Shown here piece after piece: positions 1 through 64,000 of a DNA stretch of 64,000 nucleotides (the first letter of the stretch is position 1; the number at the start of each line of letters is the position of its first letter). A program made the translations under genes and the position numbers. This DNA is from Flagellimonas meridianipacifica (lineage in GTDB: Bacteria; Bacteroidota; Bacteroidia; Flavobacteriales; Flavobacteriaceae), in contig NZ_PVYX01000001.1 in assembly GCF_003001695.1 (NCBI RefSeq), forward strand, positions 62,001 to 126,000, read 5' to 3'. Below the pieces are notes generated by a model, which was not told where the DNA came from, did no database searches, and saw nothing but the letters and a program-made list of their open reading frames with translations.

Positions 1-2886
1 AATAGAAAACTAAAAATTCAGATTTTTAAGATTGAATGGCGTTGGTGGTGGAACCGTGGGTATGATAACCTATCACGATATGAAAATGCCACCGTCCATA
101 GACCTTTCCAGGAACAAACCATCAGAACTGGTTCTGACGGAAAGGGCAGTTTTAAAATCAATGTTCCTGATGAGGATGGAGGCAGGTTCCTTATTCGTGT
201 TATCGATGAGGACTCCGGTCATGCTACAGGTCGAACCGCCTATTTCTATAGGAATTGGTGGAAAAGACCTGCATCTGGAGATACGGAGAGTTCCAAAATT
301 CTGGTCTTCTCTGCTGATAAAGAGAAGTATACCCTGGGCGAAGAAGCGGTCGTCACGTTTCCTTCCGATAGAGGAGGTCGTGCTCTCCTAAGCATTGAAA
401 ACGGAACGGAAGTTTTATCCCAACAATGGATTGAGACTACAGCGCAAGAGACTCAGACTCGAATTCCCATAACCTCTGAAATGGCTCCAAACGTCTACGT
501 CCATATTTCTTTGTTGCAACCTCACGGACAAGTGAAAAACGACCTTCCCATTCGTTTGTATGGAGTAGTTCCCATAACTGTAGAAGACCCCTCAACACAC
601 TTACAACCCAAGTTGGAAATGCCATCCGTACTAAAACCGGAAAAATCATTTGAGGTGAAGGTTTCCGAAACCAATCGCAAAGCGATGACCTATTCTCTCG
701 CCATTGTGGATGAAGGCCTTTTGGATTTAACACGATTCCGAACACCAGATATTCATAGTGCATTTTATGCCAGACAAGCCTTAGGGGTTAAAACCTTTGA
801 TATTTTCGATGATGTCATGGGAGCCTACTCCATAAGTGTGGACAATATATATGCGATAGGAGGAGGTGGTTTTGCTGATGGAGCAAAGAACAGAAAAGCA
901 CAGCGTTTTAAGCCTGTGGTCAACTATCTGGGGCCCTTTACCCTAAAACCTGGTGAAAAAGCATCGCATACCATCAATATGCCCAATTATGTGGGCTCGG
1001 TACGTACCATGCTCATTGCGGGAGATGCAAATAGCGCCTATGGAAAAACCGAAGAAACCACTCCTGTTCGCAAACCACTGATGGTATTAACTTCATTGCC
1101 CAGAAAACTGTCTCCGGGCGAGAAAGTGACTATTCCGGTTACGGTATTTGCTATGGAGAAAAAGGTGAAAAATGTAAAAGTATCCGTTGAAACTGACAAG
1201 GCTCTTGAGCCCTTGGGACCAACCTCAAAAACCATTTCTTTTGACGCCGTAGGAGAACAGATTGTGAACTTTGATTTTCAGGTAAATCCCTCTCAATCCT
1301 TTCAAACTATTAGAGTAAGTGCAACTGGGGCAGGTGAAAATGCCTCGGATGAAATCGAGATTGATGTTGAAAACCCTAATCCCATCACCACGCGTAGTCA
1401 ATTGTACACCATCAACGGAAGCCAAGCGCAATCCATTCCATTGGAAGTTTTTGGAACTTCAGGGACCAATTCAGCAACTCTGGAGTTTTCTACCTTACCA
1501 CCCATGGATTTTTCCAAGCGTATGGAATATTTGGTTCGTTATCCCCACGGTTGTGTGGAACAAACCACTTCCTCTGCCTTCCCTCAATTGTTCTTGTCCG
1601 ATGTTTTGGACATCACCTTCGAAACCAAGAAAGAGATTGAAAAAAACGTCAAGGCTGCCATCAGAAGACTAAGCAGTTTTCAGACATCGAACGGCGGGTT
1701 AGGCTATTGGCCAGGGTACCACAATGCGGATGATTGGGGTACTTCCTATGCAGGTCATTTTATGTTGGAAGCCAAACAAAAAGGCTATCAACTGCCACTG
1801 ACTTTCCTAAGCAACTGGTTACGCTATCAAAAGCAAAGGGCCAGACAATGGAGCAACCAGCAAACATCCTATAATGATGATTTGAACCAGGCATATCGTT
1901 TGTACACTTTGGCTCTTGCTCAACAACCGGAACTGGCTGCAATGAACCGTCTTCGTGAAACCAGGAACTTGAGTAACGAAGCCAAGTGGAGATTGGCCGC
2001 TGCCTATGCCCTAGCTGGCAAAAAACAGGTTTCGGAAGACTTAGCCAAAACAGCTAATATCAACTTTGTATCGAACTCTTACGATTACAGAACTTATGGT
2101 TCGGTGTTTAGAAACCGAGCTATGGCCTTGGAAACCATGGTGATCATGGATGATTCCCAACAAAGGGAATTAGCGGTTTCGCTGGCCAAAAACCTATCTT
2201 CCCAACGATGGTACAGTACTCAGGAGACAGCGTATTCCTTACTTGCTATTGCCAAAATGGTTACCAAAAATGGAGGTAAGGCAGTTCACCTTTCCTATAC
2301 CCATAACGGAAAAGAAGTAGAAGTAAAGACGGATAGGGCCATTGCCCAACGTCCGCTTACCATTTCATCGGCTAGTGCAAATATTGAAGTAAAGAACATC
2401 CAAAACAATACACTTTATGTAACCCTTGTACAAAGCGGAAAACTACCTGTTGGTCAAGAACTTGAAGAACAACGGAACCTAAGATTGTCTGTTGCCTATT
2501 TGGACGCTACCGGAAATTCTATTGATGTATCCCAGTTAAGACAAGGAACTGAAATGGAAGCAAAAATCACGGTGTTCAATTCAAGCAATGACTACATCGA
2601 CAATATCGCATTGACCCAAATAGTTCCTAGCGGCTGGGAAATTGTGGACACCTCTTATGCAGGTACTTCAAGCACCAACTCCGATAAAGCGGATTATATT
2701 GATGTTCGTGATGACCGAATCCATTTTTATTTTGATTTAGGTGCAAAAAAGTCAAAAACGTTCTCGGTAAAACTGAATGCTTCCTATTTGGGGGATTATT
2801 ATCTGCCCGGGTCACAAGTTGAGGCCATGTATGACAACACCTATTATGCAAGAAACAAAGGGAAGTGGGTTTCCGTAGTACAATAA
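1..2886 (+). CDS. Alpha-2-macroglobulin family protein (5' end outside window)
   Basis: The reading frame is open from the first base, so the N-terminus lies upstream; 961 residues are visible. Bacterial alpha-2-macroglobulins are large periplasmic, usually lipid-anchored protease traps whose thioester bond captures attacking proteases. The thioester motif CVEQ is intact: the Cys codon is at 1552 (visible residue 518), in the context YPHGCVEQT. The bait/MG-like beta domains precede it, an alpha-alpha toroid follows, and a beta-rich C-terminal receptor-like domain ends the protein. Two genes downstream lies pbpC; pairing of this family with penicillin-binding protein 1C is well known and suggests joint cell-envelope defence and repair. 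No frameshift is visible. Family assignment is firm; its lipoprotein nature cannot be checked here. Confidence 0.95.
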   Translation, partial: NRKLKIQIFKIEWRWWWNRGYDNLSRYENATVHRPFQEQTIRTGSDGKGSFKINVPDEDGGRFLIRVIDEDSGHATGRTAYFYRNWWKRPASGDTESSKILVFSADKEKYTLGEEAVVTFPSDRGGRALLSIENGTEVLSQQWIETTAQETQTRIPITSEMAPNVYVHISLLQPHGQVKNDLPIRLYGVVPITVEDPSTHLQPKLEMPSVLKPEKSFEVKVSETNRKAMTYSLAIVDEGLLDLTRFRTPDIHSAFYARQALGVKTFDIFDDVMGAYSISVDNIYAIGGGGFADGAKNRKAQRFKPVVNYLGPFTLKPGEKASHTINMPNYVGSVRTMLIAGDANSAYGKTEETTPVRKPLMVLTSLPRKLSPGEKVTIPVTVFAMEKKVKNVKVSVETDKALEPLGPTSKTISFDAVGEQIVNFDFQVNPSQSFQTIRVSATGAGENASDEIEIDVENPNPITTRSQLYTINGSQAQSIPLEVFGTSGTNSATLEFSTLPPMDFSKRMEYLVRYPHGCVEQTTSSAFPQLFLSDVLDITFETKKEIEKNVKAAIRRLSSFQTSNGGLGYWPGYHNADDWGTSYAGHFMLEAKQKGYQLPLTFLSNWLRYQKQRARQWSNQQTSYNDDLNQAYRLYTLALAQQPELAAMNRLRETRNLSNEAKWRLAAAYALAGKKQVSEDLAKTANINFVSNSYDYRTYGSVFRNRAMALETMVIMDDSQQRELAVSLAKNLSSQRWYSTQETAYSLLAIAKMVTKNGGKAVHLSYTHNGKEVEVKTDRAIAQRPLTISSASANIEVKNIQNNTLYVTLVQSGKLPVGQELEEQRNLRLSVAYLDATGNSIDVSQLRQGTEMEAKITVFNSSNDYIDNIALTQIVPSGWEIVDTSYAGTSSTNSDKADYIDVRDDRIHFYFDLGAKKSKTFSVKLNASYLGDYYLPGSQVEAMYDNTYYARNKGKWVSVVQ

Positions 2887-2985
2887 CATCCTTTATGAAG
2901 GTTAAACAATTGAAAGTAATGGCGTTAATGTTTCATAATTTCTTTAGAAGGTTGATGAAGTTTCGTAATTTTTCAAAAAAATGGT

Positions 2986-3207
2986 ATGAAAATTTCAGTA
3001 ATGAGTTTAGTAGCCTTTACAACTTTGGTTTTGGTAACCTTGGTCATCATGGCGAGTATGAACTTCCCCTTCAGTTGGGTATTTTATGTAACGATTTTTG
3101 GTCAGGGTTTGGTGGTGTTTTTAGTGTATCGCGTGCTCACAGAGGATTATCACACGGAAAAAACGTTCGAACACTTTTATGAAGATTACCCTATGGACCA
3201 AGAGTAG
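2986..3207 (+). CDS. Small two-helix membrane protein between a2m and pbpC
   Basis: 73 residues. Two hydrophobic segments (about residues 5-25 and 29-48) are separated by a short polar turn and followed by an acidic, His/Tyr-containing tail. In-frame stops occur just upstream and the ATG at 2986 is the only plausible start. It lies 99 bases after the macroglobulin gene and 42 bases before pbpC, on the same strand, so it is probably cotranscribed with them. No recognised domain. A role beside the PBP1C/macroglobulin pair is only guilt by position. Confidence 0.7.
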   Translation: MKISVMSLVAFTTLVLVTLVIMASMNFPFSWVFYVTIFGQGLVVFLVYRVLTEDYHTEKTFEHFYEDYPMDQE

Positions 3208-3249
3208 TTGTAGCAACCCTTTTTCAGGGCAAATCGAACCTGTCTGCCA

Positions 3250-5619
3250 ATGAAAAGGGTGAGGTCCATACAAAGATTTCTGCTTCGGAACCCAATAAAA
3301 TCCTTAGGTTTCCTTACGGTTCTCCTGGTTTGGCTATTTTGTTTACCGAAAAAACTGTTTAAAGAGCCTACTTCCACAGTGGTTACCAGTTCTGAAGGAT
3401 TTTTACTGGGTGCACGAATTGCGGATGATGGGCAATGGCGTTTCCCCGAAGTCGATTCAATTCCCCAACGATTTAAACAAAGTGTCCTACTTTTTGAGGA
3501 TGAATACTTTTATCAACATCCAGGATTCAATCCCATTTCCATTCTCAATGCTTTGATTCACAACCTTACGAAAGAGACACGAAGAGGGGGGAGTACCATC
3601 ACCCAACAAGTGATTCGACTAAGCAGAAAAAATAAACCCAGAACCTATTTTGAAAAAGCCATTGAGTTATTTATGGCCACCCGCTTGGAATTCAAATATT
3701 CCAAGGATGAGATTTTGAGGTTATACGCTTCCAATACGCCTTATGGCGGCAATGTAGTGGGGCTGGAAACTGCCTCATGGCGCTATTTTGGCATTCCTTC
3801 CCACGAATTGAGCTGGGGCCAAGCCGCCACTCTTGCAGTTCTACCCAACGCACCTTCATTGATTTTCCCAGGTCGAAATGAATCTCGCCTATTACAGAAA
3901 AGGAACCGTTTACTGAAAAAGTTGTGGGATAAAAATCATATGGACCAAACTACTTATGAACTTGCTATTGCGGAACCTTTACCCCAAAAACCTGTACAGC
4001 TTCCAAATATTACACCCCACCTCACAGAAAGAATTAAACTGGAACATCCTGGAAAACGCATACAGACATCAATTGACATGTCTTTGCAACAACAGGTAAA
4101 TACTGTAGCAGAAAACCACCATAATCGGCTTAAAAGTAACGAGATAAACAATTTGTCCATTTTGGTTTTGGACATTGAGACCCGCCAAGTATTGAGTTAT
4201 GTGGGCAATGCGCCAACCAACAGGGACCATGGCAATTATGTGGATATTATAACCAAAAATAGGAGTACTGGCAGCACATTAAAGCCTTTTTTGTTTGCCT
4301 CTTTAATGCATGAGGGCCAATTGTTGCCCAATACTTTAGTTGAAGACGTTCCCACCGTAATAAACGGCTACCATCCAAAAAACTTCAGTAAAAAGCATAT
4401 AGGGGCCGTATCGGCCAGTAGAGCGCTTTCTCGTTCGCTCAATGTACCTGCGGTTCGTCTATTGCGCTCATATGGGCTTCAAAAGTTTTATAACAAGTTG
4501 AAAAAGATGAATTTGGGCACTATAGACAAACCCTCCTCCCACTATGGACTTGCCCTTATTTTGGGAGGTGCTGAAAGCTCACTATGGGATATTACAAAAA
4601 CCTATGCGTCAGCAGCATCTACACTTAATCATTTTGTAGATAATTCGAGCACTTATAGAACGGATGAATTTGCAGAACCTAGCTATTTGTTGAATAGCGC
4701 TGTCTCTTTTGGGGATGTTCAACGGGAAGCTCCCATTTTGGATGCTGGCGCCATTTTCCATACATTCAAATCCTTAAGGGAAGTTAACAGACCTGAAGGT
4801 GCAGAGAATTGGCAGTTTTTTGACTCGTCACAGCCTATAGCTTGGAAAACAGGAACCAGCTTCGGGTTCAAGGATGCTTGGGCAGTAGGGGTTACCCCAA
4901 AGTATGCCATAGGCGTTTGGGCCGGTAATGCTGATGGGGAAGGAAGACCTGGATTAACAGGTATTGAGGCTGCGGCTCCCATCCTATTTGATGTTTTGGA
5001 CCTGTTGCCTTATAGTGGGTGGTTTCAAGAACCGTACGATGAACTCAAATCTATCACCATTTGCAAGGAAAGTGGTTCCATTGCTTCGGTTTTTTGTGAA
5101 AACACGGAAGAGCAATTGCTTCCAAAAAACGGTCTGAAAAGTAAACCATGCCCCTATCATCAACAGCATTTTTTCAATGTTGCTGGGACGTTTCGAGTAA
5201 ATTCTGGATGTTATCCCATGGAAGATATGGTCAGCAAAACATGGTTTGTTCTTCCTCCAATAATGGAATACTACTATGCTTCATCCAATCCCAATTACAA
5301 AATCCTACCCCCCTACTTAAGTGAATGCACTTCCGAAGAAAGTCAAAGAATGGCCTTTATTTATCCTAAACCAAGTGAAGACATTCTGGTACCCAAAGAT
5401 TTAGGGAACCATTCGACCCAGGTTATATTTAAATTGGCTCATCAACAAGAAGAAACCCGAGTACATTGGTATCTAGACAGAACCTATGTAGGTTCCACAG
5501 AAGACTTCCACGAACTTATATTGGATGTTCAAACGGGTGAATATCTTCTTTCCGCCATGGACGATTATGGAAATCGAATTCAACAAAAAGTGAACATAAG
5601 GCCCGCTTCGGGAAGCTAA
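3250..5619 (+). CDS. pbpC: Penicillin-binding protein 1C (transglycosylase/transpeptidase)
   Basis: 789 residues, a normal length for PBP1C. An N-terminal signal anchor (about 17-33) is followed by a GT51 glycosyltransferase domain with the catalytic Glu in EDEYFYQH (E83) and the RGGSTITQQ motif (112-120). The transpeptidase domain carries SxxK (S342-K345), SxN (S396-N398) and KTGT (533-536), all intact. The C-terminal roughly 150 residues match the PBP1C-type tail and contain several Cys. The enzyme polymerises lipid II and cross-links peptidoglycan at the inner-membrane outer face. It is placed downstream of the alpha-2-macroglobulin gene, as in many Gram-negatives. It converges on der with one base between the stop codons. 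Confidence 0.96.
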   Translation: MKRVRSIQRFLLRNPIKSLGFLTVLLVWLFCLPKKLFKEPTSTVVTSSEGFLLGARIADDGQWRFPEVDSIPQRFKQSVLLFEDEYFYQHPGFNPISILNALIHNLTKETRRGGSTITQQVIRLSRKNKPRTYFEKAIELFMATRLEFKYSKDEILRLYASNTPYGGNVVGLETASWRYFGIPSHELSWGQAATLAVLPNAPSLIFPGRNESRLLQKRNRLLKKLWDKNHMDQTTYELAIAEPLPQKPVQLPNITPHLTERIKLEHPGKRIQTSIDMSLQQQVNTVAENHHNRLKSNEINNLSILVLDIETRQVLSYVGNAPTNRDHGNYVDIITKNRSTGSTLKPFLFASLMHEGQLLPNTLVEDVPTVINGYHPKNFSKKHIGAVSASRALSRSLNVPAVRLLRSYGLQKFYNKLKKMNLGTIDKPSSHYGLALILGGAESSLWDITKTYASAASTLNHFVDNSSTYRTDEFAEPSYLLNSAVSFGDVQREAPILDAGAIFHTFKSLREVNRPEGAENWQFFDSSQPIAWKTGTSFGFKDAWAVGVTPKYAIGVWAGNADGEGRPGLTGIEAAAPILFDVLDLLPYSGWFQEPYDELKSITICKESGSIASVFCENTEEQLLPKNGLKSKPCPYHQQHFFNVAGTFRVNSGCYPMEDMVSKTWFVLPPIMEYYYASSNPNYKILPPYLSECTSEESQRMAFIYPKPSEDILVPKDLGNHSTQVIFKLAHQQEETRVHWYLDRTYVGSTEDFHELILDVQTGEYLLSAMDDYGNRIQQKVNIRPASGS

Positions 5620-5620
5620 C

Positions 5621-6922
5621 CTATTTTTTCCGCATAAAAATGGTTATGGGTACACCTGAAAAGTCAAATTGCTCTCTTAGTTTATTCTCTAAAAATCGTT
5701 TATAGGGGTCGCGAACGTATTGGGGCAAGTTGCAAAAAAACGCAAACTGTGGGTATGGCGTAGGTAACTGGGTACAGAATTTAATCTTTACGTATTTACC
5801 TTTATAACCTGGAGGTGGTGTGTGTTCAATAATAGGCAACATCACATCGTTCAACTTACGGGTCGGGATTTTTTTGGAACGATTTTTATAGACTTCTACC
5901 GCTGTTTCAATGGCTTTGTAAATACGTTGCTTTGTCAACACCGAGATAAACAAAATGGGCACATCCGTGAAAGGTTCCATCTGCTTCTTTATTTTTTCCT
6001 GATAGTCCCTAACGGAATTGGTCTCTTTTTCCATCAAATCCCATTTATTGACCAGAACCACAATACCCTTATTGTTACGCTGAGCCAGCCAAAAAATATT
6101 CTGTACTTGGCCATCAAAACCTCGGGTAGCATCAAGAACCAATAAACAAACATCACAATGTTCAATAGCCCGTATGGAACGCATTACGGAATAGAATTCC
6201 AAATCCTCCTTGACCTTTGCTTTTCTTCGAATCCCTGCAGTATCTACCAAATTGAATTCGAACCCAAAACGATTGTAGCGTGTATCAATGCTATCTCGTG
6301 TTGTACCTGCGATATCCGTAACAATATATCGGTCCTCGCCTATCAATGCATTAATAAAAGATGATTTTCCTGCATTCGGTCTTCCTACCACGGCAAACCT
6401 TGGAAGCTCATCTTCCTCTTCCTCACTTTCGGGTAATACTTCGACCAAAGCATCCAATAATTCTCCCGTACCACTCCCGTTAATACTGGAAAGCGGATAG
6501 TACTCTCCAAGTCCTAAAGCATAGAATTCTACTGCATCCGTGGAACGTTGGGCATTGTCCACCTTGTTAACAGCAAGAAACACGGGTTTATCCACTTTTC
6601 GCAAAAGTCTGGCAACTTCCTCGTCCATCCCGGTAACCCCAGATTCAACATCCACCATAAAGATGATGGCGTCCGCTTCATCAATGGCCAATTCCACTTG
6701 CTTGTCAATTTCCTTCTCAAAAATATCATCGCTTCCTACCACATAACCGCCTGTGTCAATAATAGAAAACTCTTTTCCATTCCAATCACTCTTCCCATAA
6801 TGACGATCACGTGTAACACCACTTACCGCGTCAACAATGGCCTCTCTCCTTTGAATCAATCGATTAAAGAAAGTGGACTTACCAACATTCGGTCTACCAA
6901 CAACAGCTACAATGGCCCCCAT
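5621..6922 (-). CDS. der: Ribosome-assembly GTPase Der
   Basis: 433 residues with the diagnostic tandem GTPase domains. The first P-loop is GRPNVGKST at residues 9-17 and the second is GRPNAGKSS near residue 180; DTxG motifs follow each. A KH-like C-terminal domain ends in a basic stretch (IFMRKK). Der assists maturation of the 50S subunit in the cytoplasm. Length and architecture are typical and the gene looks intact. It is a core housekeeping gene and anchors the left part of the window as ancestral chromosome. Its start is divergent from the small membrane-protein gene at 6998, with a 75-base shared promoter region. Confidence 0.97.
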
Positions 6923-6938
6923 GCGTTTCTATTTTCGG

Positions 6939-6946
6939 CAAAAATA
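6939..6946 (-). promoter_or_regulatory. Possible der -7 box (TATTTTTG)
   Basis: On the - strand the octamer TATTTTTG fits the Bacteroidota -7 consensus TAnnTTTG and lies 17 bases before the der start codon. The -33 element is not clear, so this is a motif-only call. Confidence 0.35.
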
Positions 6947-6997
6947 CCATTATTTATAAAGAAAAAACGTTACCTTTTTTGTGCATGCCTTTGGAAT

Positions 6998-7501
6998 ATG
7001 AGCAACCTAACCAATGACATAGTACTTCGTCCGCGATTTAAAATTGATTTAATCACGGATTTGGAATCTTTGAAGAAGAATTTTGATAGGACTTCCGAGG
7101 CTCCATTCATTTTGAAACGTTTGGATGAACATATTTATCTGCGATTTCGAAAGGAACATACCAATTTTTGGTCTCCACAACTTCATCTAGAACTTACATC
7201 ATTTGAGAAAAATAAAAGTACTATACATGGAGTGTTCGGTCCCAACCCTACCCTATGGACCTTTTTCATGTTTCTTCACTTTGGCATAGGCACTCTCTTC
7301 GTGATTCTCGGCATTTTTGCATATTCGAAACATTCACTTGGCGATGATATTACCCTTTGGATAGTTGGGATGGTTTTCTTGGTTGTGCTTTGGTTTGCGC
7401 TATATGCAGTTGGAAGGTTTGGTAAATCTCAAGGTAAGGATCAAATGAAACAATTAAATACTTTCCTCGAAGATTTGATACAGGATTTTTCAAGGTCCTA
7501 A
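6998..7501 (+). CDS. Hypothetical two-helix membrane protein
   Basis: 167 residues counted from the ATG at 6998. The frame stays open leftward into der on the other strand, but that extension is antisense to a conserved gene and is rejected. The N-terminal half is soluble, mixed alpha/beta and basic, containing RLDEHIYLRFRKEHTNFWSP. Two membrane helices follow (about 92-112 and 119-140), then a charged amphipathic tail ending in DFSRS. The soluble-TM-TM-tail layout resembles small flavobacterial hypothetical proteins, but I do not recognise a named family. It converges on the gene at 7576 with a hairpin terminator between them. Confidence 0.75.
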   Translation: MSNLTNDIVLRPRFKIDLITDLESLKKNFDRTSEAPFILKRLDEHIYLRFRKEHTNFWSPQLHLELTSFEKNKSTIHGVFGPNPTLWTFFMFLHFGIGTLFVILGIFAYSKHSLGDDITLWIVGMVFLVVLWFALYAVGRFGKSQGKDQMKQLNTFLEDLIQDFSRS

Positions 7502-7509
7502 AAATCAAA

Positions 7510-7536
7510 AAGGCGTGAAAACAGGTCTCACGCCTT
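7510..7536 (-). terminator. Intrinsic terminator between convergent genes
   Basis: Perfect 9-bp arms AAGGCGTGA (7510-7518) and TCACGCCTT (7528-7536) enclose a 9-base loop. Read on the - strand the stem is followed by a T-rich run (TTTTTGATTTT), so it best terminates the choice-of-anchor gene; it may also stop the + strand gene. Confidence 0.75.
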
Positions 7537-7575
7537 CTGATAAACATTAATAAATTATGAAGCAGAAACTAAAAA

Positions 7576-9120
7576 CTAGTTGTTTTCATAAATGGTTACA
7601 GTACCGCTCACTTCATTGCTAACAATAAGCAAATCGTTTCCCGTAGGGCTATCTTCTGCTGATATAGGAAGAACACCTTCCGGACCTACGTCTCCATCAA
7701 CAAATAGCAATTGTAGAAATTCTGGGAAGCTTGGATTGGTTATGTCGTATACCATAACTTGATTGTTACGTTCCAAACCTACAAACAGAATTTGACGCTC
7801 ACCTATTTCAAGGATGCTCACTGCCTCAGGTTCGGCACCTTTGTCATCACTACGATTGTCACCGCCATTGAACGCATCTGGCGTGAGGTCCAATGTAATT
7901 TCTGCAATGTCATTTCCACTGTCGTAAACCAGCTGGCCCATTCCTGACCAAATGCTAAAGGAACGTGCCCCGTAGTTGTAGAGTTCATCAAAGTCACCAT
8001 CGCCATCAATATCACCTAGAGTTGTGGTGGATTGCAATCTTCCTAAGTTCTCATCCAATTGAAGGGTCGCAGCATCTGGAAAAGCGGTTGCATCGAACAC
8101 CAAGCCTGCCATACGTTCTTCTTCGGAAAAACCATCATAATCCCTAGCATCGCCCTCGTTGGCCGTAACTATGTAGTCCATTCCATTCACATTATAATAA
8201 GCGATGGCATCAGGTTGGTAGATTCCAAAAACAGGAACACTTCTCAATTCTTTTCTACCATCCTCATTACTAGGGTCAATTTCGTTTCCGGGAAGGGAAT
8301 AATCTTTAAATCCTAAAGGAAGAATACTTTCTATCTGCATAGTTGACAAGTTTACAACAGCAACTCCATTGTTTTCCTGAAGCGTAACCCAAGCCTTTGT
8401 ACCATCATCTGAGATGGTCAGAAACTCTGGTTCTACATCTGCTGCCAGGTCTGCGCCTGGTCCGAAAACACGAAAGCCAGCTGCTTCCAATGCGTCTTCT
8501 TGTGCATTAAATCCAGAAAAGCCTAAAGTGGTGACTTCCATGGTTTCCACCTTGATGATACTGACACTTCCTTCTGGATCAACCGTATATTCATCATTAG
8601 GCTCTCCTTCATTGGCAGTAAGGGCGTATTCTCCATTTGGAGTAAAGGCTACCATATCGGGCAGTACCCCTACTTGAGCTATACCAATTTCTTCCAAAGT
8701 TGTAGTGTCGAAGAATTCCACAAAGCCATTTTCCTGCTCATTTACGGAACTAATGGCCACTGCAAGAATACCATTACTTACGGCCACACTGTTTGGTGAA
8801 CCCGGATTAGGGCAGTTTACCGAGCCAATACGTGACGGAGAATTGACATCTGAAATATCAAATACGGTTACTTCGTCCAAAGCACCGTTGGTAACAAATA
8901 ATCTTTGAGTATCCGGGTCATACGCGGAGATTTCGGCAGAGTCTTCACCATCTACATCAAAGGTATTCACAAAGCTAAAGTCAACTGAAGTAACTGGTGC
9001 ATCATCGGTTGGTTGTTCATCATCGGTGCCACCATCACCTAAAAAGTCGTCTATTTTATCGCAGGAAAAGCAGGTTAAGATTAAAAATGTGGGGAGTAAT
9101 AGCTTAAAGTAATTCTTCAT
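7576..9120 (-). CDS. Choice-of-anchor I family lipoprotein (beta-propeller)
   Basis: 514 residues counted from the ATG at 9120; an in-frame ATG 60 bases upstream would put extra sequence before the signal peptide. The N-terminus is a lipoprotein signal (LLLPTFLILTCFSC) with the acylated Cys at about residue 20, then an acidic Asp/Glu/Thr linker. The rest repeats propeller-blade signatures such as VFDISDVNSP, FTPNGEYALTANEGEPN and TANEGDARDYDG, the hallmark of choice-of-anchor I proteins, which overlap esterase-like phytase and PhoX-type propellers. Probably surface or periplasmic; the substrate is unknown. The acidic blocks (DIDGDGDFDE) look like calcium-binding loops. Intact; single-gene transcript ending at the hairpin at 7510-7536. 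Confidence 0.88.
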   Translation of the reverse strand: MKNYFKLLLPTFLILTCFSCDKIDDFLGDGGTDDEQPTDDAPVTSVDFSFVNTFDVDGEDSAEISAYDPDTQRLFVTNGALDEVTVFDISDVNSPSRIGSVNCPNPGSPNSVAVSNGILAVAISSVNEQENGFVEFFDTTTLEEIGIAQVGVLPDMVAFTPNGEYALTANEGEPNDEYTVDPEGSVSIIKVETMEVTTLGFSGFNAQEDALEAAGFRVFGPGADLAADVEPEFLTISDDGTKAWVTLQENNGVAVVNLSTMQIESILPLGFKDYSLPGNEIDPSNEDGRKELRSVPVFGIYQPDAIAYYNVNGMDYIVTANEGDARDYDGFSEEERMAGLVFDATAFPDAATLQLDENLGRLQSTTTLGDIDGDGDFDELYNYGARSFSIWSGMGQLVYDSGNDIAEITLDLTPDAFNGGDNRSDDKGAEPEAVSILEIGERQILFVGLERNNQVMVYDITNPSFPEFLQLLFVDGDVGPEGVLPISAEDSPTGNDLLIVSNEVSGTVTIYENN

Positions 9121-9195
9121 TTTGTTTGGTTTAAATTTCCTTGGAAGGTCTAAACCGAACATGAAGTAATAGTTATTCAAATACTAAAAAAAGCT

Positions 9196-10074
9196 TTAAT
9201 TATTGTAACCAAAACGTTTCAATTGATTCGAATTGCTGCGCCAATTTTTATTTACCTTAACATAGAGTTCAATATGGACTTGTTTGCCAAAGAATTTTTC
9301 CAAATCCTTACGAGCTTCCACCCCCACTTTTTTTAGGGCACTCCCTTTGTGGCCGATAATGATTCCCTTTTGTGTATCCCTCTCTACCATAATTACCGAA
9401 CGGATTCTAATAATCTTATCATCTTCCAAAAATTCCTCAGTCTCCACTTCCACAGCATAGGGAATTTCTTTTTTGTATTGCAGTAATATTTTTTCCCGAA
9501 TGGTTTCATTGACAAAAAAGCGTTCGGGCTTATCTGTAAGTTGGTCCTTGGGATAATAAGGAGGTCCCTCTGGAAGTAATTCGAGAATACGATTAAACAC
9601 CTCTTTCACATTGAAGTTTTCCAAAGCGGAAATGGGAAATATCTCTACCTTGGGCAACAGACCCTGCCAATACTGTATTTGTTCTTCCAAATGCGCCTGA
9701 TCGGAAGTATCAATCTTATTCAATAACAACAAAACAGGAATCTTGCTATTTGAGATTTTTTTGAAGAAGTTCTCATCTTTAAGTCCTTTTTCCCCTATTT
9801 CGACCATGTAAATCAGCACATCGGCATCTTCGAATGCTGATTTTACAAAATCCATCATGGAGGATTGAAGTTCGTAAGCCGGTTTGATGATTCCTGGAGT
9901 ATCCGAGAAAACCACTTGAAAATCCTCCCCATTAACGATTCCAAAAATCCGATGTCGCGTGGTCTGAGCCTTTGAAGTAATGATGGAGAGCTTCTCCCCG
10001 ACCATGGCATTCATAAAGGTTGATTTCCCAACATTTGGGTTTCCAATTATGTTTACAAATCCGGATTTATGCAC
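9196..10074 (-). CDS. era: Ribosome-assembly GTPase Era
   Basis: 292 residues, standard for Era. P-loop GNPNVGKST at residues 11-19, a G2 Thr in QTTRH, DTPG, and NKID for base recognition, then a C-terminal KH domain with the GIIIGHKGSALKKVG loop that binds the 3' end of 16S rRNA. The start codon is GTG, and it overlaps the last bases of the upstream symporter gene by 8 nt, so translation is probably coupled. Cytoplasmic, needed for 30S maturation. Intact. Confidence 0.96.
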   Translation of the reverse strand: MHKSGFVNIIGNPNVGKSTFMNAMVGEKLSIITSKAQTTRHRIFGIVNGEDFQVVFSDTPGIIKPAYELQSSMMDFVKSAFEDADVLIYMVEIGEKGLKDENFFKKISNSKIPVLLLLNKIDTSDQAHLEEQIQYWQGLLPKVEIFPISALENFNVKEVFNRILELLPEGPPYYPKDQLTDKPERFFVNETIREKILLQYKKEIPYAVEVETEEFLEDDKIIRIRSVIMVERDTQKGIIIGHKGSALKKVGVEARKDLEKFFGKQVHIELYVKVNKNWRSNSNQLKRFGYNN

Positions 10075-11449
10075 GTTGTTCTTTCATTTTAATAAAATAT
10101 GCCTTTGCCGCTTGATTCACCTTAGGTGCCAACAATAAGACAGCTATCATGTTCGGAATGACCATCAGGGCATAGGAAAGGTCAATTAGGTTTTTAACTA
10201 CTTCCAATGAAGCAATAGCAGCGAACACTATCATAATCACGAAATAGACATTATATAACTTCCCAATTTTGGCATTGGTCAAAAAGGAGAGACTCTTCAC
10301 CCCATAATAAGAGTACGTAAAAAGCGTGGAAAGGGCAAAAGCAGAAACAATAATCATCAACAAGTCATCGCCAAAATTTCCCAAAGTATATCTAAAGGCC
10401 TGCAAGGTCATCACAATACCGCTAGTATCCTCTAAATAGGCGCCACTTAAAATAATGACCACCGCGGTGAAGGTACATACCAGAATAGTATCAATAAAAG
10501 GGCCCAGCATAGCTACCAGTCCTTCCCGTATGGGTTCATCATTTTTGGATTGCCCATGGTACATGGGGGCACTTCCCAATCCCGCTTCGTTGGAAAACAT
10601 AGCCCGACGTACCCCAATAATTACCAAGCCCCAAAAACCTCCGGTGACCACTGTTTTGAAGTTCCATGCTTCAGAAAGTATCAGTTTTAAGGCAGGTAAG
10701 ACCTGTGAGGCATTCAAAACCATCACGATTACTACTGCAATCAAGTACACCATGACCATAAAGGGCACAATAGCTGTTGCCACTTTGGCAATGTTCTTTA
10801 ACCCTCCAAAAATCACAAAGGAAGAAATTATCGCCAGTACAATTCCTATGGTCAATTTCCAGTTGAACAAAGGGTCGGTTTCCGTACCTCCCAAAGCCAT
10901 CAAGCTCTCTTCAGGAACAACCACACTCATAAAGGTTTCGGTAAACTGATTGGCCGTAAAAACACCAAGAAAACCAAAGAGTCCCGCAATGCTAAAAAAG
11001 ATGGCCAAGGGTTTGGCTTTTTTTCCCAGTCCTTGGGTTATGTAAAACATAGGACCTCCCTGCATTTTTCCATCTGAATCTTCTCCTCGGTACATTATGG
11101 ACAGACTGCATGAATAGAATTTGATGCACATCCCGATCAATGCCGTCATCCAAATCCAAAAAACCACTCCAGGACCTCCATCATGAATGGCTATGGCCAC
11201 TCCTGAGATATTTCCCAAGCCCACGGTGGCAGCAACAGCAGCGGATAATGCCTGAAGGGAACTAACATCTCCCTTTGCTTTTTTATCATCATATTTCCCA
11301 GCCGTAATGGCAATAGCATGGCCAAAATAGCGATACGGAAGAAATTTTGAAGACCCTACTAAAAAAAGACCTCCACCAATCAATAAGATAAACATGGGCC
11401 ATTCGGTTGCGGATATGGCGTTTACCAAAAAATCATTGAGTTGCTCCAT
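10067..11449 (-). CDS. Sodium:alanine/glycine symporter family (AGCS) permease
   Basis: 460 residues, polytopic inner-membrane protein with about 10-11 hydrophobic segments. The family signature region GLGNISGVAIAIHDGGPGVVFW (about 78-99) and the later RRAMFSNEAGLGSAPM block are both clear. AGCS permeases import alanine or glycine with Na+. The gene lies directly upstream of era with an 8-bp overlap, an unusual partner but one that looks like stable core arrangement here. No decay is visible. Exact amino-acid preference is not readable from sequence. Confidence 0.92.
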   Translation of the reverse strand: MEQLNDFLVNAISATEWPMFILLIGGGLFLVGSSKFLPYRYFGHAIAITAGKYDDKKAKGDVSSLQALSAAVAATVGLGNISGVAIAIHDGGPGVVFWIWMTALIGMCIKFYSCSLSIMYRGEDSDGKMQGGPMFYITQGLGKKAKPLAIFFSIAGLFGFLGVFTANQFTETFMSVVVPEESLMALGGTETDPLFNWKLTIGIVLAIISSFVIFGGLKNIAKVATAIVPFMVMVYLIAVVIVMVLNASQVLPALKLILSEAWNFKTVVTGGFWGLVIIGVRRAMFSNEAGLGSAPMYHGQSKNDEPIREGLVAMLGPFIDTILVCTFTAVVIILSGAYLEDTSGIVMTLQAFRYTLGNFGDDLLMIIVSAFALSTLFTYSYYGVKSLSFLTNAKIGKLYNVYFVIMIVFAAIASLEVVKNLIDLSYALMVIPNMIAVLLLAPKVNQAAKAYFIKMKEQRA

Positions 11450-11498
11450 GGTCCGAAGATATACAATTCAAATCAAGACTTGCAACCTCTTAATGAAT

Positions 11499-11572
11499 AT
11501 CAAAAAAGATGCCTCGACTTCGCTCGGCATTAGTTCGATCTTTTGATTTGAATTCGCTTAGCTTTTCAAATC
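11499..11572. repeat. Hairpin-rich intergenic segment upstream of tRNA
   Basis: Contains the imperfect stem ATCAAAAAAGAT (11499-11510) / ATCTTTTGAT (11538-11547) around the core GCCTCGACTTCGCTCGGC, and a second stem GATTTGAA (11545-11552) / TTCAAATC (11565-11572). The CTCGACTTCGCTCG core resembles short palindromic repeats I associate with Bacteroidota intergenic regions. Function unknown. Confidence 0.4.
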
Positions 11573-11585
11573 AGGGTCTCACTAA

Positions 11586-11618
11586 TTTGGAAATATGTTT
11601 AAAAGAGTTGTATATTTG
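11586..11618 (+). promoter_or_regulatory. Promoter of the initiator tRNA
   Basis: TTTG at 11586-11589 and TATATTTG at 11611-11618 are separated by 21 bases, an excellent match to the Bacteroidota -33/-7 consensus TTTG-N19-21-TAnnTTTG. The expected start lies just before the tRNA at 11630. Confidence 0.7.
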
Positions 11619-11629
11619 CCGTCCGATAT

Positions 11630-11702
<73 letters not shown>

Positions 11703-11708
11703 CTTCAT

Positions 11709-11759
11709 AATCCATTGAAAACCAGATTTTTAAATCTAAATTCAATGGATTATTTTTTT
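11709..11759 (+). terminator. Terminator after tRNA-fMet
   Basis: Outer arms AATCCATTGAA (11709-11719) and TTCAATGGATT (11741-11751) enclose a smaller inner stem AGATTT/AAATCT, followed by a run of seven T. A TTG-initiated extension of the integrase frame would begin inside this hairpin, which argues for the later integrase start at 11796. Confidence 0.85.
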
Positions 11760-11795
11760 GGTATCTTGCAAAGCGTACACGCGACCGCACAAAAA

Positions 11796-13007
11796 ATGGG
11801 CATCAGCAAGAAATATACCGAGCCTAAACTCTACCACGGGGGGAAGTCCTTCGACCTCTCAAAACGCTGGTACATCTACTACTCCTACCAGCACCCCGAG
11901 CTTAAGGACCGGCACGGAAACCCACGTATGGTCCGACAGCCGAACATCACCATGAAGTTCAACCGCAGGTACAAGGACAAAAAGGAACGCCTAATGCATT
12001 TCGAACTCGTCCGGGAGGCGCTCCACGATGCCCTTAAAAATGGCTATTCCCCATATAGCTCCAACTTCAGGGCCGAGAACAAATACTCCGTGGAGGCGGC
12101 ACTGGATTTTGCCTATGGGCTCAAGAAAACCTCCCTGAGCAACTCCTCCGATAGGGACTACCGCAGTCGGCTGGGCCAGTTTAAAAGGTACCTGGAAAAA
12201 AGGGCCTATCTGCAACGGAACATACTGGAACTGGACAAGAAACTGGTGAACGCTTACCTCAATGGGATACTCAAGGCCAGCAGTGCTAGGAACCGTAACA
12301 ATACCAGGGTGGTCCTCAGTGCCCTGTTCGCAGAGCTGGAAGCCAACGATATTATCCCAAGGAACTTTGTGGCCAGTATCAAGGTCCTAAAATCGAACCC
12401 AAAGCGCAACAAGACGTATTCCCTTGAGGTCGTCGACGGTATGTTCAACTTCATGGAAGAGCACGACCCGATCCTTTTGCTCTTTATCAAGTTCATATCC
12501 TATAATTTCCTGCGCCCGATAGAAGTTTGCCGTCTCAGGTTAGGGGACATCAACATCAAGCAAAAGCTACTCCATGTAAGGGCAAAGAACAAATTGGTCA
12601 AGACCAAGATTATCCCAAATATCGTCATCAACGAAATCCACGAACTGGATTTTTCCAGTTCCGATCATTTTTTGTTCACCCCCAAGGGCACCGGACCGTG
12701 GGAATCATCGGAAGAAAGCAGAAGGGATTATTTCACCAAAAGGTTCAAGGACCTGAAGGCCAAGTACAATAAATTTTTGAAAGCACATGGAAAATCGTTC
12801 CAGCTGGGCACGGACTATACCCTGTATTCCTTTAGGCATACTTTTATCACAAAACTTTACCGACAGCTGCGCAAAGAATATTCCCAGACAGAAACCAGTG
12901 ACAAATTAATGTTGATTACTGGCCATTCCACGCTCAAGGCCCTCATCGCCTATCTCAGGGATATCGATGCGGAGCTCCCGGAGGATTATAGCGGGTACCT
13001 TTCTTAA
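11796..13007 (+). CDS. Tyrosine recombinase / phage-type integrase
   Basis: 403 residues from the ATG at 11796 (MGISKKYTEP). The N-terminal part is an arm-binding-like domain, then a SAM-like core-binding domain, then the catalytic domain. Visible catalytic residues: Arg in NFLRPIEVCRLR, the HxxR block SFRHTFITKL, the second His in LITGHSTLK, and the nucleophile Tyr in LIAYLRDID. It lies next to tRNA-fMet on the same strand, the usual position for an integrase of a tRNA-targeting island. One sampled 60-base line (12001-12060) has 32 G+C, above the flanks, consistent with foreign origin. It looks intact. The long N-terminal region argues against an integron IntI. Confidence 0.93.
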   Translation: MGISKKYTEPKLYHGGKSFDLSKRWYIYYSYQHPELKDRHGNPRMVRQPNITMKFNRRYKDKKERLMHFELVREALHDALKNGYSPYSSNFRAENKYSVEAALDFAYGLKKTSLSNSSDRDYRSRLGQFKRYLEKRAYLQRNILELDKKLVNAYLNGILKASSARNRNNTRVVLSALFAELEANDIIPRNFVASIKVLKSNPKRNKTYSLEVVDGMFNFMEEHDPILLLFIKFISYNFLRPIEVCRLRLGDINIKQKLLHVRAKNKLVKTKIIPNIVINEIHELDFSSSDHFLFTPKGTGPWESSEESRRDYFTKRFKDLKAKYNKFLKAHGKSFQLGTDYTLYSFRHTFITKLYRQLRKEYSQTETSDKLMLITGHSTLKALIAYLRDIDAELPEDYSGYLS

Positions 13008-13254
13008 AACAAAATTCATTGGAAATACTAGAAATGTACCTATTGATTGGGTATGGCATATGAATTCAGACTTATTTTGGATTGACTCTTTTAAACCGCA
13101 GATTTGTTTCTTTTTCATTGTACCAGACTTGCAGAAGTCAAGTACTTAGACACCACGACATACGCTGTTTAGTTTAAATCACAGATTACCTTTTTTTCAA
13201 CCACCCATCTACAGTAATAAATGGCCCTTGAAAGGCCGAATAACGATATCGGCC

Positions 13255-13745
13255 ATGAAATTTGGATTTGCAATGATATCCACAAAGAAGCAAATCTGGT
13301 AACCCACATGGATTTCTAAACAAAAGTAGATGTGAAGAGATCCACTCGTACGTTACCAGTGTCTCAAGGGACAATTAAAAAGGCCTTAACGAACTGATTA
13401 AATATATGGGTCAAGGAGACACCGTTATTGCTTCCAAAAATGATAGAGTTTTCCGTTCCTTGAAAAAAAAAAAAAAATCGAACTCATAGATAAGTTTAAT
13501 GGTGGCCGGTCTTTACTTCAAAAGTTTGGGCGAACAAGAATTTGGTACAGAGTCTGCAAATGGAAGATTTCCTTTCGTAGTTTTTTGCAGCAATTGTCGA
13601 GTATGAATGCGACCTAATCAGTGAACGCACAATAATAGGGCTTGAAAATAAAAGGGCGGGAAGCAAACTATTATGTAAAAAAAGGAACCCAATCATAAAT
13701 ATCATTACGCAAGTCGTTTTCTTCAGGGTGGAAAAAGTCCTTTAA
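13255..13745 (+). pseudogene. Decayed serine recombinase (resolvase/invertase)
   Basis: Three frames together reconstruct a resolvase N-terminal domain. From ATG 13255, MKFGFAMISTKKQ resembles MKxGYARVSTxxQ, then TAA at codon 16. Another frame gives RCEEIH..VTSVSRDN, TAA (13376-13378), then GLNELIKYMGQGDTVIASK and NDRVFRSLK, equal to the family's GDxLVVxKLDRLxRS. A further frame gives GLYFKSLGEQEFGTESANGRF, and a last shift gives FFAAIVEYECDLISERTIIG, equal to FxAxAEFERxLIxERT. A 15-A run at 13463-13477 sits in the middle, but two stops and at least two shifts exclude a single sequencing slip. The DNA-binding tail is lost. It marks old mobile DNA behind the integrase. Confidence 0.8.
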
Positions 13746-13790
13746 TTTTTGGTTTCTGGGGACAGTGGAAATTTTGCCGATAGCAAAAAG

Positions 13791-13833
13791 ACAGAGGTGG
13801 TTTAAAAGAATTTAACTTTTAAACCACCTCTGT
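13791..13833 (-). terminator. Long perfect hairpin, likely terminator of the 13906 gene
   Basis: Arms of 18 bp (13791-13808 and 13816-13833, ACAGAGGTGGTTTAAAAG and its exact complement) with a 7-base loop AATTTAA. On the - strand the stem is followed by CTTTTTGC. It sits 73 bases past the stop of the lipoprotein gene transcribed towards it. Confidence 0.6.
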
Positions 13834-13905
13834 TCAACCCATTGATCGAAATACCAATCAAATGCTTAACCCTTGCGGGTTTGAACCAGCATAATGGCAA
13901 TCTCA

Positions 13906-14406
13906 CTATTCTTTTGGTTCAGTTTTATTGAACATATATCGGGCAATCTTCCATGCTCCACCTATTTTTTCAAACACAAAAAGTTCTCTATTGGTTTCGG
14001 GCACCTCAACTGCTTTTGCATGGATTTTAACGGTTCCCCTTGAACTGGTGACAGCAAAGGCCATGTTTCCCTCCACCTGGATTTCTTCAATGAAGAATTC
14101 AATATTTAGTTGGATTTGCGAGAAGACGAATTCGTAGGATTTCAAAATGCCTTCCGAACCTATTCCCGAAGGCGCCTCCGTGGGCATAAAAACACCGTCC
14201 TTTGTGTAGAGCGATTGGGCCAAATTGGCATCCGAAGTGTTCAATGACTTCTCATATTTGCTCAATAAATTTTCAATCTTTTGCTTTTCCTCTTTTTGCA
14301 TGATTTCAGTTTTTTGTTTAGACAATTGATTTGATTCTTGATTTTGTTTTTGACCACACGACATTAGTATAACTAAGGTCAAAGCGGGTACTACTAAACG
14401 TTTCAT
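13906..14406 (-). CDS. NTF2-like (SgcJ/DUF4440-type) lipoprotein
   Basis: 166 residues from the ATG at 14406; eight upstream codons in frame are unlikely because they precede the signal. The lipoprotein signal MKRLVVPALTLVILMSC places the acylated Cys at residue 17. After a Gln/Lys/Glu-rich linker comes a compact alpha+beta domain with the NTF2/SnoaL pattern (LLSKYEKSLNTSDANLAQSLY, then KDGVFMPTEAP, then GAWKIARYMFN). Such proteins are small, often without a known ligand. It lies 85 bases downstream of the Crp-type regulator and may be cotranscribed with it. Intact. Confidence 0.85.
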   Translation of the reverse strand: MKRLVVPALTLVILMSCGQKQNQESNQLSKQKTEIMQKEEKQKIENLLSKYEKSLNTSDANLAQSLYTKDGVFMPTEAPSGIGSEGILKSYEFVFSQIQLNIEFFIEEIQVEGNMAFAVTSSRGTVKIHAKAVEVPETNRELFVFEKIGGAWKIARYMFNKTEPKE

Positions 14407-14491
14407 GATTTTCAATTTTGTTCTAAACAAAGTTCAGGAAACCACATTGAGCTTGCCTATAAGGCAGTTTAAGAAATAACCTTAAGGTATT

Positions 14492-15073
14492 TTAAGATTT
14501 TGCGAGTTTCTTTCGAATGGTACTTAGGAATTCAGGTGTCATACCAAGGTAAGAGGCAATCTGTACATTAGAAATTCGATGGAAAAAATACGGGTATCGT
14601 TCTACAAAATCAAGATATCGTTCTTCTGCAGTAGAACTAATATTGTGTAGAATTCTTCTTTGGGCGCTCACAAGAGCATTCTCTGTCAATACCCTGAAAA
14701 TTCGGTTGAATTTTGGGAATTCAACAAAAAGTCTAAGTTGCTCTTCTTTGGCTATTTGCAGAATTGTTGAATGCTCCAATGCCTCAATATAAAGTCGGGA
14801 TGGCTCTTCACTATGAAAGCTTCCAATGTCACCGATCCACCAATTTTCTATGGCAAACTGAAGATTGTGTTCCTTTCCATTTTCGTCAACCATAAACATT
14901 CGGAAACAGCCTTCAATTACGAAGGTATTAACCGCGCTTACGCCTCCTTCTTGAAGGATAAATTGTCTTCTCTTAACTTTTCTTAATTTGAAAAACCTAT
15001 CAACGGCGGCCATTTCTTCTTCATCCAACGGAAGAAGTTTGTGGAAGTACTCTATAAGTAGTTTTGTATTCAT
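14492..15073 (-). CDS. Crp/Fnr family transcriptional regulator
   Basis: 193 residues from the ATG at 15073. It has an N-terminal cyclic-nucleotide-binding-like beta roll (about 20-115; QEGGVSAVNTFVIEGCFRMF) and a C-terminal helix-turn-helix (ISNVQIASYLGMTPEFLSTIRKKL). The phosphate-binding cassette Arg of true CRP is not evident, so cAMP is not an implied ligand. This compact Crp type, ending right after the recognition helix, is very common in Bacteroidota beside small metabolic genes. Possibly regulates itself and the lipoprotein gene at 13906. Confidence 0.9.
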   Translation of the reverse strand: MNTKLLIEYFHKLLPLDEEEMAAVDRFFKLRKVKRRQFILQEGGVSAVNTFVIEGCFRMFMVDENGKEHNLQFAIENWWIGDIGSFHSEEPSRLYIEALEHSTILQIAKEEQLRLFVEFPKFNRIFRVLTENALVSAQRRILHNISSTAEERYLDFVERYPYFFHRISNVQIASYLGMTPEFLSTIRKKLAKS

Positions 15074-15416
15074 TGCAATTCGCTTCAACAAGTATTTATG
15101 ACTGATAATCAAATATCTTGCCGGAGAATAAAATTAACCAATTAATCAACTTGATTTATCGTAAGTGGAAGTGCCTCAAAGAGGTAATTGAAGGTAACCC
15201 TCTTTGAAAATACATAAATTTCCAGAAATTGTTCCATTTACAGCCCTGGAACATTGCCGTCAACGATGCCTAAATGTGGCGCTGTGGTCTCCGGGCTTAT
15301 TTAATTGATATAAGCGGGACGTAGTACAAATTTTTTGGTAGAGTGCTAAACAAGACAATGTGCATATCGAATTTTGTACATCGTCCATGATTATGACTAG
15401 GTTCCTAACGCTTGAT
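15074..15416. other. Gene-free stretch
   Basis: About 340 bases between the Crp gene start and the amber-split membrane-protein remnant. I see no long frame, RNA gene or clear repeat. It probably contains the Crp promoter and degraded sequence. Confidence 0.5.
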
Positions 15417-15803
15417 TTAAGCCACTGAATAGAATATGTCCACTCCAAAAGTTAATGGAAAAGGAGATATTATTTTAATTAGTACAGGGGCGGGTATGTT
15501 AGCGCACATTGCTTCATATGCATGATGAAGTCTTTGTGGCACGAATAATAAAACCAAAGAGGTTACCATCATGAACCAACCGATATAGCTGGATATTTCT
15601 GGAAATTTTGAATATTTTGAATAAATGACGAGTCCCGCGGCAGATATCATACAAATCGTAATCTCAGAGTAATTTATCAAGTTAGTACTACCAGCCTTCC
15701 GCAAATTCTATCTTGCCTCTGTTGGTTTTAGGAGTATTAATAACCAAACTCCAATAAGGAAAATGCCGAAGAGGATTATGATATACTTGGCAATAATTGT
15801 CAT
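15417..15803 (-). pseudogene. Small membrane protein interrupted by one amber codon
   Basis: From ATG 15803 the frame reads MTIIAKYIIILFGIFLIGVW..LKPTEAR, then TAG (15705-15707), then in the same frame NLRKAGSTNLINYSEITICMI and on to FYSVA. The two halves form one continuous 4-helix membrane protein of 128 codons, similar to small flavobacterial membrane proteins that carry a 'KPKKARETLRKAGST'-like stretch where the stop now sits; a GAG-to-TAG change would explain it. No other lesion is seen, so loss is recent or the 3' half is translated separately from an internal start. Confidence 0.65.
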
Positions 15804-16068
15804 AATTTCCACAGTCTCTTGGGGGTCTAATTTTAATAATCCACAAAGCGCATCGATGGCGATGGGCAAAAGGGGTGCCCGTCGCACATACTTTTGCGTG
15901 CCCGAAGGGATATTGCCATGGACGGCCTTGACTATGATTTCGTTGCTGCAATTTCCGAAGCAACTTTCAAACCGAAATCGAGCCATAAGAAAAGTAATAA
16001 TAGTTCTTTCTCTTTACCAACAGATCAGCTATCAATTATGGCCCTTTTTAGCAGTCGTGCTTTTCTAA

Positions 16069-17304
16069 TTATTTTTTCCGTAATCGTTCCAAGAGAATTT
16101 CAGCCTCGATATTTGTACCGTCAATTTCTATGGCTCTTTCCAAATATCCAATAGCTTTGTCCCGCTCTTTTTCATAGAAATAGCTCCTGCCAAGCAAAAA
16201 ATTTAAGTAAGAGGATTCGATTTTTCTAGAGATAAGTCGATTTCCCAACTCAATTACCTCTAATTCCCTTCCTAGATTACTCAACATTCCCATAGCACTT
16301 TCCCAATCCGTAACGCTAAAGTTTCCTGGTTTTATAATTGATTCCATTTCAGGACTTTCTCTTAAAAAGTAAAAAGCAGGTAGATAAACCGACCATTTTG
16401 GGTTTTCTGCAAGTCCTTTCTTTATCCAGTTAATTGCGGGACCTTCCCTTCCCAGAGCGATGTTCGCACGTGCAATTTTTGCATACATTCCAGTCCAACC
16501 GTCTAACATGGATTCTGCCTCTTTCAATTTTTGTGTTGCTCTTTTTTCATTTCCCTCTCGATTTGCAAAAAGTGCTTGGTTGAGACGAATTCTCCCATAG
16601 TGGTAGTCCATTAAGGTTTCCAGTTCTTTTATCGGTTTTTTTGAATTGTCAACACGGAGGTCAATCTGATTATACCATTCATTTTCTGCACCTTTCACTA
16701 CGATAGCAGCTGACTGCTTTCCCGAGATTTGTCCGCCAGCTTCTTGCCCTGCAATCAAGCTTTTCAAAAGTCGTTGCGCCAAGGTCCCCGTAGAAGTTTC
16801 GAAGGTTTCTGACATTTTATAAAGTACATTTTCGTCGAGTTGATTGCCGATGGCAACGTAATTTTCACCTAAAATTTCTGAGGTATGGCCATTCCAATAT
16901 TTCAAGGAACTACCTGTGAAAGCAAAAACATTTCCATTTGCGTCTATTCCTGATATTTGCCGATAATTCGCCTGATTGTCTTTATCCCTAATCTCAAGGA
17001 TTGCCTGTTCCACAGTTTTACCTTCCTTAAGTTTTTCAATTCCCTCAATTCCATATTTAGGTTCAGTCTCCGCAATAACCGAAAATGCACCTACTTTAGG
17101 TTCTATGTAAATTGTGGAATTTCCAACATAAATGTTATTGGTAGCTACTGCAATTCCCCATTCTTGCGCGTTTTCGTCATAAGCCAGAATTGAGAAAGTG
17201 GAGTTGATATTCCTGTCAGTAATAAGACTAGGTAGATTTTGCCCAAAAGAGCATAGGGTAAAAGCTATTAGAAGCAATAGTAAAAAACTTCTTTGATTTT
17301 TCAT
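16069..17304 (-). CDS. DUF1028 (Ntn-hydrolase-like) protein with TPR tail
   Basis: 411 residues with a cleavable signal peptide (about 1-21, ending SFGQ). Residues about 35-240 match DUF1028: NSTFSILAYDENAQEWGIAVAT near the mature N-terminus, GIDANGNVFAFTGS and YVAIGNQL further on. DUF1028 folds like an N-terminal-nucleophile hydrolase. The C-terminal third has tetratricopeptide-type helices (AKIARANIALGREGPAINWIKKGL; SSYLNFLLGRSYFYEKERDKAIGYLERAI). DUF1028 plus a C-terminal extension is known, usually with a peptidoglycan-binding domain; TPRs are the version here. Likely periplasmic; substrate unknown. Single gene on the - strand, intact, within the accessory region. Confidence 0.85.
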   Translation of the reverse strand: MKNQRSFLLLLLIAFTLCSFGQNLPSLITDRNINSTFSILAYDENAQEWGIAVATNNIYVGNSTIYIEPKVGAFSVIAETEPKYGIEGIEKLKEGKTVEQAILEIRDKDNQANYRQISGIDANGNVFAFTGSSLKYWNGHTSEILGENYVAIGNQLDENVLYKMSETFETSTGTLAQRLLKSLIAGQEAGGQISGKQSAAIVVKGAENEWYNQIDLRVDNSKKPIKELETLMDYHYGRIRLNQALFANREGNEKRATQKLKEAESMLDGWTGMYAKIARANIALGREGPAINWIKKGLAENPKWSVYLPAFYFLRESPEMESIIKPGNFSVTDWESAMGMLSNLGRELEVIELGNRLISRKIESSYLNFLLGRSYFYEKERDKAIGYLERAIEIDGTNIEAEILLERLRKK

Positions 17305-17556
17305 TTGAACGATTTTGGATTGATGAATGATTTTTGGCTAGCATTACTGTTAATAGGCTTATTTATGGTGTGTGAGGTGCTGCCTCACCGGGATTCATCA
17401 TTGCGCCTCATACGTTATAAGTACTGTCGATGGCCATACCTTTTGTCCCAAGACCCTCGTAAATTTAAGAAAAACCTTTATAGAGAATGAAGTGAGATGG
17501 CATGCTCTTTAGCACGTAATTTTATTTTGGCGTTTTATGGGAATTCATCCCCGAAG

Positions 17557-17772
17557 ATGAATCCAAACAACCATAAAAGAAGGAAAGCTATTTCGAAACG
17601 CATTAAAGAGCTACGTATAAATTCGGGGCATCGCAGTTATGAGACCTTTGCCACCGACAATGGCGTATCTCGTAAAACTATTGGCGCATAGAAAGGCGGT
17701 GATTTCAATATCACCACCTAAGTATTAAGCGAATCAATCTCTTTTGATTGAATTCTTTTCAAAAGATATATC
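17557..17772 (+). pseudogene. Decayed XRE-type regulator fragment
   Basis: From ATG 17557 the frame encodes RRKAISKRIKELRINSGHRS, then YETFATDNGVSRKTIGA, then TAG (17689-17691). This is the first two-thirds of a helix-turn-helix XRE domain. After the stop the same frame continues K-GGDFNITT, another stop, then VLSESISFD, which resembles the usual E-K-G-xxF-xxTLLKVLxAxxISLxEFF tail. At least three stops make it non-functional. It sits about 200 bases upstream of fic, where an antitoxin or regulator would be expected. Confidence 0.6.
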
Positions 17773-17860
17773 AGAAATAAGCATCGCTTTTGGCTCCATA
17801 ATCCACACCAAAAATGTCAGTTTATTGAAATTGGAAAGGCTTATCAGTTTAGCCTAACTC

Positions 17861-18018
17861 TTTTTCATAAACATGAAACACGTTTTCATGTTATTTTACC
17901 ATTTATAACTGTTTTTCATGAAAAGTAACCGACTTTCATGCTATATTTGTAATTATATTTCATGAAACATAATTATGAGTAATCAATTTTCACGAAAAAA
18001 AATCAATTTTCACGATAG
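17861..18018. promoter_or_regulatory. Cluster of TTTCATGAAA operator-like palindromes before and into fic
   Basis: Repeated boxes: ACATGAAA/TTTCATGT arms at 17871-17878 and 17884-17891 (5-base spacer); the perfect palindrome TTTTCATGAAAA at 17913-17924; half-site TTTCATG at 17934-17940; TTTCATGAAA at 17958-17967; near-copies TTTTCACGAAAA at 17987-17998 and TTTTCACGATAG at 18007-18018 inside the fic start. Centres of the last five are 20, 24, 30 and 20 bases apart. They straddle the putative fic promoter, so repression or autoregulation is likely. Confidence 0.6.
17942..17949 (+). promoter_or_regulatory. Putative fic -7 box (TATATTTG)
   Basis: TATATTTG fits TAnnTTTG exactly and lies 25 bases before the fic ATG, between two CATG palindromes. 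The -33 region coincides with the TTTTCATGAAAA box, with no clear TTTG. Confidence 0.5.
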
Positions 18019-19513
18019 GGTCTTACCAGAGGAAGGAATTTTGATCGGGTATGGTTGGCTGCTACAAATTATCGAGGATACAAGAAATAGACGATTGCCG
18101 CTACCAGAGCGACTTGCGATTATAACAGAAAAACAACAGCGGTACAATACGCCGCAATGGCAGGTATTTGCAAAACGGTATATGCCCGAGGATAGTGCCA
18201 TTGGCCATCTCACTTTCGCGCTAAAGTACGAAGGTCTTGATTTGCTCATTTTAAAAGAGTTTTTTTTAGCAGTCGGTGATACCCCTGTAATGAGCATGAT
18301 GCAGAACGAGCCTACTGGCCAATATTCCAGAAGGATTTGGTTCCTATATGAATGGCTTTTCGATAAAACCCTGGACATTCCCGACTTAAAAACCGGGAAT
18401 TATGTTGAAGTTGTAAACCCCAAGCATCAATATGTGGGTCCTGTTGAAAATAGTACGAGGCATCGGGTAAAGAATAACTTGCCCGGTACCAGGGAATTTT
18501 GTCCCATGATACGTAAGACCAAAAAACTGGAGGCTTTCACGTTAACAAAATTTCCTGAAATCATGGAAAAAGGGTTAAAAGGAAGAAACAAGGATTTGAT
18601 TCGCAGAACGGCCGCATTTCTTTTGTTGAAAGATTCGAAGGCATCCTTTGCCATCGAGGGGGAATATCCTCCAAACATGAGAGCCAGAAATTGGGGCAAG
18701 GCTATTGGGCAGGCAGGTAAAAAGCCGTTGACGATTGAAGAGATAGAGCGTCTTCAGGATATTGTAATCGGCACCAAGAAATTAAAGCACATGGGCATCC
18801 GCAAAGGCGAAGGTTTTATCGGTGAACATGACCGTGAGAGCTTACTTCCAATGCCTGATCATATCTCGGCCCAGGCAAAAGATTTGCAATCATTGCTTGG
18901 TGGATTGATCGAAACCAACAATCTCCTGCAAGGCAGTGGCTATGACCCAGTTTTGGCGGCTGCCAGTATCGCTTTTGGTTTTGTGTTCATCCACCCTCTT
19001 TCTGACGGAAATGGCAGGATACATCGATATATCATACATCACATTTTGGTCCGAATGGGCTACACCCAGAGGGATATGATTTTTCCGATTTCAGCAGCCA
19101 TATTGAATCGAATCGGAGCGTATCAAGATATATTGGAACACTTCTCATCACCCAGACTTGATTTGATTGAATGGAAACCTACCCCTGACCACAACGTTGA
19201 AATCTTGAACGACACCATCGACCTCTATCGTTATTTTGATGCCACATTGCAGACAGAGTTTCTTTATGAATGTGTCGAGGAGACCATTGAGAAGATTATC
19301 CCCGAAGAGTTGGATTTTCTGGAAAAATATGACCAAATGACTCATCAAATCAATGCGTTGGTCAATTTGCCCGATAACAAAGTAGATCTGTTGATCAAGC
19401 TTTTCGATCAAAACAGCGGAAAACTGTCGAAAAACAAATGGACAAAAGAATTTGATCAATTATCCCAAGAGGAAATTGAAAGTATAGAAAAAATCTATGC
19501 ATCCATCTTTTAG
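17975..19513 (+). CDS. fic: Fic family protein (probable AMPylator with N-terminal inhibitory helix)
   Basis: 512 residues. The Fic core motif is HPLSDGNGRIHR with the catalytic His at 340 and Arg at 348, all key residues present. Upstream, SFAIEG (S224, E228, G229) fits the inhibitory consensus [S/T]xxxE[G/N], making it a self-inhibited class II Fic protein. The N-terminal 200 residues are an extra domain that includes KRYMPEDSAIGHLTFALKYE; the C-terminus (about 430-512) is helical and possibly a winged helix. Fic proteins usually transfer AMP to a hydroxyl of a target protein. The start at 17975 is supported by the upstream -7 box. It is the only intact + strand gene between the integrase and 42.9 kb. 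The target is unknown. Confidence 0.92.
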   Translation: MSNQFSRKKINFHDRVLPEEGILIGYGWLLQIIEDTRNRRLPLPERLAIITEKQQRYNTPQWQVFAKRYMPEDSAIGHLTFALKYEGLDLLILKEFFLAVGDTPVMSMMQNEPTGQYSRRIWFLYEWLFDKTLDIPDLKTGNYVEVVNPKHQYVGPVENSTRHRVKNNLPGTREFCPMIRKTKKLEAFTLTKFPEIMEKGLKGRNKDLIRRTAAFLLLKDSKASFAIEGEYPPNMRARNWGKAIGQAGKKPLTIEEIERLQDIVIGTKKLKHMGIRKGEGFIGEHDRESLLPMPDHISAQAKDLQSLLGGLIETNNLLQGSGYDPVLAAASIAFGFVFIHPLSDGNGRIHRYIIHHILVRMGYTQRDMIFPISAAILNRIGAYQDILEHFSSPRLDLIEWKPTPDHNVEILNDTIDLYRYFDATLQTEFLYECVEETIEKIIPEELDFLEKYDQMTHQINALVNLPDNKVDLLIKLFDQNSGKLSKNKWTKEFDQLSQEEIESIEKIYASIF

Positions 19514-19621
19514 CATGTCCAGGAAAAAATCCAGATTTGGAATTACATTGTGGTGATTTTCTTCCCAGAACTAAAAAATCAGTTTCTTAAAAGGTTCCTA
19601 TTGCGAGACTATCTTCTAATC

Positions 19622-19755
19622 GAGAATAACGGTCTCGGCTATGATTTCGTTGTGGAATCATCCGCAGGATTATTCCGGCGAAATCCAGCCGTTTGATTTA
19701 TACTTTTATTTTGGTGTGGCACAAAACCACAATGAATTATAGCTATTGTTGGGTG
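19622..19755 (-). other. attC-like recombination site 1
   Basis: On the - strand: R''-like CACCCAAC, then an arm (AATAGCTATAATTCATTGTGG), a variable middle, and a complementary arm (CCACAACGAAATCATAGCCGAGACC) ending in GTT. The + strand arms GGCTATGATTTCGTTGTGG (19637-19655) and CCACAATGAATTATAGCT (19727-19744) can pair with few mismatches. The outer blocks AACGGTCTCGGCTATGA and TATAGCYATTGTT are shared with site 2. Its R'' box is complementary to the leading end of the same gene unit (GTTGGGTG before the dehydrogenase), as in integron cassettes. Confidence 0.6.
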
Positions 19756-19778
19756 TCCATTTTTATTTATTTAATATT

Positions 19779-20675
19779 TTATTTCAAAAAGTCATCCTTA
19801 AGAAATTCAGGATTTGGATACTTATAAAATCCTTGTCCAGAGGCAGTGCCAAGTTTACCTTCAGCAACCATTCCTTCCAATTTAGAAATTATAAGTTTTG
19901 TGGTCTCTATATCTGAATTTTCATTTAAATGTGCCTTAGTAATGTATAATGATGTTTTTAATCCAACAGTATCTAATGTAGCAAATGGTCCATTTGGCGC
20001 TCCTGTTGCTATCATCCAAGTTTTATCTATTAAATGAGGTTCTGCCACATCATTTGCCCAAAGATTGAGTCCTGCCCTCAAGAATGGCATTAACAATGAG
20101 TTAAGCACATAACCTGGCTGTTCTTTTTTTACAGGAATAGCAACCATTCCAATTGCCTTCGCAAATAATATCATATCATCAAATAGCTTTGATGATGTTT
20201 TGGAATGCCCCATAATTTCGGCAGTATTCCTAATCCAAATACGATTTGCAAAATGCAGTGCGATAAATTGCTCTGGTCTTCCTGTGGCTTTTGCAAAATA
20301 ACTTGGTAGTAACGAAGAGGAATTTGTGGCAAAATCAGTATGGCTGGGTGCAAATTGATTCAGTTTTTCATAGAAATCAGACTTTATTTTTATGTTTTCA
20401 GGAATTGCCTCAATAACTAGGTCTGCTTCACTCACGGCAGATTTTAAGTCTGTCTTAAATGCAATACTTTTATAAATCTTTTGAAGTTGGTCATTCGATA
20501 TTCCCAAGTCTTTTTGATAGAATTTCTGCCATAGCGTCATTCTTTCTTTGCAGTTTTTCAAAGCAGAATCAGAAATATCATAGACGGTTACCGAAAAGCC
20601 GTGAAAAGCAGTATGAAAAGCGATTTGACTTCCTAATATTCCACCTCCTGCAATTGTTACATTTTTATATTTCAT
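19779..20675 (-). CDS. 3-hydroxyacyl-CoA dehydrogenase-like NAD-binding protein
   Basis: 298 residues from the ATG at 20675 (MKYKNVTIAGGGILGSQIAF). A frame extension of seven codons would start inside the cassette boundary and is rejected. The Rossmann motif GGGILG opens the protein; the family blocks ADLVIEAIPE, FATNSSSLLPSYFA (the usual ASNTSSL) and HFANRIW (in place of HFFNPV) follow. The C-terminal helical domain carries PGYVLNSLLMPFLRAG. Members oxidise 3-hydroxyacyl-CoA or related 3-hydroxy acids with NAD; variant motifs leave the substrate open. The gene is bounded by inverted GTTGGGTG/CACCCAAC blocks and attC-like sites and appears to be a mobile cassette. Confidence 0.88.
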   Translation of the reverse strand: MKYKNVTIAGGGILGSQIAFHTAFHGFSVTVYDISDSALKNCKERMTLWQKFYQKDLGISNDQLQKIYKSIAFKTDLKSAVSEADLVIEAIPENIKIKSDFYEKLNQFAPSHTDFATNSSSLLPSYFAKATGRPEQFIALHFANRIWIRNTAEIMGHSKTSSKLFDDMILFAKAIGMVAIPVKKEQPGYVLNSLLMPFLRAGLNLWANDVAEPHLIDKTWMIATGAPNGPFATLDTVGLKTSLYITKAHLNENSDIETTKLIISKLEGMVAEGKLGTASGQGFYKYPNPEFLKDDFLK

Positions 20676-20693
20676 TAGTCTGTTTTTAAATGG

Positions 20694-20828
20694 CACCCAA
20701 CGGTCTCGGCTATGAGTAGTTGTGTGGGTTAGCGGTTAATTTAGCAAGTACACACCAAACTGAAAATCCTAGCGGATTTTAAGAAGTAGGCGAGAACGAG
20801 CAATTACTTATAGCCATTGTTACATATC
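20694..20828 (-). other. attC-like recombination site 2
   Basis: 135 bp. On the + strand the arms are GGCTATGAGTAGTTG (20708-20722) and CAATTACTTATAGCC (20801-20815), pairing at 13 of 15 positions. They are flanked by CACCCAAC (20694-20701) and GTTACATATC (20819-20828). On the - strand the site ends in GTTGGGTG, which fits the integron R' consensus GTTRRRY. The TAA stop of the acylase gene lies inside its first bases, a typical position for a cassette gene. Shares its outer 13-17 bases with site 1. Confidence 0.6.
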
Positions 20829-22901
20829 GTTTTTATTTTCTCTTAATTCCAAATTCGCTTCCTGATCACTTCGTTTAAACCAGATATTTCTTAGTTCATT
20901 CTTACTAAACATTTCTAGTTGGTCTCCATAATGCTTGTTATTCGGGTTAGATGAATTTCCATAAGTCAGTAGTCCTTTTGCTTTTATTTCTTCATCCATC
21001 TCAAGAACAAGAACGAAAGTATCACCAAAATATCCAATGAACTTTCCTTCTTCGTTTGGATTTGCATAAACAATTCTAAAAACGCCTAAATGTTGAGGAC
21101 CTCCCGTTGCGGGATACTCTAAATCACCCATTTTAAGTTTGTAATAATCACCATAGGGAATTTCAAGTTTAGTGTATTTAGCCAAATGATTTTGAGCAGA
21201 CTTTTTTATGATGCCAATTACTTCGTCATTATCCACAAATTTGTCAGGTGTATTGATAGGATCATCATATTGCCATGTGTCCTTTAAAAGAGAACTCAAT
21301 TGAAACGGACTTGTCTGCTTTTCAGATGCCCAAGTATTGGTAAAGGTCATAAAGAATAGAGCACCCAAACTATTGGCATCGAACGAACCATCCCATTTTG
21401 TCATTACATCAATTGCGGCCAATACCAAAGAGTCTGACGTTTGATCTTTTAAAGCAAGAAGGTCATCATGTAAGCGCAATGCAAGCTCTGCTTTATTATC
21501 ATGCTTTAACTCCACTAAACGATCAAAAGAAATACTATCCTCTTCATGCATTAACCTTGCCGCTCGTTGTGGTCTAAATCTCATGTTATTTGGTGCAATG
21601 TGTGATGCGAAATCATTAGGATCTAAAACAGTAGGAATCGTATTTACAAAGGGTGGGTCATTGGCATTTTGTAGCCAGCCAGACGGGGGATTGGCAACCG
21701 TGGGCAGCTCATCACTTTCGTAATAATCTGTCCAAATATCTGCACTTGAGTCACCAGATACTACACCTTGCCATTTATCCCAGTCTCCATTCTTTTTAGG
21801 TACAAGACCACCGAAATGATGCATTATGTTCCCAGCATTGTCAGCATAGACCGTATTCAAAAAAGGCATTTGTCTTAATGCGAGTGCATTTTTCATATCG
21901 TCTAAACTTTTTGCCTTCGACATCAAATCATATTGTTCGATTAATGGTGTCAAATCATTCATCTGCGCGAATCGAATCGCCAGTGCAGTATCTTCAGTCT
22001 CTTTGATTACAATACCATGTTTAGTACGCTTCCTTGTAAATTCAATATTCTTTAGAGTACCATTTTCCTGTAACACTTTGATGAAATAGTCTTGCTCTTC
22101 AAATGGAATATATTCACCATCTAGTAAGTAGGTATTCCCTTCTTTTCTTATTTCGTACAGGTCTGTGTTATCAATTGTGTTTACTGTATGTGTCCACGAA
22201 ACATTATCATTGAATCCAAGCGTTATCGAAGGGTTTCCAATAAGGGTGGCACCATACATATTATATTCATTGGTAATAAATTGTTGTTCATGCCATAAAA
22301 ATAGATCTGACCAAGGTAGATGAGGATTGACTACCAACATGGTATTTCCAGTAGCAGTTTTGCTTCCTGAAAGTGCCCATGAATTTGATCCACCCTCTAT
22401 TTTTTGATTGGATAGGAAAGTACCGCGAATTAGAAATTCATAATTCACCACACGAAAACCGTGGGCAATAATGTCATATGGTGTGACAGGTAATACCTTT
22501 CTATATTTTTCGTCTAACTCATCAACATTTTTGTCGGCATAGGCATTAATCCCCGCAGCAAAAGATTGAAGCATTTCCTGATGTTCTAGCGATAAGTTAT
22601 CGTAGGCAGGTTGTAATTGCTCATAAAGCCCTAAATGATGTAGTGCTTTATTAATCTCAAAACCTTCTCCCCACAACTCTGCACTCGTACCTCTAGCTTC
22701 TCCATAGAGTTTTAAGATGAGATTTCCATGATTTTTCATTTGCCCCCAAGCAGACATGTAGTACAAGTCATTATCAGAAGTAGCGTAAATATGCGGAACA
22801 CCATAGGTATCCCAAAGGATTTCGTTTTCGGTAATGGTTTTTTCAGGCTGTTTACAAGATATCAAACATGATACTGCTAGTAAAAAAAGATAGTTTTTCA
22901 T
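20820..22901 (-). CDS. Penicillin acylase family (Ntn-hydrolase) lipoprotein
   Basis: 693 residues. Lipoprotein signal MKNYLFLLAVSCLISC (Cys16), then the alpha-subunit region, then the self-cleavage site: nucleophile Ser172 in EGGSNSWALSG. After cleavage the beta subunit would start at that Ser. Later family blocks include HEQQFITNEYNMYGATLIGNP, FNDNVSWTHTVNT and HFGGLVPKKNGDWDKW. Members hydrolyse amide bonds of N-acyl compounds, including penicillins, acyl-homoserine lactones and N-acyl amino acids; the substrate cannot be told. About 70% similar by eye to the broken gene at 24944-27046. It appears to be carried on a cassette flanked by inverted GATATGTAACA/TGTTACATATC. Confidence 0.9.
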   Translation of the reverse strand: MKNYLFLLAVSCLISCKQPEKTITENEILWDTYGVPHIYATSDNDLYYMSAWGQMKNHGNLILKLYGEARGTSAELWGEGFEINKALHHLGLYEQLQPAYDNLSLEHQEMLQSFAAGINAYADKNVDELDEKYRKVLPVTPYDIIAHGFRVVNYEFLIRGTFLSNQKIEGGSNSWALSGSKTATGNTMLVVNPHLPWSDLFLWHEQQFITNEYNMYGATLIGNPSITLGFNDNVSWTHTVNTIDNTDLYEIRKEGNTYLLDGEYIPFEEQDYFIKVLQENGTLKNIEFTRKRTKHGIVIKETEDTALAIRFAQMNDLTPLIEQYDLMSKAKSLDDMKNALALRQMPFLNTVYADNAGNIMHHFGGLVPKKNGDWDKWQGVVSGDSSADIWTDYYESDELPTVANPPSGWLQNANDPPFVNTIPTVLDPNDFASHIAPNNMRFRPQRAARLMHEEDSISFDRLVELKHDNKAELALRLHDDLLALKDQTSDSLVLAAIDVMTKWDGSFDANSLGALFFMTFTNTWASEKQTSPFQLSSLLKDTWQYDDPINTPDKFVDNDEVIGIIKKSAQNHLAKYTKLEIPYGDYYKLKMGDLEYPATGGPQHLGVFRIVYANPNEEGKFIGYFGDTFVLVLEMDEEIKAKGLLTYGNSSNPNNKHYGDQLEMFSKNELRNIWFKRSDQEANLELRENKNDM

Positions 22902-22916
22902 ATGGTTGGTTTAAAT

Positions 22917-22927
22917 GATATGTAACA
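22917..22927 (-). other. Leading boundary of the acylase cassette
   Basis: GATATGTAACA here is the exact inverse complement of TGTTACATATC at 20818-20828, at the far end of the acylase gene. It gives the cassette its matching R'/R'' pair. The adjoining sequence contains a near-palindrome TGTATAGATCATATGACCTATACA instead of a clear attC arm, so the preceding site is decayed or atypical. Confidence 0.5.
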
Positions 22928-23327
22928 GTTGTGTATAGATCATATGACCTATACATCTTTTATGTGTGGAACTAAGTTAAAGTAATTTTCAAGAGGTATT
23001 CTATATCTATAGGCTCAAACCTTTGGTTGTATTATTAAACAAAGAATATGATAGTTCCAAAAAACGGCGAGTTAATGGGATTTAACCTATGAGGAGAAAG
23101 GGTTCCCTTTAAATGTTGGTATCAGGGGACTTGAAAATATTACTGGCCAGCAAGCAATTGCGGAATGGGATTAATTGTGCTTTCGTTTTCTAATCACAAA
23201 AGGGTCCTAATTTTAACCTCAACTGTTTTGTACTGTTTAAAAATTTTGACCACCTTGGCCTAGGAAAATCGACTTCTGTTCATATCCTTTATTCTACGGT
23301 TATATTCTAGTTTTAACAGTAGCGGTT
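22928..23327. other. Gene-free remnant stretch
   Basis: About 400 bases with no intact gene. A short + strand frame (about 23083-23175) reads YEEKGFPLNVGIRGLENITG and ends QQAIAEWD before TAA, which looks like a genuine C-terminal tail, but it has stops upstream and no recognised family. Likely debris of an older gene. Confidence 0.4.
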
Positions 23328-23561
23328 TTAAGGGACACTTACAATAGGAAATGGATCTGCCTTTAACTCTTGAATCAAATTTTGTAAAATAGCTCTTTCA
23401 CGGTTATTTGCTTTACGAACTTCATTAACGTTATTTATTTGTAGCGCAATCAAAATCCCAATCACCACAAATATTATTTCGCCGATTGCATATTTCAGAT
23501 ACTTTCCCATTTCACCTTCTGAAAGCAAATTTTGCCTAATTTTTCTAAAATATTTTAACAT
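23328..23561 (-). pseudogene. Truncated DUF6090 family protein
   Basis: 77 residues matching only the N-terminus of DUF6090 proteins: MLKYFRKIRQNLLSEGEMGK, one membrane helix (YAIGEIIFVVIGILIALQIN) and the start of the coiled region. Family members are usually about 230-260 residues, so roughly two-thirds is missing; the frame ends in an unrelated tail (PFPIVSVP). The rest is not found downstream. Non-functional remnant in the worn accessory zone. Confidence 0.7.
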
Positions 23562-23642
23562 TCTTTATTGGTTGTTCATCATGATGCTTGTTAATTAGAA
23601 GAAAACAATAATGGACTATTAGAAACCATGCAGTAAATGTTC

Positions 23643-24680
23643 CTACTTAAATGCGATAACAGCACTTGATGGACCGGTTAAAGGCATCACATTTGTTCGA
23701 CTAAACCCTACCTCTTTTGCCCATTGGGTAAAATCGGAGGCTGTAAAATCAAAACCTTGATCTGTCTCGATTGCCATATTTAAGGACATCATTAATCCGA
23801 AAGCATTCTTATTTCTTTCATCATCAATGATATTTTCAATAACAATAAGAGCTCCTCCTTCAGGTAAGGCATTATATGCCTTTTTTATTAACAATAATTT
23901 GTCATCAGAACCCCAATCGTGAAGAATATTTCCCATTGTGATAACGTCTGCACGTGGTAATTCATCCTTAAAAAAATCTCCTGAACGGACTTCTATTCTG
24001 TCGCTTAATCCAAAATGTTCTACATTTTCTTTAGCTATTGGGCTTACAGGAGGCAGATCAAATGAAATACACCTAATATGTCCATTATTTTTTACTATGT
24101 GTATGGAAAGATTAGCTCCTGAGCCGCCAACATCACAAAGTGTATTATATATTGAAAAATCAAAATCATCGGCTAGCTTCATAAAATTCCCGGCTTGAAC
24201 ACCACCCATGCCATGAATAAACTCTCTAAGTCTGTCTTCATTTGCATAAATGGCTTCAAATAATGGTTTACCTCCATTTTTAGTCTCATTTTGTGGTTTG
24301 CCAGTTTTTAGACACTCTTCTAAGTCGTTCCAAAAAGGATACAACCTATTGTTTGACATTTCTAATATACCTCCTATATAACTTGGTTTGTTTTTATCTA
24401 AAAACAAGGCTGAATCGTCTGAATTACCATATACTGCATTCTCCTTTAATCCAGAACGGTTCAAAAACCCCAATGCCACTAAAGTGTCGAGGAAATCAAA
24501 AAGGGACCTGCTATTTAATGCTAATTTATTTTGAATTTCCTGACCTGTCATTGTACCATTTGCGAGATGTGTGAACAGCCTCATGTTAACTGCTGTGAGC
24601 AGAGTTTTTGATGCCCAAAACCCCATTCCAATTTGCATTATTTTGGAAGGATTGATTTGATTTTCATTAGCTGTGTCCAT
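23643..24680 (-). CDS. SAM-dependent O-methyltransferase (dimerisation domain type)
   Basis: 345 residues. An N-terminal winged-helix dimerisation domain (about 14-90; ASKTLLTAVNMRLFTHLANG) is followed by a Rossmann SAM domain with motif I LCDVGGSGANLS (about 187-198) and the post-motif GNILHDWGSDDKLLLIKKAY, where the His-Asp pair matches the catalytic His of plant-type and polyketide O-methyltransferases. Likely methylates a hydroxyl on a small aromatic or polyketide-like compound in the cytoplasm. Placed between two acylase paralogues on the same strand. Intact. Confidence 0.9.
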   Translation of the reverse strand: MDTANENQINPSKIMQIGMGFWASKTLLTAVNMRLFTHLANGTMTGQEIQNKLALNSRSLFDFLDTLVALGFLNRSGLKENAVYGNSDDSALFLDKNKPSYIGGILEMSNNRLYPFWNDLEECLKTGKPQNETKNGGKPLFEAIYANEDRLREFIHGMGGVQAGNFMKLADDFDFSIYNTLCDVGGSGANLSIHIVKNNGHIRCISFDLPPVSPIAKENVEHFGLSDRIEVRSGDFFKDELPRADVITMGNILHDWGSDDKLLLIKKAYNALPEGGALIVIENIIDDERNKNAFGLMMSLNMAIETDQGFDFTASDFTQWAKEVGFSRTNVMPLTGPSSAVIAFK

Positions 24681-24943
24681 AATATTTTTGTTTAGGTTTT
24701 TTAAGTGCTGTATTTAATTCATTTGTGCAGCGAATATTTTTTTTAAATGTCTTTATGCTGCAAATTTTAGTTCATAATGCATTGTTTCTTTTGGCGTTTT
24801 TTATCTAATAATTTTTCAAGGTTTTGCCAATGTCGATCATTTGGGTGACTTTTTACCCTGCCTTGGCTGGAAAGCGAATGCAGGGTATTTGGTTCTAATC
24901 GTTTCCAATCACAATTTCCCATATTTTTTTCAAAATGTTACAT

Positions 24944-27046
24944 TTAATTCATTCGCTCCATACATTCTTTTCTAAGTAAGTGCTGCTCCTGGCTTGCCCG
25001 GTCAAACCAAATGTCCCTCAACTCATTTTTACTGAATAGTTCCAGTTGATCTCCATAGTGGGGGCTGTCCGGGTTGGAAGAATTGCCATAGGAGAGCAGG
25101 CCTTTCGCTTTAATGTTTTCGCCCATCTCCACAACCATCACGAATGAATCTCCAAAAAACCCAGTGAAATGGTCTTTGTTTTCCGGATCAGGCACTGCCG
25201 AAAGAATCCTAAAAATTCCCAGTGATTGGTTACCTCCAGTAGCGGCATACTCATACTCCCCCCTTTTCAAGCGGTAGTAGTCTCCATAAGGTACTTCAAG
25301 TGAAGGATATTTTTCCAGGTGCATTTGAGCTGCCGTTTTGAGTATTCCTATCATTTCTTCTGGGTTCTTAAAATCATCTGGCGTTTTAAGGGGATCATCA
25401 ATCGTCCATTGTTTTTCAAACCCTACGTTCAGCAGACCTCTGGATGAGACCGCTTTTTGTGTTGCCCAAGTATCTACGAACTCCATAAAAAAAATAGCTC
25501 CCGAACTTTGGCTATCGTAGGTTGCGTCCCAATCTGTTATGGTTTCAATAGCGGCCAAAACAAGTGAATCAGATGTCTGCCTTTTCAGTTCCGCCAAGTC
25601 ATCTTGTATTCGTAAAGCAAACTCAGCTTTATTATCATGCTTTAAAGCTACCAGCTCGTCAAAACTGATGTTATCATTTTCATGAAGCAGTCTCGCTGAC
25701 CGCTGCGGTCTCAAATAAAATCGACCTTCTATTTCAGGTGTAACATGTGAAGCAAAATGCTCGGCATTCAACACCCTTGGTACTGTATTGAGGAAAGGAG
25801 GTTCATTCGCGTTTTGCAGCCAGCCTCCAGGAGGGTTCACCACCATTGGCAGCTCATTACTTTCGTAATAACGGGTCCAGATGTTTACACTTGAGTCTCC
25901 CGGGACAACATCCTGCCATTTGTTCCAGTCTCCGTTCTTCTTAGGGATCAGACCCCCAAAATGGTGCATGATGTTGCCGCTCTTGTCTGCATATAGTGTA
26001 TTGAGAAAAGGCATTTGCCTCAATGAAAGGGCCTCATTGAATTCATCCAGGTTTTTAGCCTTGCCCATAAGGTGGTACTGTTCCAAAAAAGGGGTATAGC
26101 CGTCCATTTGTGCAAAGCGCATGGCTATGGCCGTATCATCTGTATCTGTTATTACCACACCATGTCTGGTTTTCTTTCGGTTCAATTCGTGGACTACGAT
26201 AGTGCCATCTTCTTTCAATTCTTTGACAGTGTAGCTACTCTCCTCGAATGGCAGGTATTCTCCATCTAAGTAATAGCTGTTGCCGTTTTTCTTCACTTCA
26301 TAGAAGTCCGTGTTGTCCATCGGGTTCACAGTATGCGTCCAGGATACATTTTCATTGAATCCAATAACGATACTTGGCTGCCCTACTAGTGAAACCCCGT
26401 ACAGATTATGGTCATCGGTAATCAATTGCTGCTCGTGCCAAAGCATTGGTTCTGCCCACCAGAGGTGTGGATTGGCTACCAGCATGGCATTACCGGTTGA
26501 AGTTTTCTTACCAGAAATGGTCCATGCATTCGATCCTGCATTTAATCGCTGAGCAGCCTGCAATTCCCCCTTGATGAGAAACTCATAATTGATAATCCTG
26601 AAGTAGTGGGCTATCAGGTCCGTTTCCCGTACGGGAAGTATTTTTAGATATTCTTCGTTCAGACTGCTCCGATGCCTTTCAGTGTAAGCATTGACTCCAT
26701 CGGCAAACGAGGATAGCATTTGCTGGTACTTGGGCGCAAGGTTCTCGTAAGAAGTTTCAAGCTAGTCAATAATACCTAGATGGTGCATATTTTTATTGAC
26801 TTCAAAACCGTCTCCCCAAAGTTCAGCACTTACCCCGCGGGCCTCACCGTAAAGTTTCAAAATCAGATCGCCATGGTTTTTCATCTGCGCCCAACCTGCC
26901 ATATAATATAGGTTGGAATCTGAGGAAGCGTAAATGTGTGGAACACCATAGCTGTCCCATAGTATTTCATCTTTTGTGCTGGCCTTCTCGGAGACAGAGC
27001 AGGCGCTAAGTCCGCATAAGATTAATAAAAATTTGAGGTATTTCAT
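24944..27046 (-). pseudogene. Second penicillin acylase family lipoprotein, split by an in-frame amber
   Basis: Full length 700 codons, same architecture as the acylase at 20820. Lipoprotein signal (MKYLKFLLILCGLSAC), nucleophile Ser in NAGSNAWTISG, and all later blocks present. One TAG at 26762-26764 (codon 95) interrupts the alpha-subunit region between HHLGIID and LETSYENLAPKYQQ; the paralogue has a sense codon (YEQLQPAYDN) there. Both sides are in one frame and otherwise clean. The loss is recent, or a sequencing error, or an internal ATG at 26719 drives a signal-less product. It lies 176 bases downstream of the Liv operon and may have been its last gene. Confidence 0.75.
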
Positions 27047-27082
27047 GTGTATATAGTTTGTTTTTCAATGGTCACATGCCTG

Positions 27083-27098
27083 CCTGTCAGCAGACAGG
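27083..27098. repeat. Small hairpin CCTGTC/GACAGG
   Basis: Arms CCTGTC (27083-27088) and GACAGG (27093-27098) with a 4-base loop, preceded by TGCCTG, in the gap between the substrate-binding protein and acylase 2. No T-run on either strand; possibly a REP-like hairpin that stabilises the operon mRNA. Confidence 0.3.
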
Positions 27099-27222
27099 AA
27101 ATTCGCAATAAAAATTTATCGAACAGTTGGTAAAAACTCAGTCAAGAATGTTTGTGCTGATTTCATGTAATTAATTGTTATTTCCTCTAGGGTTTGAAAC
27201 CCTCCCGGGTTTGTAAGCAACA

Positions 27223-28449
27223 TCATTCCTCTGCCAGCTTTTCAATGGCATAGTCAAGGTTTAGCTCAGACATTTTGAGCGCTGAGATTTGCTCGGCCTG
27301 GCCGTTTTCACTACACTCAAACATGGCTGCCCCCCTGGTACCCTGTCTCTCCCCTTCACCGAAACTAATCCCAAAACCAAGCCCACTAAAATCCCTGATA
27401 TTTTCCATGGCCTGAATGAATTTTTCACGAGTGAGGTCGGGCCCGGAATCCTGAAGTGCTTTGGCGACAGGTTCTGCAAAGTAATAGCCGGATGCCACAA
27501 ATGTGGTCCATGGCAAATCCGGATATTTGTCCTTCAATGCAGCCTGGTATCCTTCCATGTCAACATCTGCTTCGTAATTGAAAAAACCACTGAACCGAAC
27601 ACCGGCCCAGCGACCTTCGGTGATTTTGTGCATCAACTCGGTATCGCTCAATGTGGAATTGGTAATCCATTGCGGAGCATACCCCAAAACAGCGGCTGTG
27701 CCGGTAATTATTGCGCCCTGACGAGGAAGGACCTGCATAATGACTACCTCAGCCCCGGAATCTTTTAATTTGGCGACATGGGACCCCAGGTCCTGATCGG
27801 TCACTTCAGTTGATACTTCTTCGACCAATTCCAGGTCGTATTTTTCCATCGCAATCTTCACACCGACCAATCCACTTTTGCCAAAATCATCATTTTGATA
27901 GATCATCGCAATTTTATCTTTGCCAAGACTGTTGACGATATGGTCTACCTGTACAAAAGCTTCGTCAAAATAAAGCGAGTACGTACTGAAGAGGTTGTTT
28001 TGAGGGGGATATGCCCAATGTGTCGCTCCGCTTGCAGGTGATACCCAGGGGACTTCGTTTCGTGCAATGTAGTCCTTCACTGCCATGCAGGGGGCAGTCC
28101 CCACACCTCCCACAAAGGCGAACACCTTGTCCTTCTCGACCATCTCACGAACGGCAGCTACGGTTTTTGACGGCTGAAAGCCATCGTCCTTGATCACCAC
28201 ATTGATCTTCCTGCCGTGGATACCCCCCTTTTCATTGATATAATGAAAATAGGCATCAACCCCCCGTGGTACGTTCCCCCATAGGGCTGCCGGGCCTGTA
28301 AGCGGCCCCCAGGTGCCAATGGTAATGGTGCTGTCAGTCACGCCAACCTCAGCGGTTTGTGAAGATGACTCGGAACTTCCCCTGCCACGTCCGCAGGACG
28401 TTATGGTGACGAAGATTACTATCGCAATCAAATGGTTTAGGTTCTTCAT
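27223..28449 (-). CDS. livJ: Branched-chain amino acid type ABC substrate-binding lipoprotein
   Basis: 408 residues. Signal ending VTITSC with the acylated Cys at 19 and a Gly/Ser-rich linker, then a type I periplasmic binding protein (Peripla_BP_6): TITIGTWGPLTGPAALWGN opens domain 1, with INEKGGIHGRKINVVIKDD, FVGGVGTAPCMAV and VAMIYQNDDFGKSG-like blocks. This is the receptor of HAAT/Liv transporters, which take branched-chain amino acids, amides, urea or aromatic acids. Last gene of the transporter block, 12 bases after the acyl-CoA synthetase. Lipid anchoring is unusual for Liv receptors of Gram-negatives but normal for this phylum's exported proteins. Ligand unknown. Confidence 0.9.
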   Translation of the reverse strand: MKNLNHLIAIVIFVTITSCGRGRGSSESSSQTAEVGVTDSTITIGTWGPLTGPAALWGNVPRGVDAYFHYINEKGGIHGRKINVVIKDDGFQPSKTVAAVREMVEKDKVFAFVGGVGTAPCMAVKDYIARNEVPWVSPASGATHWAYPPQNNLFSTYSLYFDEAFVQVDHIVNSLGKDKIAMIYQNDDFGKSGLVGVKIAMEKYDLELVEEVSTEVTDQDLGSHVAKLKDSGAEVVIMQVLPRQGAIITGTAAVLGYAPQWITNSTLSDTELMHKITEGRWAGVRFSGFFNYEADVDMEGYQAALKDKYPDLPWTTFVASGYYFAEPVAKALQDSGPDLTREKFIQAMENIRDFSGLGFGISFGEGERQGTRGAAMFECSENGQAEQISALKMSELNLDYAIEKLAEE

Positions 28450-28461
28450 AGTATTTATAAT

Positions 28462-30279
28462 TTAGTGATACATGGATTCTATAAGTTGTTTATAGTTATT
28501 GGCAATAGCGTTTCTTTTCACTTTCATCGTAGGTGTCACATCTCCATCCTCCTGATAGAGTCGCCTGGGCAGGATGGCAAACTTCCTGACTGATTCTACC
28601 CTCGACAGGCCTTTGTTAACCGTATCCACCTCCTTATGGATAAGTTCATTGATTTGGGCGTTTTCCGCCAAATCTGCATAAGTCTGGTAGACCACCTTAT
28701 TGTCCCGGGCATATTTGCTGATGTGCTCCTCATCCAGCACAATCAGGGCAGCCACAAACTTCCTCTTTTCACCAATGACGATGGCATCATTGATGTAGGC
28801 GCTACATTTCAGTTTGTTTTCGATGTACTGGGGCGCAATGTTTTTCCCCCCTGCAGTGATGATGATATCTTTCTTTCTATCTGTGATGATGATATGGTTG
28901 GTTTCATCCATTTCTCCGATATCCCCGGTGTACAGCCATCCATCTTTGATGGTATTTCGGGTAGCTTCTTCGTTTTTAAAGTACCCTTTGAACACACATG
29001 GCCCCTTTACCAGAATTTCACCCTCGTCGCTAAGCTTGACCTCCACCCCCGGGATTGGCAGCCCGACCGTCCCGAACCGCAGTGTTCTATAACGTGTGCT
29101 GGAGGTGACCGCACAAGACTCTGTCTGTCCGTAACCCTCGATAATGTTCAGCCCAATCGCATTGAAAAACAACAAGATATCCGGGGCTATGGGAGCCGCC
29201 CCCGAAAAGGCATAACGCATCCGCTCCATGCCCAAATGTTTGCGTATCTGCCAATAAACGGTTTTTTCAAAAACCCATCGCTGCAATTTGTCCATTGGGG
29301 TGACATTGTTTCCTGCAATTAAGTGTTGAATGACCTTTTGCCCATGATTGATCGCATGTCGTGCGAACCATCTTTTGACCCACGTAGCCTCATCTATGGC
29401 CAGATTAATTTTAGCGTGGTACTTTTCCCAAATCCTGGGCACGGCATATCCAATAGTAGGGGAAATTTCCCTAAGGTTTTCAGCGACCGTCTGAGGGCCT
29501 TCTATAAAGTTGACCACATAGCCGGATTGAATGTGTGCCAGTACACTGAACATACGTTCGAAAATATGACAGAGCGGCAAGAAGGAGAGTACTTCATCTT
29601 TCGGGCCAACTTCCGTCTCTTTCTGGATGCCGGAGATTGCTCTCGCCGACCAGGTCAGGTTTTTGTGTGTCAGCATGACCCCCTTGGGAGGGCCAGTGGT
29701 GCCTGATGTATAGATCAGAATGGCCGTTTCGTCCTCTTTTAATCCGCCACGTATCTTTTCTCCCTTTTCGACAATTTTCGGTGAGGCTTTTTCCCCTGTT
29801 TTCATGAGCTTCTTCAGCGATATGACCCTATCATCATTGAAATCATCAAGCCCTTTCCAGTCCCATACAATGACTTTTTTCACCTGTGGCGAGGTGTCTT
29901 TAAACTGGAGCCATTTGTCGAGCTGCTCCTCGTTTTCCAAAAAAAGGCAACTACACCCGGCATGGTTAACCACGTATTGGCATTGCGCAGCGGCATTGGT
30001 AGTGTAGATGCCTACAGTAATGGCCCCCGCGAGCTGTGTGCCTATGTCGATGTATAACCACTCGGGGCAATTTTCTCCTATCACGCCGACAAAATCACCC
30101 TTTTCTATACCAAGACTTAATAGCCCGTTTGCCACTGTCAGGGCAGCATCCTTGTATTCATGCCAGGTCACATCCTTCCATAAGCCAAAGGACTTATGAC
30201 GAATGGCGATGGTATCTCCAAATTTTCCTGCATTGTTCAGGAATAGTCCTGGGATGGTATTTAGGTTCAATTCGCTCAT
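28462..30279 (-). CDS. AMP-dependent (long-chain) acyl-CoA synthetase
   Basis: 605 residues from the ATG at 30279, four bases after the livF stop; an in-frame start further up would overlap livF. The ATP/AMP motif ILIYTSGTTGPPKGVMLTH (about residues 187-205), EGYGQTESCAV and the hinge region DGWLYTGDIGEMDE with TDRKKDIIITAGGKNI are all intact. It activates a carboxylic acid to acyl-AMP and then acyl-CoA; length and motifs fit the FadD-like long-chain group. Genes of this type are often embedded in Liv operons of other phyla, implying activation of a compound linked to the imported substrate. Confidence 0.92.
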   Translation of the reverse strand: MSELNLNTIPGLFLNNAGKFGDTIAIRHKSFGLWKDVTWHEYKDAALTVANGLLSLGIEKGDFVGVIGENCPEWLYIDIGTQLAGAITVGIYTTNAAAQCQYVVNHAGCSCLFLENEEQLDKWLQFKDTSPQVKKVIVWDWKGLDDFNDDRVISLKKLMKTGEKASPKIVEKGEKIRGGLKEDETAILIYTSGTTGPPKGVMLTHKNLTWSARAISGIQKETEVGPKDEVLSFLPLCHIFERMFSVLAHIQSGYVVNFIEGPQTVAENLREISPTIGYAVPRIWEKYHAKINLAIDEATWVKRWFARHAINHGQKVIQHLIAGNNVTPMDKLQRWVFEKTVYWQIRKHLGMERMRYAFSGAAPIAPDILLFFNAIGLNIIEGYGQTESCAVTSSTRYRTLRFGTVGLPIPGVEVKLSDEGEILVKGPCVFKGYFKNEEATRNTIKDGWLYTGDIGEMDETNHIIITDRKKDIIITAGGKNIAPQYIENKLKCSAYINDAIVIGEKRKFVAALIVLDEEHISKYARDNKVVYQTYADLAENAQINELIHKEVDTVNKGLSRVESVRKFAILPRRLYQEDGDVTPTMKVKRNAIANNYKQLIESMYH

Positions 30280-30283
30280 GGCC

Positions 30284-31060
30284 TTAGTTCCATCTCCTTT
30301 TTCTTTTATACCGCTGTGTAGCACGCACAGATTCTTCCGCTTTTATACCCAGGTAAAATTCCTGTACATCTTCATCTCTTTTTAACTGCTCCACGGTTCC
30401 GGAAGCGACAAACCTGCCGTTTTCCAGGATGTATCCATAATCGGCAATCGCCAACGCTTTATTGGCGTTTTGCTCCACCAGCAAGACCGTAAGGCCGTCT
30501 TTGGCTATCTGATGAATGATGTCAAACAATTGGTCTACCAATAAGGGTGATAAGCCCAGTGAAGGTTCGTCCAAAAACAACAATTGGGGGCGGTTCATGA
30601 GTGCCCTGCTAATGGCCAGCATTTGCTGTTCGCCACCGGATAGTGTACCGGCCATCTGCTTTTGACGCTCTTTTAAAACCGGAAAATACCTATACACTTT
30701 TTCTATGGTCTCCTTTGCCGAGGCTGAATTGTGCATATAGCCGCCAGCCATCAGGTTTTCCAAAACACTGAGTTCCTGAAAGACCTCCCTACCTTCCGGG
30801 ACATAGCCAATCCCCATTTTCACTATGTCCACGGTTTCTTTGCCCGTGATGTCCCTTCCCTGAAAGAAGATGGACCCCTTTTCGGGTTGGTCGTCCAGCA
30901 GCCCTATGACTGTCTGAAGTATGGTGGTCTTGCCCGCTCCATTATTTCCCAGTACCGCAGTGACGGAGCCGTTCTCAATGGATAGTGAGATTCCCTTCAG
31001 TGCCAGTATCCTGTCATAATAGGTTTCAATGTTCTTTATGTTTAGCATCGGTTGTTTCAT
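30284..31060 (-). CDS. livF: Liv-type ABC transporter ATPase LivF
   Basis: 258 residues. Walker A GNNGAGKTT (about 38-46), signature LSGGEQQMLAISRAL, Walker B LLFLDEPSLGLSP, and the H-loop replaced by the LivF-typical EQN (LLVEQNANKAL). Order and sequence identify LivF rather than LivG. A basic tail after the usual end (VRATQRYKRKRRWN) extends it by about 20 residues; its coding sequence holds the AAGGAG-like ribosome site for the next gene. Its ATG overlaps the livG TGA as ATGA. Confidence 0.94.
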   Translation of the reverse strand: MKQPMLNIKNIETYYDRILALKGISLSIENGSVTAVLGNNGAGKTTILQTVIGLLDDQPEKGSIFFQGRDITGKETVDIVKMGIGYVPEGREVFQELSVLENLMAGGYMHNSASAKETIEKVYRYFPVLKERQKQMAGTLSGGEQQMLAISRALMNRPQLLFLDEPSLGLSPLLVDQLFDIIHQIAKDGLTVLLVEQNANKALAIADYGYILENGRFVASGTVEQLKRDEDVQEFYLGIKAEESVRATQRYKRKRRWN

Positions 31061-31824
31061 CCTAAATATGCTTTTACCACCTCGGGGTGTTTGATCACGG
31101 CTTCCGGTTTACCTGTGACAATAGACCTACCAAAATTGAGGGCCATGATACGGTCAGAAATAGAGGTGACCAACCCCATGTTGTGCTCAATGACCAGGAT
31201 AGTGATATCAAACAAGCGCCTGATGTCATTGATCCAAAAGACCAGTTCATCTTTTTCTTCCAGGTTCAAACCGGCCGCAGGCTCATCGAGCAATAACACA
31301 GAGGGTTCGGCGGCCAGTGCCCGGCCCAACTCCACAATTTTCTGCTGGCCGTACGGGAGCTGCGAGGTGTACCTGTTTCTTACCGATTGCAAATCCAGCA
31401 AGTCAATAATCTGTTCCACTTTTTCCCTATGTTTAATTTCGTCTTTGGCTGCCGGGCCCTTTTCCCAGAGCATTGTAGGCAAGTTCCAAAAATTGGTTTT
31501 CATGTACAGGTGCCGGCCCAACATGAGGTTTTCCATGGTGGTCATCTTGCTGAATAGCTCCAAGTTTTGAAAGGTCCTGCTCAGGCCCTTTCTGGCGATT
31601 GCATGTGGATTAGCCCCGGTGATTTCTTCACCATTCAACCAAACCGAACCCTGACTGACTTTGTACAGCCCGCTGATACAATTGAACAAGGTGGACTTTC
31701 CGGCACCATTCGGTCCAATGATCGAGAAGATTTCGCCCTTTTTCACCTCCACGGAAATGTCATCAGTGGCTATCAGACCACCGAACCTCTTGGTCACTCT
31801 TTTCAATGCTAGTGCTATGCTCAT
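31057..31824 (-). CDS. livG: Liv-type ABC transporter ATPase LivG
   Basis: 255 residues. Walker A GPNGAGKST (about 35-43), a LivG-type insertion, signature LPYGQQKIVELGRAL, Walker B VLLLDEPAAGLN and switch IEHNMGLV. The family-specific block LSRTFQNLELFSKMT is present. With LivF it powers the LivHM permease. It shares 4-base ATGA overlaps with both neighbours, indicating tight translational coupling. Confidence 0.95.
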   Translation of the reverse strand: MSIALALKRVTKRFGGLIATDDISVEVKKGEIFSIIGPNGAGKSTLFNCISGLYKVSQGSVWLNGEEITGANPHAIARKGLSRTFQNLELFSKMTTMENLMLGRHLYMKTNFWNLPTMLWEKGPAAKDEIKHREKVEQIIDLLDLQSVRNRYTSQLPYGQQKIVELGRALAAEPSVLLLDEPAAGLNLEEKDELVFWINDIRRLFDITILVIEHNMGLVTSISDRIMALNFGRSIVTGKPEAVIKHPEVVKAYLG

Positions 31825-32693
31825 ACTTTTCGGGTGTAGTGAGTCCCAAATAATCCGGACGGTTTGAAATAAAGGACAATAACGATGATCAGGAATGCCA
31901 CAATAGATTTAAACTCAGTAGAGATATAAAATCCGAAAAGGCTCTCCACTATCCCAAGAATAAATGCCCCGCACACAACTCCGGCCAGGCTGTTGAACCC
32001 GCCGAGTACTGCCGCAGCAAAACCTTTGAGCAAGGGCTCTATCATCATGTTGGGGTCCAGAGTGGTGATAGGTGCCATCAATATCCCGGCGACTGCTCCT
32101 ATTACTGAACTGATACCAAAGGTAATGGCCACAATTCGCCTAGTAGGGATACCATTGATCTTAGCCGCAGTTTCGTTCTGCTGGGTCGCTTTGATGGCCA
32201 ATCCGAGTTTGGTAAACCGCAGCAGGATGTAAACTGAAATCATGAGGAGGATAGCCACCAGGATTGTGGCCAGATTCAATTGTGAAATGATCAGGCCCGC
32301 AAATTCAACCGTTTCGGTTTGAGATACCGGGATTTTCAAAACACGCTGTTCTGATCCCCATTTCCATCCTGCCAGCCCATACAAAAAGACCTGAAAGCCC
32401 AAAGTGATAATCAAAAGGTTCAACACGTTGGGGTCTTTGGCCCTTCTGATGATGGCCAGGTGTAAAAAGAGTCCCAAAAGAAAAGCAAACAGCAGCGAAC
32501 CACCAAAAGCCACCCAAAAGGGGAGCTGATAGGTGGCCAGCATCACAAAAGCTACATAAGTGGAGAACATCGCCATTTCTCCCTGAGCGAAGTTGGCCAC
32601 TTCGGAGGATTTATAGGTGAGGCTCATGGCCAGTGCGACCAGAGCATAAATGCTACCAGCAACGATTCCCGTCATGATGAGTTGTCCTATCAT
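31821..32693 (-). CDS. livH: Liv-type ABC transporter permease LivH
   Basis: 290 residues, about 8 membrane helices. The start GQLIMTGIVAGSIYALVALA is the classical LivH opening, and KGFAAAVLGGFNSLAGVVCG and KINGIPTRRIVAITF match the family's EAA-like coupling loops. Inner-membrane half of the permease with LivM. Two bases separate it from livM and four overlap livG. Confidence 0.95.
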   Translation of the reverse strand: MIGQLIMTGIVAGSIYALVALAMSLTYKSSEVANFAQGEMAMFSTYVAFVMLATYQLPFWVAFGGSLLFAFLLGLFLHLAIIRRAKDPNVLNLLIITLGFQVFLYGLAGWKWGSEQRVLKIPVSQTETVEFAGLIISQLNLATILVAILLMISVYILLRFTKLGLAIKATQQNETAAKINGIPTRRIVAITFGISSVIGAVAGILMAPITTLDPNMMIEPLLKGFAAAVLGGFNSLAGVVCGAFILGIVESLFGFYISTEFKSIVAFLIIVIVLYFKPSGLFGTHYTRKV

Positions 32694-32694
32694 A

Positions 32695-33741
32695 TTAAAA
32701 TGGCCAGGTTTTAAAATAGATTTTGATTCTCATCCAAATCCCAAAAAGGCCAAGCGGCTCAAAGAGGATGATTAGGATTACGGTCAACCCCATGAATACA
32801 AAATTGATATTGGGCAATCCACTGATGGACATATAATGGACACTGACCCACTCGAAAAAAGGCCCAATCAGGGGAACTTCCTGGATTTTTTCTCCTTGGA
32901 GGTTCAAAAGCGTAATGACCGTGGCTCCCAGTACGGATCCCGTGATGGTGCCCAATCCGCCTACTACGACCATGGACAACAGGAGGATGGAAAGGACGGG
33001 GGTGAAGTTTCCCGGGCTGATAAAACCCAGCACATAGGCCCAGATGCCACCACCTATTCCGGCATAGAAGGCACTGAAAGCAAAACTCATGGTCTTGTAC
33101 CGAACCACATTTACCCCCAGGGAAGCAGCAGCAATATCACTATCCCTGATCGCAGAAAAAGCCCTTCCGATTCGGCTCTTGATCAGTAGTCGGGCAAAAA
33201 CCCCCAATACCAGGGCAATACCTAATGTCAGGTAATACAAATGTGAGTTGGTAGTCAACTTCATTCCCCAAACCTCCAACTGAGGGGGCATGATGCCCAT
33301 ATGTCCACCAAAAAATGACAGTCTTCCGATGACGATGGTCACAGCCAACCCAAAACCCAGCGTGGCCACGGCGAGGTAGGGCCCTTCCAGCCTGAGTGAG
33401 GGTATCCCCAGTATAAACCCAAAAATGGCTGCTACAAACCCCGCCAGAATCAGAGAAGGCAAAAAAGGCAGCCATCCCTCATCCAAGATCACGGTCATAT
33501 ATGCCCCAATGGCCACAAAACCTCCATGTCCCAATGATATCTGACCTGTATTGCCAACGAGCACATTCAACCCCAGTATTATAATGATATTCACCAAAAC
33601 CAGATTGGCAATAAAAACCTGGTATTCGGCAAGGACAAAAGGAATCAGGCCAAAAAGTAATAACCCTAAAAGGGACCATCCTTTTACCGGTCTATCCTTT
33701 AAAAGGGTGATGTCTTCAAAATATGAGGTTCGTTTGTCCAA
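32695..33741 (-). CDS. livM: Liv-type ABC transporter permease LivM
   Basis: 348 residues, about 9-10 helices after a cytoplasmic N-terminus of some 25 residues. LVGNTGQISLGHGGFVAIGAY is the LivM signature; IRDSDIAAASLGVNVVRYK and GGLGTITGSVLGA follow. Sampled composition here is high (30 of 60 G+C in 32881-32940) against 21 of 60 in the acylase at 21001-21060, so the Liv block looks acquired. First gene of the compact transporter block, 100 bases after the DUF1254 gene. Confidence 0.95.
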   Translation of the reverse strand: MDKRTSYFEDITLLKDRPVKGWSLLGLLLFGLIPFVLAEYQVFIANLVLVNIIIILGLNVLVGNTGQISLGHGGFVAIGAYMTVILDEGWLPFLPSLILAGFVAAIFGFILGIPSLRLEGPYLAVATLGFGLAVTIVIGRLSFFGGHMGIMPPQLEVWGMKLTTNSHLYYLTLGIALVLGVFARLLIKSRIGRAFSAIRDSDIAAASLGVNVVRYKTMSFAFSAFYAGIGGGIWAYVLGFISPGNFTPVLSILLLSMVVVGGLGTITGSVLGATVITLLNLQGEKIQEVPLIGPFFEWVSVHYMSISGLPNINFVFMGLTVILIILFEPLGLFGIWMRIKIYFKTWPF

Positions 33742-33841
33742 GGTTAAAAGGTTGAAGGTTATTCAATATAATCTAAAATTTAGAGTAGCACATCGCTGGG
33801 TATTGGATAAAAAGATAAAAATGATAAGTGGCATTGATGTT

Positions 33842-34882
33842 TCACTTCTTGTTTACAATAACTGTCATATCGGCATCTTTGATTGGTACACAGGCCCGTA
33901 GTATCGCATAAAATGCTTTCCCTGTAGGAATACCATTTAACCCTTTACCCGTAGGACTAAGCGTGACCGTGTATGTTCCATCATCGTTTTGTCTGGAAGA
34001 ATAGCTTGTTCGGTCATAAACGATTTTTTCATTGGGAATAAGTAGTCTATTATCGACCCCATATAACGTAATCGACATATAGCCTTTTTTATGGACAATA
34101 TTAGGGGGTATGGTCAATTCGTAGGTGTCCTTTCCTGTAAATGGCTGACCTTTCTCATCAGTTGCTATGACACTGTATTTAACCGCCTGCGCAGGTGCAC
34201 CATGACGTGCTCTTTTTACAACTGCTGCTAAAGTGATTGGGTCTACTTCTCCCGATTTTTGGGGGTAAATAGCTTTTATGTAAGGAATTGATGCATCAAT
34301 AAGGGAATTTCCCCATTTTATTGTTTTTTTTGAAAACTCCTTCGCCTCATAATCTATTTCTCCTTTCCCACCCTCTATTACAATGGACTTCCTCAGCTCT
34401 TCTACTTTGGCCATGTTATTAGCTACCACCATTCGAGTTATGATAAGCCCTTGGTCTGTTTCCAATTCCACGGCATGAAACTCACCTTTGGGCATTTTCT
34501 GACCGGGTCGGATTAATAGAATGGGGTTCTCCGGATTAACAAAAACCCCTCGTATATTGTGTTTCATGTCATAGACTGAAACCGAGAAGTACCTGTCATA
34601 CTTAGGAACATTAATAGTAGCCGGAGCGTCAGATATACTAAACCAACTAGAGCCATAATCTACACTTGCCTGAACGTTTTTTGTTTTTGTTTCAGCGTTC
34701 GACAAGCCAGAGAATAAAAGCGTGCCTAATTCATTATTTTCCAACCATGCGTACATTAATCTGAACTGTTCCAGCTTTGGATAATCCTTTATGTATTCAA
34801 GCACATTGTCTTGTGCAAATGCCGAATTGATGCTCAAGGCAACTATCGCAATTGCTAAATAGTGTTTTAGCTTAAATTTCAT
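33842..34882 (-). CDS. DUF1254/DUF1214 secreted protein
   Basis: 346 residues with a cleavable signal peptide (MKFKLKHYLAIAIVALSINSAFA). The DUF1254 part (about 50-150) has RLMYAWLENNELG and APATINVPKYDRYFSVSVYD; the DUF1214 part ends with YMSITLYGVDNRLLIPNE, YDRTSYSSRQNDDGTYTV and FYAILRACVPIKDA. Such two-domain proteins are periplasmic, abundant in marine bacteria, and of unknown reaction; a few are linked to steroid or aromatic catabolism. Its ATG overlaps the stop of the methyltransferase gene as ATGA, showing cotranscription with the upstream operon. Intact. Confidence 0.85.
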   Translation of the reverse strand: MKFKLKHYLAIAIVALSINSAFAQDNVLEYIKDYPKLEQFRLMYAWLENNELGTLLFSGLSNAETKTKNVQASVDYGSSWFSISDAPATINVPKYDRYFSVSVYDMKHNIRGVFVNPENPILLIRPGQKMPKGEFHAVELETDQGLIITRMVVANNMAKVEELRKSIVIEGGKGEIDYEAKEFSKKTIKWGNSLIDASIPYIKAIYPQKSGEVDPITLAAVVKRARHGAPAQAVKYSVIATDEKGQPFTGKDTYELTIPPNIVHKKGYMSITLYGVDNRLLIPNEKIVYDRTSYSSRQNDDGTYTVTLSPTGKGLNGIPTGKAFYAILRACVPIKDADMTVIVNKK

Positions 34883-36171
34883 TTGCAGTTATTTAATGTG
34901 TTGTCAATTGCTATATGCCCCACCTCATTGATCCGTGCCTTTAGGCCTGCCTGGTTGAGAACTTCAGCTGCTTTATGGTTAAAACCAGCCTCGTTCAGTT
35001 CATTAATGATGTTTTCCACCAATTGCCATAGTTCAAGGGGTGATATAGACGGATCAACATTGCCATAGTAACCGTCATCATCACGGGGGCACAACCGATA
35101 ATTAGCCCTTAGTTCATCATTGAGGGTGTAAAATTCATCCATGAAAAACTTGTCTTTACGGATGATACCGAGCAAATGCATCAACTGTGAGGTCTGCCGG
35201 TCGTCATCATGATTGGCATACCATGTAACCACGCCAAATGGGCACAATGTGTCAATGCTGAAAGCAAACTCCTTTTCAATAAGGTGGCCGTCCTTCTTCT
35301 GGTATACATGGTAGTAACACTCCGAAGATGCCGCCCAATTACCGCCTATCAGGACCAACCCGCCTTCTTTGGTTTTACTTGCAAACCATTGAAGTGCGTT
35401 TTGGAAAAAAGCATCATCAAAATAATAAAGCACATTGAAGCAACGAATACAATCCACTGGTTCCATTTCCACCTGGCCGATACCTCCCCATAAGAAGGTC
35501 AGTTTATCGGTTTCATAGGTTTTAATAGGGTCGATTTCCAATCGAGGGTAACCATTGGGCGATGTATGTGGCTGAGCGAGCAGTTGGTCCAATAGTATTT
35601 TAAAACGGTCTTTTGTCACCTTTGTATCTGATAGCAGTTCGTTCCAGTTCTCAACGGACGGGATGGACGGTTGGAAGTAGATTACATTTTTCTCAGCGTC
35701 AAAGGTGGCGTAATTCTCCTGTTCATCGTACACCAGGTAAACAGGGAATGATGGGTCTGCTGCTATAATTTTCCAGTCAGAAAGAAGCTTACTGGAGTCT
35801 AGGGTAGTATATGGTGGAAACCCACAGCCTATGTCCAGCATCGACCTGCTTCCCGCTGTATTTCCCATTCTGTTTTGTACATACTCATCGATGACCTTAT
35901 GACGGCCTGGCACGGTTATGGGGGGCACCCGGCCTTCCCATGCCCCGGGAAGTATGCGGGCCAGCAGTGCGCCCAATACTTCACCCATCATGACGGATGC
36001 ATCTTGCGCGGGAAAGTCGGCCTGATTCATAAAGCTGAACATGCGCCGCATCATGGTGAATACATCGGGCCTGTCCATGGGCAATTGTAGCAATTGCTCC
36101 GTAAATGCCGCGGAAAGTTTTCCATTGAAAAAGTCGTTGTTGAACTCCTTTACAAATTGTTGTACATCCAT
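34879..36171 (-). CDS. Class I SAM-dependent methyltransferase (large, divergent)
   Basis: 430 residues, larger than simple methyltransferases. Motif I is SMLDIGCGFPPYTTL (about 110-124) with the acidic motif II in WKIIAADPSFPVYL. A helical N-terminal domain of about 80 residues and a long acidic C-terminus (LCPRDDDGYYGNVDPS) flank it. The middle block IRCFNVLYYFDDAFFQNALQWF is the usual post-II region. Cytoplasmic, no signal. Start at 36171 is four bases after the epimerase stop. Substrate and closer family unknown to me. Confidence 0.75.
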   Translation of the reverse strand: MDVQQFVKEFNNDFFNGKLSAAFTEQLLQLPMDRPDVFTMMRRMFSFMNQADFPAQDASVMMGEVLGALLARILPGAWEGRVPPITVPGRHKVIDEYVQNRMGNTAGSRSMLDIGCGFPPYTTLDSSKLLSDWKIIAADPSFPVYLVYDEQENYATFDAEKNVIYFQPSIPSVENWNELLSDTKVTKDRFKILLDQLLAQPHTSPNGYPRLEIDPIKTYETDKLTFLWGGIGQVEMEPVDCIRCFNVLYYFDDAFFQNALQWFASKTKEGGLVLIGGNWAASSECYYHVYQKKDGHLIEKEFAFSIDTLCPFGVVTWYANHDDDRQTSQLMHLLGIIRKDKFFMDEFYTLNDELRANYRLCPRDDDGYYGNVDPSISPLELWQLVENIINELNEAGFNHKAAEVLNQAGLKARINEVGHIAIDNTLNNCK

Positions 36172-36175
36172 CGTT

Positions 36176-37141
36176 TTATTTGTGTGTGCTTTTCACTGCT
36201 ACATTGTTGCTAAATTCCGTTAGGGGAACTATCGCTGAATTGAACTCAATTCCCAAATCCCTTTTAGCCGCATCATTTTTATAAACGATCTTTGCGTTTC
36301 CTTTTGGTTTCTCACCATTGAGTAAGACGGAGATATCGGACACCTTCCAGCTTTCGCTACTGAGCAAGTAATTTTTGCCGTGCAGACCTTTTTTAACAGC
36401 CGCACGATAAACGCCTTCTGCCACGTCCTTCACATCCACAAGTGCAAACTCAGCATCTGTCTCATAGATCATTTGGATAAAAGGATTGGGGGCTATCCTG
36501 TTCTTAAATAAGAATTGTAGTCCCGAAGAAGTCGAATCCTCCCTTTTGGATAATGCCATGCCCATTACCCCAACAGGTGAAACACTGGTGATTTCAAAAT
36601 CTATAGCTGGATGCTCCTTAATATACTTTTCCACTGTCTGGTTTGCGATGAACTTGGCTTGTGCATAGGGATGGCTTTCCTCGCTTATAAAGGGAGTGTT
36701 TTCTTCATCAATCGTATCGTCAGGTCCTAGGCCATCCGGAGGCAAAGGAAAGTTGGTATTGTAGGCTCCCACCGAAGCGACAAAGACAACCTTTTCAATA
36801 CCCGAAGCGGTATTGAGAACTTCCAGGAAATTTTTAGTCCCCTCTATGGTCGGATCAAACAGTTCAGTTTTTGGGTCCTGCACCTCTAACTGAAAAGGAG
36901 TGCCTCCGTGGACAAGGATATTGCAGCCACTCGCAAACTCCTTTAATTGCTCTTTGTTCTCAACCTTCAGCTGGACAATCTCCAAATTTTCAGCATTGTT
37001 TAACGATTTTAAATGGTGGTATTTCTCCGTTTTTGAAATGTCAGTGACTGAAGCCTTAACCTTAAATCCTTTATCTAAAAATTTCTTTGTGGTATGACTT
37101 CCAATGAAGCCTGAACTACCAATAATTCCAACTGTTTTCAT
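36176..37141 (-). CDS. NAD(P)-dependent epimerase/dehydratase (extended SDR)
   Basis: 321 residues. Opens with the nucleotide motif GIIGSSGFIGSH (about 5-16), has ILVHGGTPF in the usual strand-4 position, a catalytic Ser in VASVGAY and the YxxxK pair YAQAK. The pattern resembles dihydroflavonol/cinnamoyl-CoA reductase-like enzymes, which reduce or oxidise a carbonyl/hydroxyl on a small substrate. Part of the - strand operon, 28 bases after the DUF885 gene. Intact. Confidence 0.88.
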   Translation of the reverse strand: MKTVGIIGSSGFIGSHTTKKFLDKGFKVKASVTDISKTEKYHHLKSLNNAENLEIVQLKVENKEQLKEFASGCNILVHGGTPFQLEVQDPKTELFDPTIEGTKNFLEVLNTASGIEKVVFVASVGAYNTNFPLPPDGLGPDDTIDEENTPFISEESHPYAQAKFIANQTVEKYIKEHPAIDFEITSVSPVGVMGMALSKREDSTSSGLQFLFKNRIAPNPFIQMIYETDAEFALVDVKDVAEGVYRAAVKKGLHGKNYLLSSESWKVSDISVLLNGEKPKGNAKIVYKNDAAKRDLGIEFNSAIVPLTEFSNNVAVKSTHK

Positions 37142-37169
37142 AGTCTTAGTTGTTTTTGTTTAGCTCTGT

Positions 37170-39020
37170 TTATCGATCCAGTTGTCCTGCTATCCAATCT
37201 TCCACATTGCTTTCCAGTACACTTAGTGGCACAACACCGCTACCAAGTACCACATCGTGGAAGTCTCGGATATCAAAATCATTGCCTAATTTTTCTTTGG
37301 CCCGTTTTTTTAACTCCAGGATTTTCAATTCCCCAATCTTATAGGCCAATGCTTGCCCCGGCCAGGCGATGTAACGATCTACTTCCACCGTAATGTCGTG
37401 CTCGGCAATACCGGAGTTGGCTTTGAAATACTCAATCGCTTCCTCCCTGGACCAGCCCAAAGCATGGATGCCTGTGTCCACTACCAAGCGAATGGCACGC
37501 CAAATTTCTTCAGTTAGTCTACCGTAGCGTTGATAGGGGTCGGTGTACAACCCGAGTTCCTCACCCAGACTCTCAGCGTAAAGTCCCCAGCCTTCGGCAA
37601 AGGCGGTGAATTGAAACGTGACTTTTTTAAACTCGGGATCGTTTTCCAGTTCCTGGGCAATGGTAATTTGGAAATGATGGCCAGGCACTGCTTCATGTAG
37701 GCTGAGCGCTTCCATTCCCCACTTAGGGCGGCTCTTTAAATCGTAAGTGTTAGCATAGAAATAACCTGCCCTTCCCCCTTCCCTGGACCCTGGCATGTAA
37801 TAGGCTGAAGGAGCACTTTTTGCTCGATAGGCAGGAGTCTCATTTACGCCATAAGGCAGTACTGGCATAATGCCGAACAACTTGGGCAACTCAGGATCTA
37901 TACGTTTACAGATGTCACGATACGCTTTGAGCAATTCCTCTGGATCGATGAAATAAAACTGTGGGTCTTCCTTTAAGAAGGTATTGAAAGCTTGGATGTC
38001 TCCCTTAAACTTTAATTCTTCGATAATTTGCTCCATTTCTCCAAGAATCCGGGCCACCTCCCGTTTCCCAATTTCGTGTATTTCTTTGGCTGTCAGGTCA
38101 GTCGTGGTATGGAAACTGATCCGCTCATTATACCAGGCCTCGCCGTTAGGCAGGTCTTTGAGGCCGTACGTCCTTCGGGCCCTGGGCAGGTAGGTATCCT
38201 TCATGAAATTGTGAAAGGTCAATAGTGCCGGGTTCACTTCCTGACTGATAAGATTTCTAATCTCTTCCTGAAACGAACGTCCTCCTTCCGAGTCAATACT
38301 TCCTGGCAGGTTGGCTATAGGCTGATAAAAAGCACTCTCCTCCGGATTGTCCGTTATCAAACTGACCAATTGGGCAGGCACTTGCACCACCGAAGTGTAT
38401 GGCATAGAGATACCCTCATCCAGACCTTTCTGTAACAATGCCTGCATATCAGCAAGTACTTTGGCAATGCCTTCCATTCTGGATTTGAAGTTCTGCAAAT
38501 CCTTTTCCATTCTAATGGGCATGGACTGCATCGTCATGGCGATGTAATGATTGTAATTCTGGATCTGGTCTACAATGAGGTAGTGATTAGGAAACTGGCT
38601 GGTGTAATAGCTGTCAGCGACACTGCGGTTGTACACCTGATAGTTGGTCGCATTTTCGGGTGACAGGTCAGCTACATCAAACCAATCTTTGGTCTCATAA
38701 AGCCGCTTTAGGGTTTGCTTCCGCCTATCAAACCCTTCGGGTGATACTTCCATCCAAAGATGGTCATAAGTATGATTGCCCATTATGGTACCCATAGGAG
38801 GCAGTTGTTTGAGCTCATTGTCAGCGTACAGTTCAAAGAGCGCCTGTAAGCGTTCCGTTTCAGTGCTGAAGTTTTCTTTTTTACTGATGTAATCAAGTTG
38901 TTCTTCTATTGAGGCATTTTTCGGTGGTGATTTTGCATCAGGTTCTGGTTGAGAACAGGCCAATATCAGACTTGCCAGCAGAAACATGATGTACTTTGGT
39001 GTTGATTTTTTCATTTTCAT
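37170..39020 (-). CDS. DUF885 family peptidase-like lipoprotein
   Basis: 616 residues from the ATG at 39020 (a second ATG lies two codons on). Lipoprotein signal KYIMFLLASLILAC. The zinc-type motif HEAVPGHHFQ and a second acidic block FTAFAEGWGLYAESLG match DUF885, a family related to M3-like or M32-like carboxypeptidases, with short charged helices. The last third has WPGQALAYKIGELKIL. Likely periplasmic hydrolase of a peptide or amide. One base before the agmatine-deiminase fusion stop, so clearly cotranscribed. Intact. Confidence 0.87.
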   Translation of the reverse strand: MKMKKSTPKYIMFLLASLILACSQPEPDAKSPPKNASIEEQLDYISKKENFSTETERLQALFELYADNELKQLPPMGTIMGNHTYDHLWMEVSPEGFDRRKQTLKRLYETKDWFDVADLSPENATNYQVYNRSVADSYYTSQFPNHYLIVDQIQNYNHYIAMTMQSMPIRMEKDLQNFKSRMEGIAKVLADMQALLQKGLDEGISMPYTSVVQVPAQLVSLITDNPEESAFYQPIANLPGSIDSEGGRSFQEEIRNLISQEVNPALLTFHNFMKDTYLPRARRTYGLKDLPNGEAWYNERISFHTTTDLTAKEIHEIGKREVARILGEMEQIIEELKFKGDIQAFNTFLKEDPQFYFIDPEELLKAYRDICKRIDPELPKLFGIMPVLPYGVNETPAYRAKSAPSAYYMPGSREGGRAGYFYANTYDLKSRPKWGMEALSLHEAVPGHHFQITIAQELENDPEFKKVTFQFTAFAEGWGLYAESLGEELGLYTDPYQRYGRLTEEIWRAIRLVVDTGIHALGWSREEAIEYFKANSGIAEHDITVEVDRYIAWPGQALAYKIGELKILELKKRAKEKLGNDFDIRDFHDVVLGSGVVPLSVLESNVEDWIAGQLDR

Positions 39021-39045
39021 TGGTTTTTTGAAATTGATGTACATA

Positions 39046-40812
39046 TCATTTTTTGATTTTTGGCTGGTGCATAGTGATGCAATGTAATCCGCCTCCTCCC
39101 AGATTCACCGGTAGGGCATCTATCATCACTACCTTTCTTTCGGGAAATACCTCTTTCAATATAGCTTTTGCTTTTTCGTCTTGTAACCTTATGCTTTCGG
39201 GCATTCCATCCCGCCAATATTTTTGCCCGACAATGACCTTGTTTGTTATAATAAAATTGAGGTAACTGGCTGGGACCACAACGGTTATGGAATTTCCCTC
39301 TGGAAAAAGGCTTCCATCCTGATAATTCAATGTTTTTACGTAATCGTATACATAATCTCCAGGATTCATTGTGGTAAGGATCGTGGATGGTAATGGCAGT
39401 CTTTTGATGGTAAACAAGTTTCCATCATGATCCCGACTGCCCGAGAGTATTTCGAAGTTCTTTTCCAAACGGTGATGATTTTCTCTGGCAAGAGGATCTG
39501 ATAGTTCGGTACTATCCACAGCTGCTAAAAGAATAGTAGAATCGTTGACAAAACGGGCGAATTCATCGACATGCCCATTGGTTGTTACCACAGTATAAGC
39601 GTTACCTTTTTCAGCTGTATTCAGTGGGCCCAGAAAGGTATGGGTGTCCTCTACCAGCCCCTCTTCAAGCCAGATTACATTCTTAATGCCGAGCATCCTT
39701 TCGAATTCTACTTCCATATCGGCTCTGGACATAGTCGGATTTCGTCCTGATTCCACTTTTTCCGTGACCATTAGTGTCCCCTTGCCGTTCACTTCCCTGT
39801 TTCCCCCTTCGCTTATCATTGGGCTTGAGATAAGTGGAATACTCAACATTTTGGCCACCCCCTCATCATACTTTTCTTCTATTTTAGTGGCAGCATACAA
39901 GGTATCTGCATATCCCCAAGAATTAAAATTAAAGTCGGCTATGGCATGACCACCGCTTTCAGTTTTCACGAAAATGGGTCCCATGTCCCTCACCCAAATT
40001 TCAATGGATGGAATCACCTCAAAAACCAGGTTGGTCAAATTGGGATAAATATCTGTTAGGGTATTTTTTGCCTCATCCCGAATGGCGTCATCAGCACAAC
40101 TGATAATGATTTTGGTGTCCTTTACTAGCGTATCTATTATGGCCAAGGTCACTTCTTCTACTGATTCCCCATTTTTGTGGTCGTAAGTCGGCCAGATAAG
40201 CCTGATGGCTTCCACATCTTCAAATTCGGCCATTTGGCGAAGTACCGTTATCTTCTCGTTCTCTTTTTTTGGATGTATGGTCTTCCAGGTCCTGTCTGCT
40301 TTGCGAAGAAACTTGAGTTCGTTTTCTTCCCATCTTTCCTTCGCTCGGAAGTTGGGCGAATCGTGAAAAAGGTAGAGTTTATGATTAATAATCTTAAATG
40401 AAGTAGGTGTACTGGGATACTTTCCCGGTTTGTTTGACCCCACGCCTTTACCCGTTTCCATTCTCAAACCAAACGCGCAATACCCACCAAATTGCGGCAG
40501 GTATTTTTCAGGGTTGCTGATGAATAGAGACCTGCTCTGTTCACTAACAAAGTGGTAGGTAACACCTTCATGTTCATAAGAATTGGAATCCTTACCTTCA
40601 ATGGCCTTTCCTTTGGTGAAGTACGAGATAACATCATATCCGCCTACTCCCAAACCATTCTTACCTACGTAGTAATAACTGGAATCGGAGAGGAAATAGA
40701 GGGTGCTCTTTTCACTTCCCGTCCTTGATTTCTCCTTGTTGTTGTTAGGAGTACCACAAGTGGTGAAAAGTATTAGAAATAGTGCATACGGTATTTTTTT
40801 TATATACTTCAT
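39046..40812 (-). CDS. YHS domain fused to agmatine deiminase, lipoprotein
   Basis: 588 residues. Lipoprotein signal ending ILFTTC (Cys19). Residues about 45-160 are a YHS-type domain (GVGGYDVISYFTKGKAIEG, NPEKYLPQFGGYCAFGL). Residues about 180-588 are an agmatine deiminase/porphyromonas-type PAD: Asp pair in VRDMGPIF, EGGNREVNGKGTLM, His in NGHVDEFARF and nucleophile Cys578 in GGGGLHCITMH. The enzyme would hydrolyse a guanidine group (agmatine to N-carbamoylputrescine, or a peptidyl/related amidine) outside the cytoplasm. Normal agmatine deiminases are cytosolic and lack YHS. First large gene of the - strand operon. Confidence 0.88.
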   Translation of the reverse strand: MKYIKKIPYALFLILFTTCGTPNNNKEKSRTGSEKSTLYFLSDSSYYYVGKNGLGVGGYDVISYFTKGKAIEGKDSNSYEHEGVTYHFVSEQSRSLFISNPEKYLPQFGGYCAFGLRMETGKGVGSNKPGKYPSTPTSFKIINHKLYLFHDSPNFRAKERWEENELKFLRKADRTWKTIHPKKENEKITVLRQMAEFEDVEAIRLIWPTYDHKNGESVEEVTLAIIDTLVKDTKIIISCADDAIRDEAKNTLTDIYPNLTNLVFEVIPSIEIWVRDMGPIFVKTESGGHAIADFNFNSWGYADTLYAATKIEEKYDEGVAKMLSIPLISSPMISEGGNREVNGKGTLMVTEKVESGRNPTMSRADMEVEFERMLGIKNVIWLEEGLVEDTHTFLGPLNTAEKGNAYTVVTTNGHVDEFARFVNDSTILLAAVDSTELSDPLARENHHRLEKNFEILSGSRDHDGNLFTIKRLPLPSTILTTMNPGDYVYDYVKTLNYQDGSLFPEGNSITVVVPASYLNFIITNKVIVGQKYWRDGMPESIRLQDEKAKAILKEVFPERKVVMIDALPVNLGGGGLHCITMHQPKIKK

Positions 40813-40818
40813 AGCCTA

Positions 40819-40947
40819 TTATTTCGAGGGCATTTTGGAAGTACAGGCCCACCAAACTTCCAGAAAATAATCAAAGCAAAGCCATCCGGTAAGGATTATA
40901 ATAGCTCCTATTAAGACCTGAACCCCGCACCTTTTTAGATTTTGCAT
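40819..40947 (-). CDS. Possible 42-residue membrane protein
   Basis: ATG 40947 to TAA 40819: a basic start (MQNLKRCG), one strong helix (VQVLIGAIIILTGWLCFDYF) and a short tail. It ends six bases before the next start, which suggests an operon leader gene. Too short for family recognition; coding nature is not proven. Confidence 0.35.
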   Translation of the reverse strand: MQNLKRCGVQVLIGAIIILTGWLCFDYFLEVWWACTSKMPSK

Positions 40948-41610
40948 TGTAATGCTTTTTTTATTGTCTTTCCCTGCATATCCAATTCACTGATAAATAA
41001 GGGTGGAGCCCAACTTGCCCGGCTCATGAGTACCAAAACTTCCATACGGGCACCAGCTTCCAAAGTCATCAATAAATGCTCAACAAACCTGAAAGTGACG
41101 AAAGAGAAGGTGATAATGTAGCTTCTGACCATCCACTTCCGATGTACTACTTTTCAGTGCTTGATGGTTAGAAACGCCATAATGGCTGATTTCACCCATG
41201 AGAAACCAAGACCAAGCGACCCCATTACATAAGGCAAGCCAACTCTCGAAATGATGGCAGAAGTCTGAACAGATAGCCAACCAAAAAACAAAGATACATT
41301 GCGCCCTTGTCCAATTCTCCGATGCGTTGCAAAACGGGGATTGCTAAAATCAGGTACTATCTGAAAGTAATCCATCAGTTTCGTAACAATACCGAAATCA
41401 AAATATGGAACTATCCGAACTGCCCTTGGAAAGGTATAGGTACAATAACATTCTTCGATCTCTATTGGTCTAGGAGACGTTCTGTCAACTGCAGGGTGAA
41501 TCCTCGAGAATTTAGCGGGAATACCCAATATTCCAATGGAACATTTAATTAAGTCATGATTTGTGTCCTTTTCTGTTTTGCTGATTGCCACGGGATAGCT
41601 TATCCATACA
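40948..41610. other. Unassigned stretch, no credible gene
   Basis: About 660 bases. On the - strand several overlapping frames (one of 145 codons, 41154-41591) carry protein-like hydrophobic pieces (for example QRIGELDKGAMYLCFLVGYL in another frame), but no single frame gives a domain-like protein. It may be a frameshifted remnant of a small membrane protein, plus the operon promoter. I could not identify it. Confidence 0.45.
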
Positions 41611-42135
41611 TTATTTACCGGGAGGCGTAATGGTAAAGCCTTGACTTCTCATAACATCTCCTGTGTCATAATAGTAATACACTCCAACAATCTCCTTTCC
41701 ATTTTCGGTAAGGATGGCCGTATGGTAGCGTACAGGGCTCTTTTTACCTGTCTCTTTATGGGTAATTGTGTTAAGCCCCCAACATAATACCCATTCGCCT
41801 TCGTTCCAGTTATTGGTTACTTTTACAGGGAGGTATAATTCACTAGTCAGCTCGTAAGTATAGGTTTTCATACTTTCTTTAAGAAAATCTTTGTGCTGCG
41901 CTACGTTCAGTGAGTCATTGCCTGCACCCAAGCCATATATCATTGCCTTGTCAGCAAGATTTTTCTGGAGTTTGGATACATCCATATCCTTCCAACCCTG
42001 CACGTATTGCTGGGCGAGTTTTAGCGCCGCATCGGCATTGGGAAAATCCAAGGTTACTTCACTTTGCGCTTGCGTTGTGGTTGAAAAAAATAAAAGGGTG
42101 ATTGCCGACAGAATTGTTGTTTTCAAAGTTTTCAT
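41611..42135 (-). CDS. Secreted NTF2-like protein A
   Basis: 174 residues with a signal peptide (MKTLKTTILSAITLLFFSTTTQAQ). Its single domain has the NTF2/SnoaL pattern: AALKLAQQYVQGWKDMD, then a beta-rich half with EWVLCWGLNTITHK and KEIVGVYYYYD, ending GFTITPPGK. The next gene up encodes a related protein with the same C-terminal TITPP end, so the pair is an old tandem duplication. Sequestering or isomerase-like cone fold; ligand unknown. Transcribed away from the sensor kinase at 42931. Confidence 0.83.
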   Translation of the reverse strand: MKTLKTTILSAITLLFFSTTTQAQSEVTLDFPNADAALKLAQQYVQGWKDMDVSKLQKNLADKAMIYGLGAGNDSLNVAQHKDFLKESMKTYTYELTSELYLPVKVTNNWNEGEWVLCWGLNTITHKETGKKSPVRYHTAILTENGKEIVGVYYYYDTGDVMRSQGFTITPPGK

Positions 42136-42161
42136 TGTGTGTTATGATATTTAGGTTTGAT

Positions 42162-42680
42162 TTATTCTTCTGGTGGTGTTATTGTGTAGCCCAATTTTTT
42201 GGCAAAACTTAACCGATCGTAGTAAATGGAAGCTTCGTTAATTTTTCCGTTCTTCACATTGGCCGTATATTGGTATGGAAGCACAATATCAGTTCCATTT
42301 TCAATGAAGGAATATGTACCCCTTACCGACACCCAATCCCCTTGGTAATCGCCGTCAAGCACCCTAAAAGTCTGATAGACATACTTGTTTTTTTGATTAG
42401 TACGCGTTTTGTGGATTTCTTTCCATTGCGCAATTTCTTCCAATTTGATGATTTTCTCGTTGTGGCTTGGTCCGTTGACTATATATTCATCAGCCAACAA
42501 TCCTGCCACAGTTGCCATGTCATTGCCAACCAATGCATCCAAATAGGATGCTCCCACTTTAAGGTCTTCTTCAGCTGTTGGATTTTCAACAACGGTCTCT
42601 GCATAACTCTTTTCTTGTGCAAAAGCGCCTTGACCTATAAAAAACAAAATTATCATTGCTGATACTCTTAGTGTTCTCAT
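42162..42680 (-). CDS. Secreted NTF2-like protein B
   Basis: 172 residues, signal peptide ending IGQGAFAQ. ASYLDALVGNDMATVAGLLADEY and GDWVSVRGTYSFIENG outline the NTF2-like cone; it ends GYTITPPEE, echoing the neighbour 26 bases downstream. First gene of the pair, divergent from the sensor kinase with a 250-base shared upstream region, so it is a plausible target of that two-component system. Confidence 0.83.
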   Translation of the reverse strand: MRTLRVSAMIILFFIGQGAFAQEKSYAETVVENPTAEEDLKVGASYLDALVGNDMATVAGLLADEYIVNGPSHNEKIIKLEEIAQWKEIHKTRTNQKNKYVYQTFRVLDGDYQGDWVSVRGTYSFIENGTDIVLPYQYTANVKNGKINEASIYYDRLSFAKKLGYTITPPEE

Positions 42681-42930
42681 AATTGTTCGGTTTTAGCTAG
42701 CAATGCTAATCTTTTATGCTTTTTTCATACATTTTAAAAGTATACTAAAGACTTACGTTAGTGGAGTATGCCTTAACTGCGATGTGACATATCAAAAATA
42801 TATTGTGTCCCCATATCATTGCAATCACATTTTCATGTGGTTTTAGGCTAAAAAAACCTACATATAGAGGTTGACTCAGGCATCATCCCTACTTTGTCGT
42901 CCCTTTTGTATATTAGTATTAATCAACATA

Positions 42931-45900
42931 ATGTATCTTTTGTTCAGACTTAGGAATCTAGCTAAAAAACAGGCAGAAATAACCCTAATGGGTCTTTTCT
43001 TAAGCCATTGGGCCATGGCACAGGTCAAGCCGCAGATAGAGGTACTGACTCAGGACCAAGGACTCCCGTCGCGTGAAATCACAAGTATCACCCAAGACAC
43101 GCAAGGCCTTATGTGGTTTGGGACTACCCAGGGCATCCTGCGATATGATGGTTATGAGTATGTCGCCTATAATAGCAATCCGGATAATCCCCATTTTATA
43201 CCCGAAGAAAGTATTGAAGGTACAATGTACTTTAAAAGTGCCGATTCCCTATGGTTTGTAGCCGACAAAAAATTGTTTGCCATGGACATTGAAGATGATG
43301 GTATTTTACTTTTTGGTGAGGAAGCGGGCATAAAGGGTGAGGTCATGGCATTACACCAAAATCGCGACGGTACATTTTGGATTATCACCGATAATTTTGA
43401 TAGAAGCCCTAAGGACAACGCCCATCAATTCCTTCAAAAATACGTGCGGGGCAAAGGTTTTATCACACTGGCCAAAGTAAAAAGAGGCATAAGTTGGTTC
43501 ACATCATTGGTAACTGATAGTGAACTGAACATCTGGTGGGGGAACATTCCCCAAGGGCTTGCAAAGTACGATATACACGGAAATCTTCTAAATACAGTGA
43601 CTGTGGACACCTATGACTGGTTTGGTCGCGATCTACATTTTTTGGAATCTTTTTTTGATCGCGAAGGGAAACACTTTATTTTTCCCAAAAGTAAGGGTGG
43701 GATAGATTTATTAAATGGGGAAGCACAAAAATCCATAAGGTTTCTAGATGTCCCACAGAACATTTACCATGCCGCACAGGACAAACAAGGAGACTATTGG
43801 TTTGCTGGTGCAAATCGTCTTTTTAAAGTGGCCGGTGACAGTAGTTATTCAGATCTTACAGCGGAACTACAGTCCAAAATGGACTTTAAGAAAATCACTT
43901 CACTGTTTTTGGATGGAACGGGTTTACTTTGGGTAGGCTCCGATGGCGGAATCGCAAAGATTAGTGAAAAAAAGCAATTGTTCGATCACATGTTCGTTTC
44001 GGACAACCAAGGGTGGGGCAATACTATTCGTGGAATTGTTCAGTTACCCAACAATACCATTATTGCCAAATGTGAAAGCCGGAGAAAATTATTAGCCTGG
44101 AAGGAGAACGAAACGGAATACGAGTTTAAGTTCAACAAGAATTATGAACACCCCGGGCAACCCTTGTATGATTCAAAATATTTGGTACTTGCTGAAGACG
44201 GCATTCATCTTTACGCCATTGGTGAAACTTTGATGAAAATTAACATAGGAGATGGTTCTGTAACGGAATATGAGCAATTCAGGCCTTATATCAACTTAAC
44301 GGATGTTCTGCCGTTAATTCAGTTAAAGGATGGAAGGCTTTTGTTTGGACGTTCCTTAAAAGAACTGCTTCTCTTTGATCCTAAGAGCGGGAGGCATTGG
44401 CTTCCATTTGATCATCTGTCCAATTCTAAGAATGTTACTGGGCTACAGTTTCTTTTGGAAAGCAAAACACCCAACAAAATTTGGGTCGCCACACAAAGTG
44501 AAGGTCTGTTATTGGTCGATATCAATGGTAAAATCGATGCCCACTACCATACGGGTTCCATACCCCGATTAAACAAAAACAAGGTGCTGGTGGTATACGA
44601 GGATTCCAATAATGGGGTATGGGCCGGCACCTATGGTGGTGGACTAAATCACGTCGATTTAGAGAAAAAGCGGATAAAGGTTTATGATAATAGTGACGGC
44701 TTGGCAGATAACAATGTGACTGCAATTTTGCCGTATGGAGAAAACGGCTATTGGATTTCCACCTATAACGGGCTTTCCTTTTTTGATGTTGAATTGGAGC
44801 GCTTTCAGAATTTTTTTGTAGAAGATGGACTTTCACACAATGAATTCAACTACGGTGCCTCCCTGCGGGGTTACAACGGTTATTATTTTTTTGGTGGGAT
44901 GAACGGCCTTAACCGATTTCAGCCAGAGAGAGTCTTGGATAAAACCCAGTTACCTCCATTGAAGTTGACCAAAGTGGTGCATCTCAATCAAAAAGAGACG
45001 GCTTCCACCACAATGGACCTTATCCAAAACGGGGTGAACTCTCTTAAGATTTCACCATACGAACAGTATACGACAGTACATTGGACAATGCCCTCCTATT
45101 TCAAAAACGAAAAACACAAATATTATACTTGGTTGGAAGGTTTTGAAAATCAATGGCAATTTAATGGCACGTCTTCTTTTGTTCGATACAATAAATTACC
45201 TGCCGGAGCGTATGTACTCCATGTTCGGGGAACGGATTCCAGTGGAAACATGAGCAAGGGGGAAATCGCCTTACCCATAAAAGTTCAGCAAATCTACTAC
45301 CGTAGCTGGTGGTTTATAGGACTATGCGCTTTGGTTGCGGCAAGCATCATATACACGCTGTTCAATTTAAGATTGAAGCAGGCGTTGGCCATTGAACGAC
45401 TACGGATGCAAATCTCGAGCGACCTTCATGATGAAGTTGGTTCCATGTTGAGCGGTTTAAGCATGCAAACCGAGCTTATGGAAATGCAGGCAAGCAAGAA
45501 AGATAAGGCTCAACTTCAAAGAATCAGAGCAATCAGTCGAAGGGCCATGTCACAGATGCGGGATTTAGTTTGGAGCATTGATTCAAGGCAGGAAAAATTG
45601 CGGGATTTGGTAAACAGGATGCAAGAACTGTTTGAGGAAGTACTTTTGCCCAAAGGCATTGCTTTTGAGATTGAGACAGAAGGAATATCCATATCCAAAA
45701 AATTGCCTTCTGAAATCAGACAGCATTTATTCCTTATATTCAAGGAAGCCGTGACCAATACCTTGAAGCACTCCAATGCCAACATGTTTAAGGTAGTATT
45801 CGCAACTCAGAACAAGACATTAAAAATAGTCATAGAGGACAATGGATGCCCGGCTAAAAAAAAGGTTAACACTGGGTTGGGTATTTCAAACATGATATAC

Positions 45901-45984
45901 AGGACCTCAAAGATGAAAGGGTCGTTGGAGGTTGATACTACCAACGGATTTCGGATTACACTAAACCTGCCATTTAAAATTTGA
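42931..45984 (+). CDS. Reg_prop/Y_Y_Y sensor histidine kinase (HisKA_3)
   Basis: 1017 residues from the ATG at 42931 (a TTG 60 bases earlier adds no sense). Signal (to about 29), then a two-propeller periplasmic sensor of Reg_prop blades (TSITQDTQGLMWFGTTQGIL; VVYEDSNNGVWAGTYGGGLN; YGENGYWISTYNGLSFFD), a Y_Y_Y domain (about 690-770), one membrane helix (SWWFIGLCALVAASIIYTLF) and a cytoplasmic NarX-type kinase. The phospho-acceptor is His833 in SDLHDEVGS; N-box FKEAVTNTLKHSNAN and G-box NTGLGISNM are present. Kinase and regulator are separate, unlike the fused hybrids for glycans. Ligand unknown. Response-regulator gene follows 81 bases later. Confidence 0.93.
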   Translation: MYLLFRLRNLAKKQAEITLMGLFLSHWAMAQVKPQIEVLTQDQGLPSREITSITQDTQGLMWFGTTQGILRYDGYEYVAYNSNPDNPHFIPEESIEGTMYFKSADSLWFVADKKLFAMDIEDDGILLFGEEAGIKGEVMALHQNRDGTFWIITDNFDRSPKDNAHQFLQKYVRGKGFITLAKVKRGISWFTSLVTDSELNIWWGNIPQGLAKYDIHGNLLNTVTVDTYDWFGRDLHFLESFFDREGKHFIFPKSKGGIDLLNGEAQKSIRFLDVPQNIYHAAQDKQGDYWFAGANRLFKVAGDSSYSDLTAELQSKMDFKKITSLFLDGTGLLWVGSDGGIAKISEKKQLFDHMFVSDNQGWGNTIRGIVQLPNNTIIAKCESRRKLLAWKENETEYEFKFNKNYEHPGQPLYDSKYLVLAEDGIHLYAIGETLMKINIGDGSVTEYEQFRPYINLTDVLPLIQLKDGRLLFGRSLKELLLFDPKSGRHWLPFDHLSNSKNVTGLQFLLESKTPNKIWVATQSEGLLLVDINGKIDAHYHTGSIPRLNKNKVLVVYEDSNNGVWAGTYGGGLNHVDLEKKRIKVYDNSDGLADNNVTAILPYGENGYWISTYNGLSFFDVELERFQNFFVEDGLSHNEFNYGASLRGYNGYYFFGGMNGLNRFQPERVLDKTQLPPLKLTKVVHLNQKETASTTMDLIQNGVNSLKISPYEQYTTVHWTMPSYFKNEKHKYYTWLEGFENQWQFNGTSSFVRYNKLPAGAYVLHVRGTDSSGNMSKGEIALPIKVQQIYYRSWWFIGLCALVAASIIYTLFNLRLKQALAIERLRMQISSDLHDEVGSMLSGLSMQTELMEMQASKKDKAQLQRIRAISRRAMSQMRDLVWSIDSRQEKLRDLVNRMQELFEEVLLPKGIAFEIETEGISISKKLPSEIRQHLFLIFKEAVTNTLKHSNANMFKVVFATQNKTLKIVIEDNGCPAKKKVNTGLGISNMIYRTSKMKGSLEVDTTNGFRITLNLPFKI

Positions 45985-46065
45985 ATTTGCCAGTGGACGA
46001 ATTTGACATGATGATGTGATTGACAAAACTCGCGATACCCATTATTTTATTGGGCGCATTAAATT

Positions 46066-46707
46066 ATGATTGACCTGACCGTGATACAAGTTGCGATTAT
46101 AGAGGACGAACGTGTCGTGTTGGATAGCCTGATGGCTTTTATGGGCAAAGATCCCAGTATAAACGTTGTCCATACTGGGTATTCCATTGAAGATTTTCTG
46201 AGTTCAGCCAAGGGCAAAAAAACCACCCCGAATGTCATCTTATTAGATGTTAATTTACCGGGGATTTCTGGGATTGATGGTATTGCCCCGCTCAAAAAAC
46301 AGTATCCCGGGGTCAATATCGTCATTCTTACTACTTTTGAAGATAGCGACCACATATTCAGAGCATTAAAAGCAGGGGCCTGTTCCTACATATCCAAGCA
46401 GACTTCATTGTTGCTAATCGGTGAGGCCATAAAAATTGTCGCTAAAGGTGGGGCCTACATGTCCCCTGCAATTGCTAGGAAGATTGTGGGATATTTTGCA
46501 CCAGAAAAGAAAAAACCCAAGAACCTTACCGAAAGACAAAATGAGATCGTAGCCCTTATAGTTGAGGGGAAGAGCTATAAAATGGTAGCAGATTCACTTT
46601 GTGTGAGTATCGATACGGTACGAAGCCATATCAAAAATATATATAGGCAACTGGAGATCAATAGCAAGGCCGAACTTATACGAAAATCATACAATGGGGA
46701 ACTATAG
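46066..46707 (+). CDS. LuxR/NarL-type response regulator
   Basis: 213 residues. Receiver domain with the phosphorylatable Asp61 in NVILLDVNLPG, the acidic pocket IIEDE near the start, Thr in ILTTFED and Lys in YISKQTS. The C-terminal LuxR helix-turn-helix (LTERQNEIVALIVEGKSYKM, then DTVRSHIKNIYRQLEIN) binds DNA. Partner of the HisKA_3 kinase directly upstream, a standard pairing. Likely targets include the divergent NTF2-like genes, and possibly the operon at 41 kb; this is inference from position. Confidence 0.93.
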   Translation: MIDLTVIQVAIIEDERVVLDSLMAFMGKDPSINVVHTGYSIEDFLSSAKGKKTTPNVILLDVNLPGISGIDGIAPLKKQYPGVNIVILTTFEDSDHIFRALKAGACSYISKQTSLLLIGEAIKIVAKGGAYMSPAIARKIVGYFAPEKKKPKNLTERQNEIVALIVEGKSYKMVADSLCVSIDTVRSHIKNIYRQLEINSKAELIRKSYNGEL

Positions 46708-46941
46708 AAACAGGACCTTTTTGCCTCTCACTTTTTTGGTGAAATCCATAAAGCCCTAATATGAGTTGTATTCCCGATATGAAATCAATACCAGAGCGTT
46801 AATTTTCTTATTAACCTATGTAAGGTAAAGTCTTTTTTGTGCCTTGTTATGGACTTCACATGGAATGGGATATTGCCAGTGATTATCAACTAGCTAATTT
46901 CTTTGCTATTGACCTGATATTTTTTTCTTACTGAGCCATTT

Positions 46942-47715
46942 TCACTTTTTCGGTTCCTGCTTAAAACACCTCACCAACATTTTATAAAGTTCGGGATGTT
47001 TTCTTTTGAGTAAATCAGGTCGCTCAAAAAAATACTCGGCGGCTACGGCGAAAAATTCCGCTTCATTCGTTCCGCCATAGTTTCTTATATCGGATTTATT
47101 CGCATTGATGGCTTCCATTTCCTTGTGGATCAGTTTTAACCATGGAATTGTGTATTGGTGCTCCGTCAGCCGTTCTGGGATTCCATCCGTGAAATCATCG
47201 AGTTTATCAATGAGATGTACAAATTCGTGAATGCCCGTATTATTTTTATCGCTTTGGTTCTTGAAGCCATGATATAATGCTTTTTTGGATAATATCATTT
47301 GCTTTTCAAAACGTCCGTTTCCCACAATTCCGCCAATAATACGCGACTTATCTTTACTGCTAAATTGCAAATCCTCATTGAAATTGTCTGGATATAACAG
47401 TATTCCGCTTAAATTGGTATAGTGCCATTCTGGAAAGCCAAAAACGGGTATCACAGCACTTGCGGCAATCAAAATCTTATCGAGCTCTTGCAATTCCAAT
47501 TGTACGCCATCAATATAGACTTCACTCAAAAATTGCATCATTCGCTGTTGAAAAACCTTTTGCTTCTCTTTTGAAAGGTTGCTATAATAATGTACATTCT
47601 CTAATAATAGCCCGTGCCAATGTTCTGGAAATGGTTTAATTCTATGACGTTGCGCTTTTCTATAAAAATGAATCGCAAATAGAAGAATTACAACCGAAAT
47701 TAAAATGTAAGCCAT
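46942..47715 (-). CDS. mtfA: MtfA-like zinc-dependent peptidase (M90)
   Basis: 257 residues with an N-terminal membrane anchor (MAYILISVVILLFAIHFY) that classical MtfA lacks, as is common in this phylum. The metal motif HEFVH and the downstream Glu in TNEAEFFAVAAEYFFERP are both present, as in MtfA and anthrax lethal factor-like peptidases. In E. coli MtfA interacts with Mlc; here no such partner is visible. It lies just downstream of the copper genes and may share their transcript (16-base gap). Intact. Confidence 0.85.
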   Translation of the reverse strand: MAYILISVVILLFAIHFYRKAQRHRIKPFPEHWHGLLLENVHYYSNLSKEKQKVFQQRMMQFLSEVYIDGVQLELQELDKILIAASAVIPVFGFPEWHYTNLSGILLYPDNFNEDLQFSSKDKSRIIGGIVGNGRFEKQMILSKKALYHGFKNQSDKNNTGIHEFVHLIDKLDDFTDGIPERLTEHQYTIPWLKLIHKEMEAINANKSDIRNYGGTNEAEFFAVAAEYFFERPDLLKRKHPELYKMLVRCFKQEPKK

Positions 47716-47731
47716 ATTAAACTAAAGAGCA

Positions 47732-47944
47732 TTAATCTACAGCTTCTGCATTGAAGCCCACTTTTTGCAATGTAGCTTTTACATCTTCTTCTGAAGCACC
47801 ATCGCTTTTTATTGTTAGAATTTTATCTGGGTTTACAGTATCCACTTCCCAGCTTTCAACACCTTCCTGATTATTTAAGAGTGGTGTTACCTTAGATATA
47901 CAACCGCCACAATTAATGTTTGTTTTAAATTTTAAAGTTTTCAT
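47732..47944 (-). CDS. Heavy-metal-associated (HMA) copper chaperone-like protein
   Basis: 70 residues, a single ferredoxin-like HMA domain. The metal site is NCGGC (Cys12 and Cys15) rather than the common MxCxxC. C-terminal part has the LQKVGFNAEAV motif. Copper or zinc carrier in the cytoplasm, 24 bases after copA and surely part of its operon. Intact. Confidence 0.92.
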   Translation of the reverse strand: MKTLKFKTNINCGGCISKVTPLLNNQEGVESWEVDTVNPDKILTIKSDGASEEDVKATLQKVGFNAEAVD

Positions 47945-47967
47945 ATTATTTTAATTTATAATTAGTA

Positions 47968-50226
47968 TTAAAGTTTTATCCTTTTTAACCTTAAGCTATT
48001 TGCAACTACAGAGACACTACTAAATGCCATTGCTGCACCTGCAATCATTGGGTCTAATAAAAAGCCATTTATAGGGTATAGCACGCCTGCCGCTATCGGA
48101 ATACCAATAATATTATAAATGAATGCCCAAAACAGGTTTTGACGGATGCCCAGTACCGTTTTTTTTGATAGTGCCAATGCTTTCGGAATGGATTGTAAAT
48201 CTGAGGTTATCAATGTCATTTTTGCAACATCCATCGCAATATCGGACCCTTTGCCCATCGCGATACTTACATCGGCTTGCGCCAAGGCGTGGGAATCATT
48301 GATGCCATCGCCTACCATAGCTACTATTTTACCATCAGACTGCAATTTTTTCACAAAGGCTGCTTTATCCGAGGGCATTACTTCCCCTTGGAAATTTGCT
48401 ATTCCCACTTGTTGGGCTACGGCTGATGCTGTCTTATTATTATCACCTGTGAGCATATAGACATCAATGTCCCTTTCCTGAAGTGTTGCAATGGCTATTT
48501 TTGAAGTTTCCTTTATTTTGTCTGCAATAGCAAGTATCGCCAATACATCTATTTCATTACCAAAGAATATGACGGTTTTTGCTTGCTCTTCAAGACTTTC
48601 TGCTGTTTGCATCAAGGAAGCATCAATTTGAATATTCTTCTCAAGCATTAGTTTATGGTTTCCAATATAGTATTGTGAGCCATTTTCTGTTTTAGCCTGC
48701 ACACCTTTACCCGTAATACTTTCAAAAGAAGCAATTTCAACTTTTTCAATATTTTCTTCTTTAAAATGATTAACAACTGCTTCCGCCAAGGGGTGTTCAG
48801 ATTGGGCTTCTATTGCTAAAAGCAACTGTTTAAATTTATTTTTATTTTCAAGTGTACGCTTCCAATGTATATCGGTCACCAATGGTTTTCCCTCGGTAAT
48901 AGTGCCAGTTTTATCAAGGATGATAGCATTAACTTTATGACCGAGTTCTAAACTCTCGGCATCTTTTATAAGGATATTATTTTCGGCACCTTTTCCAATT
49001 CCCACCATAATAGCAGTAGGTGTAGCCAACCCTAAGGCGCAAGGACAGGCAATGACCAATACAGCGACAGAAGTCAATAAAGCTTGAGAAAACGCATTAT
49101 CACCTCCCATAGACATCCATACGATGAAGGTAATAATGGATATCCCCAATACGATGGGAACAAAAATTCCAGCAATTTTATCAACCAATTTTTGTACGGG
49201 TGCTTTGCTGCCCTGTGCTTCCTGTACCATTTTTATGATTTGGGAAAGCAGGGTTTCAACTCCCACTTTTTCTGCCTTGAATTGAAAACTACCTCTTTGA
49301 TTGACAGTACCAGCAAATACCTTCTCTTCTCTAGACTTTTGCACTGGAACAGGTTCTCCCGTAATCATACTTTCGTCTACATACGAGCTTCCTTTAGTAA
49401 CTTCCCCATCTACGGGAATCTTTTCTCCAGGGCGGACTAAAATAGTTTGACCTACTTGTACAGCAGAAATGGGAATTTCTTTTTCTTCCCCATTATCAAT
49501 AACTTTAAGCGTTTTAGGTTGTAATCCCATTAATTTTTTAATGGCCGAAGAAGTATTCGATTTGGCCTTTTCTTCCAGTAATTTCCCCAAAGAAATAAAG
49601 GTGATAATCACTGTCGCCGCTTCGTAATAAACGTGTGGCTCAATAGCACGATTTAACCAAAATTCCGGAAATAAGGTATTGAACACACTAAACAAAAATG
49701 CAATGCCCGTACTTAAAGCCACCAAGGTATCCATATTCGCCTTGCCACGTTTGGCCTGTTTGAAAGCATTGATAAAAAAACTACGCCCAAACCAGAAAAG
49801 AATAGGAATAGCCAATACCAAAGAAATCCACTTACCAGGTACCCATTGCATAAAGAACATTCCAAGTACGAAGATGGGCAGCGTCAGAATAGCTGACCAA
49901 ATGGTACGGTTTTTTATGTCCTGGTAATGCTTTTGCTGAAGCTCTTGTTGTGCTTCCACTGGGTCTTCTGCATCGATAATGATATCATAGCCCACTTCAC
50001 GCAGTGCGTTCTGAAGTTTTTCTTCAGAAATGGTTTCATCGTAATCGACTAAAACCGAATTGCTGGCAAAATTTACGATGGCCTTGTTTACGCCATCGGT
50101 ATGGGAAAGAATCGACTCAACACTACTGGCACAGGCGGCACAGGTCATACCCGTAACTGGAAAGGATTTTTTTATGCCTGATTTTTGTTCTTTGGGTTTG
50201 GTTTTGAATATATTGGTTGCTTCCAT
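47968..50226 (-). CDS. copA: Copper-translocating P-type ATPase
   Basis: 752 residues. One N-terminal HMA domain with [10 protein letters not shown] (about 26-35). Then eight membrane helices, the actuator motif MITGEPVPV, the transmembrane CPC (VIACPCALG), the phosphorylation motif [15 protein letters not shown] in the nucleotide domain, and GDGIND near the end. CPC plus HP identifies a P1B-1 Cu(I) exporter. It moves copper from cytoplasm to periplasm. Gene order is copA - HMA protein - mtfA; a DUF305 gene lies upstream. Confidence 0.96.
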
Positions 50227-50229
50227 TTA

Positions 50230-50382
50230 TTACTCCGTTTTGTATTTCACAAATTTCGGAATAGAACACGGGAAAGCTGTTACGTTATTCGCTGAAAGAG
50301 TTGTAAAATTTGCTGAAAAATTGACTTGTGGTTCCTGTAAAGAGCTTTTTGCAGGCTGGCAGTCAATTTTTTTTGAATTCAT
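50230..50382 (-). CDS. Possible 50-residue protein upstream of copA
   Basis: ATG 50382 to TAA 50230, three bases before the copA start. The product has two Cys (KKIDCQP; AFPCSIP) and many Ser/Asn/Thr. Tight spacing suggests translational coupling with copA, but the sequence has no known family and low complexity, so coding is uncertain. The rest of the roughly 260-base gap holds a TCAACCTCTAAA direct repeat (50382-50393, 50407-50418). Confidence 0.3.
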   Translation of the reverse strand: MNSKKIDCQPAKSSLQEPQVNFSANFTTLSANNVTAFPCSIPKFVKYKTE

Positions 50383-50490
50383 CAACCTCTAAAAGAAAAA
50401 AGATTTTCAACCTCTAAAGCCTTTCCCTAATTGGAAAGATTATTTAAGGTAAATCCTTTTTCTTTTAATCGATGATGTATACTTATATTT

Positions 50491-51054
50491 TTAATCGTTT
50501 AGATTTTTTGTTTCCTTGGTAAGCGAACCTTCAAACTTAGGAATTGGGTGATTCTTTCTCTCCTCTTCTGTTTCCACTATTCCATTCTCCTTGATGTCAT
50601 TGATTAACCATTGCATTTCCATTATTTCTCTACGTTGCGCCTTGATGATTTCATCGGCAAGTTTCCTTACCCTGACATCTTTTATTTTTGAACGTTCGCT
50701 AGTTAAAATAGCTATAGAGTGATGGGGAATCATTCCTTCCATATAGTCAACACCAGTAACTGTTACTTGACTTCGGACTAGCCAAATCCCTCCTGCAATC
50801 AATAAAACCCCTAGACTCAAAATCATAATATTCTTGTTTCTCTCTTTGTACATATTTAACATATACAGAAGCATAATAATGACCATCGACCCACCCATAA
50901 TCAGGGTCATAAAAAATCTGGTCTCACTGTACCAGAAATGGTCAATAATCTGATACGAGTGTGTGTACATCAAAAAGAACATCGCAACCATTGAGGTGCC
51001 AATCATTGCGAAAAATTTTAAATAATTATTTGGCTTTTTTTCGGTGTTTTCCAT
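50491..51054 (-). CDS. DUF305 family membrane protein
   Basis: 187 residues. Three membrane helices (about 13-31, 45-65, 74-92) followed by a periplasmic DUF305 domain: VDYMEGMIPHHSIAILTSER, then KAQRREIMEMQWLINDIKEN. DUF305 is a ferritin-like four-helix family with His/Met residues, often encoded in copper-resistance regions. The HH and Met residues fit a metal site. The product probably works with CopA in copper handling; transcript is separate from copA by a 260-base gap. Confidence 0.87.
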   Translation of the reverse strand: MENTEKKPNNYLKFFAMIGTSMVAMFFLMYTHSYQIIDHFWYSETRFFMTLIMGGSMVIIMLLYMLNMYKERNKNIMILSLGVLLIAGGIWLVRSQVTVTGVDYMEGMIPHHSIAILTSERSKIKDVRVRKLADEIIKAQRREIMEMQWLINDIKENGIVETEEERKNHPIPKFEGSLTKETKNLND

Positions 51055-51383
51055 AGTTTATGTTTTTGGTTGTTTTAATTAATTTAATCTATTAAAATTA
51101 AGAATAATACAAAGCAAGTATGGACTACAACGGATGATATTTTAACTCATTTGAAATGCTAGAAAATATTAAATTATAATAGTTTAAAAGACTAAAAGTA
51201 TTACTAAAAAATAATGATTTGAGCAATCTGATTTAAAACAAATTTGCGCTCATAATATACTATTACTTATAAAATAATCATTTATATCTTATCCTTTATG
51301 TAGACAGAACCTATAACAAGATGCTTTAAAAAAAATCTTAGAAACATCGGTTCTCCCATAACTTCTAATTTTCTGTAATACTA
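51055..51383. other. AT-rich gene-free stretch
   Basis: About 330 very AT-rich bases between the DUF305 and DUF4249 genes. I see no credible frame, RNA gene or strong hairpin. It may hold the DUF305 promoter and the DUF4249 terminator. Confidence 0.5.
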
Positions 51384-52265
51384 TTAGTTTTCCTGTTCGA
51401 CAAAAGTATAAACTTGATTTACGACCTCAGTGACTCTAAAAAATCCGAAGGCATAATTATCTTGGTTCTGAAGATTTACGAAGTTTCCTTTTAACCTTGT
51501 TGGTATGGTTGCAAAAGGGTCACCAACGTTATCACTTTGTTCTATAAGTATATGCAAGAAGTCATAATAGAGTTCGGAAATACCATACAAGTTGATATCC
51601 ACCATATCTCCAGGTAATATTTCATCTTCTGCATCCTCGGCATTTTCTTCGTAAAAAATAGATACTTCATTACCATTGGTAAATTCATCTGACACAACCA
51701 CTCTTAGAGGGAACAAATCATCGCCTTCTAAAAAGGTAGCATAATAAAAATTTGTTTCATTCTCGGGATCGTCAAAATAAATAGTAAGATCTAACTCCTC
51801 TTCATCTGAGCCACCTATACGTGATTGTTCTATCCTGTTTATTTCAGGAACTGGTATTAATGTTTCTTGTGCGATATAGGTCTCATCGTTATAGATTATC
51901 TCCAAATTATAGACATTATTAATAATAGGCTCGAAATCTGAAATAGTATACCTTCCATCTTGCTGATCCTCGAACACATAAACTTCTCCATTTGTGACAT
52001 TTTCAACGCTTACAAATGCACCGACTACCGGATCTAGGGCTGTATCAAAAAACGGTGTGGTAAGACTAAGTTTAATAGTTTGATCATTTCCTGAAGTGCC
52101 TTTTTCCCAATCTAGAGACGCCTCTATAACAAGACGAGAGGCTTCAGTTGGCACAGCCACATCTACAACATCTGTGCAGGAAAAAACAACTGAACTTAGA
52201 AGTATAATCGTTACCGCTGCTTTTGATCTTAATTTGTTGATTATTTTTTTTATTCTTGAATTCAT
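51384..52265 (-). CDS. DUF4249 lipoprotein (receptor partner)
   Basis: 293 residues. Lipoprotein signal ending SSVVFSC (Cys30), then a beta-rich DUF4249 domain: TTPFFDTALDPVVGAFVSVE, DGRYTISDFEPIINNVYNLE and the closing AFGFFRVTEVVNQVYTF. DUF4249 lipoproteins sit beside a TonB-dependent receptor and are thought to form its outer-leaflet partner. The stop of the receptor gene upstream is two bases from this start, so they are one transcript. Substrate unknown. Confidence 0.88.
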   Translation of the reverse strand: MNSRIKKIINKLRSKAAVTIILLSSVVFSCTDVVDVAVPTEASRLVIEASLDWEKGTSGNDQTIKLSLTTPFFDTALDPVVGAFVSVENVTNGEVYVFEDQQDGRYTISDFEPIINNVYNLEIIYNDETYIAQETLIPVPEINRIEQSRIGGSDEEELDLTIYFDDPENETNFYYATFLEGDDLFPLRVVVSDEFTNGNEVSIFYEENAEDAEDEILPGDMVDINLYGISELYYDFLHILIEQSDNVGDPFATIPTRLKGNFVNLQNQDNYAFGFFRVTEVVNQVYTFVEQEN

Positions 52266-52267
52266 GA

Positions 52268-54670
52268 CTAAAATTTAAAGTTATACGTTATTGATGGGAT
52301 AATACCAAAAATCGAAGTTCTTAAGGCTTCATTTACACCAGTATTATAATTTTGATTGAAAGAAATCGACGCCGCATTCATTCTGTTATATAAGTTATAA
52401 ATGCTAAAAACCCATTCTCCTTTCCACCGTTTATCTGGTCTGCGATTGGGTTTGTAGGTTGCTGCAATATCTAACCTATGGTAGGCAGGCAGGCGATTAG
52501 CGTTCCTCTCGTCGTAGATGACAATAGAAGATCCTTCGTATTCAAATTGACCGGAAGGATAGGTAACCGGGCGACCCGTTTGATAAACCAAGTTGGAACT
52601 AAATGTCCATTTATCGGATAATTTATAGACTCCTGATAGAGATATATCGTGTGTGCGATCATAAGGTGTATTGTACCAATTGCCGTTGTTAATACCAGGA
52701 CCTCCGGCATTGCCCCCAAAAGAGCGTTGTTCAGATTTAGCTAGTGTATATGCCAACCAACCTGTAAAACGGCCTTTGTTTTTTCTTAAAAGAAACTCTA
52801 AACCATAGGCTCTTGCCTCCCCATTTAAAATTTCCGTTTCTATGGTATTATTTCCTAATAAGTTGGCTCCATCAATATAATCAATACGATTATCTGTTGT
52901 TTTATAGTAGGCTTCTAATTCAAATGAATATTTGTTATCGTTGGAATTGCGGTAGTACCCTAGGGCGTATTGGTTTGATAGCTGTGGTTCTATGAAGGGT
53001 CCGCTGGGTGTCCAAACATCTAAAGGGGTTACAGATATTGTGTTTGACAGTAAATGTAGATATTGAGCCGTACGCGTATAGCTTCCCTTTACTGATGATT
53101 TATCGGTTAATTTATATGATAATCCCAATCGTGGTTCTAAATTCCCAAATTGCCTAATTGTTTGCCCTCTTGAATACGGTGCGTTACCAACCGCTGTACC
53201 GCTTTGATAAATCCCTAATTCTTGATTGTAAACTACGGGCTGGTTATTGGCATAATTAGTGATAGTCTGTTGGCCTAGTCTGTTGAACGTACTATATCTC
53301 AATCCGTACCTTGCGGTAAGCTTATCTGTAATTGTATGCTCTGCACTTACATAAGCGCCAGCCTCAAAGGCATTTTTCTGGTCTAATATCAAAGGGTTAA
53401 CTGAAGAACTTGGGGTAGACGGCACGATCTCTCCTGGATTTAAATTATAGGAAATACCATTAAGGCCAAAATCTATTTTTAATTTATCGGTTGCATAATA
53501 GTTAAGGTCGTACTTTACATTGAAATTCTCTATATCTGAGATCCAATCCAATTGATCAAAATCTAGTATTATTTGATAATCGTACTTACTGTAAATAAGC
53601 GATAAGTTGGAGAAAAGTTTGTCATTAAAAATATGATTCCAACGCAGGTTGGCAGAGGCGTTACCATAATTACTGTCTAAAAGACCAGAAATATTAAATA
53701 CATCCCTACCAAAATAACCTGACAAATAGACCTTATTGTTTTCGTTAATTTCATAGTTGGTTTTGAGATTTAAATCGTAAAAACTAATATTACTATTTCC
53801 CAAATCGTCCAACAATCCAGAAAAAAGCTGAGCATAAGTGGTTCTTCCTGCCAAAAGAAAGGAACCCTTTTTATTAAACATTGGGCTTTCTACTGCAAGC
53901 CTACTTGAAATTAATCCAATACCACCATTGAGTGCTAGGTCTTTATTATTACCTTCTTTCTGTCTTACATCCAATACCGAAGATGTCCTCCCTCCAAATT
54001 TTGCTGGAATGTCACCCTTATAAAGCTTCACATTTTTTATGGCATCATTATTAAAGACAGAAAATAATCCGAAAAAATGAGATGTGTTATATATAATGGC
54101 TTCGTCTAAGAGTACCAAATTCTGGTCTACTGCGCCACCTCTTACGTTAAAGCCTGCTGAACCTTCTCCATTGTTTGATACTCCCGGCAGAAGCTGTATG
54201 GTTTTTATAAGATCTACTTCACCCAATACAGCAGGTGCTAATTCAATTGTTTCCGCTTTTAAGGCAACAACTCCCATCTGCGGCTTTCTTACATTAAGTT
54301 TCTCTATGCCTTCATCTGCTGTAATAATTACCTCTTCTAAAGTGTTTGAGGCCTCTTCAAGCTCAAAATTTAACTTTATATCCTCGGTAAGTGATATTTC
54401 TTTCTTAATCTCTTTGTAACCTAAATAGGAAACAATTAGTGTATATGTCCCTTTTGGTGCTGTAATAGAATAAAAACCATACTCGTTTGTGGTTGCTCCT
54501 ATAGTGGTTCCTTTTAAGTAAACCGATGCTCCCAATACTGTTTCGCCATTAATTATATCACTGATACTTCCCCGTATGGTATATTTCTCTTGGGCAAATA
54601 ACGTGGTGTTAATTAAGATAAAAAGTAATGATAAAAATGGTTTCCTGAATAATTGAGTGGGATGTTTCAT
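52268..54670 (-). CDS. TonB-dependent receptor with carboxypeptidase-like N-domain
   Basis: 800 residues. Signal peptide (about 1-26), a CarboxypepD_reg-like domain (about 29-115; ISDIINGETVLGASVYLKGT, GTYTLIVSYLGYKEI), a plug domain (LLPGVSNNGEGSAGFNVRGG) and a 22-strand barrel ending in YNFKF, the required aromatic C-terminus. SusC-like layout but without an SusD gene; the DUF4249 partner next door replaces it. Imports a ligand across the outer membrane with TonB energy. Ligand unknown. Intact. Confidence 0.94.
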   Translation of the reverse strand: MKHPTQLFRKPFLSLLFILINTTLFAQEKYTIRGSISDIINGETVLGASVYLKGTTIGATTNEYGFYSITAPKGTYTLIVSYLGYKEIKKEISLTEDIKLNFELEEASNTLEEVIITADEGIEKLNVRKPQMGVVALKAETIELAPAVLGEVDLIKTIQLLPGVSNNGEGSAGFNVRGGAVDQNLVLLDEAIIYNTSHFFGLFSVFNNDAIKNVKLYKGDIPAKFGGRTSSVLDVRQKEGNNKDLALNGGIGLISSRLAVESPMFNKKGSFLLAGRTTYAQLFSGLLDDLGNSNISFYDLNLKTNYEINENNKVYLSGYFGRDVFNISGLLDSNYGNASANLRWNHIFNDKLFSNLSLIYSKYDYQIILDFDQLDWISDIENFNVKYDLNYYATDKLKIDFGLNGISYNLNPGEIVPSTPSSSVNPLILDQKNAFEAGAYVSAEHTITDKLTARYGLRYSTFNRLGQQTITNYANNQPVVYNQELGIYQSGTAVGNAPYSRGQTIRQFGNLEPRLGLSYKLTDKSSVKGSYTRTAQYLHLLSNTISVTPLDVWTPSGPFIEPQLSNQYALGYYRNSNDNKYSFELEAYYKTTDNRIDYIDGANLLGNNTIETEILNGEARAYGLEFLLRKNKGRFTGWLAYTLAKSEQRSFGGNAGGPGINNGNWYNTPYDRTHDISLSGVYKLSDKWTFSSNLVYQTGRPVTYPSGQFEYEGSSIVIYDERNANRLPAYHRLDIAATYKPNRRPDKRWKGEWVFSIYNLYNRMNAASISFNQNYNTGVNEALRTSIFGIIPSITYNFKF

Positions 54671-54819
54671 TTACAGTTTAATTGTTTTAAATTAGAATTA
54701 TTTTACTCTGACACTAATCAGACAATAAAAATTAGATCATTGACTATTATGACGTGCTTAATAGACTTTAAAGAACGACAGGTAAGTGCACCAGATTATT
54801 TGCCTGTTGTCCAGAATGC

Positions 54820-54971
54820 TTATTCTGTACCGATTATCTTATTTTTAGGAATTGAATTCTTTAATTGTGTAGGCGTCAATCCCTTGACCTTCTTAAAAGT
54901 AGCATTGAATGAAGACTTAGAGCTAAAACCAACTTCCGGTGTGATTCCGAAAAGAGTATAATGCGCATATT
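54820..54971 (-). pseudogene. Duplicated 3' fragment of an AraC-type regulator
   Basis: On the - strand this reads YTLFGITPEVGFSSKSSFNA, TFKKVKGLTPTQLKNSIP and a natural TAA. It matches the C-terminus of the AraC protein at 56154-57203 (YTLFGIASEVGFSSKSSFNA) at about 80% by eye, and the DNA similarity continues past the stop to about 54770. The N-terminal nine-tenths is absent. It lies upstream of the TonB-receptor gene. Confidence 0.85.
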
Positions 54972-55053
54972 GGTCTTTCGCTGGAGATTTTTCGCAAACG
55001 ATTGGCTTTTTGGCTTTAGTGTGAAAACAACTATTAACTTCTTACAACCTATT

Positions 55054-56079
55054 TTAGAAGATTGCCTCCTTGATTCTTTCTAATATCTCGTTTATTTTAA
55101 CAGAATTAGTATCTAAGGGTATGTTGTTACCTCCATAAGGTCCATAGGTTTTTGGGTCGGTAACATTAAACAAACCAAATGTAGTCGTATTTGTGGACGA
55201 TGATAAATGCATTATACCGCTATCTGCTCCAATGAAAACAACAGAATTTTCAATTACCGAGGCTATTTCCCTAAGGTTATTACTATAAAAATGCACACTC
55301 TCGTAATTGATTTGAGATACATTTTCATTTGGCAATATTTCTAAAACGTTAAAATTGGTAAACTCAGTTTTTAGTTCTTTATAAAATTTTAACCACCATT
55401 TTTTCGATAGACATTTATTTCCTGTAGCAAAAGTGAAAATGCAAATAGTTTTTTTGTTGCTATTAAATAAGGCTTTAATTCGTTGATTTCCTTTTTCTAT
55501 TTCTTGTCTAGATAGTTTTATTGATAGCTTCGGATACCTATCGGTGAGATAGTCTGATGGATCCAAAAATTTTCTTAAATTATAGATAGGGATTTTTGCA
55601 ATATGTTCAGGTCTATTGAGCTTGGTAGTACCTGAGTTGTAAATCTTGAATTTAGCTCTTGACAACTTAACAAATATTTTGCTTGAATTCGAATCCTCAC
55701 ATCCCACAATTGCAATGTTATATTGATTTGAGATTAGGCTTATAGACTTTATCAAATAGTCTATAATATTATTAAATGGCTTTTTAGGAAGGTTAAAAAT
55801 TGTCTCTACACAATGATAATTGGAGAGCAATATGTAAGAAAGGTTTCCATTGACTATTAAATGTATTTTACAGTTAGGAAATTGTTTATTAATCTCTTGT
55901 ATTAAAGGGGTTATTAAGAGTTGATTACCTAACCTATGATTTGGTCTTGTAATTAAAACTTTAATTTCTGAATCTCTAGGAAGACTTTCTAATAGATTGA
56001 TTCTTTTGGAGTTTCTAAAAGAACCCGTTAGTACCTTAAATATTTTATTTTTTAATGGATTTAGCTTTTTAATTGACAA
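55054..56079 (-). CDS. Glycosyltransferase family 9 (heptosyltransferase-like)
   Basis: 341 residues. Family blocks: KVLITRPNHRLGNQLLITPL near the N-terminus, a central KTICIFTFATGNKCLSKKWW, and the donor-site FIGADSGIMHLSSSTNTTTFGLF. GT9 enzymes add heptose or related sugars to lipid A-core or other surface glycans in the cytoplasm. Strongly AT-rich (a sampled line, 55741-55800, has 12 of 60 G+C), unlike its neighbours, and it lies exactly between the AraC gene and that gene's duplicated 3' fragment, so it looks inserted. The standard start is kept (MSIKKLNPLKNK). Confidence 0.87.
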   Translation of the reverse strand: MSIKKLNPLKNKIFKVLTGSFRNSKRINLLESLPRDSEIKVLITRPNHRLGNQLLITPLIQEINKQFPNCKIHLIVNGNLSYILLSNYHCVETIFNLPKKPFNNIIDYLIKSISLISNQYNIAIVGCEDSNSSKIFVKLSRAKFKIYNSGTTKLNRPEHIAKIPIYNLRKFLDPSDYLTDRYPKLSIKLSRQEIEKGNQRIKALFNSNKKTICIFTFATGNKCLSKKWWLKFYKELKTEFTNFNVLEILPNENVSQINYESVHFYSNNLREIASVIENSVVFIGADSGIMHLSSSTNTTTFGLFNVTDPKTYGPYGGNNIPLDTNSVKINEILERIKEAIF

Positions 56080-56153
56080 TTTTAGAAGGATTTAAATTCC
56101 TTCAAAGAACGACATCCAAGTATACAAGATTATCTGTCCGTTGTCCAGAATAC

Positions 56154-57203
56154 TTATTCTATACCAGTTTCATTTTTTTTAGCAATGGAGTTCTTGAATT
56201 GCGAAGGGGTCAATCCCTTGACCTTCTTAAAAGTAGCATTAAATGAAGACTTAGAGCTGAAGCCAACTTCTGAGGCAATTCCGAAAAGAGTATAATGAGC
56301 ATATTTCTTGTTTTGTAGGTTAACGACAAAGGCTTCAATCCTGTATCCATTAACAAAATCCTGAAAACTAATATTCATATGTACGTTCAGAACTTCAGAA
56401 ATATATTGCCTTGGAATATTTAATTTTTTTGATACACTATGGATCGATAACCTAGGATCTAGATAAAGCTTTTCTTTTTCCATTATCTGTATCAAATCAT
56501 TTTTATAGCTTTTAATTGATTCTGGTTTTAAGTTTGAGGACTTGTATTTGGTAATCTTGGTGCTTGGAATAAGCTCTTTAGGTTTCATTATTAAATAGAA
56601 CGTTATTGCATAAAACAAGAATGCTACGATGAGAATCAAATAGGTGTTAAAATTATCATCATCAGAAAACACTATTGGCTCCATCTCAAACAAATCGAAA
56701 ACACCATTTATGTATGAAATGCTCATTATTAAAATAATAGGAACAACGAAATACAAAACCCTATTAGCCCTTTTAGTTCTAAGCAAATTGTATAAGATAT
56801 GGACTAAGTAACCCAAAAACACAAACTCGATCAATGTCTCTGCGATCTCTAAAAGATCGTTTTCCCGTTCTGAAAAAATTTCCAATGTTTCACTTAAGAA
56901 TAAAAATATACTAGGTAAGAAAAACAAATAGTCCCTTTTTAAAAAAACCTCTTTATCAGAATTTAAATACTTGAAGTATAAAAAAAGAAATGTAAGAAAT
57001 AATGAGCTGTCAAAGAAGAACCAATCTGCATCTTCGACGAAAAGGTTATTATCGTCATCACCAACTATGTATAACAGCACTGATATGATACTTCCACAAA
57101 AAAGCCAAAAGGTTATTTTTCTATATTTTCTTTTGTTCTTGTAAAAAACCAGGAGGAGGAAAAGGCCTTGTACCAAGGCAACTATTTGAATGATTTTAAG
57201 CAT
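56154..57203 (-). CDS. AraC family regulator with membrane-embedded N-terminal domain
   Basis: 349 residues. Seven hydrophobic segments in the first 210 residues (for example MLKIIQIVALVQGLFLLLVF) form a membrane sensor; a basic linker then leads to an AraC-type double helix-turn-helix (SIHSVSKKLNIPRQYISEVL; FGIASEVGFSSKSSFNATFK; GLTPSQFKNSI). This membrane-AraC type is common in Bacteroidota. Its 3' end is duplicated at 54820. It may regulate the DUF4249/TonB-receptor genes downstream. Intact. Confidence 0.9.
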   Translation of the reverse strand: MLKIIQIVALVQGLFLLLVFYKNKRKYRKITFWLFCGSIISVLLYIVGDDDNNLFVEDADWFFFDSSLFLTFLFLYFKYLNSDKEVFLKRDYLFFLPSIFLFLSETLEIFSERENDLLEIAETLIEFVFLGYLVHILYNLLRTKRANRVLYFVVPIILIMSISYINGVFDLFEMEPIVFSDDDNFNTYLILIVAFLFYAITFYLIMKPKELIPSTKITKYKSSNLKPESIKSYKNDLIQIMEKEKLYLDPRLSIHSVSKKLNIPRQYISEVLNVHMNISFQDFVNGYRIEAFVVNLQNKKYAHYTLFGIASEVGFSSKSSFNATFKKVKGLTPSQFKNSIAKKNETGIE

Positions 57204-57340
57204 TGATTATAATTTAATTATACCACATTTGAACATTGTATAGCAGAAGCTTTTTAATAAAAATCTTGAACAAGATGCCTTTCACAAATCATTATGAGAG
57301 GCATCCATTTTGTGATAGACAAAAGTGTCCCAATTCAAAT

Positions 57341-57895
57341 CTATTCTATAATTACATTAAAAGGTGCTGCAATGTCTGTATTACCGCCTGCATCATCAAG
57401 ACCTGTGTTTGGTTTGATTGGCAAATGGCGTAGTGTAAAGGTCAACACTCCTGAACTTGCTGTCCCTGCAGTAAGCGTGAATTCTGTGCCAAGTGGATTG
57501 CCGTTACTATCAAAATTACCATACTCCGTTGTTACATCAAGTCCACCAGCAACTGTATAAAAAAATTGATGGTCTACATCTTCTTCTTCTATTTCTTCTG
57601 TTACATTTTCTGGTGGATTAACCGTTTCATTAAGAATTACAATCGTACCATTGTAGGTAACTCCAGCAGTTAGGTTGCGCGAAACAGTAACTACTGGTGG
57701 CTCTGGACCTTCGTCATCCAAGTCACGGGTCTGCAATGTAATGGTTGTTCCACCGCCTTGTGGTTCAAGTGTAACCGTTAAGGTTGTTAGCGGTTCTTCT
57801 TCATTTACCGGTTCTGGTGTATCATCATCATTCGAACAAGATGCGAACAAGATAGTTGCAAATATTACAGTAGCTAAAAGTTGTACATTTTTCAT
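57341..57895 (-). CDS. Lipoprotein of the 'type 1 periplasmic-binding fold' family
   Basis: 184 residues from the ATG at 57895 (two earlier in-frame ATGs precede the signal). Lipoprotein signal ATVIFATILFASC, then NDDDTPEPVNEEEPL linker and a compact beta-rich domain: TTITLQTRDLDDEGPEPPVV, VTEEIEEEDVDHQFFY, EFTLTAGTASSGVLTFTLRH and the end GGNTDIAAPFNVIIE. I recognise this as a flavobacterial lipoprotein family found next to TonB receptors, which fits the receptor gene 128 bases upstream. Function unknown; probably a surface-exposed accessory to that receptor. Confidence 0.8.
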   Translation of the reverse strand: MKNVQLLATVIFATILFASCSNDDDTPEPVNEEEPLTTLTVTLEPQGGGTTITLQTRDLDDEGPEPPVVTVSRNLTAGVTYNGTIVILNETVNPPENVTEEIEEEDVDHQFFYTVAGGLDVTTEYGNFDSNGNPLGTEFTLTAGTASSGVLTFTLRHLPIKPNTGLDDAGGNTDIAAPFNVIIE

Positions 57896-58022
57896 TTGTT
57901 TTTGATTTAAAAGGTTAAAATTTGTGTTCATTCTAAAAGGTTTAAAATTCATTTGATTATGTTTTAATGGTTGTTAGGTTATTCAAAAAGTTTTGCTCTC
58001 ATATTTTTAATTGTTGTAATGA

Positions 58023-60422
58023 TTAATAATTGAATTTCAGATTTAACAAAAAGTTCCTACCCAAATCATCTGCATAAAAGCGTAGGCGGTTTAAGTAGTT
58101 TCTGTAGCTGATATTTAATAAGTTTGAAATGCCAAAGCCTACCGTAAGTGTTGATTTTTTGTTGACTTTAAAATCAATACTGGAATTGAAATTGATTAAA
58201 TGGTATGCCTCTGGCGGTGTACTCACATCCACAAGTTCCATTGTTTCTGTCTCTGGTATGAATACCTCAAAATTGTTGTTAGGAAATTCATTTTGTCGGA
58301 AGTAATACTCACTCTGTAACGACAGCCGAATGTTGTTGAACTCTGTTTTTTGATAAACGATTTCGTTCTTTATATTCAAGGGTGGCATACTAATCAGTGG
58401 CTCGTCTCTATTACGGTCGTAGCCCTTTACTAATGAAAACTGACTGTTGATTCGATAGTTTTTGGCGAAAGCGTAAAACGCATCAACATCTACACCAAGC
58501 AATTGGGCATTGGTTTGGCGGTATTCCCATACCTGATAATTACCCCTGATTGTTTGTCTAATCTCAGTAGGTTCAATGACGATAAAGTTTGAAATCGAAT
58601 TGATAAACGGATTTACTGAAAAGCTAAACAAGCTATTATCCCTTTGAAATGTCATAGATACTTTGTGCCCTATTTCAGAATCAAATCTCAAATCACCCAG
58701 TTCGATTCTGGAAGCGGAATGGTGCAGACCTTCACTAAAAAGTTCTGAGGGATTGGGTGCACGTGATGCAATGGAATAATTAAAATAGAGATTGTAATCA
58801 TTACCAAAAGAATAGGTTGTACCCAATGTGCCAGAAGCATTGTAGAAATTTAACTGGGGATTGGTCAGAATCTGATTTTCAAGTTCCTCAACAACTATTT
58901 CAGGAAATACTTGGTCATAATTGCGCGATTCCCAAAAAGAGGTTCGGTAGAATTTGAAAACGTCCATATAGATATAATCAAAACGTCCACCTGCTTCAAG
59001 AAGCCACTGGTCATTCAATCTATAATCTGCTATGGCATATAAACCCAAATCATATTTATCATAGTCCGGTATCAATCGCCGCACACCAGTATCTGGGTCT
59101 GCAAAATTGTTTTGATATCTTCCCATCACACCCGCTTTTAGATTTAATTCATCAGCTAAGCGTGAATTTAGGTCTAGCAATAGCGTGTGGGTGTCGAGCT
59201 GCAAATCCAACGATGCTCTTCCTCTGCCATCACCACGCCTGATATCGAATTCAAGACGATTATTTCTTTGAAAATCATACTGCAAGTTCAACTTTCCCAA
59301 GCCATCAACTCTTTTGAAGGCTTTTATTCTTGCCAAATGATGGGTTACATCTTGTTTGGGTTCATTGATTTCATATGTGAAATCGTTGACGATTAATGGT
59401 CTGAGGCTATTGATAGCTCGAATCTGGTCTCTTGCACCGCCTGCAACGGAAGCTCTTAAAATGCCGATTTCGTTTTTAAATAATGAATAATAGGCCTCTA
59501 TGCCATAGTTAAAGCGGTTGATCCCCACTTGCAAAGAAGCGTTTCGTGCAAAAATACCCGTGTTGCTCAATATGTAATCCGGTGCCTCAAAATCCCCAAA
59601 GCGTTTTAATGTTCCCTGAACTGATGTATACCAGCCGTTTTGATAACTTTTGGTTAATTGGGATGTAATAGACGAACCACGTCCATTGTTAGCAGCAATA
59701 AGTAGCGTTTTGCCATAGAGGCTATCTTTTACAGGGACTTTTAAAGCTTCTGCTACAATTACGCCACCCACCGCATCACCACTGTATTGTAATGCCCCTG
59801 CTCCTTTTATCAAGGTTAGATTGCCAACGGCATTGATATCAACGTTGGGGGCGTGTTCTGCACCCCATTCTTGATCTTCCATTCGCACACCATTATTGAT
59901 GATTACAACACGACTGCTGTGAAGACCATTTATAAGCGGTTTTACAACAGTGTTTCCTGTATTTAGAGAAGAAACCCCGCTTAGGCTATTAAGGGCATCG
60001 CCAAGCGAACCGCTACTAAAATTTTCCAAATCTTCTTTGGCCAGGGTGTTCTCAAAAGTTGTTTTGGATTTGTTACTGTAGGCCTTGCCTGCAACTACTA
60101 CTTGGTTAAGTTCTTCAATATGATGTTCCAGCTTAAATGATGTGGTCGTGTTGCCTACTACCTTGACTGTAAAACCTTTGGTCAAACAGAAGGGGTGGGA
60201 CACCTGTATGGAATAGGTGCCATCGCATAGGTTTGAAATAGCAAATCTCCCATCCAAACCTGTTTGCACAGCCTGTTCAGTACCCGCAACAATAAGGGTA
60301 GCCCCCACGAGCAATGAACCATCGTGAAGGTCGGTTATGGTACCAGAAAGTATATTATCACAATTTTGAGACAATGATGTAATACTGCTTAAGAGCAATA
60401 TTAACAGTGCATATTTACACAT
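58023..60422 (-). CDS. TonB-dependent receptor (metal/haem-type layout)
   Basis: 799 residues. Signal peptide, CarboxypepD_reg-like domain (about 25-105), plug domain (GDALNSLSGVSSLNTGNTVV, GLHSSRVVIINNGVRMEDQEWGAEHA) and a barrel closing in FLLNLKFNY. The plug has a short repeat of 'GAGALQYSGDAVGGVI'. Shape and neighbours (His/Cys small protein, HMA-AraC regulator, PepSY protein) resemble zinc/copper or haem-type receptors rather than SusC glycan receptors. Ligand unknown. Intact. Confidence 0.9.
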   Translation of the reverse strand: MCKYALLILLLSSITSLSQNCDNILSGTITDLHDGSLLVGATLIVAGTEQAVQTGLDGRFAISNLCDGTYSIQVSHPFCLTKGFTVKVVGNTTTSFKLEHHIEELNQVVVAGKAYSNKSKTTFENTLAKEDLENFSSGSLGDALNSLSGVSSLNTGNTVVKPLINGLHSSRVVIINNGVRMEDQEWGAEHAPNVDINAVGNLTLIKGAGALQYSGDAVGGVIVAEALKVPVKDSLYGKTLLIAANNGRGSSITSQLTKSYQNGWYTSVQGTLKRFGDFEAPDYILSNTGIFARNASLQVGINRFNYGIEAYYSLFKNEIGILRASVAGGARDQIRAINSLRPLIVNDFTYEINEPKQDVTHHLARIKAFKRVDGLGKLNLQYDFQRNNRLEFDIRRGDGRGRASLDLQLDTHTLLLDLNSRLADELNLKAGVMGRYQNNFADPDTGVRRLIPDYDKYDLGLYAIADYRLNDQWLLEAGGRFDYIYMDVFKFYRTSFWESRNYDQVFPEIVVEELENQILTNPQLNFYNASGTLGTTYSFGNDYNLYFNYSIASRAPNPSELFSEGLHHSASRIELGDLRFDSEIGHKVSMTFQRDNSLFSFSVNPFINSISNFIVIEPTEIRQTIRGNYQVWEYRQTNAQLLGVDVDAFYAFAKNYRINSQFSLVKGYDRNRDEPLISMPPLNIKNEIVYQKTEFNNIRLSLQSEYYFRQNEFPNNNFEVFIPETETMELVDVSTPPEAYHLINFNSSIDFKVNKKSTLTVGFGISNLLNISYRNYLNRLRFYADDLGRNFLLNLKFNY

Positions 60423-60461
60423 ATGATTCTTTGATTAAGTTGAAACTGATTTGTTCGCCTT

Positions 60462-60791
60462 TTAACAAAAGAATGGGGGTGCGCGTAATTGTGTGTTGGT
60501 TCTATTAAAGGAATGGAACTGTGATAAAACAAAGGCTTTGTGAACCTTTTCAAAAATTCTACTGAGCAATAAATCTGGATACTCGATTAGGTCGTAGTCT
60601 ATGGAGGTTAGGTGGAAATTGCATATCTCACATTTTGTAACGGTTTCATGGATATGTGTCACTTTTTCTGCACAAGTGATATGCTCGTGACCTTCGAACA
60701 TATGAAAAAACCGGATGGCGGCAGGTGCCATTAAGGCTAAGGCGAGCAATAACGCAACAATATTTTTTCCAATCTGTTTTTTGTATTGCAT
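60462..60791 (-). CDS. Small His/Cys-rich hypothetical protein
   Basis: 109 residues. One N-terminal membrane helix (IVALLLALALMAPAAIRFF), then potential metal ligands FEGHEHITC, VTHIHETVTKCEICNFH, and a C-terminal Cys. It lies between the TonB receptor and the HMA-AraC regulator on the same strand, so a metal-related periplasmic role is likely. No named family recognised. Confidence 0.75.
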   Translation of the reverse strand: MQYKKQIGKNIVALLLALALMAPAAIRFFHMFEGHEHITCAEKVTHIHETVTKCEICNFHLTSIDYDLIEYPDLLLSRIFEKVHKAFVLSQFHSFNRTNTQLRAPPFFC

Positions 60792-60874
60792 CGTTTTTCT
60801 AACGGTTAGGAAGAATTGGTTTCACATAATTAAGAACACCTACGGCAGATCTTGCTCCTTTACAAGGGAATTTA

Positions 60875-61444
60875 TTAGTGTACTTCATCCAAAGAATTTC
60901 TGTTTTGAATGGCACTGTTCTTAAATTTCGTTGGTGTCATCCCAGTGATTTTTTTGAATTGGTTGCTTAAATAGGCAACACTACTGTAATCCAATTGATA
61001 AGCAATTTCTTTTAAGCTCAGCTCATCATAAATCAATAATTCCTTGACCCTTTCAATTTTTTGATTTATGATGTATTGTTCAAAAGTGATGCTCTCTACT
61101 GAAGAAAACAACGAGCTTAAATACTTGTGATCTAGATTCAATTCATCTGCCATATATTCGGGCCACTTCACACCATCGAGTGATTTGGAATGATGAACCT
61201 TATTTATAACCAAATTTTTCATCTGTTCAATGAGCTGTCCCTTACGGTCATTGATGATTGTAAATCCGATTTTTTCAAGCCTATTTTTTAATTCTTCCTT
61301 AATTTCACCCATAAGTTCATCTTTTAACGTTATTTCACCCAAGGTGACATTGGTATACGGAATTACCATTTTATCCAAAATTTCTTCAATGGCCATTATA
61401 CACCGAGGGCAGACCATATTTTTTATGTATAAAATCGACTTCAT
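60875..61444 (-). CDS. HMA-domain-AraC fusion regulator
   Basis: 189 residues. N-terminal metal-binding domain with CPRC (Cys12-Cys15) in KNMVCPRCIMAIEEIL, then an AraC-type helix-turn-helix pair: FEQYIINQKIERVKELLIYD, SLKEIAYQLDYSSVAYLSNQ and KITGMTPTKFKN. It would sense copper or another soft metal and control the receptor and small metal genes nearby. Such HMA-AraC proteins are a known Bacteroidota theme near copper genes. Intact. Confidence 0.9.
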   Translation of the reverse strand: MKSILYIKNMVCPRCIMAIEEILDKMVIPYTNVTLGEITLKDELMGEIKEELKNRLEKIGFTIINDRKGQLIEQMKNLVINKVHHSKSLDGVKWPEYMADELNLDHKYLSSLFSSVESITFEQYIINQKIERVKELLIYDELSLKEIAYQLDYSSVAYLSNQFKKITGMTPTKFKNSAIQNRNSLDEVH

Positions 61445-61456
61445 ACTATTTAAAAA

Positions 61457-61651
61457 CTAAAATCCGTACTTAGCTCTGAATTCCCATATGGCCTTAAAGA
61501 AAATGGCAATTAGCGCTATAATAAAAAACAACACCAAGGCCAAAATACCGTATATTTTTGTCCTCCTGTCCTTTCTTTCCTTCTCAGGGTTTGGTTTGAC
61601 TTTTTTTAAATCCCTCTCCTCCTTTCTTCTGTTTCTTCTACTATCGCTCAT
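61457..61651 (-). CDS. Small membrane protein 1 of the PepSY cluster
   Basis: 64 residues: a highly basic and acidic N-terminus (SRRNRRKEERDLKKVKP) and one membrane helix (YGILALVLFFIIALIAIFF) with a short tail. 12 bases before the HMA-AraC start, so probably in the same transcript. No known family. Confidence 0.65.
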   Translation of the reverse strand: MSDSRRNRRKEERDLKKVKPNPEKERKDRRTKIYGILALVLFFIIALIAIFFKAIWEFRAKYGF

Positions 61652-61744
61652 TATTCAACTATTTATCCTACAAATTGTAATCAGGGCCATCTTCCACGAT
61701 TCTCAATCGCAACGCTCCGTAACATCTCCGGTGAATCAAAAATT

Positions 61745-61906
61745 TTACTTCCCGAAAAGGGCAAATAGAATAAGCGTAATCGTTAAGTATATTCCAAATA
61801 GTATAAGGATTGAAACAAAAAGATAGAGGCCCTCCTTTTGCCAGGAAACCCTTTTTGAGGACACCGGTTTCTTTCTCTTTTCATTTTCTTGACACTTATC
61901 TTCCAT
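61745..61906 (-). CDS. Small membrane protein 2 of the PepSY cluster (53 residues)
   Basis: ATG 61906 to TAA 61745. A charged start (MEDKCQENEKRKKPVSSKRV) is followed by one helix (LYLFVSILILFGIYLTITLI) and LFALFGK. The layout copies the neighbour at 61457 (charged N-terminus, one helix). 46 bases after the PepSY gene on the same strand. Coding is likely from position and composition. Confidence 0.55.
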   Translation of the reverse strand: MEDKCQENEKRKKPVSSKRVSWQKEGLYLFVSILILFGIYLTITLILFALFGK

Positions 61907-61952
61907 AACAAATCACTCTTCCCATACCGTTTTGAATTCTTCACATTAAGCT

Positions 61953-62666
61953 TCAAATCACTTTTTTGGTCTTTTTCAACCTTCTTACAGTTGGTGAACT
62001 CACGAACCACAACAAGAATCCGCTCAGAACCGTAATCAATCCAAGTAATGAAAATGCCCTTAGCAGAGTGGTGTTGAAATCATCACGTGTTTGATAGTCC
62101 ATCGTATGGGTCATCCATAAAAAGTCGAACCATCTCCAGTTTCGGTGTCGAACCGTTTGGAATGCACCATTTTTCACCGCCACGTAGGCTTTAAGGTTCT
62201 GAGGAGTGTCGTAACTAATTTCGTAAGCAGGCAGGAGCCTACCACGGTATTCATGTTGGTCTCCCACCGTATTGATTATTTGAATCCCAGCCACTTGAAG
62301 TTCTGGAAGCATATGCCTTTCTGCAACCTGTAAAGCTTCTTGCTTCGTAACTTTAGTTTTCAATTTACCTGTTTTCGCGTCGTGGAGCTTGGATTTGTTG
62401 ATCCAGTAATACGGCTTCCCGGCAATTTCAAGCAACTCCAATGATTCTATTGGATCCTGTAGTTGAAGACTTTGTGTACCCAACAGGTTACTGAATCCGG
62501 TTTGGCTTACTTTCTCCTTTTTGAAATGGTCACCATGTATCTCGTCGATGTCCGTCCAGCTAAAATACATGCCACTTATGGTCCACATCAGAAACTGGAT
62601 TCCTAAGAAAATTCCAAGATACCGATGTACTTTTCTTATTTTCAGGGCTGAGTGCCTATTTACCAT
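61953..62666 (-). CDS. PepSY-associated membrane protein
   Basis: 237 residues. An N-terminal helix (VHRYLGIFLGIQFLMWTISGMYFSW), a periplasmic PepSY-like pair of domains (VTKQEALQVAERHMLPELQV; RLLPAYEISYDTPQNLKAYV) and a C-terminal helix (FSLLGLITVLSGFLLWFV). WFDFLWMTHTMDY is the typical HxM-like motif before the last helix. The family is linked to metal reductases and siderophore/iron uptake. Next in a row with the DUF2911 gene (1-base gap). Intact. Confidence 0.87.
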   Translation of the reverse strand: MVNRHSALKIRKVHRYLGIFLGIQFLMWTISGMYFSWTDIDEIHGDHFKKEKVSQTGFSNLLGTQSLQLQDPIESLELLEIAGKPYYWINKSKLHDAKTGKLKTKVTKQEALQVAERHMLPELQVAGIQIINTVGDQHEYRGRLLPAYEISYDTPQNLKAYVAVKNGAFQTVRHRNWRWFDFLWMTHTMDYQTRDDFNTTLLRAFSLLGLITVLSGFLLWFVSSPTVRRLKKTKKVI

Positions 62667-62667
62667 A

Positions 62668-63249
62668 TTAGTTATTTACCTTAAAATTGAATTCTACAGA
62701 TACTCTCTCCCAACTCAATGAAATTGCACCTTCTTTATCATTAACCTTGTTGATTTGATATTCTAGATGTTCGGTCAATTCATCCGAAATCAAGGGTTTT
62801 ACCTTAAAACGAAGAACATCCTCCTTTTCATCGTACTCATCTTTTCCGTGTTGGTTCCAATTGGAATTGAAAATGATGGTCCATTCTTCTTTTGATGGAA
62901 TCGTAAAAAAACCATATTTCCCGGCCGGAAGTATTTTATTATCGATTAGTAAATCTTTATTTGTTTCTATCCAAGTAGCCATATGCGCTCCTGCTTGCCA
63001 GACCTGGTCATAAGCCAATAAACCACCAAATATGATTCTACCCCTGACCCCTGGAGATGAATAGTCCATGTGTATGTGAGCATCACCTATCATTGCCATT
63101 GTTGAAGTAAGTGGGCTTAATACTTTTTTTGGAGGTTCGGTCGTTATTGCTCCTTTCGATTGCTCTGGCAATGATTTGGTTTTCTGCTCTTTACAATTTG
63201 CAAAAAGAAGGCCAAACACTACGATGCCTAAATAAATATATCGACTCAT
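62668..63249 (-). CDS. DUF2911 lipoprotein
   Basis: 193 residues. Lipoprotein signal YLGIVVFGLLFANC (Cys19), linker, then DUF2911: HIHMDYSSPGVRGRIIFGGL, VWQAGAHMATWIETNKDL and LPAGKYGFFTIPSKEEWTII. DUF2911 is a periplasmic beta-sandwich family of unknown function, widespread in Bacteroidota. Co-transcribed with PepSY (1-base gap) and the NTF2-like gene upstream (6-base gap). Intact. Confidence 0.87.
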   Translation of the reverse strand: MSRYIYLGIVVFGLLFANCKEQKTKSLPEQSKGAITTEPPKKVLSPLTSTMAMIGDAHIHMDYSSPGVRGRIIFGGLLAYDQVWQAGAHMATWIETNKDLLIDNKILPAGKYGFFTIPSKEEWTIIFNSNWNQHGKDEYDEKEDVLRFKVKPLISDELTEHLEYQINKVNDKEGAISLSWERVSVEFNFKVNN

Positions 63250-63255
63250 TTACTG

Positions 63256-63738
63256 TTACTTTTTATTTCTTGAAGATGAGTGGGTTTTAATTATTTTCCA
63301 TTGGTCATCAGTTTTTTTCAATATTGAGGTGGCCACCCCTTTTCTATTAATAATGCGGGGTGATGCGCCTTTTTCAGCTTGAAGTTCTATGGTATAGGTG
63401 TACGTTTCCGTAGTAAATGCATAAGGAAGACCTACCTCGACTTGAATCATATAATCGGAGAACTCAAATCGATTGAAGTGTGAAAGTTCAGGCCCTAGGT
63501 GATGTTCGATATAATTCGCATAGGTACCCTCAATGCCTCCCTGCTCAAACACCTTTGAATCTGCGGAGAACAGTTCAAAAGTGCCTTCGGTGGTTTTGTT
63601 CTGTAAGGCCTCCTTGTATTTCTTCATGATTGCGACCACAGCCTCTTCTTCTGAGGATATCGTAGGTTCTTGGGCGTTGACCGCTGTTACTGCCAGTACC
63701 GCCAGCAATGGCAAGAAAATGATTTTGATTCTTTTCAT
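63256..63738 (-). CDS. Secreted NTF2-like (DUF4440-type) protein
   Basis: 160 residues from the ATG at 63738; the frame is open further upstream, but those codons lie in the tail of the preceding methyltransferase gene, and another in-frame ATG at 63762 adds eight residues before the signal. Signal peptide IFLPLLAVLAVTAVNAQ. Domain pattern AVVAIMKKYKEALQNKTTEG, DSKVFEQGGIEGTYANYIEH, DDQWKIIKTHSSSRNK. Third NTF2-like secreted protein in the window; it opens the PepSY/DUF2911 row. Confidence 0.8.
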   Translation of the reverse strand: MKRIKIIFLPLLAVLAVTAVNAQEPTISSEEEAVVAIMKKYKEALQNKTTEGTFELFSADSKVFEQGGIEGTYANYIEHHLGPELSHFNRFEFSDYMIQVEVGLPYAFTTETYTYTIELQAEKGASPRIINRKGVATSILKKTDDQWKIIKTHSSSRNKK

Positions 63739-63796
63739 TTTTATCGTTTTAAGGTTATTCATTATTTTTCTTATGTTTTGTAAATTATCAGTACTT

Positions 63797-64000
63797 CTAA
63801 ACCCTACAAAAACTTGGTTTTTTCCCCTGATAATAGCAGTAGCTTCCAATTTTTGTGTTTACGTGGCCCACTTCTGCCACGTTTTCAAACCCAGCAGCCA
63901 CCATAAAATCCGGTATAAGTCCTTTTACGTTGTCGGCCGTGGTCGCAAAACCGTCAAGAATTTGGACCGAATAGAACATACCTCTCATCAACCTGGATTT
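63797..64000 (-). CDS. Class I methyltransferase, 3' end only (start outside window)
   Basis: About 67 residues visible, open to the right window edge: FYSVQILDGFATTADNVKGL, then PDFMVAAGFENVAEVGHVNT and IGSYCYYQGKKPSF. The AGF..V.E...T..G....Y.G pattern is the usual C-terminal sheet of class I SAM methyltransferases. Too little remains for a substrate. Confidence 0.6.
   Translation of the reverse strand, partial: KSRLMRGMFYSVQILDGFATTADNVKGLIPDFMVAAGFENVAEVGHVNTKIGSYCYYQGKKPSFCRV

Follow-up and report, generated by a model that had tools for sequence, protein, structure and literature searches.

A Liv-type importer with an embedded acyl-CoA ligase on a tRNA-Met element of Flagellimonas meridianipacifica: a candidate uptake module for a hydrophobic carboxylic acid

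Introduction

What does a Liv-type transporter import when its gene cluster includes an acyl-CoA ligase, and do the hydrolase genes next to it serve the same pathway? The question arises from a locus in the window analysed here, a stretch of 64,000 nucleotides from Flagellimonas meridianipacifica (Flavobacteriaceae, Bacteroidota), which a sequence-only reading had taken for one pathway from end to end. We favour a narrower reading, to which we assign a probability of roughly 0.6: the six liv and ligase genes would form an ABC importer that takes up a hydrophobic carboxylic acid and is coupled to CoA activation, carried as foreign cargo by an element in a tRNA-Met gene.

Gene organization of the locus

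Eleven minus-strand open reading frames (ORFs) run from 40812 down to 27223. The intervals between successive genes are 1, 28, 4, -4, 100, 1, -4, -4, 4 and 12 bases. The tight spacing reported by the sequence-only reading is therefore borne out by the ORF coordinates, and its gene names agree with Pfam, the methyltransferase and YHS matches lying below the Pfam cut-offs. The five upstream genes encode a YHS and PAD-family protein (39046-40812; Pfam PAD_porph), a DUF885 protein (37170-39044; 553.6 bits), a member of the NAD-dependent epimerase/dehydratase family (36176-37141; Pfam Epimerase), a methyltransferase-like protein (34879-36171) and a Pfam-assigned DUF1254/DUF1214 protein (33842-34882). 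The first two have N-termini that look lipoprotein-like by eye.

The core module, livM-livH-livG-livF-acyl-CoA ligase-livJ, occupies 33741-27223 on the same strand. It comprises two permeases with Pfam BPD_transp_2, of the livM type (32695-33741, with a TTG start) and the livH type (31821-32693), two ATPases with Pfam ABC_tran, of the livG type (31057-31824) and the livF type (30284-31060), an AMP-forming acyl-CoA ligase with Pfam AMP-binding and AMP-binding_C_3 (28462-30279), and a livJ-type substrate-binding protein (27223-28449; Peripla_BP_6, 232.6 bits) whose N-terminus again looks lipoprotein-like by eye. The ligase start was taken as the ATG at 30279, the longest frame opening at a GTG at 30324 within livF. 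The base composition changes at the border of the module: GC3 is 0.53-0.61 in the six core genes versus 0.37-0.50 in the five upstream genes, with a step from 0.37 in the DUF1254 gene to 0.54 in livM.

All eleven genes are open and their ATGA overlaps are kept, and the tight spacing suggests that 40812-27223 could be cotranscribed. Promoter and terminator scans found 38 and 14 sites, respectively, compared with 35.8 (sd 5.6) and 18.5 (sd 4.9) on average in shuffled sequence. Because neither kind of site was commoner than in the shuffles, no transcription unit can be claimed from them. Between 24000 and 42823, no minus-strand site matching a Bacteroidota promoter motif was found.

The Liv transporter and the putative ligand of LivJ

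The importer set of the Liv/HAAT type is complete, with one Peripla_BP_6 protein, two BPD_transp_2 proteins and two ABC ATPases, all above the Pfam cut-offs; the C-terminal BCA_ABC_TP_C motif of LivG reached 24.7 bits versus a cut-off of 25.5. In NCBIfam, the best matches of the two ATPases were LivG (269.5 bits) and LivF (261 bits), both under their cut-offs of 362 and 441, and LivJ scored 68.8 bits with the binding-protein model, not reaching the curated cut-off of 477.

In E. coli LivJ, the amino acid is held by Y202, E226, T102, D121, S79 and A100. In the alignment, with E. coli LivJ numbering, the window protein has L at position 202, T at 226, G at 102 and Y at 121, whereas S79 is conservatively replaced by T and A100 is kept. 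The amino-acid-holding residues are replaced also in all five LivJ proteins aligned from another order of the phylum. LivJ thus lacks the leucine-binding residues, and neither its residues nor the NCBIfam cut-offs support a branched-chain amino-acid transporter proper.

The best PDB match of LivJ was 4n03 (E 6.9e-27, about 25% identity), an entry titled "Fatty acid ABC transporter substrate-binding protein", the title being our source for its ligand. The rows of the structure list that yielded this title were nearly tied (Z 13.1 to 11.8), and rank in the list therefore carries no weight; the literature matches listed contained no mention of "4n03". A structure of LivJ predicted from a four-row alignment of the window protein and three related loci was poor (mean pLDDT 44.3), and the pocket was not visible in it. 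The kin of LivJ point to an acid, not an amine, as the probable cargo. The proposal that the amine part of a cleaved compound is imported is disfavoured by a LivJ protein without the residues for an alpha-amino acid.

Related modules in the phylum and on plasmids

Liv systems had been judged uncommon in Bacteroidota, and our searches agree. livH was found in 1 of 299 family genomes, the window's own (298 others without it). At E <= 1e-20, livJ was likewise confined to its own genome among 99 relatives (98 others without it), and it occurred in 7 of 395 genomes across the phylum, its own included. Five weaker LivJ-like matches in the phylum (26-33%) had none of the 16 other queried window proteins on their stretches. 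In a separate livJ search of genome contigs, 3 of 62 candidate stretches were confirmed, all from Actinomycetota, and with only 29-38% identity the Actinomycetota were rejected as the nearest kin. H1, from a further livJ search, had no ligase in its stretch.

The nearest modules overall (47-70% identity) all belong to another order of the phylum, which may be Balneolales-like, the kinship computed for its genome G119 being "same phylum". livJ relatives at 47-61% identity occurred in 6 of 128 genomes of that order, and livH relatives at 57-65% in 5 of 244 genomes of the corresponding class. One genome, G119, has the same genes as the window in the same order, livM-H-G-F-ligase-livJ, at 47-66% identity. 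Nearly full-length livM (49-60%) was found in G821, G825, G119 and G823, and the livH search gave no match in G830. The ligase is 51-56% identical to those of four genomes of the order, and ligase and livJ share one stretch in four of the six module-carrying genomes (G119, G830, G825 and G821), with three ORFs inserted between module parts in G830 and one in G821. In the other two, the ligase was not seen next to the module: G824 has none within 5.1 kb before livJ or 2.2 kb after livF, and G823 has none on the livJ contig, 3.3 kb of which reads N. G821 also carries a second, more distant Liv set (L017; livJ 25-27%, with livG and livF), and G824 has a second, weak livJ match.

In the ligase tree, the window ligase and the four from the other order join with support of 94/97, a value not starred by the tree tool, and the branching order inside these five is without resolution. 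The LivJ tree left the place of the window protein without resolution and was not used.

On nine stretches of 6-20 kb each, from the six module-carrying genomes, the window's hydrolase, methyltransferase, epimerase, DUF1254 and acylase proteins had no match at E <= 1e-3; the stretches are short, so that distant linkage is possible. The genes are scattered in these relatives, an outcome that the sequence-only reading had itself named as refuting, and a single N-acyl or guanidino pathway joining hydrolases and Liv genes is not supported.

A similar arrangement occurs on plasmids. A search with the ligase matched 1642 plasmid records, of which the best 15 were considered and 6 opened. These six ligases are 36-43% identical to the window ligase, and each belongs to a liv cluster that also includes beta-oxidation-type genes for an acyl-CoA dehydrogenase and an SDR protein. 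Four of the six regions, on the alphaproteobacterial plasmids Paracoccus albus p3, Pseudosulfitobacter pSMR1-7, Sulfitobacter alexandrii unnamed4 and Phaeobacter sp. G2 unnamed6, have two permeases, two ATPases, a long-chain-type CoA ligase and a binding protein in this order on one strand, almost as in the window. In Paracoccus, the sole one of the four compared gene by gene (27-53% identity), the two permeases come in the other order. Furthermore, the plasmid modules follow CaiB, SDR and acyl-CoA dehydrogenase genes, whereas the window has none of these before the module and carries PAD, DUF885 and other genes instead. No beta-oxidation operon adjoins the window module; the nearest CoA-thioester enzyme seen is encoded by a 3-hydroxyacyl-CoA dehydrogenase family gene (19779-20696, minus strand), 6.5 kb off.

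Flanked by livF and livJ on their own strand, the ligase gene is placed as in putative Liv-plus-ligase acid-uptake clusters, among them four of the six plasmid regions. One operon of Azoarcus sp. CIB, mbdB1-B5/mbdA, encodes both a putative ABC uptake system for an aromatic acid and the CoA ligase for that acid, and its authors ascribe the growth need to expression of the ligase, not of the putative transporter genes (PMC4424350). Adjacency alone is therefore no proof of transport. The likeness to the window is one of description, and the Azoarcus operon differs in its substrate, 3-methylbenzoate, and in having its own regulator, MbdR. In Rhodopseudomonas palustris, CouPSTU, together with CouB, serves phenylpropeneoid acid uptake in a host that activates the acids via a CoA ligase of the coumarate cluster (PMC3610893); this system, likewise compared by description, differs from the window module in that its substrate is known. 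The literature, as far as covered, yielded no description of a liv-ligase module in Bacteroidota.

The tRNA-Met element and the neighbouring hydrolases

The left end of the element is marked by a tRNA-Met gene (11630-11703, plus strand) that departs in its 3' half from the sequence of a near relative, and a tyrosine recombinase gene (11715-13007, plus strand) adjoins it. The element spans about 222-243 kb and carries conjugation genes; the 3' part of the tRNA recurs far beyond, with a second integrase near this copy. Within C1:44001-146000, the search for tRNA direct repeats gave a single 12-base match outside the tRNA, the partner copies being farther away. Relaxase, T4SS-DNA_transf, TrbL, Transposon_TraM, DUF4138 and TraO passed their Pfam cut-offs. 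As in Bacteroidota conjugative transposons, MobB, MobC, TraJ, TraK, TraM and TraN were the best NCBIfam matches, but all fell under the curated cut-offs, indicating a divergent type. Gene content and the tRNA repeat, on which the assignment is based, suggest an integrative element of the conjugative type. Our literature search on the tRNA-Met island found nothing.

Downstream of livJ, the sequence-only reading had added an acylase gene to the operon. The ORF in question (24944-26719) makes up just the 3' portion of a penicillin-amidase-family gene (24944-27046, minus strand) whose full frame starts at the ATG at 27046 and is broken by an in-frame TAG at codon 95 (26764-26762); a second analysis gave the same single TAG. 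TAG terminates 20 of 163 ORFs of at least 250 residues in the surrounding 341 kb, and it is thus an ordinary stop here. The interrupted gene lies 176 bases from livJ, a distance that speaks against tight coupling. Beyond an O-methyltransferase gene (23643-24680, minus strand), an intact paralogue (20820-22901, minus strand) is 61% identical to the broken acylase. Its closest solved relatives are cephalosporin acylases, followed by PvdQ, and a copy 84% identical occurs in G024, where livJ was not found.

Upstream, the protein at 39046-40812 had been called an agmatine deiminase. That name is not upheld by the NCBIfam agmatine deiminase model (179.0 bits versus a cut-off of 381.8), whereas PAD_porph is satisfied and the YHS part passes the cut-off of the NCBIfam model YHS_seleno_dom. 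The genome has a second PAD copy (C1:236652-237962; 70% identity) without the YHS part and with no Liv genes adjoining, and the methyltransferase-like protein has a relative in G214 (55%) apart from Liv genes. Three of the neighbours (methyltransferase, PAD protein and intact acylase) are thus each found at a site that lacks Liv genes. The upstream hydrolase, methyltransferase, epimerase and DUF1254 genes are probably neighbours of separate origin and not conserved partners of the module, with which they may share a transcript.

Discussion

Gene content and order, together with the replaced LivJ residues, argue for an uptake-and-trapping module made of the six genes at 33741-27223. In the periplasm, the LivJ-type protein would bind a carboxylic acid of hydrophobic character, be it fatty, branched, terpenoid or aromatic. 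ATP-driven transport inward would fall to LivHM and LivFG, and the AMP-forming ligase would turn the acid into a CoA thioester, trapping the acid and passing it to the beta-oxidation of the cell. The module would have arrived as foreign cargo on the integrative, conjugative-type element in the tRNA-Met gene. From the sequence-only reading we retain acyl activation beside import, which conserved gene order supports, and we abandon the joining of the hydrolases with the transporter.

A more far-reaching version appears unlikely to us. In it, a mobile operon for acid import and CoA trapping moves between lineages on conjugative elements, a genus that seemingly has no other Liv transport gains the means to take up a hydrophobic or aromatic acid actively, and the exported hydrolases gathered beside the operon on the same element supply that acid from larger amides or peptides. 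Slightly less credible is a role for the intact acylase (20820) in freeing a fatty acid from an N-acyl amide, with the Liv module importing and activating the acyl part. Both acylase paralogues share the strand of livJ and are no more than 7 kb from it, the solved relatives of the intact enzyme fit such a role and the ligase suits an acyl product; however, the acylase adjoining livJ is interrupted, the close copy in G024 is found where livJ was not, and the acylase was unmatched on the stretches examined from the other order.

A true transporter of amino acids or their derivatives, with a LivJ specific for a branched-chain amino acid or one like it and with the ligase gene as a passenger, is a shade more doubtful again. 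It would agree with membership in the Liv family overall and with the two of six genomes in which the ligase does not adjoin the module, but not with the replacement of the ligand residues in six LivJ proteins (the window's and five from the other order), nor with a ligase that stays beside liv genes in four genomes of that order and six plasmid regions. We put at the same low level a mosaic of cargo gathered on the element, partly decaying and without a working role: the eleven open genes with their preserved ATGA overlaps tell against it, even though the acylase is interrupted and the element is composite. The pathway of the sequence-only reading would begin with exported hydrolases cleaving an N-acyl or guanidino compound; the amine would then enter through Liv, and the acyl part would be activated by the ligase. 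This pathway draws on the tight spacing of the PAD, DUF885 and Liv genes and on N-termini that look exported by eye, but it is very improbable: a single unit finds no support in relatives or in base composition, the second PAD copy stands without Liv neighbours, and the LivJ features disfavour an amine ligand.

The case matters beyond this locus. Tight spacing on a mobile element may mimic a pathway that relatives do not support. Liv genes are readily annotated as leucine transport, and here sequence, gene order and residues favour acid uptake; proof of the ligand could open the way to a new annotation for those "branched-chain amino acid" clusters in which a CoA ligase is embedded. The trait would stand in a phylum with few such systems, on an element that could bring it to new hosts.

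Gene organization and an apparently interrupted acylase

ORF calling in the window revealed a run of eleven minus-strand genes from 40812 to 27223, encoding, in order, a YHS+PAD protein, DUF885, an epimerase, a methyltransferase-like protein, DUF1254/DUF1214, livM, livH, livG, livF, an acyl-CoA ligase and livJ, with successive spacings of 1, 28, 4, -4, 100, 1, -4, -4, 4 and 12 bases. GC3 is 0.53-0.61 in the six genes from livM to livJ (33741-27223; hereafter the module) and 0.37, 0.50, 0.44, 0.50 and 0.44 in the five genes upstream. The leading gene (39046-40812) encodes a YHS (seleno)protein-type domain fused to a PAD-family domain, with a lipoprotein-like N-terminus ahead. At 42871-46707, a propeller-type histidine kinase and a LuxR-type response regulator, which possibly regulate neighbouring genes, lie divergently to two genes with exported-looking products, of which one has a SnoaL-like match below cut-off.

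The sequence-only description of this locus was partly confirmed: it had ended the run with an acylase gene, which turned out to be the 3' part of a broken frame. This penicillin-amidase-family frame starts at 27046, 176 bases past livJ, and is broken by an in-frame TAG at codon 95 (26762-26764); the ORF at 24944-26719 is just its 3' part. Using the paralogue as query recovered the same single TAG. Because TAG terminates 20 of 163 ORFs of at least 250 residues in the surrounding 341 kb, we took it as an ordinary stop that interrupts the gene; it could also be a sequencing error. The paralogue at 20820-22901 is intact and 61% identical to the broken gene. Four of 60 genus genomes contain matches to it (E <= 1e-60): its own, the congener G024 (84%) and two at 32-33%. 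G024 was absent from the results of the livJ search of 99 relatives.

Rarity and conservation of the module

The earlier judgement that Liv genes are uncommon in Bacteroidota held. We found livJ in one of 99 relatives, 60 of them in the genus, and livH in one of 299 family genomes covering 236 genera, in both cases only in Flagellimonas meridianipacifica itself. In the phylum sample, livJ was detected in 7 of 395 genomes (E <= 1e-20). Besides its own, these are the closer relative G119 (49%) and five genomes with matches of 26-33%, whose compared stretches lacked all of the other 16 window proteins used as queries. In the order of G119, livJ occurred in 6 of 128 genomes, and livH in 5 of 244 genomes of its class. 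These searches began with a loose first look, so that a few misses are possible.

Among the genomes of that order, G119 has livM-H-G-F-ligase-livJ ordered as in the window, at 47-66% identity. G821 has all six genes, with one ORF separating livF from the ligase. In G830, the contig begins inside livG and three ORFs separate the ligase from livJ; the class-wide search of 244 genomes gave no livH for G830. G825 carries livF-ligase-livJ and livM-livH on two contigs. In G823 and G824, livM-H-G-F and livJ lie on separate contigs; we saw no ligase in the 5.1 kb before livJ or the 2.2 kb after livF in G824, nor on the livJ contig of G823, 3.3 kb of which reads N. The ligase thus adjoins the module in four of the six genomes. 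Elsewhere in its genome, G821 has another Liv set that is more distantly related (livG 47%, livF 45%, livJ 25-27%).

Hydrolases are neighbours of the module

The hydrolases, Liv genes and ligase had been proposed to form a single pathway for an N-acyl or guanidino compound, with a gene-neighbourhood search as its check. On nine stretches from the other order (6-20 kb), the window hydrolase, acylase, methyltransferase, epimerase and DUF1254 proteins had no match at E <= 1e-3. A search of 296 phylum genomes detected the methyltransferase in 2, the second time on a stretch that lacked all of the other 16 window proteins used as queries. The PAD protein matched in two of 60 genus genomes at E <= 1e-40, its own and G045. 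The match in G045 is partial: it covers the YHS part (residues 31-203, 46%) and contains one TAA. A second PAD-family gene in the same genome (C1:236652-237962, C1 being the contig that carries the window) matches residues 183-586 encoded by the window gene at 70% identity, lacks the YHS part and has no Liv genes beside it. With no hydrolase match on the nine stretches and no Liv genes beside this second PAD copy, the single pathway is not supported; we take the module to be one unit, with the hydrolases as its neighbours.

The module is cargo of a predicted mobile element

Downstream of a tRNA-Met (11630-11703) lies a tyrosine recombinase gene extending to 13007. The symporter upstream of this tRNA is present in 60 of 60 genus genomes, and of 15 congener stretches compared from the tRNA side of the symporter, all 13 that were scanned contain a tRNA-Met. 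Except for symporter-type genes and integrase fragments on two stretches, genes from C1:44001-325000 had no match of at least 45% identity among the 15. In each of three congeners (L071, L076, L077), the tRNA-Met directly adjoins integrase fragments or relatives at 38-55% identity, so that it appears to have been an integration site more than once.

In G004, a near relative with 96% identity in the symporter, no more than 50 bases separate the tRNA from the gene that follows; here, the counterpart of that gene ends at C1:345985, at a distance of 272 kb from the tRNA (C1:73703). The 3' half of the tRNA at 11630-11703 is changed, and an ancestral-type tRNA 3' part with terminator, 87% identical to the G004 site, lies at C1:317028-317117, 243 kb away; a second complete tRNA-Met lies at C1:296091-296164. 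We interpret the region as an element of about 222 kb plus a second of about 21 kb, or as a composite of 243 kb. The segment at C1 317-346 kb could be old sequence that G004 has lost. By eye, C1:317271-341360, between the far end of the element and the DNA shared with G004, contains genes resembling those for sugar-acid catabolism and a three-part transporter.

C1:249.8-271.2 kb encodes Bacteroidota-type conjugation genes: a relaxase, coupling protein, TrbL, TraM, DUF4138 and TraO score above Pfam cut-offs, and the best NCBIfam names are MobB, MobC, TraJ, TraK, TraM and TraN, at scores below NCBIfam cut-offs. Another relaxase and an integrase are encoded immediately ahead of C1 317 kb. The Liv module (C1:89223-95741) is inside the element and is its cargo. 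The element also carries a Fic-domain protein (17975-19513).

Predicted function of the module

The ligase has AMP-binding domains with the motifs YTSGTTG and YGQTE. A tblastn search with it against plasmids matched 1642 records; in all six regions examined from 15 matches listed, liv genes surround the ligase and acyl-CoA dehydrogenase and SDR genes are present as well. In four of the six, the genes run permease, permease, ATPase, ATPase, ligase, binding protein. Algal cultures, seawater with diatoms and sediment are among the sources given for five of these records; no source is given for the sixth.

The best solved relative of the LivJ-type protein by sequence is 4n03 (E 6.9e-27), titled as a fatty-acid ABC transporter binding protein; it also matches 4q6w (E 9.3e-16), titled as a 3-hydroxybenzoic acid complex. 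Further solved matches bind amino acids, such as 4n0q with L-leucine, so family membership by itself is not enough to assign the ligand. We aligned the LivJ-type protein with E. coli LivJ and LivK (NC_000913.3). At Y202, E226, T102 and D121 of E. coli LivJ, which we take to contact the amino acid, the window protein has L, T, G and Y, respectively, as do the five other-order LivJ proteins, except for A at 226 in G119.

The Azoarcus mbdB1-B5/mbdA operon is a published precedent for the module; its authors ascribed the growth need to mbdA expression, not to the putative transporter genes (PMC4424350), which counts against assuming transport. Rhodopseudomonas CouPSTU, with the coumarate CoA ligase CouB, is a second published precedent (PMC3610893). 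The best account is predicted acid import, in which the acid would be trapped as its CoA ester by the ligase after uptake. On this account, the module belongs to a kind of cluster that is already known, occurring here in a rare host and carried by a mobile element.
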